Assembly: GCA_021801705.1 (NCBI GenBank)
Contig: JAJYXP010000003.1
Span: 1-41,414, forward strand
Origin: Pseudomonadota bacterium
GTDB lineage: Bacteria > Pseudomonadota > Gammaproteobacteria > Burkholderiales > Sulfuricellaceae
DNA length: 41,414 bases
Reading direction: 5' to 3'
Of this stretch, positions 1 through 41,414 are shown one piece after another. A model generated the notes under the pieces. That model was not told the origin of the DNA. It searched no databases and worked only from the letters and a program-made list of their open reading frames with translations. Position numbers and translations under genes: made by a program. Numbering within the stretch: position 1 is the stretch's first letter; each line of letters opens with the position of its first letter.

Positions 1-200
<200 letters not shown>

Positions 201-240
201 TCATCAAATCTTGCGGCCGCGACTTGCGACCCGCCCGCGT

Positions 241-588
241 TTATAACCGTTTCGTTTCCCTGATGCGCAATCCCAGGGATTGACCGCCCAGAATCGCGGC
301 GCTTTCGACCACGCCCTTGACGGTAATGGTTTCATTCACCGCGGGCAGGGCATTCTGGGTGACCACAGTGACTTCCCCGCTGCCGTCATCCAGCACGTAC
401 AGACGGAGGTCGATCAGCGGAACCTTGGTGATGTCTTTGACTTTACCCTTGACCCTGATTTCCTTGCCTTCGAACTGCGCGGGGGAGGCCACGATCTCCT
501 TTACCGCCGTGAAACCGAACGGCAGGTAGTCGCAGCCTGTCAGCAACAGCAGGCCAGCCAGAATGGCGCCCGCCCATATTCGTTTCAT
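241..588 (-). CDS. small OB-fold lipoprotein
   Basis: A 115-residue protein starting MKRIWAGAILAGLLLLTGC. The positively charged start, hydrophobic stretch and lipobox LLTGC (Cys19) predict a signal-peptidase II lipoprotein. The mature part (FEGKEIRVKGKVKDI ... LYVLDDGSGEVTVV ... VKGVVES) has the alternating strands of the tRNA_anti-like OB-fold family seen in many small periplasmic proteins. The ligand is unknown and no catalytic residues are visible. It reads toward alaS but has its own spacing of about 55 nt. Real protein: likely. Function: not assignable. Confidence 0.8.
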   Translation of the reverse strand: MKRIWAGAILAGLLLLTGCDYLPFGFTAVKEIVASPAQFEGKEIRVKGKVKDITKVPLIDLRLYVLDDGSGEVTVVTQNALPAVNETITVKGVVESAAILGGQSLGLRIRETKRL

Positions 589-619
589 TGAAAACCTTCC
601 TTAGGTCCAAATTAACCGG

Positions 620-655
620 CTCACGGAGAGCAAGCAAAGCACCGCTTTCCGTGAG
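620..655. repeat. inverted repeat downstream of the antitoxin gene
   Basis: CTCACGGA (620-627) pairs with TCCGTGAG (648-655), extended inward by AGC/GCT across one mismatch, giving an 11-pair stem around a 12-nt loop. It lies between the stop of the antitoxin gene and the lipoprotein gene. There is no T-run, so it may be a processing or Rho-dependent end rather than a classic terminator. Confidence 0.4.
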
Positions 656-673
656 TCCGTGTTGAATGCGAAG

Positions 674-934
674 TTATGCCGCAGACTCAAGCGGGACGTC
701 CCAACCAGGAAAAAGCAGAACGGCCGGGTGGCATTTGAGGGCGTGCGCTAAAACCTTGGCTCGCTCGACACCGAGATTAACCCGGCCATTCTCGATAGCC
801 GAGAGAGTGGACTGAGGGATACCCGTAAGCTCGGATAACTGATTCTGGCTCAGTTCTTGAAGTTCGCGAATAATGCGGAGAGATTCGCCCACAGAAACCT
901 CAACGCGCTTTTTTGCAGCTCGAAACTCTTTCAT
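674..934 (-). CDS. HigA-like antitoxin, XRE helix-turn-helix
   Basis: An 86-residue protein with an XRE/Cro helix-turn-helix at about residues 18-70: SLRIIRELQELSQNQLSELT, then IPQSTLSAIENGRVNLG. It starts 2 nt after the toxin stop, so the pair is surely co-transcribed with the toxin first, the order typical of HigBA modules. The antitoxin is expected to bind and neutralise the toxin and to repress the promoter at 1227-1256, where a perfect palindrome sits between the -35 and -10 boxes. Family assignment is firm; the exact subfamily is inferred. Confidence 0.85.
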   Translation of the reverse strand: MKEFRAAKKRVEVSVGESLRIIRELQELSQNQLSELTGIPQSTLSAIENGRVNLGVERAKVLAHALKCHPAVLLFPGWDVPLESAA

Positions 935-936
935 AA

Positions 937-1221
937 TTAAGGCCTCCGATAATCGTGAGGGGTAATTTGAACCACCCGAACCAATAATGCGTCAGCAACG
1001 ACACGATAGATCACTCGCCACTGGAGGCCCAACCGGGAAGATCGATGTCCTTCCCACTCGCCCGATAGAGCCTCATCGTGAAACCCCTTGATTGCGCGCA
1101 ACCCGGTTGGGCCTGAGATCATGGCGATATCTTTCCACTTCTCATACCGCTTCAATATCTCCAGCGGCACAGCCCCGGAGAGTTGTTTGTCGACCCGGCG
1201 GTGTTCTTCAATGTGCCACAT
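937..1221 (-). CDS. RelE/HigB-family mRNA interferase toxin
   Basis: A 94-residue basic protein. The stretch LKRYEKWKDI near residues 24-33, FHDEALSGEWEGHRSSRLG in the middle and WRVIYRV ... HDYRRP at the end match the RelE/ParE fold, in which C-terminal Arg, His and Tyr residues cut mRNA on the ribosome. It is followed after 2 nt by an XRE antitoxin. A candidate promoter places the transcription start at or next to the ATG, so the mRNA may be leaderless. HigB-like is preferred over RelE/ParE because of the toxin-first order and the XRE partner. Confidence 0.8.
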   Translation of the reverse strand: MWHIEEHRRVDKQLSGAVPLEILKRYEKWKDIAMISGPTGLRAIKGFHDEALSGEWEGHRSSRLGLQWRVIYRVVADALLVRVVQITPHDYRRP

Positions 1222-1226
1222 ATTAC

Positions 1227-1256
1227 ATTATGTCTATATCAATAATGATATGTCAA
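1227..1256 (-). promoter_or_regulatory. toxin-antitoxin promoter with embedded operator
   Basis: On the minus strand TTGACA (1256-1251) is followed after 18 nt by CATAAT (1232-1227). The spacer contains the perfect palindrome ATATCA-ATAA-TGATAT (1236-1251), well placed for autorepression by the XRE antitoxin. The predicted start is about 1220, against an ATG at 1221-1219. Confidence 0.6.
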
Positions 1257-1712
1257 GAGCGGGTGTATTGTTGCGGCATAACTTTCAGGGTGAGCCGGGT
1301 AGGGTGGGCACAGCCTTATCGTGCCCACGCGGATGTTGGTAATTGTTGCACCCGCGTGGGCACAAAAACGTGCCCACCCTACCCGGCTGAGACCATATTT
1401 TGAAAACGCTGCGTTCAGCATGTGGCCGATAAGCTGTTTCCCAAGCCCCCTTCCACGAGAAGATTTTTCTACAACGACGTTACCAATAAAAGCTTTTTCC
1501 TTATCTTTGAAATCGTACAGGTTGGCAAAGCCGACTATCCTTGCACCATCGGTTGCAACCGTGAGTTCTTTTCGCAACTCTGCGAGATGCCTTACTTGAT
1601 CGACGGTAAAGGGGTGAGTGCCTCGTGGATACACCAAGTACAGCTCATGCTCATTTGGCACAAGCTTGCAAATATCTTCGTAATCAGCTTGGACAGCTTC
1701 CCGGAAGTGCAC
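1239..1712 (-). pseudogene. GNAT N-acetyltransferase, C-terminus replaced by a palindromic repeat
   Basis: Residues 1 to about 108 read as a normal GNAT: MHFREAVQADYEDICKLVP, a strand pair around VATDGARIVGFANLY, and the acetyl-CoA loop VVVEKSSRGRGLGKQL (R/Q-x-x-G-x-G/A type). After FSKYGL, where the last strand and helix (motif B, about 45 residues) should follow, the frame enters the nested palindrome at 1293-1388. It encodes low-complexity repeat-derived residues and stops at 1239 inside the toxin promoter. The fold's C-terminal part is missing, so the product is probably inactive. Substrate unknown. Confidence 0.75.
1293..1388. repeat. 96-bp nested palindrome (REP/MITE-like)
   Basis: The outer arms AGCCGGGTAGGGTGGGCAC (1293-1311) and 1370-1388 are perfect 19-bp inverted repeats. 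Inner arms GTGCCCACGCG (1321-1331) and 1353-1363 are a second perfect inverted repeat. GTGGGCAC/GTGCCCAC can also pair within each half (1304-1311 with 1321-1328; 1356-1363 with 1370-1377). The element can therefore fold as one long cruciform or as two small hairpins. It lies inside the 3' part of the GNAT frame. GGGTGGGCAC-type repeats recur in many proteobacterial genomes (general knowledge). Confidence 0.85.
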
Positions 1713-1775
1713 TGATATTTTCTCCTGGAACCCTGATGCGCCACTTCCAATCCACCCTGCCCGGCTTCTAATAGA

Positions 1776-2069
1776 TTAACCCAACCTGCAAAGCTGGCCG
1801 GCAATCGCCGCCTTGAATTCCTCGCTGGCGCTTGCCCAGTCCACGACATCCACCCGAAAACCCAGATCGGATTCGGAGAAATCATTCTCCAGTTCCGCCA
1901 GCACGGCCAAGGACAAAGGCTTGTCGCCGCCGACGGCCAGATCGAGGTCGGAGTATTTCCGCGCATTGCCCGTCACCCGCGAACCGAACGCCCACACAGG
2001 CAAGCCGGGCACGCGGCGGCGCAGGATTTCGCGGGTCATGCGCAACTGTTCGGGCGACAAGTCAAGCAT
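1776..2069 (-). CDS. MNT-domain nucleotidyltransferase (antitoxin of a HEPN/MNT pair)
   Basis: A 97-residue minimal nucleotidyltransferase. The motif GSRVTGNARKYSDLDLAV (about residues 30-47) has the G-S and D-x-D signature of the MNT/polymerase-beta fold. In type VII toxin-antitoxin pairs such proteins add AMP groups to, and silence, their HEPN partner (family knowledge). The ATG at 2069 overlaps the end of the HEPN gene by 8 nt, indicating translational coupling; this start also gives the expected length. The longer upstream frame is a shadow of the HEPN gene. Confidence 0.85.
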   Translation of the reverse strand: MLDLSPEQLRMTREILRRRVPGLPVWAFGSRVTGNARKYSDLDLAVGGDKPLSLAVLAELENDFSESDLGFRVDVVDWASASEEFKAAIAGQLCRLG

Positions 2070-2445
2070 TGCGCCGTTCCAGTTCCCGCAACATTTTTTC
2101 CGCATCCCCGGCAAATTGCCGCGCCACATCATAAACCTGTTCCGCCATGTTCTCGTCGTAAGTGTGCGATGTTTCGTTGCGCGCCCGGTGGTAGGCGAGC
2201 CACGCTTCCACGTTTTCGACGATTCCCCGCTCGCCGCCCAGCCGGAACAGGTCTTTCCTCGATAGCGGATCGACGGCAGCAGCGCCCTCGCTTTCATCGA
2301 GGTGACGTTTCAGCATTTTCCATGAAAGCTCATAGGTGTACTCGAAGCGCTGGATTACGGCATCCCGGACAAATTCGTCTTTGGGTTGCGCAATGGCAGC
2401 CTTAAGCGAAGTTACGGCTTTTCTCAAAGGCGTCAGGACGATCAT
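2062..2445 (-). CDS. HEPN-domain protein (toxin or substrate-binding partner of MNT)
   Basis: A 127-residue all-helical protein of the HI0074/HEPN type. It contains FEYTYELSWKMLKRHL (about 33-48) and the HEPN RNase signature R-x4-H in RARNETSHTY (about 88-97). HEPN proteins of this class act as RNases checked by MNT partners, or bind the nucleotidyltransferase substrate. Its ATG overlaps the recX stop (ATGA at 2445-2442), so the module is joined to the recA-recX transcript. Family: firm. Toxicity: inferred. Confidence 0.85.
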   Translation of the reverse strand: MIVLTPLRKAVTSLKAAIAQPKDEFVRDAVIQRFEYTYELSWKMLKRHLDESEGAAAVDPLSRKDLFRLGGERGIVENVEAWLAYHRARNETSHTYDENMAEQVYDVARQFAGDAEKMLRELERRNA

Positions 2446-2891
2446 TCATCTTCCTCCGTGCTTCCCCGTACAAGCTTGCATATCGTTTCCTGCCCGAATC
2501 CGCGACTGACCAGGAAGCGCATCTGTTTCGCGCGCTCTTTTGCAGCAACAGGCAGTTTGCCGAATTTTTTCGCCCACACCGTGCGCGCCGTTTCCAGTTC
2601 GTTTTCCCGCACTTCCGGCAGGGCGGCGGCGATGGCTTCCTCGCTCACGCCCTTCTCGCGCAATTCGTGGACGATGCGCAGACTGCCGTACTTTCCTTGC
2701 CGCGCCGACACCACCATTTCGACGAAGCGGGTTTCGGACAACCAGCCGCGCTTTTCGAAGTCGTCGAGCAGAGCTTCCAGCCCGGACTCATCTTCAACAT
2801 GCGGGGCCAGCTTGCGTTTCAACTCCAGGCGTGAATGTTCGCGCCTGGAGAGAAAGCCGAGCGCTCGTTCGCGCAGGCTAAGCTCAGGCAT
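2442..2891 (-). CDS. recX: RecX, regulator of RecA
   Basis: A 149-residue RecX, the usual length. RecX caps RecA filaments and restrains recombination and the SOS response. It shows the three-helix repeats typical of the family ([58 protein letters not shown]). The start at 2891 overlaps recA by 8 nt, the standard arrangement for keeping RecX low relative to RecA. Its stop overlaps the HEPN start. Confidence 0.95.
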
Positions 2892-3915
2892 CCACCGTGT
2901 CGGGGTCGACCGTCGCCGGCAGGCCGCTCACCCCGACCGCGGCGCGCACCTTGCCTTCGATCTCGGCGGCGATGTCCTTGTGCTCCTTCAGGTATTCGCG
3001 CGAATTGTCCTTGCCCTGGCCGATCTTCTCGCCCTTGTAGCTGTACCAGGCGCCGGATTTCTCGACGATCTTGTGCGCCACGCCCAGCTCGATGATCTCG
3101 CCCTCGCGCGAGATGCCCTCGCCGTAGAGAATGTCGAACTCGGCCTGCTTGAAGGGCGGCGCCACCTTGTTCTTGACCACCTTGACGCGGGTTTCCGAGC
3201 CGATCACTTCCTCGCCCTTCTTGATCGCGCCGGTGCGGCGGATGTCGAGGCGCACGGAGGCGTAGAACTTGAGCGCATTGCCGCCGGTGGTGGTTTCCGG
3301 GTTGCCGAACATGACACCGATCTTCATCCGGATCTGGTTGATGAAGATCACCAGGGTGTTGGTGCGCTTGATGTTGCCGGTCAGCTTCCGCAGCGCCTGC
3401 GACATCAGCCTGGCCTGCAGTCCCATGTGGGAGTCGCCCATTTCGCCCTCGATTTCGGCCTTGGGCGTGAGCGCGGCCACCGAGTCGACCACCACGATGT
3501 CGACCGAGCCGGAGCGCACCAGCATGTCGGCGATTTCCAGCGCCTGCTCGCCGGTATCGGGCTGGGAGATCAGCAGGTCGGAAACATTCACGCCGAGCTT
3601 CTGCGCGTACTGCGGGTCAAGCGCATGTTCCGCGTCGATAAAGGCGGCGGTACCGCCCAGCTTCTGCATCTCCGCGATCACTTGCAGGGTCAGCGTGGTT
3701 TTGCCGGAGGATTCCGGGCCGTAGATCTCCACCACCCGGCCGCGCGGCAGCCCGCCGACGCCCAGCGCAATGTCCAGCCCCAGCGATCCGGTCGACACCA
3801 CCTGGATGTCCTTGACCACTTCGCCGTCGCCCAGGCGCATGATGGAGCCCTTGCCGAACTGCTTTTCGATCTGGCCCAGGGCCGCGGCCAAGGCCTTGCT
3901 TCTGTTTTCGTCCAT
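2884..3915 (-). CDS. recA: RecA recombinase
   Basis: A 343-residue RecA, full length. Walker A GPESSGKT lies at about residues 65-72, with [19 protein letters not shown] (L1 region) and [22 protein letters not shown] (Walker B end/L2) following. It polymerises on ssDNA in the cytoplasm, drives strand exchange and triggers LexA self-cleavage. AGGGAA lies about 6 nt before the ATG. No CTGT-N8-ACAG SOS box is visible in the 70 nt upstream, so any LexA control must use another motif or lie further upstream. Confidence 0.98.
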
Positions 3916-3986
3916 TGTGATTCCCTAAAAAAACAATCATGAATTATGTCATAAGCCGGGGCGGATTTGTATGCCTGCACCCCCGC

Positions 3987-4370
3987 TCAGCGCTGGCATT
4001 CCGGCGCCGCCAGCACTTCCTGCTCGAACAGGTCAATCGCGTCTAGCAGTGTATCCGAGGCCTGAGCCAGTTCCAGCAGCTTGCCCTTCGCTTCGGTGAC
4101 CTTGTGATGCCGCATGTGGGCGTAAACCTCCCCGTACACGGCGTGCATCACATGATGTGATTCCGCCACCAGATCGTAGTACTTGAGCAAGCCCAGGCAT
4201 TCCTTGGCCGGGCCGTAAAACCACTTGCCGAAATCACAGCGGTGATCCTCGACAGGCGCCTTCGCGTCGTTCGGCTCCATGCCCTTGATCAGCATTTCCG
4301 CGTGGGAACGCCACTCCAGGTGGAGCTGCCTGGCTTTCAGCAGCATCAGCAACACTTCGTTCTTGCTCAT
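3987..4370 (-). CDS. stand-alone CZB (chemoreceptor zinc-binding) domain protein
   Basis: A 127-residue protein made only of a CZB four-helix domain: HLEWRSH (about 17-23), CDFGKW (about 45-50), HHVMH (about 71-75). These give the His/Cys/His/His zinc ligands of the family, first described in chemoreceptors and diguanylate cyclases, where zinc tunes the output. Here there is no attached signalling domain. The ATG at 4370, preceded by GGAGTGAA, overlaps the cinA stop by 4 nt. The upstream part of the frame is a shadow. Partner unknown. Confidence 0.85.
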   Translation of the reverse strand: MSKNEVLLMLLKARQLHLEWRSHAEMLIKGMEPNDAKAPVEDHRCDFGKWFYGPAKECLGLLKYYDLVAESHHVMHAVYGEVYAHMRHHKVTEAKGKLLELAQASDTLLDAIDLFEQEVLAAPECQR

Positions 4371-4867
4371 TTCACTCCTCCCTTCAGGCACCCCAGCAAC
4401 CCATGCAGCGCATGCGACACCGACTGGCGCCGCACTTCGTGACGATTCCCCAGGAACAAGCGCTGCTCGCTGAAAAATGCGCCGCCGGCAAATCCCCAGG
4501 CAAAGCACACCGTGCCCACGGGCTTTTCCGCCATGCCGCCGCCAGGGCCGGCGATACCGCTTACCGCCAGCGCGGCCTGGGCGCGGCTGTTTTTCAGCGC
4601 CCCGGCGACCATTTCCCGCACCGTCTGTTCGCTCACTGCGCCAAAGCCGGCCAGCGTCCCGGCGGCCACCCCCAGCATTTCCTGCTTGGACTCGTTGCTG
4701 TAGGTAACGAATCCGCGATCATACCAGCGCGAGCTGCCCGGTATTGCCGTCACCGCCGCGCCGACCCAGCCGCCGGTGCAGGACTCCGCGGTTGCCAGCA
4801 TCATATCCTGCCGCAGCAGCGCCCTGCCCACTTCGTCAGCCAGCTTCTCAAGCGCTTCGTCGATCAT
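4367..4867 (-). CDS. cinA: CinA-family nicotinamide-nucleotide amidohydrolase
   Basis: About 166 residues matching the C-terminal CinA/PncC domain: TAESCTGGWVGAAVTAIPGSS (about 26-46) and AVSGIAGPGGG...KPVGTV. PncC hydrolyses nicotinamide mononucleotide to nicotinic acid mononucleotide in pyridine nucleotide salvage. The N-terminal MoaB-like domain of longer CinA proteins is absent, as in many proteobacteria. The start is set at the ATG at 4867, which overlaps the pgpA stop (ATGA) with GGGGG just upstream; an ATG at 4879 is possible. Confidence 0.92.
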   Translation of the reverse strand: MIDEALEKLADEVGRALLRQDMMLATAESCTGGWVGAAVTAIPGSSRWYDRGFVTYSNESKQEMLGVAAGTLAGFGAVSEQTVREMVAGALKNSRAQAALAVSGIAGPGGGMAEKPVGTVCFAWGFAGGAFFSEQRLFLGNRHEVRRQSVSHALHGLLGCLKGGVK

Positions 4868-5349
4868 AACAGCCCCCAATGCGTCAGAGCCCGCAGACAG
4901 GCGATAGTATAGACCGCCGCGAGCAGGTCATCGAACATTACGCCAAAGCCGCCGCCAGTCCGGTCGTCGATCATGCGGATCGGAAACGGCTTCCATATAT
5001 CGAACAGGCGGAACAGGAAAAAGGCGGCCGCGTAACCCGCCAGAGTCGACGGGGCAAAGGGCAGGATCAACAGGAAAGCGACGATCTCGTCCCAGACGAT
5101 GCCGCCATGATCGGCAACCCCTAGCGCCTTGCCGGCAACGCCGCAAAACCATACACCCGCCGCATACAGCACCGCAAGCACGACGAAATAAACCGGCAGC
5201 TCAAGGCCATGCAACAGGAAAAACAGGGGGAACCCGGCCAGCGTCCCGACCGTGCCGGGCGCGACGGGAGAAAGCCCGGCGCCAAAACCGAACGCGAAAA
5301 AATGGGCCGGATGGCGCAGGATGAAGCGCCAGCCGGGCCGGACGGGCAT
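4864..5349 (-). CDS. pgpA: phosphatidylglycerophosphatase A
   Basis: About 161 residues, an integral inner-membrane protein with the PgpA signatures GFGAGLSPVAPGTVGTLAG (about 20-38), DEIVAF and FRLFDIWKPFPI...DDRTGGGFGVMFDDLLA. It removes the terminal phosphate from phosphatidylglycerophosphate to give phosphatidylglycerol. The ATG at 5349 starts 1 nt after the thiL stop. A TTG at 5373 with AAGGGG upstream is an alternative that would overlap thiL. thiL-pgpA adjacency is widely conserved. Confidence 0.93.
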   Translation of the reverse strand: MPVRPGWRFILRHPAHFFAFGFGAGLSPVAPGTVGTLAGFPLFFLLHGLELPVYFVVLAVLYAAGVWFCGVAGKALGVADHGGIVWDEIVAFLLILPFAPSTLAGYAAAFFLFRLFDIWKPFPIRMIDDRTGGGFGVMFDDLLAAVYTIACLRALTHWGLL

Positions 5350-5350
5350 G

Positions 5351-6313
5351 TCAGCCGGCGCCAAAGTGGTCAAAACCCCTTGTTCCTATCGGCATTTCCT
5401 TTCCTTGCGCGTCCAGCAGGCGCATCCCCTCTCCTTCACGTATCATGCCGATCGGCGTCAGCGGCAAATCGAGCCGGCGGGACAGGGCCATCACCGCCTC
5501 ATGCCGCGAAGAGGGCGCGGTGAAGCATAATTCGTAGTCGTCCCCCCCCGCCAGCAGGCACGTGCGCGCCACTTCCCCGTGCAAATGGGCGCGCAGGACA
5601 GCGGAAACCGGCAGCGCCGCAAAGTCAACATCGGCCGCCACGCGGGAGGCTTCGAGTATATGGGAGAGATCGGCCAGGAGGCCGTCCGAAACATCGATCA
5701 TGCCGTGCGCGAGGCCGACCAGCGCCTCGCCCAGGGCAACGCGGGGAACCGGGCTGTGCAGCGCCGCAAGGCAGGAAGCGGCATCGTGCGGTGCCAGTTC
5801 GATGCGCCGCTGCAGGTGGGCCAGCGCCAGTGCCGCGTCGCCGAGATGGCCGGACACCCATATTTCATCGCCCGGCCTGGCGCCGCTGCGGCGCAATGCC
5901 ATGCCGGCCGTCACCTCGCCCATGATCTGCACGCACAGGGTGAGCGGGCCGCGGGTGGTATCGCCGCCGATCAGGTCTACGCTGTATTTCCGGGCGGCAT
6001 CGAAAAACCCTGCGGAAAATTCCTGCAGCCAGCCTTCATCGGCCTCGGGCAGCGCCAGAGCAAGCGTCGCCCAGCGGGGAGTAGCGCCCATTGCCGCCAT
6101 ATCGGACAAGTTCACCGCCAGCGCCTTGCCCCCGAGCTTGCGGGGATCGTCGTCAGGGAAGAAATGCGTGCCCGCCACCAGCATGTCGCTGGATACCGCC
6201 AGCTCCATCCCCGGTGTCGGCCTGACCAGCGCCGCGTCGTCCCCCACGCCCAGCACCGCATTCCGGCAAGGGTGGGTGAAGAAGCGGCGGATCAGGTCGA
6301 ACTCGGAAGCCAT
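5351..6313 (-). CDS. thiL: thiamine-monophosphate kinase
   Basis: 320 residues, ThiL of the AIR-synthase-related superfamily. It phosphorylates thiamine monophosphate to the pyrophosphate cofactor. Signatures include VGDDAALV (about 22-29), the [14 protein letters not shown] nucleotide/Mg site, GGDTTRG, and [18 protein letters not shown] precedes the ATG. It follows nusB across a gap filled almost entirely by a palindromic repeat. Confidence 0.96.
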
Positions 6314-6324
6314 GCAAAATCCTC

Positions 6325-6396
6325 AACGCAAAGACGCAAAGAACGCGAAGGCGGCATGTGCAGAGCTTTTCTTTGCGCCCTTTGCGTCTTTGCGTT
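6325..6396. repeat. palindromic spacer between nusB and thiL
   Basis: AACGCAAAGACGCAAAG (6325-6341) and its exact reverse complement (6380-6396) form a 17-bp perfect inverted repeat around a 38-nt loop. The right arm ends at the first base of the nusB stop codon. It belongs with the CGCAAAG-type spacers at 7352, 8594 and, more loosely, 9294 and 10464. Confidence 0.85.
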
Positions 6397-6863
6397 TACT
6401 GCTTTTTTTGTGGCTTGGCGCCAATCTCCACCGCGCGGATCTTGACTGCCAGCTTGTCCAGCACGCCATTGACGAACTTGTGGCCGTCGGTGCCGCCGTA
6501 GGTTTTTGCCAGCTCGACGGCCTCGTTGATCACCACGCGATAGGGTATTTCCGGATGATGCTGCATTTCGTAGGCCGCCAGCAACAGGATCGCATGCTCC
6601 ACCGGGCTCAGCTCGCCGACCGGACGGTCGAGGAAGGGCGCAAGCAGCGCGTCCAGGCCCTCGGCGCCACCCGTTACCCCTTGCAGCAGCACGGCAAGGT
6701 GCGCTTCATCGATCTTCGGGTATTCCTTGTCCTCGCGCAACTGGCTCAGAATAGCGTCGGCATTGCCGCCCGACAGCTTCCACTGGTACAGCCCCTGCAC
6801 CGCGAATTCGCGCGCCTTGCGCCGGCTTTTTTTCGGCGCCTTGTCCGCTTTTCCGGCGCTCAT
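6396..6863 (-). CDS. nusB: transcription antitermination protein NusB
   Basis: 155 residues. NusB pairs with NusE (S10) on the boxA of rRNA leader transcripts to prevent premature termination. Visible signatures are [15 protein letters not shown] (about 15-29), [11 protein letters not shown], and [32 protein letters not shown]. The ATG at 6863 overlaps the ribH stop by 4 nt; ribH-nusB is a classical pair. Confidence 0.97.
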
Positions 6864-7333
6864 AGCCGCTTCAGCAGATTGGCCATCTCGATCGCCACCA
6901 GCGCCGCATCGCTGCCTTTCTCGCTCATCCGCGCCAGCGCCTGGTCGTCGTCCTCGGTAGTGAGGATGCCGTTGGCGATGGGAATCCCGCTATCCAGCGT
7001 GACACGGGTCACGGCACTGCCGGATTCGTTGGCGACCAGCTCGAAATGATAAGTCTCGCCGCGGATCACCGCGCCGAGCGCAACGAGCGCGTCGAATTTT
7101 CCGCTTGCCGCCATTTTCTTCAGCACCAGCGGGATTTCCAGCGCCCCCGGCACGGTAGCCAGAACGACGTCGCCGTCGGCCACGCCATGCTTCTGCAACG
7201 TGCAGGCGCAGGCGGACAGCAGGCCCTCGCACACGTCGATGTTGAAGCGGCTCATCACGATGCCGATGCGCAGTCCCTTGCCGTCCAGGTTCTTCTCGAT
7301 TTCCACGTAGTTTTCACATTTTTCCATGTTCAT
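6860..7333 (-). CDS. ribH: 6,7-dimethyl-8-ribityllumazine synthase
   Basis: 157 residues. RibH condenses 5-amino-6-ribitylaminouracil with 3,4-dihydroxy-2-butanone 4-phosphate, the penultimate step of riboflavin synthesis. It shows IVMSRFN (about 25-31), [29 protein letters not shown] with the catalytic His, and [19 protein letters not shown] before the ATG at 7333 supports the start. Confidence 0.97.
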
Positions 7334-7351
7334 TCCTCAAATAATTTTTTT

Positions 7352-7445
7352 ACCGCAAAGGACGCCAAGGTTCGCAAGGGAAACCAACACCCGAAAATAC
7401 TGGCCAGACGTTTTTCCTTCGCGTTCCTTTGCGTCCTTTGCGGTT
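7352..7445. repeat. palindromic spacer between the ribB-type gene and ribH
   Basis: ACCGCAAAGGACGC with a continuation (7352-7380) is matched in inverted orientation by 7415-7445, which ends CCTTTGCGGT; there are a few mismatches. The core is nearly identical to the spacer at 8594-8669. Confidence 0.8.
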
Positions 7446-7470
7446 AGAGCTTTTATTGATCGGCAAATAA

Positions 7471-8568
7471 TTAAGCGCTTTTCTTCGGCGCGACGTAGCC
7501 GGTCACTTCCAGGTCGAAGCCGGTCATGCTCGGCATCTTGCGCGGCGTGGCCAGCAGGCGCATCTTGGTCACCTTGAGGTCGCGCAGAATCTGCGCGCCG
7601 ATGCCATAATTGCGCAAATCCACCTTGGCCGGCGCCTTTTGCTTCGTGCGCTGGACCCGCTCGAGCAGTTCGGCTGAAGTTTCCGGGCGGCGCAGCAGGA
7701 TGATCACGCCGCTCTCGGCCTGGGAGATTGCCTGCATCGCCTCATGCACGCTGAAGCTATGTTCGAGGCTGGTGGTGTCGATGAAATCCAGCGCCGACAG
7801 CGGTTCGTGCACCCGCACCAGCGTCTCCTCGCCGGGTTTGATCTCGCCCTTGACCAGGGCGAGGTGCGCCTCGTTGGCGGTCTTGTCGAGATAAGCGATC
7901 AGATTGAACTCGCCGTAGCCGGTTTGCACCTTGCGCTCGGAGACACGCTCCACCAGGCTCTCGGTCTGGCTGCGGTAGTGGATCAGGTCGGCGATGGTGC
8001 CGATTTTAAGATTGTGCTGCCTGGCGAATTCCAGCAGCTCGGGCAGCCGTGCCATCTCGCCGTCGTCTTTCATGATTTCGCAGATCACCGCCGCCGGCTC
8101 AAGCCCCGCCAGAGTGGCGATGTCGCAACCCGCCTCGGTGTGGCCGGCGCGCGCCAGCACGCCGCCCTTCTGCGCCTTGAGCGGGAAAATATGGCCGGGC
8201 TGTACGATGTCGGACGGTTTGGCGTCTTTCTTCACCGCCGCCTGGATGGTTTTGGCACGGTCGGTGGCGGAAATGCCGGTGGTCACGCCTTCCGCCGCCT
8301 CGATGGAGACGGTGAAATTGGTGCCCAGCGCCAGTTTGTTGGCCGACACCATCAGCGGCAGGTCGAGCTGGCGGCAGCGGGCCTCGGTCAGGGTGAGGCA
8401 GACCAGGCCGCGCGCATGCTTGACCATGAAGTTGATCGCTTCCGGCGTGACGAACTCCGCCGCCATCAGGATGTCGCCTTCGTTTTCGCGATCTTCTTCG
8501 TCCACCAGGACGACCATTTTCCCGGCCTTGAAGTCGGCAATAATTTCCTGGGTTGAACTGATAGTCAT
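7471..8568 (-). CDS. ribB: 3,4-dihydroxy-2-butanone 4-phosphate synthase with degenerate GTP cyclohydrolase II domain
   Basis: About 365 residues. The N-terminal half (to about 205) is a complete RibB: VLVDEEDRENEGDI, LTLTEARCRQL, RAGHTEAGCDIA. It makes the four-carbon unit of riboflavin from ribulose 5-phosphate. The C-terminal half is shaped like RibA, but the zinc-binding cysteines and catalytic surroundings are missing: after LVRVHEPLSALDF there is no Cys cluster. This is the RibBX arrangement, so a separate ribA is expected elsewhere. The ATG at 8568 (AGGA 7 nt upstream) is preferred over the ATG at 8574, which sits too close to AGGA. Confidence 0.93.
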   Translation of the reverse strand: MTISSTQEIIADFKAGKMVVLVDEEDRENEGDILMAAEFVTPEAINFMVKHARGLVCLTLTEARCRQLDLPLMVSANKLALGTNFTVSIEAAEGVTTGISATDRAKTIQAAVKKDAKPSDIVQPGHIFPLKAQKGGVLARAGHTEAGCDIATLAGLEPAAVICEIMKDDGEMARLPELLEFARQHNLKIGTIADLIHYRSQTESLVERVSERKVQTGYGEFNLIAYLDKTANEAHLALVKGEIKPGEETLVRVHEPLSALDFIDTTSLEHSFSVHEAMQAISQAESGVIILLRRPETSAELLERVQRTKQKAPAKVDLRNYGIGAQILRDLKVTKMRLLATPRKMPSMTGFDLEVTGYVAPKKSA

Positions 8569-8593
8569 ATCCATTTCCTAATTTTATCTATTT

Positions 8594-8669
8594 ACCGCAA
8601 AGGACGCCAAGGTACGCAAAGGAAAACAAACAATTGGGGTACCTAGCGTTCCTTTGCGTCCTTTGCGGT
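8594..8669. repeat. palindromic spacer between ribE and the ribB-type gene
   Basis: ACCGCAAAGGACGCCAAGG (8594-8612) continues to 8622 and is matched in inverse by 8647-8669 (CGTTCCTTTGCG...GCGGT). The left arm shares its first 19 bases with the spacer at 7352. Confidence 0.82.
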
Positions 8670-8683
8670 GAAAATATGGTTGA

Positions 8684-9277
8684 TTAGTGCTGTTCCGGGT
8701 GTAGCAAACGATCGACGTAGCGCGCCAGCATGTCCACCTCCAGGTTGACCCTGGAACCGGGCTTGAGGTGCTTGAGGGTGGTCGCCTCCAGGGTATGGGG
8801 GATGAGGTTGATGCTGAACACGCCGTCGCAAATGCCGTTCACGGTCAGGCTGACGCCGTTGACGGTCATCGAGCCTTTCGCCGCGATATAGCGCGCCAGC
8901 TCCCTGGGCGCGCGAATCTGCAGCAGGTGGCTTTCCCCGGCCGGCTCGAACTTCACCACCTCGCCCACGCCATCGACATGGCCGCTGACCAGATGCCCGC
9001 CAAGCCGGTCGGACATCCGCATCGCCTTTTCCAGATTGACCTCGCCGGGCGCATCCAGCCCCACGGTGCAGTTCAGCGTTTCCTGCGACACATCCACGGT
9101 GTAGGCCTTGCCGGCGAGCGCAGTCACCGTCAGGCACACGCCGTTGGCGGCGATGCTGTCGCCGATAGCCACATCGCTGAAATCAAGCGCGTCCGAGGCA
9201 ACCGTCAGGCGCACGCCCCGGTCGCGTTGCTCGACCTGCTTGATCTGGCCCACCGCTTCGATAATTCCGGTAAACAT
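8684..9277 (-). CDS. ribE: riboflavin synthase, alpha subunit
   Basis: 197 residues with the internal two-fold repeat of lumazine-binding beta barrels: MFTGIIEAVG ... SIAANGVCLTV, then GGHLVSGHVDGVG ... SMTVNGVSLTVNG. It dismutates two lumazine molecules into riboflavin. The start MFTGI is invariant in the family. It lies between ribD and the ribB-type gene on the same strand. Confidence 0.97.
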   Translation of the reverse strand: MFTGIIEAVGQIKQVEQRDRGVRLTVASDALDFSDVAIGDSIAANGVCLTVTALAGKAYTVDVSQETLNCTVGLDAPGEVNLEKAMRMSDRLGGHLVSGHVDGVGEVVKFEPAGESHLLQIRAPRELARYIAAKGSMTVNGVSLTVNGICDGVFSINLIPHTLEATTLKHLKPGSRVNLEVDMLARYVDRLLHPEQH

Positions 9278-9293
9278 TTTTATCCTTCAAAAC

Positions 9294-9356
9294 CATGGCC
9301 ACAAAAAGGCGCAAAAATCACAAAAAATCTGTGTATCTTGTGCCTTTTCGTGGCTA
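9294..9356. repeat. palindromic spacer between ribD and ribE
   Basis: CATGGCCACAAAAAGGCGC (from 9294) faces CTTGTGCCTTTTCGTGGCTA near 9339-9356, an imperfect inverted repeat (GCCAC-AAAAAGG-GC with GC-CCTTTT-GTGGC). The sequence differs from its neighbours but the size and position are the same. Confidence 0.65.
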
Positions 9357-9367
9357 TCAAATTTGCC

Positions 9368-10456
9368 TCATTCCACTGGCAAGGCGCGGATGCGCAGGTC
9401 GCGCCCGACCATCGCCACGCCGGCGATGCGCAGTTCGCGCCGCCCCTCCATGGCAACCAGTTCCGGCAGGTCGAACATGCCGCGCGCCCGGTCGCCCAGC
9501 AGCAGCGGCGCAAGATAGACCACGAATTCGTCCACCAGGCCCTGCCGCACCAGCGCTCCGTTGAGTCCGCGCCCGGCCTCGACCGTGATTTCATTGAGGC
9601 CGCGCCTGCCCAGCTCGTCCAGCATCCGGGCAAGATCGACCCGGCCGTCCTCTCCCGGCAGCGCCAGCACTTCCGCGCCGGCCGCCCGCAATTGTCCGGC
9701 CCTGGCCTGATCGGCGCTGGCGGTAAGCACCAGCGTTTTCCCCTGGGCCAGCATTTTCGCCGCGGGCGGCATCCTCAAACCGCTGTCCACCACCACCCGC
9801 AGCGGCTGCCGCGTGGTTTCCACATCGCGCACGTTGAGCATCGGGTCGTCCGCCAGCACCGTGCCGATGCCGGTGAGCACCGCGCAGGAGCGGGCGCGCA
9901 AGCGGTGCGCGTCGCGCCGCGCGTCGGGGCCGGTGATCCACTGGCTGACACCGTTGCCGAGCGCAGTCTTGCCGTCCAGGCTGGCGGCGATCTTCAGCCG
10001 CAGCCACGGGCGCCCGCAGGTCATGCGGGAGACGAAACCGACGTTCAGTTCGCGCGCCTCGTTTTCCAGCAGGCCGATATCCGTCCGGATTCCCGCCTGT
10101 TGCAGCAGGGCCAGTCCATTTCCCGCCACCAGCGGATTGGGGTCCACCATCGCCACCACCACGCGCGCCACTTGCGCCGCGACCAGCGCCTCGGCGCAGG
10201 GCGGGGTGCGGCCATGATGGCTGCACGGCTCCAGCGTCACGTAAACCGTCGCTCCCCGCGCCAGCCCGCCCGCCTGCCTGAGCGCATGGATCTCGGCATG
10301 CGGCTCGCCGGCGAGCTTGTGCGAGCCCGTGCCGACCACCTTGCCGTCGCGCACGATGACGCAGCCGACACGGGGGTTCGGCGTGGTGGTGTACAAGCCC
10401 TTTTCGGCCAGGCGCAACGCCTGGGCCATGAACTTATGATCGTCGGTGGAGAACAT
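9368..10456 (-). CDS. ribD: bifunctional pyrimidine deaminase / uracil reductase
   Basis: About 362 residues. N-terminal deaminase with GEPHAEIHAL (catalytic H-A-E) and the zinc motif LEPCSHHGRTPPC; C-terminal NADPH-dependent reductase from LRLKIAASLDGKTAL with SQWITG and VLTGIGTVLADDP. It performs the second and third steps of riboflavin synthesis. The ATG at 10456 is preferred; a GTG at 10465 lies in the palindromic spacer. Downstream genes on the strand are ribE, the ribB-type gene and ribH. Confidence 0.95.
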   Translation of the reverse strand: MFSTDDHKFMAQALRLAEKGLYTTTPNPRVGCVIVRDGKVVGTGSHKLAGEPHAEIHALRQAGGLARGATVYVTLEPCSHHGRTPPCAEALVAAQVARVVVAMVDPNPLVAGNGLALLQQAGIRTDIGLLENEARELNVGFVSRMTCGRPWLRLKIAASLDGKTALGNGVSQWITGPDARRDAHRLRARSCAVLTGIGTVLADDPMLNVRDVETTRQPLRVVVDSGLRMPPAAKMLAQGKTLVLTASADQARAGQLRAAGAEVLALPGEDGRVDLARMLDELGRRGLNEITVEAGRGLNGALVRQGLVDEFVVYLAPLLLGDRARGMFDLPELVAMEGRRELRIAGVAMVGRDLRIRALPVE

Positions 10457-10463
10457 TTGTTTC

Positions 10464-10577
10464 ACCGCAGAGGCGCGGAGACGCCGGGAAATTCATGTTT
10501 GTAACCGGCCCCGTAACAGGCGTTCCTGGCGCCGCCCCCGAACAGCGTCGTCCTCCGCGCCTCCGCGCCGCTGCGGT
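10464..10577. repeat. palindromic spacer between nrdR and ribD
   Basis: ACCGCAGAGGCGCGGAGAC (from 10464) is matched in inverse by the CCGCGCCTCCGCGCCGCTGC stretch ending GGT at 10577, at about 19 of 21 positions, with a long spacer. It is a GC-richer relative of the ACCGCAAAGG-type elements. Confidence 0.75.
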
Positions 10578-11027
10578 TCATTTATCCAGATCCCGGATCA
10601 CATCCCGGAAATCATCCACGTCCTTGAAGCTGCGGTAGACCGAGGCAAAGCGGATATAGGCCACCTTGTCGAGCCGGTGCAGTTCGTGCATCACCATTTC
10701 GCCGATCTGGCGGGACGGCACCTCGCGCTCGCCGAGGCTCAACACTTTTTGCGCGATGCGTTCGATCGCCTCGTCCACGTACTCGGTCGGCACCGGGCGC
10801 TTGTGCAGGGCGCGCATGAAGCTGGTGCGGAGCTTGGCACGGTTGAATTCATCCCGGTTGCCATTCTGCTTGACCACTTGCGGCATGCGCAGCTCGGCGG
10901 TTTCGTAGGTGGTGAAGCGCTTGTCGCAGGACGCACAGCGCCGGCGCCGGCGTATGCTGTCGCCCTCCTCGTTGACGCGGGAATCGATAACCTGGGTGTC
11001 TAAAGCACCACAAAAGGGACATTTCAT
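10578..11027 (-). CDS. nrdR: transcriptional repressor NrdR
   Basis: 149 residues. Zinc ribbon CPFC (3-6) and CASC (31-34) with the basic stretch RRRRR, followed by an ATP-cone (from about residue 49: [19 protein letters not shown]). NrdR binds NrdR boxes at ribonucleotide reductase promoters according to nucleotide state. The start MKCPFC is conserved in the family. glyA-nrdR-ribD is a conserved order. Confidence 0.97.
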
Positions 11028-11031
11028 TTTC

Positions 11032-11110
11032 GGGTAACGGGTAATGGGTAATGGGTGATGAGTGACGAGCGCACATGCCCCATCACCCATTCCTCATCGC
11101 CCATTACCGT
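11032..11110. repeat. TAATGGGT-type palindrome between glyA and nrdR
   Basis: A run of TAATGGGTAATGGGTGATGA (from about 11042) is mirrored by CATCACCCATTCCTCATCGC and CCATTACCGT (11081-11110), an imperfect inverted repeat with internal direct repetition of ATGGGT. It is a different family from the CGCAAAG-type spacers and fills the gap almost completely. Confidence 0.75.
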
Positions 11111-11111
11111 C

Positions 11112-12359
11112 TTAGCCATAAACCGGGAATTTCGCGCACATCGCCTTGACCTCGTTCGCCACGCGGCTGAGCACGGCCTCGTCGGCGGGCGCGTCCAGCA
11201 CGTCGGCGATCAGGTTGGCGAGGTGCTCCGCCTCGATCTCCTTGAAGCCGCGCGTGGTCATCGCCGGTGTGCCAAGACGGATGCCGCTGGTGACGAAAGG
11301 CTTCTGCGGGTCGTTCGGGATCGCATTCTTGTTGACGGTGATGTGGGCGAGACCCAGCGCCGCCTCGGCTTCCTTGCCGGTGAGATTCTTGGCGCGCAGG
11401 TCGACCAGGAAGACATGGCTCTGGGTGCGCCCGGACACGATGCGCAGGCCGCGCTCCTGCAGCACCTTGGCCATGACGATGGCGTTTTCCAGCACCTGTT
11501 CCTGGTACAGCCTGAATTCCTTCGTCGCCGCTTCCTTGAATGCCACAGCCTTGGCGGCGATCACATGCATCAGCGGGCCGCCCTGGATGCTGGGGAAAAT
11601 CGCCGAATTGAGCGCCTTTTCGTGCTGGGCGGAGGACAGGATGATGCCGCCGCGCGGGCCGCGCAAAGTCTTGTGGGTGGTGCTGGTGACGAAATCGGCG
11701 ATGCCCACCGGGCTGGGGTACACGCCTGCGGCGACCAGGCCGGCGTAGTGCGCCATGTCGACGAACAGATAGGCGCCGATGCTGTCGGCGATCTTGCGGA
11801 AGCGTTTCCAGTCGATAATCAGGGAATAGGCGGAAGCGCCGGCCACGATCATCCTGGGCTTGTGCTCATGCGCCAGACGCTCCACCTCGGCGTAGTCGAT
11901 TTCCTCCGTGTCGGCATGCAGGCCGTAGGTGACGGCCTTGAACAGCTTGCCGGACAGGTTGACCGAGGCGCCGTGGGTGAGGTGGCCGCCGTGGGCCAGC
12001 GACATGCCGAGTATGGTGTCGCCCGGCTGCAGCACCGCCATGTACACCGCCTGGTTGGCCTGGGAACCGGAATGGGGCTGGACGTTGGCATATTCGGCGC
12101 CGAACAGGGCCTTGACGCGGTCGATCGCCAACTGCTCGGCCACGTCAACATACTCGCAACCGCCGTAATAGCGCTTGCCGGGATAGCCTTCAGCGTATTT
12201 GTTGGTCAACACCGAGCCCTGCGCTTCCATCACCGCCGGGCTGGTGTAGTTTTCCGAAGCGATCAGCTCGATGTGGTCTTCCTGGCGGCGGGTTTCCGCC
12301 TGCATCGCCTGCCACAATTCGGGGTCGAACTTTGCGATGGTCTGGTCTGCGCTAAACAT
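11112..12359 (-). CDS. glyA: serine hydroxymethyltransferase
   Basis: 415 residues, full length. PLP enzyme converting serine plus tetrahydrofolate to glycine and methylene-THF. Signatures: [19 protein letters not shown] (about 32-50), [23 protein letters not shown], and [14 protein letters not shown] with the PLP lysine. It is first in the long minus-strand run. The 160 nt to metE contain GATAAAAT on the minus strand as a possible -10, but no convincing full promoter or riboswitch was recognised. Confidence 0.98.
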
Positions 12360-12448
12360 AACAAGCTCTTTCGAAAAAGCAAAATGGTAATTTTATCATG
12401 ACACCGCCTCCTTTTGCTGGGTATTCTGATTTCTTGGTCGATGTATCC

Positions 12449-12471
12449 ACGGCCGATCTTTCTCCGGCCGT
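12449..12471. repeat. small hairpin in the metE-glyA gap
   Basis: ACGGCCG (12449-12455) and CGGCCGT (12465-12471) form a perfect 7-bp stem with a 9-nt loop, about 50 nt after the metE stop on the minus strand. No T-run follows, so a terminator role is only possible. Confidence 0.35.
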
Positions 12472-12519
12472 CGAGGCACGTGATTTTTTCGAGGCCGGTT
12501 GCGGCGGCACCGCTCCAGC

Positions 12520-14901
12520 TCAAACGATGGACATCCTTACCCGCCTTGCGGCCTCGACCATGTTGGCCAGCGCCGCTTCCGTTTCCGGCCAGCCGCGGGT
12601 CTTGAGACCGCAGTCCGGGTTGACCCAGAGGTTCCCCGCCGGGATGACGGCGGCCGCCTTTTCCAGCAACCGCACCATTTCGTCAACCGCAGGCACGCGC
12701 GGAGAGTGGATGTCGTACACGCCCGGCCCGATCTCGTTGGGGTAGTTGAAATCCCCGAAGCCTCGCAACAGCTCCATATCCGAGCGGCTGGTTTCGATGG
12801 TGATGACATCGGCGTCCATCGCCGCAATCTCCGGCAGGATGTCGTTGAATTCCGAGTAGCACATATGGGTGTGGATTTGCGTGCCGTCCGCAACACCCGA
12901 TGCCGAAACACGGAAGGCACGGGTAGCCCAGGCGAGATACGCTTGCCACTGTGCGTGCCTCAAAGGCAGGCCCTCGCGGATGGCGGGCTCGTCGATCTGG
13001 ATGATGCCGATGCCGGCCCGCTCCAGGTCCGCCACTTCGTCCCGGATGGCGAGCGCGATTTGCAAGGCGGTGTCGGCACGCGGCTGGTCATCGCGCACGA
13101 AAGACCATTGCAGAATGGTGACAGGCCCGGTGAGCATCCCCTTCATGGGTCTGGTCGTAAGGCTCTGGGCATAGGCCGCCCATTCGACCGTCATGGCGGC
13201 GGGCCGCGACACGTCGCCATAGATGACCGGCGGCTTGACGCAGCGGGAACCGTAGGACTGCACCCAGCCATTGCGGGTAAAGACGAAACCGGCGAGCTGC
13301 TCGCCGAAATATTCCACCATGTCGTTACGCTCGGGCTCGCCGTGGACCAGCACGTCGAGGCCGAGTTCTTCCTGTTTTTTTACCGCGACGGCGATTTCCG
13401 CGCGCATCCGGCAGCGGTATTCCTCTTCGCCGGTTTCTCCGCGCCTGAAGGCTGCGCGGGCGGCACGAATCTCCGCTGTCTGCGGGAAAGAGCCGATAGT
13501 GGTGGCGGGGAAGCGCGGCAGATTAAACCTTGCCCGCTGTACCGCCTGGCGCACAGCGAACGGCGAGGCGCGCCGGTCGGCATCGGCGGGCAGGCCGGCG
13601 AGGCGTTCGGCAACCCGGGGGTTGCGCACGCGCGGGCTGGATCGCCTGGACGCGAGCGCTGCGCGGGCAGCGGCCAGCTCCACCGCCACGGACGCCTCGC
13701 CCTCGGCCAGGGCATGTTTCAGCATGGACAGCTCGCCGAGCTTTTCCACGGCGAAGGCAAGCCAGGACTTCAGTTCCTCGTCCAGCCCGGTTTCCGCCTC
13801 CAGGCTCACCGGAACATGCAAGAGCGAACACGACGGCGCCAGCCAGAGATTTCCGCCCCTTTTCTCATACACCGGCCGTAGCGCCGCCAGTGCGGCGTCC
13901 GGATCGGTCCGCCAGACATTGCGCCCGTCCACGATGCCCACCGAGAGCACCTTGTGGGCGGGCAGCCAGTCCGCGGCACCAATGAGTTCCTGCGGCACAC
14001 GCACGGCATCCACGTGCAAGCCTGCCACGGGAAGCTGGCAGGCCATGCGCAGATTCTCCTCCAGCGCCGCGAAATAAGTGGCGAGCAGCAGTTTCGCACC
14101 GGTTGAGGCGAGGCGCCAGTAAGCGCCCTCGAAGGATTTTTTCCACGCGGCCGGCAGATCGAGGCCAAGGATGGGCTCGTCCATTTGCACCCACTCGACA
14201 CCGGCGCCCTTCAGCCGGACGAGGATTTCGCAGTAGACCGGCAACAGTTTTTCCAGCAGCGCCAGACGGTCGAATGGAATTTCTCCCTCTCCCCTTGGGA
14301 GAGGGCCGGGGAGAGGGCAGGCGTGCGCCGCTAGGCGCTCAGCCTTTTCCTTGCCCAGCCACAGGAAAGTGAGCGGCCCCACCAAAACGGCCTTGACCGG
14401 GTGACCCAGAGCCCTCGCTTCCGCCGCCTCGTCAAACAGGCGTTCCGAGGCCAGATGGAAACCGGTCTCGGGCGTGAATTCCGGGACAAGGTAATGGTAG
14501 TTGGTGTCGAACCACTTGGTCATCTCCAGCGCCGGCTTGCCGGAGGCATCGGCGCCGTGAATCTGTCCGCAACCACAGGCGGGCGCCTCGCCCGCCGCCC
14601 CCCGCGCCATCGTGAAATAGCGCGCAAGCTCAGGCTCCTGCCCGGCGAAGCCGAAGCGCGCCGGCTCGCAGCCGAGCAGTTGAATATGGTTCGCCACGTG
14701 ATCATAGAAAGCAAAATCGCCCACCGTCACGAAGTCCAGTCCCGCCTCCCGTTGCAGCGCCCAATGCCGCGCCCGCAGCTCGCGGCCCACGGCCTCGAGG
14801 CCATCGGCGGAAATCTCCCCGCGCCAGCGTTTCTCCAGCGCGAACTTCAGTTCCCTTTGCGCGCCCATGCGCGGGAATCCCAGGGTGTGGATGGTGGTCA
14901 T
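12520..14901 (-). CDS. metE: cobalamin-independent methionine synthase
   Basis: 793 residues; the E. coli enzyme is about 753. MetE transfers the methyl group of 5-methyl-THF-triglutamate to homocysteine. Visible: N-terminal [34 protein letters not shown], and in the catalytic half [11 protein letters not shown] (zinc His and Cys) and [13 protein letters not shown] (second zinc Cys). About 21 residues at 189-209 ([14 protein letters not shown] and neighbours) interrupt the otherwise continuous family pattern WLGK-x-K-x-E...FDRLALL. They are encoded by a palindromic repeat in frame (14275-14337). The frame is intact. Divergent metR suggests homocysteine-responsive control. Confidence 0.96.
14275..14337 (-). 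repeat. palindromic repeat inserted in frame in metE
   Basis: The segment contains CCCTCTCCCCTTGGGAGAGG followed by GCCGGGGAGAGGGC, i.e. CTCTCCC/GGGAGAG and CCCTCTCC/GGAGAGGG inverted repeats. This CTCTCCC...GGGAGAGGG type is a well-known intergenic repeat in many bacteria. On the minus strand it is read through as [14 protein letters not shown], adding about 21 codons without a stop. Exact insertion limits are estimated from the MetE family pattern. Confidence 0.8.
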
Positions 14902-14978
14902 GGCGATCTCCTGATTTAAATTCCACCATGATCCGGGTTTGCAGTGTATGATTCAAACGCATGTTTTTCACATCATTA

Positions 14979-14991
14979 TGATTAATATTCA
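14979..14991. promoter_or_regulatory. candidate MetR box between metE and metR
   Basis: TGATTAATATTCA matches the MetR consensus TGAA-N5-TTCA (read on either strand) at 7 of 8 defined positions. It sits at the metR start in the 89-bp divergent metE-metR gap, a natural place for autoregulation. No second copy was found nearer metE. Confidence 0.35.
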
Positions 14992-15920
14992 TGATTGAGC
15001 TGCGCCACCTGAAAGCCGTCGCCGCGCTGGCGGACACGGGCAGTGTGACCCGTGCCGCCAGCCGGCTGCATTTGACACAATCTGCGCTGTCCCATCAGCT
15101 TGCGGCACTGGAGGATTATCTGGATACGCCGCTGTTCGAGCGCCAACAGCGGCCGCTGAAACTGACCGGGGCCGGAGAGAAACTGCTGGAGCTTGCCAGG
15201 CGAATGCTGCCGGAGGTGGAGGCGGCGCGGCAGGCCATCGCCCGCCTGAAAGCCGCGACGCCCACGCGCGAGCTACGCATTGCGGTGGAATGCCATACCT
15301 GCTACGACTGGCTGATGCCCGCCATGGATGCCTACCGCGAGCACCACCCCGAGGCGGAACTGGATCTGGTGCCGGGTTTTCACGCCGAACCGTTGGCGCT
15401 GCTGACAGAGCGCCAGGCCGACATGGTGATCATCTCAGAAGCGAAGCGCCAAGCGGGAATTGCCTTCCATCCCCTGTTCGCCTACGAGATGGTGGCTCTC
15501 ACGGCCCGCAGCCATGCTCTGGCCGCACGGCCCTATCTCACGGCGCGAAACTTCGAACAGGAAACGCTGATCACCTATCCCGTGCCGGACCGGATGCTGG
15601 ACCTGGTGCGGCGGGTACTGAAGCCCGCCGGAGTGAATCCGCCCCGGCGCACGGCGGAGCTGACCGCGGCGATCCTGCAACTGGTGGCCTCCCGCCGCGG
15701 CATCGCGGCCCTGCCGCGCTGGGCGGTGCAAACTTATCTGGAACGCGGCTATGTCGCAGCATGCCCCATCGGCCCCCGTGGCTTGTGGGGGCGTCTCTAC
15801 GCCGCAGTGCGCGCCGCCGAGAAGGAAACCCATGCCGAATTCGCGGCGTTGCTGTCAGAAATGGCTTTTTCGACGCTACACGGTGTAAAACCCATCGCCG
15901 GGTCAGAAAGGAACCGGTAA
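14991..15920 (+). CDS. metR: LysR-type regulator MetR
   Basis: 309 residues. N-terminal LysR helix-turn-helix (residues 1-60: MIELRHLKAVAALADTGSVT, LHLTQSALSHQLAALE), then an effector-binding domain from about 90 (LRIAVECHTCYDWLMPAM is typical of MetR). MetR activates metE and other methionine genes with homocysteine as co-effector. Divergent orientation to metE strengthens the assignment. Confidence 0.93.
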   Translation: MIELRHLKAVAALADTGSVTRAASRLHLTQSALSHQLAALEDYLDTPLFERQQRPLKLTGAGEKLLELARRMLPEVEAARQAIARLKAATPTRELRIAVECHTCYDWLMPAMDAYREHHPEAELDLVPGFHAEPLALLTERQADMVIISEAKRQAGIAFHPLFAYEMVALTARSHALAARPYLTARNFEQETLITYPVPDRMLDLVRRVLKPAGVNPPRRTAELTAAILQLVASRRGIAALPRWAVQTYLERGYVAACPIGPRGLWGRLYAAVRAAEKETHAEFAALLSEMAFSTLHGVKPIAGSERNR

Positions 15921-15974
15921 CCAAAATCCCGAGCAGGGGCGTATCAACCGGAAATTCCGCTGCCCTTTTGTTTT

Positions 15975-16745
15975 TTAGCTTTTACCCGGATCGTTTGCGT
16001 TTTTCCCCGGCTGCCGCGCTTCCAACACGGCCCGAAGCTGCGCCACTTCCTCCCGTAACGCCTTGATATCGTGGTGCACCTCCCGGCGCAAGAGTTTCTC
16101 GTCCTCGCCCACGAAAAAAGCCGCGATGCTCGCCGTCACCATGGACATGATGGCATAGCCGATCAGCACCATGATCACCGCAAAAAACCGCGACGCGCCG
16201 GTGGTCGGCACGATATCGCCATAACCCACGGTCGCACCGCTGGTAAAGGCCAGCCACAGCCCTTCGCCATAAGAATGCACGCTAGGCTCCAGCCAGTAGA
16301 ACCCGGCACCGGCCACCGCCATGGTCACTATCCCAAGGCCCACGATATAAGGCACCGCAGTAGGAGAAAACAGGTTGCGCAGCACACCGAGAAAACGCAC
16401 CAGGATCAGCATGACCACGGCCACGCGCAGCAAGCGCGCCAACGGGATCCACTCCCCCTGCCAGCCGGTCAGGCTCACCGCCGCACCGATAATGATCAGC
16501 ATATCCAGCCAGTTGCGCAGCAGATAATGCCCAGGGTATCTGGTCACCTTCAGCATCCACAGCAGTTCGGCGGAGAAGGCCACCAAAATAAAAAAATCCA
16601 GCGTAAGGCCCAACTGGTGCAGCGGCCCTGCCTGGATCGCGGCTTCGAACAGAAAGGCCGGGATGGACAGCAAGGCCACCCCGATCATGATCCAATGCAG
16701 GCGGCGTTCCCATAGATACGCCTTGGGATTGTCGTGAGGGGGCAC
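15975..16745 (-). CDS. voltage-gated-type potassium channel
   Basis: 256 residues, GTG start (GGGGGG just upstream). Six membrane segments are apparent: S1 near 17-35, S2 near 47-65, S3 near 80-95, S4-like region with Arg at ARLLRVAVVMLILVRFLGVLR, S5 near 130-150, then pore helix LWLAFTSGA and selectivity filter TVGYGD (about 193-198), and S6. A C-terminal coiled coil (IKALREEVAQLRAVLEA) may assemble the tetramer. Convergent with metR, downstream of pmbA by 40 nt. K+ selectivity is inferred from the filter; physiological role unknown. Confidence 0.85.
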   Translation of the reverse strand: MPPHDNPKAYLWERRLHWIMIGVALLSIPAFLFEAAIQAGPLHQLGLTLDFFILVAFSAELLWMLKVTRYPGHYLLRNWLDMLIIIGAAVSLTGWQGEWIPLARLLRVAVVMLILVRFLGVLRNLFSPTAVPYIVGLGIVTMAVAGAGFYWLEPSVHSYGEGLWLAFTSGATVGYGDIVPTTGASRFFAVIMVLIGYAIMSMVTASIAAFFVGEDEKLLRREVHHDIKALREEVAQLRAVLEARQPGKNANDPGKS

Positions 16746-16785
16746 GCCCCCCCATGCCCACCCAGCAACGGAAATCCATCGTCAT

Positions 16786-18123
16786 TCAGTCGCCCGCCAC
16801 CGTCATCTTCTCGACCAGCACCGAGCCGCACTGCTTCGAACCCTGGACCAGGACATCGGTGCCGGCCGCTGCGATGTGCCTGAACATGTCCCTGAGGTTG
16901 CCGGCAATGGTGACCTCCTCCACCGGATACTGGATTACGCCGTTTTCCACCCAGTAACCGGCCGCGCCGCGGGAGTAATCCCCGGTCACCGGGTTGACGC
17001 CGTGGCCGAGCAGCTCGGTCACCACCAGTCCGGTGTTCATCATTTTCAGCAGGCCGGCGAAATCCTGTCCGCTGCTCTCGAGGATCAGATTGTGGTTGCC
17101 GCCGGCGTTGCCGGTGGAGGCCATGCCCAGTTTGCGCGCCGAATAGCTGCCCAGGAAATAGCCCTGCAACACGCCATCCTTCACCAGGTCGCGCGCATGG
17201 GTGGCGACGCCCTCGTTGTCGAACGGGCTGCTGGCCAGCCCCTTGGGGATGTGCGGCAATTCCCGGATTTGAACGAAGGGAGCGAAAATGGGCTGGCCCA
17301 GACTGTCGAGCAGAAAAGAGGATTTGCGGTACAGGCTGCTGCCGCTGACGGCGCCGACCAGGTGCCCGATCAAGCCGGACGCGATCGGCGCTTCGAACAG
17401 CACCGGGCATTCGGTGGTCTTGATCTTGCGCGCGCCAAGCCGCCGTACGGTGCGCTCGCCGGCCTTGCGGCCGACTGCTTCGGCGCTTTCCAGGTCGGAC
17501 GCGTCGCGCCGCGAGCTGTACCAGTAATCGCGCTGCATGCCGCCATCCTCGGCAATCACCGCGCAACTGACGCTGTGCCGCGAGGACGGATAGCCGGCGA
17601 GAAAGCCCAGGCTGTTGCCATACATGAACAGCGCTTCCTGGGTGGAAACGGAAGCGCCCTCTGAATTTTCGATGCGCTTGTCCACCGCGAACGCGGCGGC
17701 CTCGCACTCCTTTGCCAAATCGATCGCCCGCTCCACCGATAAATCCCACGGGTGGTAGAGACTGAGGTCGGGGATCTCTTTGGCCAGCAGGTCTTCGTCG
17801 GCCAGGCCGGCGAATTCGTCGCTGGCGGTGTATCTGGCGATGCTCACCGCGGCCGCGACGGTATCCCTGATCGCCTCCGGCGCAAGGTCGGACGTGCTGG
17901 CGTGGCCGCGTTTCTGGCCGAAATAGACGCTTACGCCCAAGCCCTTGTCGCGGCTGTATTCGATGGTTTCAACTTCGCCGCGGCGCACCGAGACATTCTG
18001 GCCGAAGCCCAGGGAAACCTCGGCTTCGCAGGCGCTGGCACCGGAATGCTTGGCCTGGTTCAAAATGTCGCGAGTGACCTGGCTCAGCGTTTCGATGGAA
18101 TAGGAAAAACGGGAATCTGACAC
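16786..18123 (-). CDS. pmbA: metalloprotease PmbA (TldE)
   Basis: 445 residues from a GTG at 18123, preceded by GAGGTG; the E. coli protein is about 450. PmbA/TldE pairs with TldD to process microcin precursors and degrade CcdA. Signatures: VSVRRGEVETIEYSRDKGLG, ARKIKTTECPVLFEAPIASG, SSPFDNEGVATH, GYFLGSYSARKLGMASTGNA, GHGVNPVTGDYSRGAAGYWV. As in the family, PmbA lacks the HExxxH metal site carried by TldD. A longer open frame upstream is antisense to darP and mog and is not coding. Confidence 0.95.
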   Translation of the reverse strand: MSDSRFSYSIETLSQVTRDILNQAKHSGASACEAEVSLGFGQNVSVRRGEVETIEYSRDKGLGVSVYFGQKRGHASTSDLAPEAIRDTVAAAVSIARYTASDEFAGLADEDLLAKEIPDLSLYHPWDLSVERAIDLAKECEAAAFAVDKRIENSEGASVSTQEALFMYGNSLGFLAGYPSSRHSVSCAVIAEDGGMQRDYWYSSRRDASDLESAEAVGRKAGERTVRRLGARKIKTTECPVLFEAPIASGLIGHLVGAVSGSSLYRKSSFLLDSLGQPIFAPFVQIRELPHIPKGLASSPFDNEGVATHARDLVKDGVLQGYFLGSYSARKLGMASTGNAGGNHNLILESSGQDFAGLLKMMNTGLVVTELLGHGVNPVTGDYSRGAAGYWVENGVIQYPVEEVTIAGNLRDMFRHIAAAGTDVLVQGSKQCGSVLVEKMTVAGD

Positions 18124-18208
18124 GCGCACCTCGAAAGTTTCAGCAACAGCGTGCTGAATGCTCAATGAAAAGCGGCTATCATAGCAATTTTGGTACCATT
18201 TGCGAAAC

Positions 18209-18757
18209 ATGACGGATTTAGAACCCAACGATTCCGGCAGCCTGCCGGATGTGCCCAGCAAGACTAGGCGCAAACAGGAAATGCACGCCCTGCAGGGGAT
18301 CGGCAAAGAACTGGCGGGACTGCACAAGGACAAGCTGGCGCAACTGAGCCTGCCGGAAAACCTGGCCGACGCCCTCGCCGAATTCAAACGCCTCAGCCGC
18401 CACGAGGCACGCCGCCGCCAGTTGCAATACATTGGCAAGCTGATGCGCACGGTGGATGCCGAACCGATCCAGGCCAAGCTGGACGAGTGGAACGATGTCA
18501 CGCACGCCCAGGCAGCCAAGTTCCACCTGGTGGAGCAGTGGCGCGATCGCCTGCTGGCCGGCAATGAAGCCTTGAGCGATCTTGCCATGGAATACGCCCA
18601 CGCCGACATCCAGCAAATCCGCACCCTGATACGCAACGCGCAGCGGGAAGCCGAGGCCGGCAAGCCGCCGAAGAGCAGCCGTTTGCTGTTCAAGCTGCTG
18701 CGCGCGGCGATTCTCGATGAGAAGGCTAACAACGAAGACAGTCCGGAGCAGGAATGA
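18209..18757 (+). CDS. darP: ribosome-associated protein DarP (YjgA, DUF615)
   Basis: 182 residues, highly charged and helical. The DUF615 pattern is visible: SKTRRKQEMHALQGIGKELAGL, FKRLSRHEARRRQLQYIGKLMR, LVEQWRDRLL and RSRLLFKLLR-like end (SSRLLFKLLRAAI). The family acts in late 50S subunit assembly around the peptidyl-transferase centre. It is divergent from pmbA, the standard arrangement, and overlaps mog by 4 nt. ATG at 18209 preferred over the TTG at 18200; no strong ribosome binding site. Confidence 0.93.
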   Translation: MTDLEPNDSGSLPDVPSKTRRKQEMHALQGIGKELAGLHKDKLAQLSLPENLADALAEFKRLSRHEARRRQLQYIGKLMRTVDAEPIQAKLDEWNDVTHAQAAKFHLVEQWRDRLLAGNEALSDLAMEYAHADIQQIRTLIRNAQREAEAGKPPKSSRLLFKLLRAAILDEKANNEDSPEQE

Positions 18758-19311
18758 ACAGCGAAAATACCGCGCTCATCGGCCTGGTCACCATCAGCGA
18801 CCGCGCCACCCAGGGCGTTTATGAAGATCAGGGTATCCCGGCTCTGAAGGACTGGCTCGGCAACGCGCTCGCCACACCCTGGCAAGCCGTTATCCGGCTG
18901 ATTCCCGACGAGCAGGCACAGATTGAGGCCACCCTGCGCGAACTGGCGGACACCGCCGGCTGCTGCCTGGTGCTCACCACCGGCGGCACCGGCCCGGCCC
19001 CGCGCGACGTCACCCCGGAGGCAACCCTGGCGGTAGCGGACAAAGTGCTGCCGGGCTTCGGCGAACAGATGCGGGCCGTTAGCCTGAAATACGTGCCCAC
19101 CGCCATTCTCTCGCGCCAGGTCGGGGCGGTGCGCGGAAAATGCCTGATCATCAACCTGCCGGGACAACCCAAGGCGATCAAGGAAACCTTGGACGGTGTG
19201 TTCGCCGCCGTACCCTACTGCATCGACCTGATCGGCGGACCTTATCTGGAAACGCGGGAAGAGGCGGTCAAGGCGTTCCGCCCCAAATCGGCGCTCCGCC
19301 CGAAAAGCTGA
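18754..19311 (+). CDS. mog: molybdopterin adenylyltransferase
   Basis: 185 residues of the MoaB/Mog fold: ALIGLVTISDRA (about 7-18), VYEDQGIPAL, VLTTGGTGPAPRDVTPEAT (about 72-90), and INLPGQPKAIKE. Mog adenylates molybdopterin before molybdate insertion. It starts within the darP stop (ATGA). The PAPRD variant fits Mog better than MoaB. Confidence 0.93.
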   Translation: MNSENTALIGLVTISDRATQGVYEDQGIPALKDWLGNALATPWQAVIRLIPDEQAQIEATLRELADTAGCCLVLTTGGTGPAPRDVTPEATLAVADKVLPGFGEQMRAVSLKYVPTAILSRQVGAVRGKCLIINLPGQPKAIKETLDGVFAAVPYCIDLIGGPYLETREEAVKAFRPKSALRPKS

Positions 19312-19360
19312 AGACAACACGGCTGGCAGCTTACCGTGCTACGCTTAAGTCGCCGAAAAC

Positions 19361-20611
19361 ATGGGCAAGCTCAGCCAAATGCTGTTACGAAAAATCATCC
19401 CCCTGTTGTTGCTGCTCATTCCTCTCTCCGCCGAAGCCATTGCGGAAGGAAACAACGCATCGACTGACGAGGGCATCCGTTTTTCTTGCAAGCCCGGCCA
19501 ACTTGAAACCATAGCGTCCGACATGGAGACCTACCTCGCCGCCTTGGGAGTCGCCCCTGATCTGGTCGTGAAAAAAGCGGATCGAACGAGTGGCGCCGTG
19601 GTTTACACGCTGAATACGCCTAAAGAAGACTCTAGCACGCTCGATCTTAAAGACAGGCCAGAACTGCAGATCCGGGACGACATCGTAAGCCTCCCCACGA
19701 AGCGCGGAAAAGAGAAAAAAGTCCATACCGTTTCGAAAAAGGAAATTTTGCTGGCGCTTCTTCAACACGGACGGCTAACAGAGTTCAAGGACGGCGCCTG
19801 CGATGTGGAAGCCCTGAAGGACCACGTAGGCATCCGCCAAAACACAGTAGCCTGGGCGGAAAACCTGAATTGGGTTTGGCCTGATGGCAGACCTGCGAAG
19901 TGGAACAACAAATACTGGAAACGCGGCACCCCCAAGCCAGGATACCCCCTGCATGAGGCCCTCAGTGACGTTTTTGTAAACCAGAACAAGTATTCCATCG
20001 GTTGCTACACGGCCACCAAGATTGTAGTAATACAAGGGGTACTGGATTATTACCGCCGCATCAAGAAAGACCCGGCGCAACTAAAGCGATTGGAAAATCG
20101 GCTTTCCATTGATAAAGAGCCCCTGGTGAATATCGAGCCGGGAAAAATGTGGGACTTCGAAAAAGATTTCGATCCACGGGAACTCAATCGTCCAGGGAAA
20201 CTTCTGAAAATCGAATCCGGCGCCGCCCCAAAGAATTTTGTTCCTGGAGACTGGGTTCATTTTTTAAATACCGACCCGGTCACCTATGAAAAAACGGGCT
20301 ACGAGGGTTCCAACCCGATTTACTTGGGGCGAAACAAATTTGCCGATTACTTTAACGATAACGATCACTCCTACACCTACCAGCAGAAAGCGGATGAAGT
20401 GTACCAGTGGAGAAATGGCGTTTTCAGCCGCTCTCGCGACTTTGCAAAGATAAAGCCGCTCAGCCCCCGGGATATGGAACGTTTAAGCAAAACCCATGCA
20501 GAAGGCGGGATACTTAGAGATATCAGGGTCTTACCATATTTTTTCGGGTATGAGGCGTTGCCGGTTTGGGGTTCTCCCCCATCTTTTGAAATAGCCCGTC
20601 AACCCCGGTAA
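19361..20611 (+). CDS. secreted Tgl-like protein (putative protein-glutamine gamma-glutamyltransferase fold)
   Basis: 416 residues with a Sec signal peptide (LLRKIIPLLLLLIPLSAEA). A C-terminal region from about 200 to 360 resembles Bacillus Tgl spore transglutaminase, as I remember it: YSIGCYTATKIVVIQGVLDY (C215 at the place of Tgl C116), VPGDWVHFLN (296-303) and a YEGSNPIYLGRNKFA block (314-328) for the Tgl WRGENVILLGEDKY block. The glutamates at the Tgl 115 and 187 positions would be Gly214 and Ser318, with Glu315 nearby. Either the active site is rearranged or this is a relative with another activity. Codon use is more AT-rich than its neighbours. Stand-alone, 49 nt after mog. Confidence 0.55.
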   Translation: MGKLSQMLLRKIIPLLLLLIPLSAEAIAEGNNASTDEGIRFSCKPGQLETIASDMETYLAALGVAPDLVVKKADRTSGAVVYTLNTPKEDSSTLDLKDRPELQIRDDIVSLPTKRGKEKKVHTVSKKEILLALLQHGRLTEFKDGACDVEALKDHVGIRQNTVAWAENLNWVWPDGRPAKWNNKYWKRGTPKPGYPLHEALSDVFVNQNKYSIGCYTATKIVVIQGVLDYYRRIKKDPAQLKRLENRLSIDKEPLVNIEPGKMWDFEKDFDPRELNRPGKLLKIESGAAPKNFVPGDWVHFLNTDPVTYEKTGYEGSNPIYLGRNKFADYFNDNDHSYTYQQKADEVYQWRNGVFSRSRDFAKIKPLSPRDMERLSKTHAEGGILRDIRVLPYFFGYEALPVWGSPPSFEIARQPR

Positions 20612-20656
20612 GAGCAGTTGAACCGCCAGGGCGAGAATAAATCCGCGTAATCTTGC

Positions 20657-20685
20657 TTTACAGCTCCCGGATAATGGATGCTAAA
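20657..20685 (+). promoter_or_regulatory. candidate hupB promoter
   Basis: TTTACA (20657-20662) and GCTAAA (20680-20685) are spaced by 17 nt, predicting a start near 20692 and a leader of about 37 nt. Matches are moderate (5/6 and 4/6). Confidence 0.4.
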
Positions 20686-20728
20686 CTCTCGAACACTGCA
20701 TGAGGCAGTCATTCACAAAGGGATCAAC

Positions 20729-21013
20729 ATGAACAGAAAAGAACTCGTAGACGCATTGGCCGTCAAGACAGGCAGCACCAAAGCAGACGCTGACCGCAAC
20801 ATAGCCGCGCTGATCGAAATCATCGGCAGCACACTGAAAAATGGCGACAATATTGCTCTGGTCGGTTTCGGCACCTTCGAAGTACGCAAGCGTGCGGCGC
20901 GCACCGGCCGCAATCCCAAGACTGGCGAAGAACTGAAAATCAAAGCATCCAAGGTGCCGGCTTTCAAAGCCGGCGCTACGCTGAAAGCCATAGTGAGCGG
21001 CGTCAAGAAGTAA
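20729..21013 (+). CDS. hupB: nucleoid protein HU-beta
   Basis: 94 residues with the HU/IHF fold: MNRKELVDALAVKTGSTKAD, the body VGFGTFEVRKRAARTGRNP with the DNA-embracing arm, and KIKASKVPAFKAG. It bends and compacts DNA. AAGGGATC lies just before the ATG; the upstream extension of the frame is not coding. Confidence 0.96.
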   Translation: MNRKELVDALAVKTGSTKADADRNIAALIEIIGSTLKNGDNIALVGFGTFEVRKRAARTGRNPKTGEELKIKASKVPAFKAGATLKAIVSGVKK

Positions 21014-21023
21014 ATCATCTGTT

Positions 21024-21054
21024 TTATGCGCCAGCCGCGAGGGCTGGCGCATAA
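21024..21054. terminator. hairpin after hupB
   Basis: TTATGCGCCAGCC (21024-21036) pairs perfectly with GGCTGGCGCATAA (21042-21054) around a 5-nt loop: a 13-bp stem, 11 nt after the hupB stop. Only weak A/T tails flank it, so it may serve both hupB and the convergent gene. Confidence 0.65.
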
Positions 21055-21096
21055 ATCGAACCTCCGCTACTGGCCGAGAGAGTCCATTCCCGCTGC

Positions 21097-21552
21097 TTAA
21101 CGATGTCCCGGGTGGTGACCGCGCGGGGCCATCTGCGCGTCGAATACCTTCTGTTGCTCGGGCGTCAGGACTGCGTAAAACTCCTTGACGGCGGCGGCGC
21201 GGGTTTCCATCCGCGTCTCGCCCTCCTTCATCATGGCAAGCATTTTATCCATGCGCTCCGGCGCGTGCAGCGCGGCCATTTTTTCCCGCTCCGGCCGATT
21301 CTGCATGCCGACCGATTTCATCTTGGCGGCAAACTCTTTCCACGCCCCTTCCTGCTCGGCACTGAGCTTGAGCGCAGCGTGCATGGCGGCATGGCGCTTC
21401 TCCATAAATTCCGCGAACTTGGCTTTGTCGCCACGGAATGACATCGGCCCCATGTGGTCGCAATCGGACATGCCGGCGGACACGGAGAATGCGGCAGTTC
21501 CCAGGCCTATGGCCGTCAGGCTGACGAGAGCGGTTTTAGCTAGCTTGTTCAT
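21097..21552 (-). CDS. Spy/CpxP-like periplasmic protein (LTxxQ motif)
   Basis: 151 residues: signal peptide MNKLAKTALVSLTAIGLGTA up to about AFSVSA, then a helical Met-, His- and Lys-rich mature protein with FAEFMEKRHAAMHAALKLS and the LTxxQ motif in LTPEQQKVFDAQ near the end. Such proteins are periplasmic chaperones or inhibitors of envelope-stress kinases. The ATG at 21552 has AGGAG upstream. It is divergent from a two-component system, matching the cpxP/cpxRA layout. Confidence 0.85.
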   Translation of the reverse strand: MNKLAKTALVSLTAIGLGTAAFSVSAGMSDCDHMGPMSFRGDKAKFAEFMEKRHAAMHAALKLSAEQEGAWKEFAAKMKSVGMQNRPEREKMAALHAPERMDKMLAMMKEGETRMETRAAAVKEFYAVLTPEQQKVFDAQMAPRGHHPGHR

Positions 21553-21660
21553 GATTGAATCTCCTGAATGTTTACGGTCTGTGGGTCGTGCACACTGCAC
21601 GCTACACATTTCATCAAACCCATGTGTCGGGGATGTTTCGGGCGGGAGGCAATATGTATG

Positions 21661-21734
21661 GAATTGTATACACGCAGGCTTGTTTTGTATCGCCATGTAT
21701 CAGCGCAGACGCCGGATACAAGCCGTTACAATTC
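21661..21734. promoter_or_regulatory. inverted repeats in the divergent spy-like / response-regulator gap
   Basis: GAATTGTA (21661-21668) is mirrored by TACAATTC (21727-21734), and GGCTTG-TTTT-GTATC (21677-21691) by GATACAAGCC (21715-21724). GTATC/TGTATC half-sites repeat. The arrangement lies midway in the 221-bp divergent gap, where an OmpR-type dimer controlling both sides would bind. Confidence 0.45.
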
Positions 21735-21773
21735 AGCGGTACTTAAGTGATCCGACCTTGGCATAATGGCCAC

Positions 21774-22502
21774 ATGGAATCGACCCCCCACATCCTGGTC
21801 GTGGACGACGACCGCGAAATTCGCACCCTTTTAGCCGAATACCTCGACGGCAACGGCTGCAGGACGGCGACGGCCGCCAATGGCGCGGAGATGTCGCATG
21901 TGCTGGACATTTCCCGCATCGATCTCATCGTGCTCGACCTGACCCTGCCGGGCGAGGATGGCCTGACGCTATGCCGCAACCTGCGGGCGCGTTCCAGCCT
22001 GCCCGTGATCATGCTGACCGCGCGCAGCGCACCGCTCGACCGCATTCTCGGGCTGGAAATGGGCGCCGACGACTACCTGCCCAAACCCTTCGAACCGCGC
22101 GAACTGCTCGCCCGAATCCGCAGCGTTCTGCGCCGCACCCAGGCGCTGCCGCCCGGCATGGCAGAAACAGCCGCAACCAGCCTGTATTTCTCCGGCTGGG
22201 CACTCGACCTGACGGCGCGCCACCTGATCAATCCGCAGGGAGTCGTGGTCGCCCTCTCCGGCGCGGAGTTCCGCCTGCTCAAGCTATTTCTCGAACGCCC
22301 CAACCGCGTGCTGAGCCGGGAACAGCTGCTGAACCTGACGCAGGGGCGCGACGCGGAGCCCTTCGACCGCTCGATCGATCTCCAGGTCAGCCGTCTGCGG
22401 CAGAAGCTGGCGGAAGATGCGCGCTCGCCCCAGCTCATCAAGACAGTGCGCAACGAAGGGTATGTGCTGGCGGCATCCGTGACGCCCGAGCCGCGGGCAT
22501 GA
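21774..22502 (+). CDS. OmpR/CpxR-type response regulator
   Basis: 242 residues. Receiver domain 1-120: ILVVDDDREIR (acidic pocket), DLIVLDLTLPGEDG (phospho-Asp), MLTARSAPLDRILGLEMGADDYLPKPF. C-terminal winged helix from about 135 (FRLLKLFLERPNRVLSREQLL ... DRSIDLQVSRLRQKL ... RNEGYVLAA). The ATG at 21774 is the first codon giving a normal start; a GTG at 21747 would add nine residues. Overlaps the kinase gene by 4 nt. Confidence 0.93.
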   Translation: MESTPHILVVDDDREIRTLLAEYLDGNGCRTATAANGAEMSHVLDISRIDLIVLDLTLPGEDGLTLCRNLRARSSLPVIMLTARSAPLDRILGLEMGADDYLPKPFEPRELLARIRSVLRRTQALPPGMAETAATSLYFSGWALDLTARHLINPQGVVVALSGAEFRLLKLFLERPNRVLSREQLLNLTQGRDAEPFDRSIDLQVSRLRQKLAEDARSPQLIKTVRNEGYVLAASVTPEPRA

Positions 22503-23872
22503 AACGCTTTTTCGCCTCGATGGCGGGCCGCGTATTCCTGATCCTGGTGGCGGGCATCGTCGCCTCGGTGGCCCTGACACTGGCGCTCGCCACCGGCGAG
22601 CGGCAGGAAACGATGGCGCGGATGCGGAATGCCCACACCGCCGAACGGGTAGCCCAGCTGGTTCTGGCGCTCGAAGCGGCTCCCGCCGAGGCGAGGCCCG
22701 GGCTTGCCGCCGCCTCGCAGCGCGGGGGCATCCAGGTCAAATTCGAAGCGGCGGCGGCCGGCAATTTGGCCGAGCCCGACCCGGAATTTACCCTGGCACT
22801 GCGCCAGCAACTGGGAGGCGAGCGCAAAATCATCGCGCACAGTACCGACGATACCGGCTGCCGCCCGCCTTCCCGCCCATTCAATGGCGCGACGCGCAAT
22901 CGCCCCATGGTTTGCCGCGCCGTCTATCTGAATCTGCAAGACGGAACGCCGATGCGCCTTACGCTCGCCAGACCGCGGGATATTCATTCCCCTCCGTTCG
23001 GCTTGAACACACTGCCCTATCTGCTGCTCTTTCTCGCTTGCATCAGCGTGCTGGCCTACCTGGTTGCGCGCATGGCGACCCGGCCGCTGAGGCAGCTCGA
23101 ACAGGCCGCCATCGAGCTCGGCCGCGATATCGGGCAAGAACCGCTGCCCGAACGCGGCCCGGCCGAGGTAGCAAACGCCGCGCGGGCATTCAATGCCATG
23201 CAGGCGCGCATCCATCAACATATCCAGGAACGGACCCGCATACTGGCCGCCATTACCCATGACCTGCAAACGCCGCTCACCCGTTTGCGGCTACGGCTTG
23301 AAAAAGTGCCGGACGACACCCTGCGCGAGAAACTGATCGCGGACCTCTCGGCCACTCAGGACATGGTGCGGGAAGGGCTGGATCTGGCGCGCAGCATGGA
23401 TTCCGAAGAAAAACCGCAGCGCCTGGATCTGGACTCCCTGCTCGACAGCGTGTGCGCCGATGCTGCCGATGCGGGGCAAAACGTGACCCTGGCCGGCAAG
23501 ATCAACGCGTCGGTGATGGCACGGCCCGGCGCGCTGAAGCGCTGCCTCACCAACCTGCTGGACAATGCCGTCAAGTACGGCGGCGCCGCCCAGGTTTCGG
23601 CAAGCCGCGAAGGCGCGCAAGCGGTGATCCGCCTGCGCGACCATGGGCCGGGCATCCCGGAGGCATACCTGGAAACGGTTTTCGAGCCCTTCTACCGCAT
23701 GGAAACCTCGCGCTCCCGCGAGACCGGCGGAACGGGGCTGGGGCTCCCCATCGCGCGCAACATCGCCGAGAAGCATGGCGGGACACTCAGGCTGCGGAAC
23801 CATCCTTCAGGCGGGCTGGAAGCCATACTGGCGCTGCCGCTCGAGAAGGCCGTTCGCCCCGGTCGCCTTTGA
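22499..23872 (+). CDS. sensor histidine kinase, CpxA/EnvZ type
   Basis: 457 residues. Membrane segment 1 (about 10-30), a periplasmic domain of about 140 residues with two cysteines, membrane segment 2 (about 172-192), HAMP (TRPLRQLEQAAIELG), H-box ITHDLQTPLTRLRLR with the phospho-His, N-box NLLDNAVKYGG, G1 DHGPGIP, F-box FEPFYRME, G2 GGTGLGLPIA. Partner of the regulator just upstream; the nearby Spy-like gene suggests an envelope signal. Confidence 0.93.
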   Translation: MKRFFASMAGRVFLILVAGIVASVALTLALATGERQETMARMRNAHTAERVAQLVLALEAAPAEARPGLAAASQRGGIQVKFEAAAAGNLAEPDPEFTLALRQQLGGERKIIAHSTDDTGCRPPSRPFNGATRNRPMVCRAVYLNLQDGTPMRLTLARPRDIHSPPFGLNTLPYLLLFLACISVLAYLVARMATRPLRQLEQAAIELGRDIGQEPLPERGPAEVANAARAFNAMQARIHQHIQERTRILAAITHDLQTPLTRLRLRLEKVPDDTLREKLIADLSATQDMVREGLDLARSMDSEEKPQRLDLDSLLDSVCADAADAGQNVTLAGKINASVMARPGALKRCLTNLLDNAVKYGGAAQVSASREGAQAVIRLRDHGPGIPEAYLETVFEPFYRMETSRSRETGGTGLGLPIARNIAEKHGGTLRLRNHPSGGLEAILALPLEKAVRPGRL

Positions 23873-23977
23873 TAAAAAGAGTACCCGAAATCCGGTGCTG
23901 GAAGGCCCGGGTCGGTATACCGCTCTGTGGCAGGAACGGTCACTCACGGATCACTAACCAATGTCTGTTTGATACTG

Positions 23978-24238
23978 TATTCTGTTGAAAAACTCTTTTT
24001 TGGGGTATTTGAAAAAATTCTAGCGATTTCTGGAGCATGCGTCAGTCGCTGATATGGGGGCCTACGGAAATTTGCCCCCAGCTTAACCAAGACCCTATAT
24101 ATCAAGGTATGCACGCTGTTTGAATAGGATTTCCAAGCAGATTAGCTGTAAGTATCCCCCGGCAGAGCCGGGGGGTCTCCCTTGGTAGGCTAGGCAGAAA
24201 TTCGGGACTTTGGAAAATTAGAGTTTTTCAACAGAATA
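23978..24238. mobile_element. MITE-like element / internally deleted IS with terminal inverted repeats
   Basis: TATTCTGTTGAAAAACTCT (23978-23996) and its exact reverse complement (24220-24238) are perfect 19-bp ends. They are flanked by the direct repeat TACTG (23973-23977 and 24239-24243), a credible 5-bp target duplication. There is no transposase gene in the 261 bp. An internal stem TGGGGGC/GCCCCCA (24055-24061, 24074-24080) and a stronger nested hairpin at 24156-24174 are present. Its right end (24190-24238) recurs, inverted and identical over 49 bp, at 41220-41268. IS family not determined. Confidence 0.75.
24146..24189. repeat. REP-like hairpin nested in the element
   Basis: CCCCCGGC (24156-24163) and GCCGGGGG (24167-24174) form an 8-bp stem with loop AGA. 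Comparison with the copy at 41220-41287 shows that these 44 nt are absent there, with only AA at the junction, so the hairpin was probably inserted into this copy. GTAA/GTAG-type tetranucleotides flank the stem, as in REP elements mobilised by RAYT transposases. Confidence 0.6.
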
Positions 24239-24376
24239 TACTGAAAAGCAGGCGTTCAGGCAGAGAGTAACCGGCTCCTTGCGGCCCGTAAGAAACATTC
24301 ACGTCAAGCTCAATACGGGTTTCTTGTACTGCGCCACATCTCGACTCTGCACGGAGCTGCCTGATCACTACACGGA

Positions 24377-26089
24377 CTATCCCTTGGATTGCTGTGGATT
24401 CTGCGCGTCCATCAAATCCACTTTCTTGTACATCCATCCACCCACATACAGTGTCACCCCAAGAATCACCAGGGAACCAATCCGAACTAGCGGGGTGGCA
24501 CTGGACAGATCGAACAACAAAACCTTGGCTGACGAGGCGGCGAAGATCAGCAGGGAAGACTTGCCGAGCACCTTGTCATTGTACTTAAAGGCGAGCGCCA
24601 AGCAGGCGAGGCCGATTGCGCCCCAAGCAAGCGATACCGCCAGTCGCCCGTCAAAGATTTGCACTGCGGCACCCATCAACGCCACATGGCCCGCATACAA
24701 AGCGGGGAGGGCGAGACTTGCCAGACTGGGCAGGCGTCTGAGGAGGTGGTAGGCAAGGTAAAGCTCGGCCGCATAGAGCAGCGCCAATAGATCGTGCCCC
24801 GGAACCGACTCGATGTTGGAATTGAAGATCACCCGCAGGTAGTTAATGGCGAACACGATCCCGATCAGCACCCGGACCGGCCATGTCACCGATGCATTCT
24901 CCCGAGAAAGAAGATAAACGACCACGGCTGGTAGCAGAAGCACGCCGACCCAGGGCGCGAATTCATACGGAACCATCTCCATATAACCGGCGTGAAACAG
25001 CGCCAGCGAAGCATAGGCCCCCACCAACAGCGAGCCCGATTCCAGCGGATTATCCATGGTTTTTCTGGCAATGAGGTATGCCAGCAGCAATACCGCGGCG
25101 CTCCCCAGCGCAATCCATGGCGCCATCACCGGGAGATGGCTTTGCAGCAGCGAATACTGCAGCGCGTAGAAAATCAGCAGCAATGGCAGGTGGGCGAGTG
25201 CCTCGTCATTCTCCATGGGACGGTCATGTCGAATAGAGAATCCGAGCGCGCCACCAAGAAAGATGACGAACTGAATCACCTGAAAGGAAAATGCTGCCAC
25301 CCATTCGCCCGGCGACAGATGCGTCCACAGAAAGTTAAAACCCAGTAGCGCCATATAGGCGGCTAATAGATAGGCACGTCGATTGCCGATCCAGAGGGAG
25401 TAGATGCAAAACAGCATGCTCCAGGCCGAGAAATAAACCGCCAGATCTATCACCGAACCGGCCAAAGCATACAATAGAAACGGCGCCGAATAGGAGCCCA
25501 CAACCGCAAACAACCCATAGAGCTCGCTCTCAAAGAGCTTACCCAGCCACAACGCGCCAAGGCAGGTCACGATCACCGCGCCAGTCGCTAGATGGGTGCC
25601 GATCAAGTGGTAGTAGAGGTGCGCCCCGTAAATTGAAAGAAACAGCACCACCAAGCCGCCGGCCGGTAGCAGACTTGCATACTCGCGGTCGGAAGCGCGT
25701 AACCGCAGCCCTGCAGCGATCAGGGAAAAACCGCTCAAGACCGCGAGCACAAGCTGTCGCTCCGGCGTTAGCCAGCCCGCGTCCAGTGCCAGGCGAATCA
25801 GGTAGGCCATCGCCAGCACCAGCGCCGTCGCGCCGGTCCAGCCGAGAATCTGGGTCACGGGAAGCGCGTGCTTCTCGTGCTGTTGGACAGCCCCAGACCG
25901 CCGTGCTGGTGGTTGCGCGGGGATGGTCGGTGGCATCCTCTCCTTGCGTCTTTCAGCCTGAGATTCGGCGGCGTCCGGAGCGGACATGTCCGCTCCGGCT
26001 CTTTTTGCAGGGGGCATCCCCATGATCAGCCCCTCCACCCTATCCAGCCGGTTTTCGATTTGAGCTAATCGTTCCTCGATTGTTCTCAT
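24377..26089 (-). CDS. DUF2339 polytopic membrane protein
   Basis: 570 residues. An N-terminal coiled coil (EERLAQIENRLDRVEGLI, residues 4-21), a Pro/Ala-rich linker to about 75, then some 14 hydrophobic segments to the C-terminus (for example LGWTGATALVLAMAYLIRLA; SLVILGVTLYVGGWMYKKVD at the end). This layout fits the DUF2339 family, whose function is unknown. It is last in the minus-strand lipid cluster, separated from the PLD gene by a 332-nt gap that contains a remnant of an lplT-like gene. Confidence 0.8.
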   Translation of the reverse strand: MRTIEERLAQIENRLDRVEGLIMGMPPAKRAGADMSAPDAAESQAERRKERMPPTIPAQPPARRSGAVQQHEKHALPVTQILGWTGATALVLAMAYLIRLALDAGWLTPERQLVLAVLSGFSLIAAGLRLRASDREYASLLPAGGLVVLFLSIYGAHLYYHLIGTHLATGAVIVTCLGALWLGKLFESELYGLFAVVGSYSAPFLLYALAGSVIDLAVYFSAWSMLFCIYSLWIGNRRAYLLAAYMALLGFNFLWTHLSPGEWVAAFSFQVIQFVIFLGGALGFSIRHDRPMENDEALAHLPLLLIFYALQYSLLQSHLPVMAPWIALGSAAVLLLAYLIARKTMDNPLESGSLLVGAYASLALFHAGYMEMVPYEFAPWVGVLLLPAVVVYLLSRENASVTWPVRVLIGIVFAINYLRVIFNSNIESVPGHDLLALLYAAELYLAYHLLRRLPSLASLALPALYAGHVALMGAAVQIFDGRLAVSLAWGAIGLACLALAFKYNDKVLGKSSLLIFAASSAKVLLFDLSSATPLVRIGSLVILGVTLYVGGWMYKKVDLMDAQNPQQSKG

Positions 26090-26421
26090 GATGTGACCCC
26101 GTAATGTTTGCCTGGAGTTGCTCGGTCGCTACCACGCCAATAGTGCAATGCCTGTCAGCACCAACACACCAAACCTTGCCTCCGCCTGAAATTTAAGCAG
26201 GGGAGTAATTTACAGGGGTCAGTTTTGCGTGGAAATGGCTACTAAAAGTAGGGCGGTTCTGAGTGGCCGTCAACACTCTTGCATCTGCCGCTGGATCACC
26301 GTCCTCGCCAGCCCGCAGTTAACATGATGGTACGATAGTTATCAACCATCCGTATAACCGCTTTTACCCCGCGCCTTTATTGTGTATGGCGGAGCCAGTA
26401 TTTTTATCTCGGCAATAATAT
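26090..26421. other. 332-bp gap between PLD and DUF2339 genes
   Basis: Contains the lplT-like remnant at 26128-26180. The remaining 26181-26421 shows no open frame of note, no strong hairpin and no RNA gene that I recognise. A promoter for the DUF2339 gene would have to lie here. Confidence 0.5.
26128..26180 (-). pseudogene. fragment of the 3' end of an lplT-like transporter gene
   Basis: The minus strand here matches the end of lplT (35438-35490) at roughly 80 percent of positions and still reads FGVLVLTGIALLAW against FGALVLTGIALLAWW in LplT. The next codon is TAG in place of TGG. No upstream part of the gene is present. It indicates that a second lplT-like gene once preceded the DUF2339 gene. 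Confidence 0.65.
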
Positions 26422-27924
26422 TCATAACAATGGCTTGATGGGCAACGTTTGCCAGAACCGTACTTTGTTGCGTTTGGAGATGGGTACGTATTGATCTGGC
26501 TGGTCGGTCGCCGCGTTCCAACTGTTGCCTGGCCGCATATCGGTTTCGATCTTCGCCTCTACAGCGCGCGCCAGACCTTCATTATGGACGATCACTCCCA
26601 CCTCGGTATTGAGATTCTCCGAACGCGGGTCAACATTGAACGTGCCGATATAGACGACCTTCGAATCCACCACCATGGTCTTGGCGTGTAGCGCGAATAC
26701 AGGAGGTTTGTCTTTCATCGTCACGACTTGCTGCATCAACTGGCGCTGCGCCTCGGGATCGGGTTTGTATTCATAAATTTCCAATCCCATCTTGAGCAAG
26801 ATGTCGCGCTGCTTGCGATAGCCACTGAAGGCCTGAAGGTTATCGGTAGAGGCCAGCGAATTGGTATTGATGCGCACGCGCACGCCGCGCGCAGTAGTCT
26901 TCCTGAACAGCGCCATGGCCTTGTCGGAGAGCACCAGATAAGGCGACTGGATAACGATATGATCGCGGGCTCCCTCGACCAATTGCGCCAGAGCTGTCGT
27001 GGTCAATCCGCCGCCACCAAAACTCATCCAGTTCTTATTTTTGCCCGGAAGGTCGCTGATGAATTTTGCGTCACCCCAGACCACCTCTTCAGCCAGACGT
27101 GGAAACGAGGAGGGCGTGGCCTCTATGGCAGCGTGCACCTCGGGCGCAAAGTTATCCGGTGAATTTGCATATTCATGCAACTCGCGATAAATCCGCTTGA
27201 TCTCCTCATCGTCCACGCGCACATTCTTCTGCATCAGCCCGAGGCCATCGTAGAGCGCCTCCACGCTCACGCTCAGCTCGCTGCCCCAGAAGCGATCGAA
27301 ACTCGCTTGCATCGTCTTGACCACCTCTCCCAGCAGTAGCGCATCCCGGTCCCGGAAATTGTATTCATGGTTGTAATCGAAGTACTCATTGGCCATATTG
27401 CGGCCGCCAGTGATGGCCAGCTTGCCGTCAACGATGAAGGTCTTGTCGTGCATGCGCTGGTTCACACCGCGAAAATCTTTGACCACATTCAGCGCCCGCT
27501 TGTGTAACGGCGTGCCGACCGAATGCTGCGGATTGTAGATACGGATATCAATGTTCGGGTGTTTCGCCAGTGCAAGCAGGGATTTGTCCGGTGCATCGAT
27601 GAGCAGATCGTCCACGATAACGCGCACCCGAACACCACGATCCGCGGCGCGTAGCAGCGCCTCCGTGGCCAGGATGCCGATGTTGTCGGTGCTCCAAATG
27701 AAGTATTGCACCTCGATCGAATTCTGGGCATGGTCGGCCAGCCAGGCACGGGCCACCAGCGCCTCCATGCCCGTGTCCAGTACATAAACGCCGCTCTGCC
27801 CCACATGGGAGGCAATCTGCCTATCGACAAAGGCCATAGGCGCATCCAGCGCAGCACGCCCGGACAAGGGGAGCCATACACACAGACTGAACAGTACAGC
27901 AACCAGCAATCGTTTCAACTTCAT
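26422..27924 (-). CDS. exported phospholipase D / cardiolipin synthase-like protein
   Basis: 500 residues, with an N-terminal signal peptide (KLKRLLVAVLFSLCVWLPLS to about Ala25). Two PLD motifs: HDKTFIVDGKLAITGGRN (H159, K161, D166) and HAKTMVVDSKVVYIGTFN (H413, K415, D420), each followed by Asn and a Glu/Asp. Size and spacing resemble ClsC-type cardiolipin synthases, which join phosphatidylglycerol with another phospholipid, but a phospholipase or headgroup-exchange role is equally possible. The signal sequence points to the periplasm. Follows the YiiX-like gene by 10 nt. Confidence 0.85.
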   Translation of the reverse strand: MKLKRLLVAVLFSLCVWLPLSGRAALDAPMAFVDRQIASHVGQSGVYVLDTGMEALVARAWLADHAQNSIEVQYFIWSTDNIGILATEALLRAADRGVRVRVIVDDLLIDAPDKSLLALAKHPNIDIRIYNPQHSVGTPLHKRALNVVKDFRGVNQRMHDKTFIVDGKLAITGGRNMANEYFDYNHEYNFRDRDALLLGEVVKTMQASFDRFWGSELSVSVEALYDGLGLMQKNVRVDDEEIKRIYRELHEYANSPDNFAPEVHAAIEATPSSFPRLAEEVVWGDAKFISDLPGKNKNWMSFGGGGLTTTALAQLVEGARDHIVIQSPYLVLSDKAMALFRKTTARGVRVRINTNSLASTDNLQAFSGYRKQRDILLKMGLEIYEYKPDPEAQRQLMQQVVTMKDKPPVFALHAKTMVVDSKVVYIGTFNVDPRSENLNTEVGVIVHNEGLARAVEAKIETDMRPGNSWNAATDQPDQYVPISKRNKVRFWQTLPIKPLL

Positions 27925-27934
27925 CTATCGCATC

Positions 27935-29473
27935 CTACCGATTTTCGTCAGCCAAGCGTGCTTGCCGCTGCTCATCTTTCAGCCCGACCAGTTTTCGGTA
28001 TAGCGCCACCCCGGCAGCATCGTCTCCTTTCCGGTAGGCCAGCCTGCCGTCGTGGGCAAAAAGTGTGAGCTCAAGAGGATCGGATGGGTTGCCAGCAGCG
28101 CGCTTGGCGATGTCGTCGGGGGAAATGGTAAAACTGGTGAAAACCTGCTTGGTGACAAAATCGACTTGAGGGTAGGCGACGTAGACAAGCTCGGAACAGA
28201 CGATGGTTTCGGTAGTATTCACGTCAAAATTGAAATCATAGCGTTTGCCAAAGTTGCTGAGTGCCAGATCGATCGAATCCCTTATTGAGTCCTGAGTCAA
28301 TCGATACGCTCGCAGTACGGCAATGTCATCGATGTTCATGAAATGTTCCAGGGTATTGAGCACCACGCCGCCGCGCAGGGCTTCCAGCACCACGTGCCCT
28401 GAACGGATCTGTTCCAGGTGTTTTTGGATTAATGGCAAATCAAGAGCGCCGATAGCCCGCAACTGTTCCGTTGTCCCAATATAAATTGCTGCATGGCCGA
28501 AGTGCCCCGGAATGGTCTTATCTGTCAGCGCAAAGGGCGTTTTCTCCAGCAGGATGTCGCCAGGCTGAAGCGTTTCTGACAACATTGCATAAAAATCGCG
28601 GTCGTTTTTGAGTTTCCCATCACGCCAGCGCACCATGCCAAGGGTATTGCCAACAATCTGTGAGGTAAGGAATTTCAACTTGCCCACCTGCTGAACTGAA
28701 TCGACGACAGAGCGTTGCAAGAGAATGCCAAGTTGATCAGTGATCTTCTGGAAGGCGTCATCACCCCCAAATTTCTTGCGCGCCGGGCTGTTCGCCACGA
28801 ATTCATAGAGCGTTCTCAGGCTCTTGTCAGCCTTGCCCATGTGCTGGGCGATCGCTTCCTGGTTGTTTTGAAAGAACCGGATCGCATCAGTCATGGAGGT
28901 GCGATATGTCAGCGAATTGGCTCGAAGCAACGAGTCTTCGTAAAAATTTTTCCCCACGCCTGACTCAGGATAAGCCTCGTTAAGTTTGCTGCGCAGCACA
29001 TGATCGCCGGAGAAATTCTTCTGCATGAATTGTGCATTGTCGAATAAGGTCAGCGCCGCCGACATCGAAATGAGGATGGAGTCGATCCGCTCGTCATCGC
29101 CCAATCGATCATCCACCCGATAGAGCGCATTGCGGTGCAGCAGCGCATACTGAAACAGTGAGGTGCGTATGGCGTTGGCTTCAGTAATTTCCCTGGCGAT
29201 ACGAACAGAAAAAGAAGCGGGCAGCGCGCCCTTGTGCGCTTCGATAGCTTGGCTGGCCTCGTCGACAAAACGTGGGATTTTCTCTTGTAACGCCTTGGAT
29301 CGAGCTATCAGGGCAATGACCTGCTCGGCTTCTGCCTGATGTGTCGCATGGGCATCACGCTCCGGGCTCGCCGTTTTAACGGGCTCATCAGATGAAAACG
29401 CCAACGCGGGAAACATTGTTTCCAGAGCCAGAAAAACCGCAGTCGACAAGACGCGTGAAGTCAGAGTTTTCAT
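27935..29473 (-). CDS. exported YiiX-like permuted papain-fold enzyme
   Basis: 512 residues with signal peptide (MKTLTSRVLSTAVFLALETM...ALAFSS). Residues about 40-290 are a long helical region without recognised family. Residues about 300-450 carry the YiiX/LRAT-like permuted NlpC/P60 pattern: LQPGDILLEKTP (302-313), PGHFGHAAIYIG with His327, and ETIVCSELVYVAY with Cys426. Members act on lipid or peptide amide/ester bonds; E. coli YiiX is only about 200 residues. Start MKTL supported by length of the signal peptide. 43 nt after the cdsA-like gene. Confidence 0.75.
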   Translation of the reverse strand: MKTLTSRVLSTAVFLALETMFPALAFSSDEPVKTASPERDAHATHQAEAEQVIALIARSKALQEKIPRFVDEASQAIEAHKGALPASFSVRIAREITEANAIRTSLFQYALLHRNALYRVDDRLGDDERIDSILISMSAALTLFDNAQFMQKNFSGDHVLRSKLNEAYPESGVGKNFYEDSLLRANSLTYRTSMTDAIRFFQNNQEAIAQHMGKADKSLRTLYEFVANSPARKKFGGDDAFQKITDQLGILLQRSVVDSVQQVGKLKFLTSQIVGNTLGMVRWRDGKLKNDRDFYAMLSETLQPGDILLEKTPFALTDKTIPGHFGHAAIYIGTTEQLRAIGALDLPLIQKHLEQIRSGHVVLEALRGGVVLNTLEHFMNIDDIAVLRAYRLTQDSIRDSIDLALSNFGKRYDFNFDVNTTETIVCSELVYVAYPQVDFVTKQVFTSFTISPDDIAKRAAGNPSDPLELTLFAHDGRLAYRKGDDAAGVALYRKLVGLKDEQRQARLADENR

Positions 29474-29516
29474 TGCATTGCCTCAATATAATGTCAATAG
29501 TTCCCTTGCGTGTATC

Positions 29517-30467
29517 TTACTGCACCCACCAATAACGCACGATATGGAAAAAGATCGGTGCCGAAAAGCAGATGGAATCCACACGGTCGAGCATCCCGCC
29601 GTGGCCTTCGATCATGGAGCCCCAATCCTTGACACCGCGGTCGCGCTTGATGGCTGAAAGCACGAAGCCTCCGAAAAATCCCATGATATTGATGATGAGC
29701 GCAATGAGGCCTGCCTGCCAAGGATTGAAAGGCGTGATCCACCATAGTGTCGCCCCCACCGCAGTCGAAGTCAGCACGCCGCCGATCAGTCCTTCCAGCG
29801 TTTTGGAAGGCGAGATGGCGACGGATATTTTGTGCTTGCCGAGGAGTTTGCCCCACACGTACTGGAAAACATCGCTGGATTGCACGGTCAGGATGAGGAA
29901 AAGGATCAGCAAGACATTGCGTTCGGCGTAGCCCGGGATATCTAGTGTCAGCAGTGCTGGAACGTGTGATAGGCAATACACGCAAATCATCAGGCCCCAT
30001 TGCACTTTGGCGGCACGTTCGAGAAAGCGCGTGGTATCGCTGCCCAAGGAAGCGGAAATTGGCAGCAGCAAAAAGGCATAAACCGGGATGAGGATAGAAA
30101 ACAGGCCATACCAATCGATAACGATCAGGTAGTACTGCAATGGCAGAAAGAAAAAGAAAATCCACAGCAATACGCGATGGTCGCCGCGCCGGGTGTGGGT
30201 GAGCGAAATAAACTCACGCAGGCTCTGGAAGGAGATGAAAGCAAACAGGGCAATGACGCCGCCCTTGCCGATCCAGATCGCCCCGCCAATAAGCAGGATC
30301 ATGGCCCACCAAGCATTGATTCGGGCATTGAGATTGTCAATGACGCTGTGGGAAGCATCAGATGCCAGACGATATTTGAGTACTGCGCCAATCACGCTGG
30401 CAAACACGAGCACAGCAAAAATTCCGCCAAATACGGCGAACAAGGTATCGCTCAGGTCCATGGGCAT
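29517..30467 (-). CDS. ynbB: YnbB-like CDP-diacylglycerol synthase (CdsA family)
   Basis: 316 residues, about eight membrane segments. The CdsA signature is complete near the C-terminus: SAIKRDRGVKDWGSM followed by GHGGMLDRVDS. It would activate phosphatidic acid with CTP to CDP-diacylglycerol, the donor for CDP-alcohol phosphatidyltransferases such as YnbA nearby. It resembles E. coli YnbB more than housekeeping CdsA (SPSKTLEGLIGGV, SSDVFQYVWGK). ATG at 30467, 1 nt after the plsC stop; ATG at 30461 also possible. The longer TTG start overlaps plsC and is disfavoured. Confidence 0.88.
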   Translation of the reverse strand: MPMDLSDTLFAVFGGIFAVLVFASVIGAVLKYRLASDASHSVIDNLNARINAWWAMILLIGGAIWIGKGGVIALFAFISFQSLREFISLTHTRRGDHRVLLWIFFFFLPLQYYLIVIDWYGLFSILIPVYAFLLLPISASLGSDTTRFLERAAKVQWGLMICVYCLSHVPALLTLDIPGYAERNVLLILFLILTVQSSDVFQYVWGKLLGKHKISVAISPSKTLEGLIGGVLTSTAVGATLWWITPFNPWQAGLIALIINIMGFFGGFVLSAIKRDRGVKDWGSMIEGHGGMLDRVDSICFSAPIFFHIVRYWWVQ

Positions 30468-30468
30468 C

Positions 30469-31092
30469 TCATTCAGCAGGCGGCGCAAGGGTCAGTAAGG
30501 ATTCACGGGCACGGATCAGGAAATCGTCCCTGGCTTCGCCGAGGGTCAGGTTCAGAGCCTGCCCGAAAGTTAATGAACAAAGCAGAGGGGCCGGCACGAA
30601 TGTTCCCTTGGGCATCACCCGTCCAAGATTTTCAATCCATACCGGCACCAGTTCGATCTCCGGGTGGGCCTTGGCCAAGTGGTAAATGCCGCTCTTAAAA
30701 GGAAGCAGCGTATCTCCCAGATTGCGTGTACCTTCCGGAAATATGATCAGCGAATCGCCGTCGGCCAGCGCCGCGCCCATCAGTTCGACCGGATTGGCCT
30801 GATGCCGACTGGGCTTGCGACCGATAAGCACACCGCGGAACACCCGGTCGGCGATGTAGCGGCGCAACGCGCTGGCACGCCAATAATCGGCTCCAGCCAC
30901 CGGCCGCGTCCGGCGGCGCAGAGACGGTGGCAGCGAAGCCCAGATGAGCACGAAATCGCCGTGGCTTCGATGATTTGCAAAGTACACCCGCTGCCGCGCA
31001 TCGGGCACACTGCCACGCCACACCGCGCGCACGCCAGTGAGCAGTTTGGCAAAAACGCACAAGGCAGATGCGGCCAGATTTTCCAGTGCCAT
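30469..31092 (-). CDS. PlsC-type 1-acylglycerol-3-phosphate acyltransferase
   Basis: 207 residues. Catalytic NHRSHGDF (H-x4-D, about residues 40-47) and FPEGTR (about 118-123) define the acyltransferase family. Expected to acylate lysophosphatidic acid or another lysophospholipid on the inner membrane. Immediately upstream of the cdsA-like gene, so phosphatidic acid could be passed to it. Such a gene is not part of E. coli ynbABCD. Confidence 0.88.
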   Translation of the reverse strand: MALENLAASALCVFAKLLTGVRAVWRGSVPDARQRVYFANHRSHGDFVLIWASLPPSLRRRTRPVAGADYWRASALRRYIADRVFRGVLIGRKPSRHQANPVELMGAALADGDSLIIFPEGTRNLGDTLLPFKSGIYHLAKAHPEIELVPVWIENLGRVMPKGTFVPAPLLCSLTFGQALNLTLGEARDDFLIRARESLLTLAPPAE

Positions 31093-31105
31093 GGGTTTCC
31101 TCTTT

Positions 31106-31600
31106 CTAGCCTGCGATTGGTAGGCGCATCACCACCAGCACGGCCACCATCGACACAAACTGTATCACGAAGGCCAATATCTGCCGCCTGAGCAATTTCC
31201 CCGCGCCGCGCAGGCGGCCGTCCAGCTCCCGCACCGCTCCGCCCGAAGGCGCACGTAAGCCACAAGCAGCAATGGATTGATCGAGCGCCGCCAAATCTTC
31301 TACCAGTGCAGCCGATGCAAAGCCTTGGGTGGCGGCATCACTCCATGTCTCGGCCCAGTGGCGGAACAGGGCTTCGTCAAACGCCACGCGTAGGGCCAAT
31401 ATTTTTTGCGTGCCGCCAGCCAGGAGGGAAAGCAGCAGGCCGATGGTTGGCGGCAGCAGCAAGGGTATCCACAAGAGCGTGGCCAGGGCAAGCGCGGTCA
31501 GAGCCAGGCTCCACAGGTCGAGACTGCGCCCAAGTGCCAGTGCGGCGGCAATCGCCCGGGCACGGGCCGCTGCTGCGGCGAAGTCGAGGGGCTCAGGCAT
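31106..31600 (-). CDS. small membrane protein of unknown function in the lipid cluster
   Basis: 164 residues from the ATG at 31600, which overlaps the ynbD stop by 8 nt. An Ala-rich amphipathic N-terminus (PLDFAAAAARARAIAAALAL), two adjacent membrane segments (about 26-58), a soluble middle with Trp, Asp and Cys residues, and a last membrane segment near the C-terminus (FVIQFVSMVAVLVVMRL). No known motif. The overlap suggests that it is made together with YnbD and may be a partner subunit. Confidence 0.75.
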   Translation of the reverse strand: MPEPLDFAAAAARARAIAAALALGRSLDLWSLALTALALATLLWIPLLLPPTIGLLLSLLAGGTQKILALRVAFDEALFRHWAETWSDAATQGFASAALVEDLAALDQSIAACGLRAPSGGAVRELDGRLRGAGKLLRRQILAFVIQFVSMVAVLVVMRLPIAG

Positions 31601-32945
31601 GCAATGCTCCCGCTCTAGCAACGTGCGTCAATTCGGCGAGCGCTGCACGATGCGCTGGGCTCAATACCACTTGCGGTCGTTTTTCCCGCAGCATCGCTTC
31701 AGCCGCATCCAGATTTTGGACTCGACCCGTGAGCAACAGCCAGGCAAGTACCGCGCAGGCGCTGCGCGAATAGCCGAGTGCACAGCACACCAGCACCGGG
31801 CCATGGATACGCGATGACTCAATGAGACGCGCAGCCTCTATCAGTTGTGACACATCTGGAGGCACCATATCCAGCCAGGCCAACCCAGTGTAGCGCCAGT
31901 CGCCACGCGGCGCCGGCAGTTCGGCGGTGAAATCGCAGAGAGTGGAAAATCCTCCGCTACGCATCTCCCCTGCACTGGGCAGGCGGCCTAGCCAGACATC
32001 ATCGAGAATGTTGTCCGTCGCCAGGTGGCGGCGCGTCCACCAGCGTGAATTGAGCCACGCCCCCAACACGTAGGGCGCGAGCAGGATAGCAACCGACAAA
32101 CTGTGTCGCCCATCCTGTTTCTGAAAACCTGCCGCGCCGCTACGTGCGTAAATCAGTTCCACCAGGCCTAGCGCAGCAGCACCCCACCACAGCCACAAGG
32201 CCGCACCTCCGATACCCTGCGCAAGACCGGCCAGCACGAACGCGCCAAGCAGGTAATAAGCCGCCACCCGGAAATGCCGCGATGTTGGGACAAAATCCCC
32301 CCCGGCCAAGGGCGATTGACCTCTGTCGGGCCATAGCCACAGGCACAGCAAGCCGACCAGGATGCCCGTCGGAATATCGATGAAATGGTGCTGAAAAGTT
32401 GTCATGACCGATAACCCGATTAGTACGGCCCAAAGGTGTACCAGCATGCGCCAGGGTGCCGACACACTCGAGGCGAAGCGCACCCACAGGATAACCAGCA
32501 GGCTGATATGCAAGGACGGGGCCTGATTATAAGGCTGGTCGAACCCCATCAGGGCATCGAACATGGCACCGAACAAGCCATCGACGTGCGGGCGCTCGAA
32601 GGCGTAATGCAGGGGGAAAGCCAGGAAGAACGAAACGGAAACCAGTTGTGCGGTCAGCAGGCGCAAGGCATGGCGATCCACCTGCATGCGGCTGCGGCAA
32701 AGCAGGAAAGAAAGGCCGTAGAGCAGGTCGATGGACCAGTAGGGGAGAATGGTCCATGGCAGAAAGGGGATGTTGCGCTCCCAGTCGAAAAACACCGCAT
32801 CGGTAACCGCTTTTTCAGCAGCCAGGTGATTGCTGAAACCATAACTGAGGAAGAAAAAGGGGCCGAGAAACAGCAGCCAGGCGATGCTGCGCCCCCACAG
32901 AGGGAATCCCACCTCGATAGCGGAAGCGGGCGCCTGCTGCTTCAT
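31593..32945 (-). CDS. ynbD: YnbD-like PAP2 / dual-specificity phosphatase fusion
   Basis: 450 residues. Residues about 15-210 are a PAP2-type membrane phosphatase or transferase with PSLHISLL (143-150) and HHFIDIPTG (H186, D190), like inositol-phosphotransferase relatives. A further membrane region (225-300) leads to a cytoplasmic cysteine phosphatase with DNILDDVWLGRLPS (311-324) and CALGYSRS (C388-x5-R394). The fusion is diagnostic of E. coli YnbD. It could strip phosphate from a lipid headgroup intermediate. Start at 32945 shares one base with the ynbC stop (TGATG). Confidence 0.88.
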   Translation of the reverse strand: MKQQAPASAIEVGFPLWGRSIAWLLFLGPFFFLSYGFSNHLAAEKAVTDAVFFDWERNIPFLPWTILPYWSIDLLYGLSFLLCRSRMQVDRHALRLLTAQLVSVSFFLAFPLHYAFERPHVDGLFGAMFDALMGFDQPYNQAPSLHISLLVILWVRFASSVSAPWRMLVHLWAVLIGLSVMTTFQHHFIDIPTGILVGLLCLWLWPDRGQSPLAGGDFVPTSRHFRVAAYYLLGAFVLAGLAQGIGGAALWLWWGAAALGLVELIYARSGAAGFQKQDGRHSLSVAILLAPYVLGAWLNSRWWTRRHLATDNILDDVWLGRLPSAGEMRSGGFSTLCDFTAELPAPRGDWRYTGLAWLDMVPPDVSQLIEAARLIESSRIHGPVLVCCALGYSRSACAVLAWLLLTGRVQNLDAAEAMLREKRPQVVLSPAHRAALAELTHVARAGALHA

Positions 32946-34699
32946 CAGGCGACCCGGCGTGCCAGGGAGACCGTAAAAATCCCCCATTCGTCGATACGCT
33001 GCTCGATTTTTTCGAAGCCTGCTTCTTCAACCAACTGATCCATTTCCGCCTGAGTACGACGGCGCATCACCCAGGCTTGCCCGCCACGGTGGCTGGTCAG
33101 GGCGCGTGCGATCAACTCCAGTTGCGGGTGCCATGGCTGGCCGGTATATAGCAGATATCCACCGGGTTCGATGGCATCCGCCATGCCGGCCAGAGAACGA
33201 CGTACCCTATCGTTGTCGGGAAACAACTCGTAAAGGCCGGAAACAATGCCCAGCGTTGGCCGGGGCCGTACTGCAGCTATCGATGCTCTATCAAAGGCGT
33301 CCCCCTTCTCGAAGCGCGCAATATCTTGCAAGCCCTTTTCTTGAATCAGCGCAGCACCGTCGCGCACATTGATATCGCTGTAATCGCGCAGCAGAATGGA
33401 TTCCGGAAGTTGTGTGCAGCCATTCAATGCTTCCAGCACGTAACGGCCATGGCCGGCCGCAATGTCCAGCAGGCGCACCGGATGGCACTCACCGCGCAAA
33501 ATGTTCATGGCTTTACGCAGCAACTCTTCAAGGTGCAGCTTGCGCTGACGGATGCCACGCCACCCGATGGATTGAAGGTACTGGTGATCGATCAGCCGCC
33601 CCAGTGGGCCAATACCTGCCGGGGTGTTGCGATAGACGTAGTCAAGCGTACTGCCGGAATCGAAACCGGTCTGGTGGCCAAGGCTCACGCCCTCGGAGAG
33701 CAAGCCGCCGATTTTCATGTTAAGCTTTGCCAGCACCCAATACAGCCCACGCGGACTTAAGGCAGGCAGCGGTTTTGAGAGAGAGACTGACTCTTCGAAA
33801 GTGGCGCCGTGGCGATCCGCCTGCCGCAAATCCACGCGCTGTGGCGCTTCTTCGAAGCGGCGCACGATGAAATCCCGCACCTTGTCCACTACCGGCTTGC
33901 GATTGGCCTCGCCCAAGGTGTCGTGAAAGAAGCCGTCGAGTACGCGCTTTTCTTTCACCGTCGTTCCCAGCCGCTCGAAAAAATCATGCTGGGGGCCGTG
34001 GTGCACTACCCAGTCTGCGCCCGAAATAAGTAGTTGGGTCGGAATAGTGATCGCTTGGGCATCGGCCACAACGCGTTCGGCAGTCTCATAGAGGGCAAGC
34101 AGGATGTTCACCGAGATGGCGCGGGCGATCAGCGGGTCGGCATCAAAAGACTTTTGGCGCACGGGGTCGTGAGTCAGGAATTTTGACTTTACGTAACTAT
34201 TAACGAAGAAGTTGCCCCGCAGGGCCTGCATCAAACGTAATCCCGTCCGTGCAAATGGGACATAGAGTTTGACCTTGAAGGCGGGCGACGCAAGCACCAG
34301 ACAGCGGATCTTCGGTGCGTAGTCGTGCGCCCAGGTGGCAATCAGCACTGCGCCGACGCTTTGTGCCAGCACCGCCATGTCAGCATGGGTAATACCATAG
34401 GTATGGTGGATATGGTCGATGAAGGTTTGCACATCACGCACCGAGGTAGCCAAGCTCGGCGAGTAACCGCGCTCGCCAGGTGAACGGCCATGGCCGCGTG
34501 CATCCCAGGCGAAGAAATCGAAATCCGGCAAATTCAGTTCATCCACCAAGTGTGCGATGCGTCCGGAATGCTCGTGCCCACGGTGAAACATCACCACGCA
34601 GCCGCGCCGTGGCGCTTTACTCGGCCAATGGTGGTAAAACAACTGGACACCATCATGGGTTGCGAAAGTACACTCACTCGCCTGACGTATTTCGGTCAT
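32945..34699 (-). CDS. ynbC: YnbC-like alpha/beta hydrolase fused to SAM methyltransferase
   Basis: 584 residues. Residues 1-285: alpha/beta hydrolase of the monoacylglycerol-lipase type, oxyanion region HRGHEHSGR, nucleophile elbow AQSVG (Ser114), probable Asp229 (SGADW) and His259 (FFHD). Residues about 310-584: class I methyltransferase with motif I LLDIAAGHGRY (410-420) and a post-motif ending GGYLLYTGQPWHPQ. The same two-domain layout and length as E. coli YnbC (585). Likely a lipid deacylase coupled with methylation of an unidentified lipid or headgroup; both substrates are unknown. Confidence 0.88.
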   Translation of the reverse strand: MTEIRQASECTFATHDGVQLFYHHWPSKAPRRGCVVMFHRGHEHSGRIAHLVDELNLPDFDFFAWDARGHGRSPGERGYSPSLATSVRDVQTFIDHIHHTYGITHADMAVLAQSVGAVLIATWAHDYAPKIRCLVLASPAFKVKLYVPFARTGLRLMQALRGNFFVNSYVKSKFLTHDPVRQKSFDADPLIARAISVNILLALYETAERVVADAQAITIPTQLLISGADWVVHHGPQHDFFERLGTTVKEKRVLDGFFHDTLGEANRKPVVDKVRDFIVRRFEEAPQRVDLRQADRHGATFEESVSLSKPLPALSPRGLYWVLAKLNMKIGGLLSEGVSLGHQTGFDSGSTLDYVYRNTPAGIGPLGRLIDHQYLQSIGWRGIRQRKLHLEELLRKAMNILRGECHPVRLLDIAAGHGRYVLEALNGCTQLPESILLRDYSDINVRDGAALIQEKGLQDIARFEKGDAFDRASIAAVRPRPTLGIVSGLYELFPDNDRVRRSLAGMADAIEPGGYLLYTGQPWHPQLELIARALTSHRGGQAWVMRRRTQAEMDQLVEEAGFEKIEQRIDEWGIFTVSLARRVA

Positions 34700-34711
34700 G
34701 GTAAAAGCCTT

Positions 34712-35329
34712 TCAGTTACTCGGAAGATGAATGGAAGCCACGCCCCCACGAATACGGTTGAAGATATTCACAACAATGGCGAGAACAATGGCCGGCATGA
34801 TCCAGAACGCCCAGTCCGGCAAGCCGGGTGTTAGCCCGACCCATAGGCCAAGCGCCCCGAATACGAAGGCCCGGTCGCTCTTTCCCATGGGTCCGTCGTA
34901 GCGGCGTTCTGCACCGATCATCGGTCCCAGCGCACCAGCCATTTCCGATACCGCCGAAAAAAAAACCACTGCCCCAACGCTAGACCAGCCAAAAGGCGTA
35001 ATAGTCACAAATGGCAGATACAAGGCAGCATCTGAAATTACGTCGGACAACTCGTTCAGATAAGCGCCAAGAGCAGACTTCTGTCCGAATTCACGCGCCA
35101 GCATACCGTCTATAGCATTGAAGGCCATGCGCAGGAACATCCACAACGGAAGCAGAAAAAATAGAGCGCGCTGCCCACCCGCAGCGCCTAGCATGGCACC
35201 CAGCGCTAGAGATATAAGCATCGCAGTCAACGTTACGCTGTTAGCGGTGATTCCCGCTCCGGCACAATAGCGGGCTACAGGCCTTAGGAGGGATTGAAAA
35301 CGGGGTTTGAGTTGGTAAATGCTGACCAT
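34712..35329 (-). CDS. ynbA: YnbA-like CDP-alcohol phosphatidyltransferase
   Basis: 205 residues with about six membrane segments. The CDP-alcohol motif is present as N71-x2-D74-G-x2-A-R79-x8-G88-x3-N92-x3-D96. The first and third metal-binding aspartates of the canonical D-x2-D-G-x2-A-R-x8-G-x3-D-x3-D pattern are Asn. I recall the same Asn residues in E. coli YnbA, so this looks like a subfamily trait and may mean altered metal use or acceptor. It should join a CDP-activated lipid to an alcohol. Preceded by 55 AT-rich nt after lplT. Confidence 0.88.
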   Translation of the reverse strand: MVSIYQLKPRFQSLLRPVARYCAGAGITANSVTLTAMLISLALGAMLGAAGGQRALFFLLPLWMFLRMAFNAIDGMLAREFGQKSALGAYLNELSDVISDAALYLPFVTITPFGWSSVGAVVFFSAVSEMAGALGPMIGAERRYDGPMGKSDRAFVFGALGLWVGLTPGLPDWAFWIMPAIVLAIVVNIFNRIRGGVASIHLPSN

Positions 35330-35384
35330 GCGTTATCCATGAGCATATTGCATATGTTTATGCGATTTGTATTTTCCCACAGCT

Positions 35385-36617
35385 TCAGCGGTTCGCCTCT
35401 TCAATCAACCGGGCAGTAGCATTCGCCTTGCTCACCCGCCACCACGCCAATAGCGCAATACCAGTCAATACCAACGCGCCAAACCCTGTCGCCGTCGCGA
35501 CCACCGAGACACCGGCCTTGTTCATCAGCACGTAAAACCCCACCATCAGCAGCATACTCAGGTTCTCGAAGAAATTCTGCACCGCAATGGCGTGCCCCGC
35601 CCCCACCGATTCGTGGCCACGTTCCTGCAACATCGCATTGAGCGGCACCACGTAAAAGCCACCGCAGGCGCCGATCAGCACCAGCATGACGACGGCAGTT
35701 GGCATGGAAGTGACCTGGGCAAACACCATGATCAGCAAACCGATGGCAATGCCGGCGGGCAGCGCGCGGTTGACGCTGTTGAGCGTAACCAGCCTGGCTG
35801 CCGCCGCCGCGCCAAAGGCGATGCCGATGGCGACGACGCCGCTCAGGTTGGCCGGGACATGGTTGTTTTCGATCAGCAAGGCCACCGGCACCCATGCCAC
35901 CAGCAGGAAACGCAGGGTGCTGCCGCTCCCCCAGAAGACGCTGGTGCCAAACAGGGAGAAGCGTGCATCGCGGTTGCGCAGCAATATGCGCATAGCAATA
36001 CCGAAATCCTTCACCAGAGCAACTGGGGAGAGTCGTTGCACCGGATGAGCGGCGGGCAGGCGCGGAATCAGCAGGTTGGAAAGCGCAGCCAATAGGTAGC
36101 AGGCGACGATTGCTGTCAGCGCTCCTTGCACCGACCAATCCGCAAGCAAGCCGCCCATTACCGCGCCCAGCAGGATGGCAACGATGGTCGAGCCTTCCAT
36201 CAGGCTATTGGCTTTGACCAGCTTGTCCGGCCCCACCAGCTCGCTGAGGATGCCGTACTTCGCCGGCGAATAGGCCGCTGCGCCCACGCCGACGAGGTTG
36301 TAGGCCAACAGCGGGTGCACGCCAGACAGCATGGCAGTGGCACCCAGCAGCTTCATGCCATTGGCGAACAGCATGGCGCGACCTTTGGGGATGGCGTCCG
36401 CGAACGGTCCGACAAAAGGTGCCAGCAGGATGAAGGCGACGACAAAAGCCTCCTGCAACAGAGGCATTTGCCATTCCGGTGCATGCTGCGACTTCAGCAG
36501 CGCAATGGCGGCAAACAGCAGCGCGTTATCCGCCAGCGCGGAAAGAAATTGTGCCGCCAGCACCGAGACCATACCGTGCGAGAACAAGTTGCCGTTCTGG
36601 ATGTTGGGGGAGCTCAT
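35385..36617 (-). CDS. lplT: lysophospholipid transporter LplT (MFS)
   Basis: 410 residues, 12 membrane segments. It begins near FLSALADNALLFAAIALLK and contains AAYSPAKYGILSELV, both typical of LplT. LplT flips lysophosphatidylethanolamine and related lysolipids inward across the inner membrane for re-acylation by Aas; aas-lplT are adjacent in enterobacteria. Here one amidohydrolase gene lies between them, overlapping lplT by 4 nt. The ATG at 36617 is chosen; the upstream frame is a shadow. A broken relative of its 3' end lies at 26128-26180. Confidence 0.9.
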   Translation of the reverse strand: MSSPNIQNGNLFSHGMVSVLAAQFLSALADNALLFAAIALLKSQHAPEWQMPLLQEAFVVAFILLAPFVGPFADAIPKGRAMLFANGMKLLGATAMLSGVHPLLAYNLVGVGAAAYSPAKYGILSELVGPDKLVKANSLMEGSTIVAILLGAVMGGLLADWSVQGALTAIVACYLLAALSNLLIPRLPAAHPVQRLSPVALVKDFGIAMRILLRNRDARFSLFGTSVFWGSGSTLRFLLVAWVPVALLIENNHVPANLSGVVAIGIAFGAAAAARLVTLNSVNRALPAGIAIGLLIMVFAQVTSMPTAVVMLVLIGACGGFYVVPLNAMLQERGHESVGAGHAIAVQNFFENLSMLLMVGFYVLMNKAGVSVVATATGFGALVLTGIALLAWWRVSKANATARLIEEANR

Positions 36618-37849
36618 GCTGATTTCTTTTCGAAAAAGCGGCGTGTCTCGAATACGCTGGACGGGAATTGATGTTGGCCAAAACGCAGCAAACGTTTCAG
36701 TCCAAAATCGAACAACAGCGGATTGTGCGCCCTGATCTCCTGCAACAGCGGCACTGCGGCTGGGTCGAGCAATTCCATGTTCGCCATGTCGGTAGCCGAG
36801 AACAAGGGCATGACGCCGGGCAAGGGATAATCGGAACCATTGAGCAGGCGCGGATGCCAGTCGGCGCGTTGCAGCACGGCCTTGAGCGCCCACGCCCGGT
36901 TGAACTGGGTTAGCGCGGATATATCGGCATGGAGCTTGCCGGTGTAACGCGGCTCGTCCATCAGGCGGGAAAAAAGCTCGTAGCTCTTCACGCGCGGGCC
37001 GTTCGCGCCTTGGTCAATGTCCTGGTCGTCGCCGTCCGAGGCGCAGTGGGCGACGACCACCCGCACACCGTGATCCATCGCCCGCCGCAGACGCAAGGGA
37101 TTGCCGAAATCCTGGTTGCCGCCCTGCACCGCGAGTTCGCGTCCGGCATGGCTGATGATGGGCATATCCACCGCTGCCAGTGCTTCGTAGAAACGGTCGC
37201 AGCGCGGCGAGAGCGGGTCTATGCCCATCGCCGACGGCAGCCATTTGACGGCACGCGCGCCATCGCGCATGGCCGCCTGCAAGGCGTCCACGCAGTCGGC
37301 GCGATAGGGGTGTATGGAAGCCACCCACTCGAAGGCGTCAGGATGATTATGCGCCACCTCTGCCACGTAACGGTCGGGGATGTGGAAAATGGAGCGGTTG
37401 CGGTCAGGCTGACCGTTTTCGTTATGGAACCAGTCGAAGGCTAACAGCATCGCCTTGAAGCCTGGCCTCATGCCCTCCACGAGGTTGAGCATACGGGCAA
37501 CATAGCTCTGGTCGAGTTGGCACGGCGCCTCATGCACGCAGCCCGCGTTCATGTAGAACAATTTCTGCAATCGCAGCAGGGGATGCCACAGGCTGTCCAT
37601 GGCCGGGCTGAACCATGCCCCATTATTGGAGTCGCCCCCACCCACCAAGTGCACATGGCAATCCCACACTTGCGCCGGGTCCAGTCCCGCCCATACCGAC
37701 TGCATCAGTGGGTGGTGCGCAACGGTCTCTGGCAGGCTGGCCAAGCAGGGATTGGTCAAGCCCTGTTCCGGCCAGTATTTCCAGCCGCCCACGCCGCCGC
37801 CGGCTAGGCCGAATACACCCAGGGATCGCAGAAATTGGCGACGGTTCAT
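36614..37849 (-). CDS. Tat-exported amidohydrolase (metal-dependent hydrolase)
   Basis: 411 residues. A Tat-type signal (NRRQFLRSLGVFGLAGGG; RRQFL motif) is followed by an amidohydrolase-2 TIM barrel with metal ligands DCHVHL (H65, H67), VKWLP (K202), SHAG (H234), VAHCAS (H268) and NGSDYP (D340). Such enzymes hydrolyse or decarboxylate small cyclic or amide substrates. It overlaps both aas and lplT by 4 nt, so it is produced with them; a periplasmic role on a lipid-derived product is a reasonable guess only. Confidence 0.85.
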   Translation of the reverse strand: MNRRQFLRSLGVFGLAGGGVGGWKYWPEQGLTNPCLASLPETVAHHPLMQSVWAGLDPAQVWDCHVHLVGGGDSNNGAWFSPAMDSLWHPLLRLQKLFYMNAGCVHEAPCQLDQSYVARMLNLVEGMRPGFKAMLLAFDWFHNENGQPDRNRSIFHIPDRYVAEVAHNHPDAFEWVASIHPYRADCVDALQAAMRDGARAVKWLPSAMGIDPLSPRCDRFYEALAAVDMPIISHAGRELAVQGGNQDFGNPLRLRRAMDHGVRVVVAHCASDGDDQDIDQGANGPRVKSYELFSRLMDEPRYTGKLHADISALTQFNRAWALKAVLQRADWHPRLLNGSDYPLPGVMPLFSATDMANMELLDPAAVPLLQEIRAHNPLLFDFGLKRLLRFGQHQFPSSVFETRRFFEKKSA

Positions 37850-39969
37850 TTGGCGGCTTCCGCCATCTGTTTCAACGTGACGTAATCGGTCTTGCCGGTA
37901 CCCAGCAACGGCAGTTCGGCCACCGGCACGATCTTGCGGGCTACGGCCAGTTCAGGGCTGCCAACTTCCCGTGCGGCGGTTAGTAGTGCTTCGCGGCTAA
38001 GAGTGCCGTCGGTGGTGAACAGCAGGATGTTTTCGCCGCGCTGCGGGTCGGTTTGCGTGGTGGCAGCGTGCTGACAGGTAGGCGATGCGAGGTTGGCGAT
38101 CTGTTCCACCACTTCCAGCGACACCATTTCACCGGCAATCTTGGCGAAGCGTTTGACGCGGCCCAGGATGCGCACGAAACCATCGGCATCGATCTCGACC
38201 ACGTCGCCGGTGCTGTACCAGCCATCCAGTGGCGGCTTTAGCACAGCGGGGTTATCAAATAGGTAATAGCCCTGCATCACGTTGGGGCCACGCACACTCA
38301 GCAGGCCTCCCTGAGCGATGCCGGGCACGGTTTCCAGCTTGAATTCCAGGCCGGGCAGCAGCGGCCCGACGGTGCCGGCGAGACAGGCCATGGGCGTATT
38401 CACGGATAGCACCGGCGCACATTCGGTGGCGCCATAGCCTTCCAGGATGCGGATGCCGAATTTCTCCATCCAGGTCTTGCGTACTTCTTCGTTGAGTTTT
38501 TCCGCGCCGGCCACAACGTAGCGCAGCTTGTAGAAGTCGTAAGGGTGAGCGAACCGGGCATAGTTGCCGAGAAATGTGCTGGTACCGAACAGAACGGTAC
38601 AGCCACGGTCGTAAATAATCTCGGGGATAATGCGATAGTGTAAAGGGGATGGGTAAAGGAACATTTTTGAGCCCGTCACCAACGGCATGATGCCGCCACA
38701 GGTGAAACCAAAGGCGTGAAACAGTGGCAGCGTGACCATGAATTTGTCGGAAGGCGAGAAATCGACTACCGCTCTAATCTGCGCGATATTGGCCAAGATT
38801 CCGCGGTGCGAATGCACTACGCCTTTTGGTTTGCCTTCTGAGCCCGAGGTGAACAGAACCACGGCAGGGTCATCCGCACGGCCATGCTGCACGGCCAGAG
38901 CGGGCATCCAGCGTGCAAAGCCCATCAGCCAGAGCTTGTCCCATAGACCGAACTGCGCGCGCAGGTCTTCCAGATAGACCACCCGAACATTTTGCAGATT
39001 GGCCAGGGTGCTCTCCAGCTTTGCGGCCTCAATGAACTTGCGCGATGTGAGGATGGTGCGCAGGCCGGCTGCGATGCAGGCATTCTGTATCCCTGCGGTG
39101 CCTGCCGTGTAGTTAAGCATGGCGGGTACACGACGCGTGGCGCTCATGCCAAATATCAGGCAGATAGTATTGGTGACGTTGGGCATCAGCACACCAACAT
39201 TTTCTCTTGGTGCACTAATTTTGCTGGCCAGCCGCCCCAGCGCCAGGCTTTTTTTCAGCAACTGGCCGTAGCTTTCTTCCACTTGCTGCATGTCTTCCAG
39301 TAGACGCGTACCACGTCCATGAATCTTGATGGCGTCAAGGAAGGCGCTGAACATCGTTTGTACCGGCTGCGACGCGAACAGCATTTCCTGCATCACTCGG
39401 CGCATCGCCTCACCCGCCATGCGGCGGCGCAGTTTAGCGCTGGGCTCGTCCGGCATGGGGATGGACGTGGTGGGTAGGAAAGAGAGGGTGATCTTGGGGA
39501 AAATACTGCGCGGATGGTTGCCGGACAAGCGGCTAAAGTAGGAGCGCGCTGCGCCGTCCAGCCGCACTGGAAGGATGGTAGCACCGGTCTTGGCGGCGAC
39601 GAACCCCGGGCCATCGTATACCTTCATAAGGCTGCCGGTCAAGGTAATGCGTCCTTCCGGGAAGATCACCACCGGCTCACCTGCCTCCAACAACTTGATG
39701 ACTTTTTTCATCGCCAGCGGGCTGGTTGGATCCACTGCCAGATGCGGCACGCGGGAAAGCAGGAAACGGAAAATGGGATTGTCGAGTACTGTGGTATGCA
39801 CCAAAAATGTCGCCCGAAACGGCAGGAACAGACCTATTAGTAGGCCGTCCAGAAACGACTCGTGGTTGGCAATGACTAGCAGTTTGCCGGTTTCAGGCAG
39901 GTTGATGTTGCCGTGAATCTCAACCCGGAATAGCATTCTGCAAAGCAGGCGTAGCAGCGTTTTCAACAT
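37846..39969 (-). CDS. aas: bifunctional acyltransferase / acyl-ACP synthetase Aas
   Basis: 707 residues; E. coli Aas is 719. N-terminal acyltransferase with NHESFLDG (H36-x4-D41) and FPEGRI (103-108). C-terminal adenylate-forming domain from about 225 with FTSGSEGKPKG (373-383), YGATECAP, YSTGDVVEIDADGF, and GTGKTDY with the catalytic Lys693. It activates fatty acids onto ACP and re-acylates lysophosphatidylethanolamine at the inner membrane. First enzyme gene after the ArsR-type regulator (20 nt gap). Confidence 0.93.
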   Translation of the reverse strand: MLKTLLRLLCRMLFRVEIHGNINLPETGKLLVIANHESFLDGLLIGLFLPFRATFLVHTTVLDNPIFRFLLSRVPHLAVDPTSPLAMKKVIKLLEAGEPVVIFPEGRITLTGSLMKVYDGPGFVAAKTGATILPVRLDGAARSYFSRLSGNHPRSIFPKITLSFLPTTSIPMPDEPSAKLRRRMAGEAMRRVMQEMLFASQPVQTMFSAFLDAIKIHGRGTRLLEDMQQVEESYGQLLKKSLALGRLASKISAPRENVGVLMPNVTNTICLIFGMSATRRVPAMLNYTAGTAGIQNACIAAGLRTILTSRKFIEAAKLESTLANLQNVRVVYLEDLRAQFGLWDKLWLMGFARWMPALAVQHGRADDPAVVLFTSGSEGKPKGVVHSHRGILANIAQIRAVVDFSPSDKFMVTLPLFHAFGFTCGGIMPLVTGSKMFLYPSPLHYRIIPEIIYDRGCTVLFGTSTFLGNYARFAHPYDFYKLRYVVAGAEKLNEEVRKTWMEKFGIRILEGYGATECAPVLSVNTPMACLAGTVGPLLPGLEFKLETVPGIAQGGLLSVRGPNVMQGYYLFDNPAVLKPPLDGWYSTGDVVEIDADGFVRILGRVKRFAKIAGEMVSLEVVEQIANLASPTCQHAATTQTDPQRGENILLFTTDGTLSREALLTAAREVGSPELAVARKIVPVAELPLLGTGKTDYVTLKQMAEAAK

Positions 39970-39989
39970 GGCCCCCTTTTTGTTGCTCT

Positions 39990-40301
39990 TTAAGTGTTAT
40001 TCCTGACGTAATCCAGCACGCGCTGCAAAGTTTCGGCGATGTTTTCCTTATCGATCCAGAAATACACTTCCTTGCCGATTTTTTTGCTTTGCAGAACCCC
40101 AGCTTGACGCAGTATCTTGAGATGATACGACACTGCCGTGCGGCTCAATGTGGAGGCTGCAACGATTTGCGTGACGTTGAGCCGCTCTCCGGGCTCGAAC
40201 GTCAGCAGGATACGTTGACGCTGTTCGTCCCCCAAGGCGACGAACATGCCTGAAACATCGCGCCACTCGTCTGGTAGTGTATGAATGAGATCGGTTAACA
40301 T
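39990..40301 (-). CDS. ArsR-family winged-helix regulator of the lipid cluster
   Basis: 103 residues from the ATG at 40301: DEQRQRILLTFEPGERLNVTQIV, the recognition helix STLSRTAVSYHLKILRQAG, and the wing KKIGKEVYFWID. No CxC metal motif of ArsR/SmtB type in helix alpha-3 is present and there are no cysteines at all, so metal sensing by thiols is unlikely. It leads the aas-lplT-ynb run and is the obvious candidate regulator. The N-terminal extension of the open frame is not supported. Confidence 0.85.
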   Translation of the reverse strand: MLTDLIHTLPDEWRDVSGMFVALGDEQRQRILLTFEPGERLNVTQIVAASTLSRTAVSYHLKILRQAGVLQSKKIGKEVYFWIDKENIAETLQRVLDYVRNNT

Positions 40302-40529
40302 AGCTACAGGTTTACACTTATGATTATGTATGTCAACAACTGTTTTTATACTCAGTACTGCTGACGAGCTGTGCGGTGGGTGTATGCCGCAGAGAGGCAC
40401 TTCTAGCGCCTTACGTTTGAGGTAGCTTCCAAATGGAATCTGCGGCGGTTTAAGGGAGATACGAGGTGCATGAAGGATTTGGCCGGCTAGCGACAGCCCA
40501 TCCAGGCAGCCGCTTGTTGGCTTAATCGT
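40302..40529. other. gap between the integrase remnant and the regulator
   Basis: Holds the candidate regulator promoter (40309-40336). The rest shows no open frame, tRNA or att-like direct repeat that I can support. Confidence 0.4.
40309..40336 (-). promoter_or_regulatory. candidate promoter/operator of the ArsR-type gene
   Basis: Minus strand TTGACA (40336-40331), 16 nt, TAAACC (40314-40309). TTGACA and TGTAAA form an imperfect inverted repeat that could be an ArsR-type operator overlapping the promoter. The predicted start is very close to the ATG at 40301. No strong ribosome site is seen. Confidence 0.35.
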
Positions 40530-41154
40530 CTATACCTCGGTCTGTTCGGCAATCTCCAAGGCATCATCAACATCGATGCCAAGATACCGTACGGTGCTCT
40601 CCGGTTTGGTATGCCCGAGCAGCAGTTGAACAGCCCGCAGGTTCTTGTGTCGGTAGATTAATGTAGCTTTTGTCCTGCGCATCGTGTGAGTCCCATACGC
40701 CGATGGGTCCAAGCCGATCGAAGCAACCCACTGATCGACAATCCTTGCGTATTGCCGTGTCGTGATGTGTGGCGAGGTGTGTACGCGACTCAAAAACAGA
40801 AACTGCTCTGGTTTAAGCTGAGCCTTGGCTATCCATGCGGCAAGTGCGTCACGCGTCTGTTCCGTTATTTCGAATTGGACTGGTCTTTGGGTCTTAACGT
40901 TGCATGATGACTGCCCGTGACGCAATCTGCGCACCGTGTACGACATCCTGCACCCGGAGGGAAACGAGGCCACACCCGCGTAACTTGCTGTCGATGGCGA
41001 GGTTAAATAGTGCCAACTCGCGTGTTTGCTTGGCCAGTTGCAGGTGAATACGGATTGCCCAGATTTCCTTCTGCTTTAGCGGTGGTTTCTGGCCGGTAAG
41101 TTTGCCTTTATTCCAGGGAGCTTGTGCATGTTTGGTATTTGAATTGACATCCAT
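40530..41154 (-). pseudogene. tyrosine recombinase/integrase with one frameshift
   Basis: The part from 41154 reads MDVNSNTKHAQAPWNKGK ... SKLRGCGLVSLRVQDV (catalytic Arg I) and ends at VIMQR-stop near 40894. One frame over, KTQRPVQFEI continues to HTMRRTKATLIY (H-x-x-R), LLGHTKPESTVRYLG (His and Tyr). Removing one T from CGTTAAG near 40899-40905 restores IMQRKTQRPVQ and a single protein of about 207 residues, the usual length of this short integrase family. AAGGAG precedes the ATG. Real frameshift or sequencing error cannot be told apart here. Confidence 0.8.
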
Positions 41155-41219
41155 GATGAACTCCTTCGAATTGTGAAAGGAGCTTCATTTATAGGAGTTT
41201 CAGTGGCCGCTGTCTGCTG

Positions 41220-41287
41220 TATTCTGTTGAAAAACTCTAATTTTCCAAAGTCCCGAATTTCTGCCTAGAACTAATCTGCTTGGAAAT
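41220..41287. mobile_element. second, inverted copy of the IS end
   Basis: 41220-41268 is identical to the reverse complement of 24190-24238 (49 bp, including the 19-bp terminal repeat). 41271-41287 matches the reverse complement of 24129-24145. The 44-nt hairpin present in the other copy is missing. Similarity stops abruptly at 41288. Confidence 0.75.
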
Positions 41288-41414
41288 TGTCACGGATCGC
41301 CCCATAGGAGCCAAACCATGATCAGCTAATGGCGCCAGCCGATGATCGCCATAATGGCGCCAGCGCAGGATCGGCCTAAAGGCGCCAGCTTCTGACCGGC
41401 GTAAAGGCGCCACC
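41288..41414. mobile_element. start of another element with 25-bp direct repeats (possible IS21-type end)
   Basis: Similarity to the IS end breaks at 41288, where the new sequence begins TGTCACGG. Units beginning TAATGGCGCCAGC / TAAAGGCGCCAGC start at 41327, 41352, 41377 and 41402, exactly 25 bp apart, and a degenerate unit starts near 41303. Terminal TG and several long direct repeats near an end are features of IS21-family elements, but an iteron-like array is also possible. It runs off the window. Confidence 0.5.

Follow-up and report, generated by a model that had tools for sequence, protein, structure and literature searches.

Gene organization of the locus

The window (the whole stretch of 41,414 nucleotides that was analysed) holds a row of 12 consecutive genes that runs on the minus strand from 40301 to 26422 in the order arsR-aas-amidohydrolase-lplT-ynbA-ynbC-ynbD-orf171-plsC-ynbB-C92-PLD. 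The listing of open reading frames (ORFs), Pfam and NCBIfam bear out an earlier note on this DNA, which had placed 12 minus-strand genes with small gaps or overlaps behind a single arsR. With two starts corrected by reading frame (lplT to 36617 and ynbB to 30461), the intergenic spacing ranges from -8 to +55 bp, and the genes contain 0 internal stop codons. The gene families are, by Pfam and NCBIfam, as first read, and the twelfth gene, which had been left unnamed, encodes a helical protein of 164 residues (orf171). Judged by gene content and order, the locus is a composite of three predicted parts: (i) arsR-aas-Tat amidohydrolase-lplT, (ii) ynbA-ynbC-ynbD-orf171-plsC-ynbB, here termed the ynb core, and (iii) a C92-PLD tail. 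Terminator-like sites within 26000-41414 number 23 compared to 16.5 (sd 4.0) in shuffles, somewhat more than expected. An anti-phage system was considered and rejected: a PADLOC scan of nine row proteins gave nothing specific, with no match for YnbA, YnbB, YnbC, YnbD, orf171, C92 or the amidohydrolase, and the matches of ArsR to Csa3 (E 1e-12) and of the PLD protein to DrmC (E 2e-17) are read as shared domains.

The regulator and its upstream region

The first gene encodes an ArsR-type regulator of 103 residues (39990..40301, minus strand), a member of the ArsR helix-turn-helix family by PF01022 and NF033788 (59.8 bits, cut-off 55), both above cut-off. Relatives of this protein are 53-86% identical, and the paralogues of its own genome reach at most 41%. 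The cysteine metal site is missing, with 0 Cys in the window protein; among 23 relatives read (2 further matches were unreadable), 19 have 0 Cys and 4 have 1.

A promoter-like element (40299..40336, minus strand) precedes arsR, with a TTGACA that sits 35 bp 5' of the ATG and occurs once across the window. TTGAC is found 33-38 bp before the assigned arsR start in 19 of 26 upstream regions, the window included. The element is absent from the matches of a sigma-70 scan of 26000-41414, which returned 6 promoter-like sites versus a mean of 8.2 in shuffles. A palindromic operator was rejected, as inverted repeats at p<0.05 (letter shuffles) are present in 8 of the 26 upstream regions, overlapping the start codon in some relatives, and the window is not among these 8. 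The palindrome of the window's own upstream region is not significant by the same shuffles and, thus, the promoter-like element alone is claimed. A broken-looking integrase lies just upstream of the row.

The aas-amidohydrolase-lplT module

The aas gene (37846..39969, minus strand) encodes an acyl-ACP synthetase/lysophospholipid acyltransferase of 707 residues (NF005959, 971 bits, cut-off 886), and lplT (35385..36617, minus strand) encodes a lysophospholipid transporter (NF008397, 527 bits, cut-off 297). Both pass the NCBIfam equivalog cut-offs and have one gene between them, which assigns the pair to the LplT-Aas system. As described in the consulted part of PMC11416262, lysophospholipids of E. 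coli are re-acylated and transported by this pair. The intervening gene (36614..37849, minus strand) encodes an amidohydrolase (PF04909) of 411 residues with an N-terminus, MNRRQFLRS, that by eye resembles a Tat signal. A sequence search for solved-structure relatives of this protein found none, and its putative metal-site residues are kept in 43-45 of 45 sequences.

The arsR-aas-Tat amidohydrolase-lplT set is a predicted operon that recurs in the taxonomic order. This was read from 45 amidohydrolase loci, including 5 from a search of relatives (L115-L119) and 40 from an order sample (L125-L164), to which G349 contributes two; the order sample listed 43 amidohydrolase places, of which the window itself and two already included were not recounted. 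In 18 of the 45 (2 of them cut or partial), aas immediately precedes the amidohydrolase, and the lplT downstream of these is close (at least 59% identity) in 10, distant (26-29%, one 30%) in 7 and cut by the contig end in 1. A different arrangement, with arsR directly before the amidohydrolase and an acyltransferase-type match downstream, is seen in 7 loci, 6 of which also have a distant transporter, while 2 have acyltransferase-type matches downstream without arsR. Another 18, some on short pieces, have no upstream aas, arsR or acyltransferase-type arrangement. Outside the 45, L124 (G007) carries arsR-aas-lplT without the amidohydrolase. The aas of the window is 90% identical to that of G299 and 87% to that of G048, which belong to other families, compared to 82% for G001 and 61% for G007 of the same genus; thus, the aas part appears to move too.

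The ynb core

The ynb core is, by its gene order elsewhere, a separate and independent predicted unit. The ynbC gene was located by short patterns in 326 loci, of which the best 80 were read with flanks of at most 10 kb per side (26 of the 80 are shorter than 21 kb). The five recognisable enzymes follow one another as ynbA-ynbC-ynbD-plsC-ynbB on one strand in 71 of these 80; of the other 9, L032 has a different order, and 8, all on short or cut contigs, are without some members. The longest ORF in the ynbD-plsC gap lies in another frame in L028, L044, L047, L062, L067 and L075, where orf171 is uncounted. A second CdsA-family gene (C70, taken as the housekeeping CdsA) and two CDP-alcohol phosphotransferases with the canonical signature are encoded outside the locus and, thus, the ynb core is extra.

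The earlier note had proposed a neighbourhood test for the combination of ynb with aas-lplT, and this went against conservation: the amidohydrolase, lplT and C92 are found in 0 of the best 80 of 326 ynbC loci within the flanks read. Weak distant matches lie about 9 kb from ynbC, to aas in L049 (29% over 0.4) and to PLD in L056 and L058 (25-27%). The complete 12-gene set was seen in this genome only, and ynb was next to aas-lplT in no other locus among these 80 and the 45 amidohydrolase loci. Of the genomes sampled from the same genus (11) and elsewhere in the same family (10), some of them incomplete, none yielded ynbC; the 6 genomes scored with ynbC include G028, whose 28% match covers the hydrolase part only. 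The idea that the ynb core has conserved neighbours was rejected by clustering 834 flanking ORFs: Rhodocyclales-type loci are missing from all of the ten largest families, and only one of the listed families covers both locus groups, with 5 loci at differing distances or 4 in one case. An ArsR relative at 57% identity directly precedes ynbA in L007, while the arsR match of L034 spans 43 residues only.

YnbA (34712..35329, minus strand; arc1A-like) belongs to the CDP-alcohol phosphotransferase family by Pfam (PF01066, 30 bits, cut-off 22) and departs from the signature DxxDGxxAR(x8)GxxxDxxxD, the positions of D1 and D3 being occupied by N71 and N92. The substitution is near-invariant, with Asn at D1 in 82 of 83 YnbA sequences and likewise at D3 in 82 of 83, and E. 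coli YnbA is the same. The YnbA signature is new here in that two of the four putative metal-site aspartates are asparagine. With Asn at two predicted metal ligands YnbA may not be a standard phosphotransferase, and its departure from the family signature makes even the reaction class uncertain. The unusual phospholipid of the earlier note is possible as a product.

Of the remaining core proteins, YnbC (32945..34699, minus strand) is an alpha/beta hydrolase-methyltransferase fusion (PF12146, PF12147) and YnbD (31593..32945, minus strand) a fusion of a PAP2-type domain, for which the models score below cut-off, to a dual-specificity phosphatase (DSP; PF00782, above cut-off). The orf171 protein (31106..31600, minus strand; core gene 4) is without a Pfam family, and it is followed by a PlsC-type acyltransferase (30469..31092, minus strand; PF01553) and by YnbB (29517..30461, minus strand; PF01148), a CDP-DAG synthase paralogue. 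Putative catalytic residues are kept in PlsC, YnbC, YnbB, YnbD and the Tat amidohydrolase, including S114, D229 and H259 of YnbC (85 of 85 sequences), HX4D of PlsC (77 of 77), and PSLH, QHHFxD and CALGxxRS of YnbD (invariant, n=25 aligned). The DSP half of the YnbD structure model (pLDDT 90) resembles DUSPs and PTPMT1; among the PDB matches listed, all are to this half and none to the PAP2 half. The orf171 model (pLDDT 94) has no PDB match at E<=0.001, and R71, D75, D107 and R129 are invariant (n=30 aligned).

The C92-PLD tail and a possible exchangeable slot

The tail encodes a C92 protein (27935..29473, minus strand; PF05708, YiiX/YaeF-type permuted papain-like, 512 residues) and a PLD-family protein (26422..27924, minus strand; PF13091, PF00614) with two HKD motifs by eye, both with signal-like N-termini. 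C92 is found in 9 of 399 genomes of the order at E<=1e-30, its own included, with matches that span only about 40% of the protein in G025 and G338; two other genomes, of one genus, have C92 near the ynb core. The PLD protein is closest to the cardiolipin synthases and scores below their cut-off (TIGR04265, E 2.9e-31, 109 bits versus 290).

A member of the family, G014, has the same frame (L115), with arsR at 83%, aas at 90% (split in two frames), amidohydrolase at 85%, lplT at 75%, C92 at 76% and PLD at 85% identity. Between lplT and C92-PLD, where the window has the ynb core, G014 holds another cassette of a small C92, PlsC, PAP2_3 and a PPDK-like protein. The locus thus resembles a slot into which different lipid cassettes can be exchanged. 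The PPDK-like protein is also found in G001, at 77%, which is therefore placed outside the 399-genome sample.

Proposed function

The row is best read, at a probability of about 0.5, as an inducible response to phospholipid damage that is built from exchangeable modules. Release of the ArsR repressor would switch on the row, and LplT and Aas would retrieve and re-acylate lysophospholipids that arise when phospholipases attack or the envelope is damaged. The ynb core, which is similar to Pseudomonas arc1A-F, would build a special phospholipid along a pathway that parallels phosphatidylglycerol (PG) synthesis, in which PlsC forms phosphatidic acid (PA), YnbB converts it to CDP-DAG, YnbA hands the phosphatidyl group on to an acceptor, a phosphate is taken off by the DSP half of YnbD and YnbC methylates or hydrolyses. 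Such a lipid may render membranes less easily damaged or more easily repaired, and the exported PLD and C92 proteins may trim or transfer head groups outside. Against this reading stand the finding of the 12-gene set in this genome only, the Gac/Rsm control of arc1 in P. aeruginosa and the auxiliary look of arc1A and aas there, the non-significant palindrome before arsR, the outcome of the sigma-70 scan with its slight excess of terminator-like sites, and the Asn pair of YnbA. A more specific form is offered tentatively, in which an ArsR-controlled modular membrane-repair island combines a constant lysophospholipid-rescue part (Aas, LplT and a new Tat-exported amidohydrolase) with a swappable cassette (arc1/ynb or PlsC-PAP2_3-PPDK-like), and YnbA represents a distinct Asn-altered class of CDP-alcohol phosphotransferase that makes an undescribed phospholipid.

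A possible alternative, less probable than the damage response, is that the parts came to lie together by chance: two modules that spread horizontally and a tail would share a promoter and have unrelated functions. The finding of the combination in this genome only, the lack of a ynbC match in the 21 related genomes sampled, the closeness of aas to that of other families and the broken-looking integrase are consistent with this reading. By contrast, the slot in G014 and G001 holds a cassette that likewise includes PlsC and PAP2_3, L007 has an arsR of that subfamily before ynbA, and C92 recurs near a ynb core in two other genomes, all of which argue for more than chance.

The full cycle of the earlier note, in which a ynb phospholipid is cleaved by exported enzymes and its lysolipid recycled by LplT-Aas, matches the gene content and is, nevertheless, improbable. 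Phospholipase D yields phosphatidic acid, not the lysolipid imported by LplT, and the window PLD resembles cardiolipin synthases. C92 is not known to be a phospholipase A, and aas-lplT is apart from ynb in the other loci examined. That the ynb core makes a glycolipid (MPIase-type) precursor, with YnbB as a CdsA paralogue, seems quite improbable: MPIase increases when E. coli YnbB is overproduced and YnbB does not substitute for CdsA, while a ynbB knockout does not change MPIase significantly (both from the consulted part of PMC6362211), and YnbA, YnbC, YnbD and orf171 would be left without a role. Bacterial phosphatidylinositol synthesis, with YnbA as a phosphatidylinositol-phosphate (PIP) synthase and YnbD as a PIP phosphatase, was rejected as a leading idea and is very improbable, for although YnbA is matched best in NCBIfam and the PDB by PIP synthases and archaetidylinositol-phosphate synthases (well short of the equivalog cut-off) and PTPMT1 is one of several DUSPs matched by the DSP half of YnbD, two YnbA metal ligands are changed and inositol-1-phosphate synthase (PF07994) was not found in the genome (98.75% complete), a control search finding it in 5 of 14 genomes.

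The joining of the core to a pair for lysolipid repair points to phospholipase damage as the place to seek the chemistry of arc1/ynb. The Asn pair of YnbA and the conserved orf171 can be tested directly, and exchange of the cassette yields a second, unrelated gene set that likely serves a similar need.

Comparison with known systems

PA2541-PA2536 of P. aeruginosa is presumably arc1A-F, antagonism resistance cluster 1, and a literature search for the products of PA2536-PA2541 found none. The arc1A-F cluster has six genes, including five lipid genes of which four are like PG-synthesis enzymes, according to the consulted part of PMC8926400. The ynb core may match this cluster, the likeness being drawn from gene count and lipid composition (taken from the description) and from start residues. 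Other Pseudomonas loci have the A-C-D-orf-plsC-B order of the window. The published deletion primer for PA2541 implies the start MIS, with which YnbA begins in 2 of 9 Pseudomonas loci, and the PA2536 primer implies MNE, with which YnbB begins in 0 of 9. In P. aeruginosa, arc1A and aas both contribute to lipase-effector resistance and, thus, the linking of lysolipid re-acylation to the ynb set in the earlier note is reasonable provided that the core is arc1, whereas the other loci examined lack the join. In a strain without arc1A, arc3A and aas, sensitivity to V. cholerae does not exceed that of the arc3A mutant and, thus, arc1A and aas look auxiliary (both from the consulted part of PMC12663445); Ting et al. 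did not trace the arc1 defect to any single B. thailandensis effector. In the consulted parts of the arc1/ynb literature, P. aeruginosa shows a defence phenotype and E. coli a marginal effect on MPIase, and no product is named.

The ynbABCD genes of E. coli K-12 encode proteins of 38-57% identity (YnbA 45%, YnbC 57%, YnbD 38% and YnbB 39%) with the same N/N signature in YnbA; by contrast, the order is A-B-C-D, and plsC, orf171, a regulator and aas-lplT are absent within the 16 kb shown. Mycobacterial PIP synthase PgsA1, a class I CDP-alcohol phosphotransferase, shares family and signature spacing with YnbA, in which D1 and D3 are instead Asn. The G014/G001 operon has the regulator and repair genes in common with the window, as well as the C92-PLD tail in G014, and differs in its lipid cassette. 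The LplT-Aas repair system is represented by equivalogs of both proteins, here, unlike the known system, with an ArsR of its own and the Tat-like amidohydrolase. While Arc1 of P. aeruginosa is controlled by Gac/Rsm and lies apart from aas (PA3267), the core of the window stands behind an ArsR and next to aas-lplT, and this joining of an arc1-like core to LplT-Aas is new here.

Organization and regulation of the gene row

The gene row is real and tightly packed; it combines two modules that recur elsewhere with a tail that is rare. Twelve minus-strand genes extend from arsR (40301) to the phospholipase-D-family (PLD) gene (26422), exactly where an earlier note had placed them, in the order arsR, aas, amidohydrolase (Tat-like signal), lplT, ynbA, ynbC, ynbD, orf171 (31106-31600), plsC, ynbB, C92 (encoding a YiiX/YaeF-type permuted papain-like protein) and PLD. 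With starts corrected, neighbouring genes overlap by at most 8 bp or are spaced by at most 55 bp. More than 300 bp downstream of PLD, a same-strand DUF2339 gene closes the row; it is left out of the twelve. About 0.2 kb upstream of arsR lie the C-terminal half of a tyrosine recombinase (PF00589) and, in another frame, a possible N-terminal part with no Pfam match (40530-40973 and 40894-41154, minus strand); the gene appears to be disrupted by a frame break, a hint of past mobility. Elsewhere in the window, a PmbA/TldD-type ORF (16786-19320, minus strand) has about 430 residues ahead of its first TldD domain.

The ArsR of the window contains no cysteine, which sets it apart from classical thiolate metal sensors; its own-genome paralogues share at most 41% identity. 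In 19 of 26 arsR upstream regions, that of the window among them, TTGAC is found 33-38 bp ahead of the assigned start, a spacing that would allow a leaderless transcript, and this promoter-like element is present in the window as a single copy. Several of these regions have an inverted repeat across the start codon, significant by shuffling in 8/26, the window's own not among them. A generic sigma-70 scan did not list the arsR element, and 23 terminator-like sites were found vs. 16.5 expected; thus, it is from gene spacing that we infer a single transcript for the twelve-gene row, which is known from one genome.

The ynb core

A pattern scan of the species-genome collection identified 326 ynbC relatives, the best 80 of which were kept as loci and searched with every window gene. 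The order ynbA-ynbC-ynbD-plsC-ynbB, on one strand, is common to 71 of these 80; the exceptions are one locus of different order (L032) and eight on short or cut contigs without some members. The twelve-gene set is not conserved in full: lplT, amidohydrolase and C92 occur in none of the best 80 ynbC loci, with weak partial matches about 9 kb off to aas (one locus) and PLD (two). The ynbD gene is followed by plsC in 73/80 loci, with a gap of more than 300 bp in 71 of the 73 (in L032, one of the 71, the gap contains ynbB). Relatives of orf171 fill this gap in 29 loci picked for spread, with R71, D75, D107 and R129 invariant among these and the window; thus, orf171 belongs regularly to the core, as an uncharacterised gene. 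A 57% ArsR relative lies directly ahead of ynbA in one ynbC locus (L007), which independently connects this type of regulator to the ynb core; another ArsR match (L034) is partial.

YnbA scores above the CDP-OH_P_transf cut-off; in NCBIfam and PDB it matches archaetidylinositol-phosphate and PIP synthases best, but below the equivalog cut-off. According to PMC6506517, all four Asp of the CDP-AP signature are ligands of the two metals. D1 and D3 of YnbA are each Asn in 82 of 83 sequences, E. coli YnbA likewise; the other two CDP-APs of this genome have the canonical signature. Since the other core enzymes keep their expected catalytic residues, the Asn pair seems to reflect a specific variation and not decay.

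The arsR-aas-amidohydrolase-lplT unit

The upstream part of the row is a second unit, independent of the ynb core. Among 100 relatives (own genome included), aas is found in 33, amidohydrolase in 10, ynbC in 6 (one a weak partial match) and C92 in 4; ynbC was not found in 11 genomes of the same genus, nor in 10 others of the family (completeness 74 to 100%). A wider survey detects the amidohydrolase in 42/399 order genomes. In 18 of 45 amidohydrolase loci aas is directly upstream, and in 10 of those 18 a close lplT (at least 59%) is directly downstream. Thus, the operon arsR-aas-amidohydrolase-lplT recurs, which makes the amidohydrolase a new companion of LplT-Aas, the repair pair. It is not tied to this pair, as 18/45 loci show no aas, arsR, lplT/transporter or acyltransferase-type neighbours. 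Its putative metal-site residues, assigned by reading, are conserved in 43 to 45 of the 45. A variant operon with arsR directly ahead of the amidohydrolase occurs in seven loci (L142, L152, L155-L158 and L163), all with an acyltransferase-type match without full-length Aas and, apart from L157 where none was detected, a distant LplT-like transporter downstream.

A probable exchangeable slot and a rare tail

A same-family genome (G014) matches the window in arsR (83%), aas (90%), amidohydrolase (85%) and lplT (75%). In place of ynb genes come next a small C92, a PlsC-type acyltransferase, a PAP2_3 protein and a PPDK_N/PEP-utiliser protein of 834 aa, after which the row closes as the window's does, with C92 (76%) and PLD (85%). 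Thus, the ynb core sits exactly in the slot of another lipid cassette, and the match of both flanks renders misassembly of the window less likely. The aas of G014 is in two frames (L115 14563-16679), while neighbouring genes appear intact. The PPDK-like protein is detected at E 1e-120 in 1/399 order genomes, namely G014. The same-genus genome G001 has arsR-aas-amidohydrolase-lplT, a 545-aa protein, and then the G014-type set of small C92, PlsC, PAP2_3 and PPDK-like proteins; the C92-PLD tail was not found within the stretch read. The 545-aa protein has a signal-like N-terminus (L117 6343-7980, minus strand); the ORF on its reverse strand has no Pfam match. PlsC and a PAP2-type domain are common to both cassettes (the YnbD PAP2 models being below cut-off), which supports, short of proof, related roles.

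C92 is rare (9/399 order genomes, own included). In two of the other eight, both from one genus, C92 and a ynb core are close together on opposite strands, and the match spans no more than about 40% of the protein. In L120 and L182, loci of two genomes of one genus with C92 near the ynb core, the core is ordered A-B-plsC-C; in L120, D is next and a PAS-GGDEF gene separates C92 from the core.

Proposed function and relation to known systems

A phospholipid-damage response is the best-supported account of the row. LplT-Aas would restore diacyl lipids, as established for E. coli (PMC11416262), while the ynb core would supply a protective or replacement lipid. Judged by family, PlsC, YnbB, YnbA and the phosphatase half of YnbD may form a route that mirrors PG synthesis, with the hydrolase and methyltransferase of YnbC and the PAP2 half of YnbD finishing or transferring the head group. 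The full cycle of the earlier note, in which an unusual phospholipid is synthesized, cleaved outside and its lysolipid recycled, is less likely, as PLD does not yield lysolipids and the parts occur separately in other loci examined.

Of the E. coli proteins, YnbB is ascribed a marginal MPIase role in PMC6362211. Literature searches, judged mostly from listings, found no paper on a product of E. coli ynbA-D, nor any that links arc1 or ynb with aas-lplT in one locus. By our identification, the ynb core may correspond to antagonism resistance cluster 1 of P. aeruginosa (arc1A-F, PA2541-36), which fits in how many genes it has, in what they encode and in their order as seen in other Pseudomonas loci. 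Of nine Pseudomonas YnbA, two share the MIS start of PA2541, and of nine Pseudomonas YnbB, none has the MNE start of PA2536. Five of the six arc1 genes are lipid-related and four resemble PG-synthesis enzymes (PMC8926400). The same source describes expression that is very low at the basal level and raised through Gac/Rsm, a need for arc1A-F against B. thailandensis attack with dispensability in general stress tests, and aas genes adjoining arc3 genes in many bacteria. In a later screen (PMC12663445), arc1A, arc3A and aas proved important for withstanding lipase effectors, arc1A and aas in an auxiliary role.
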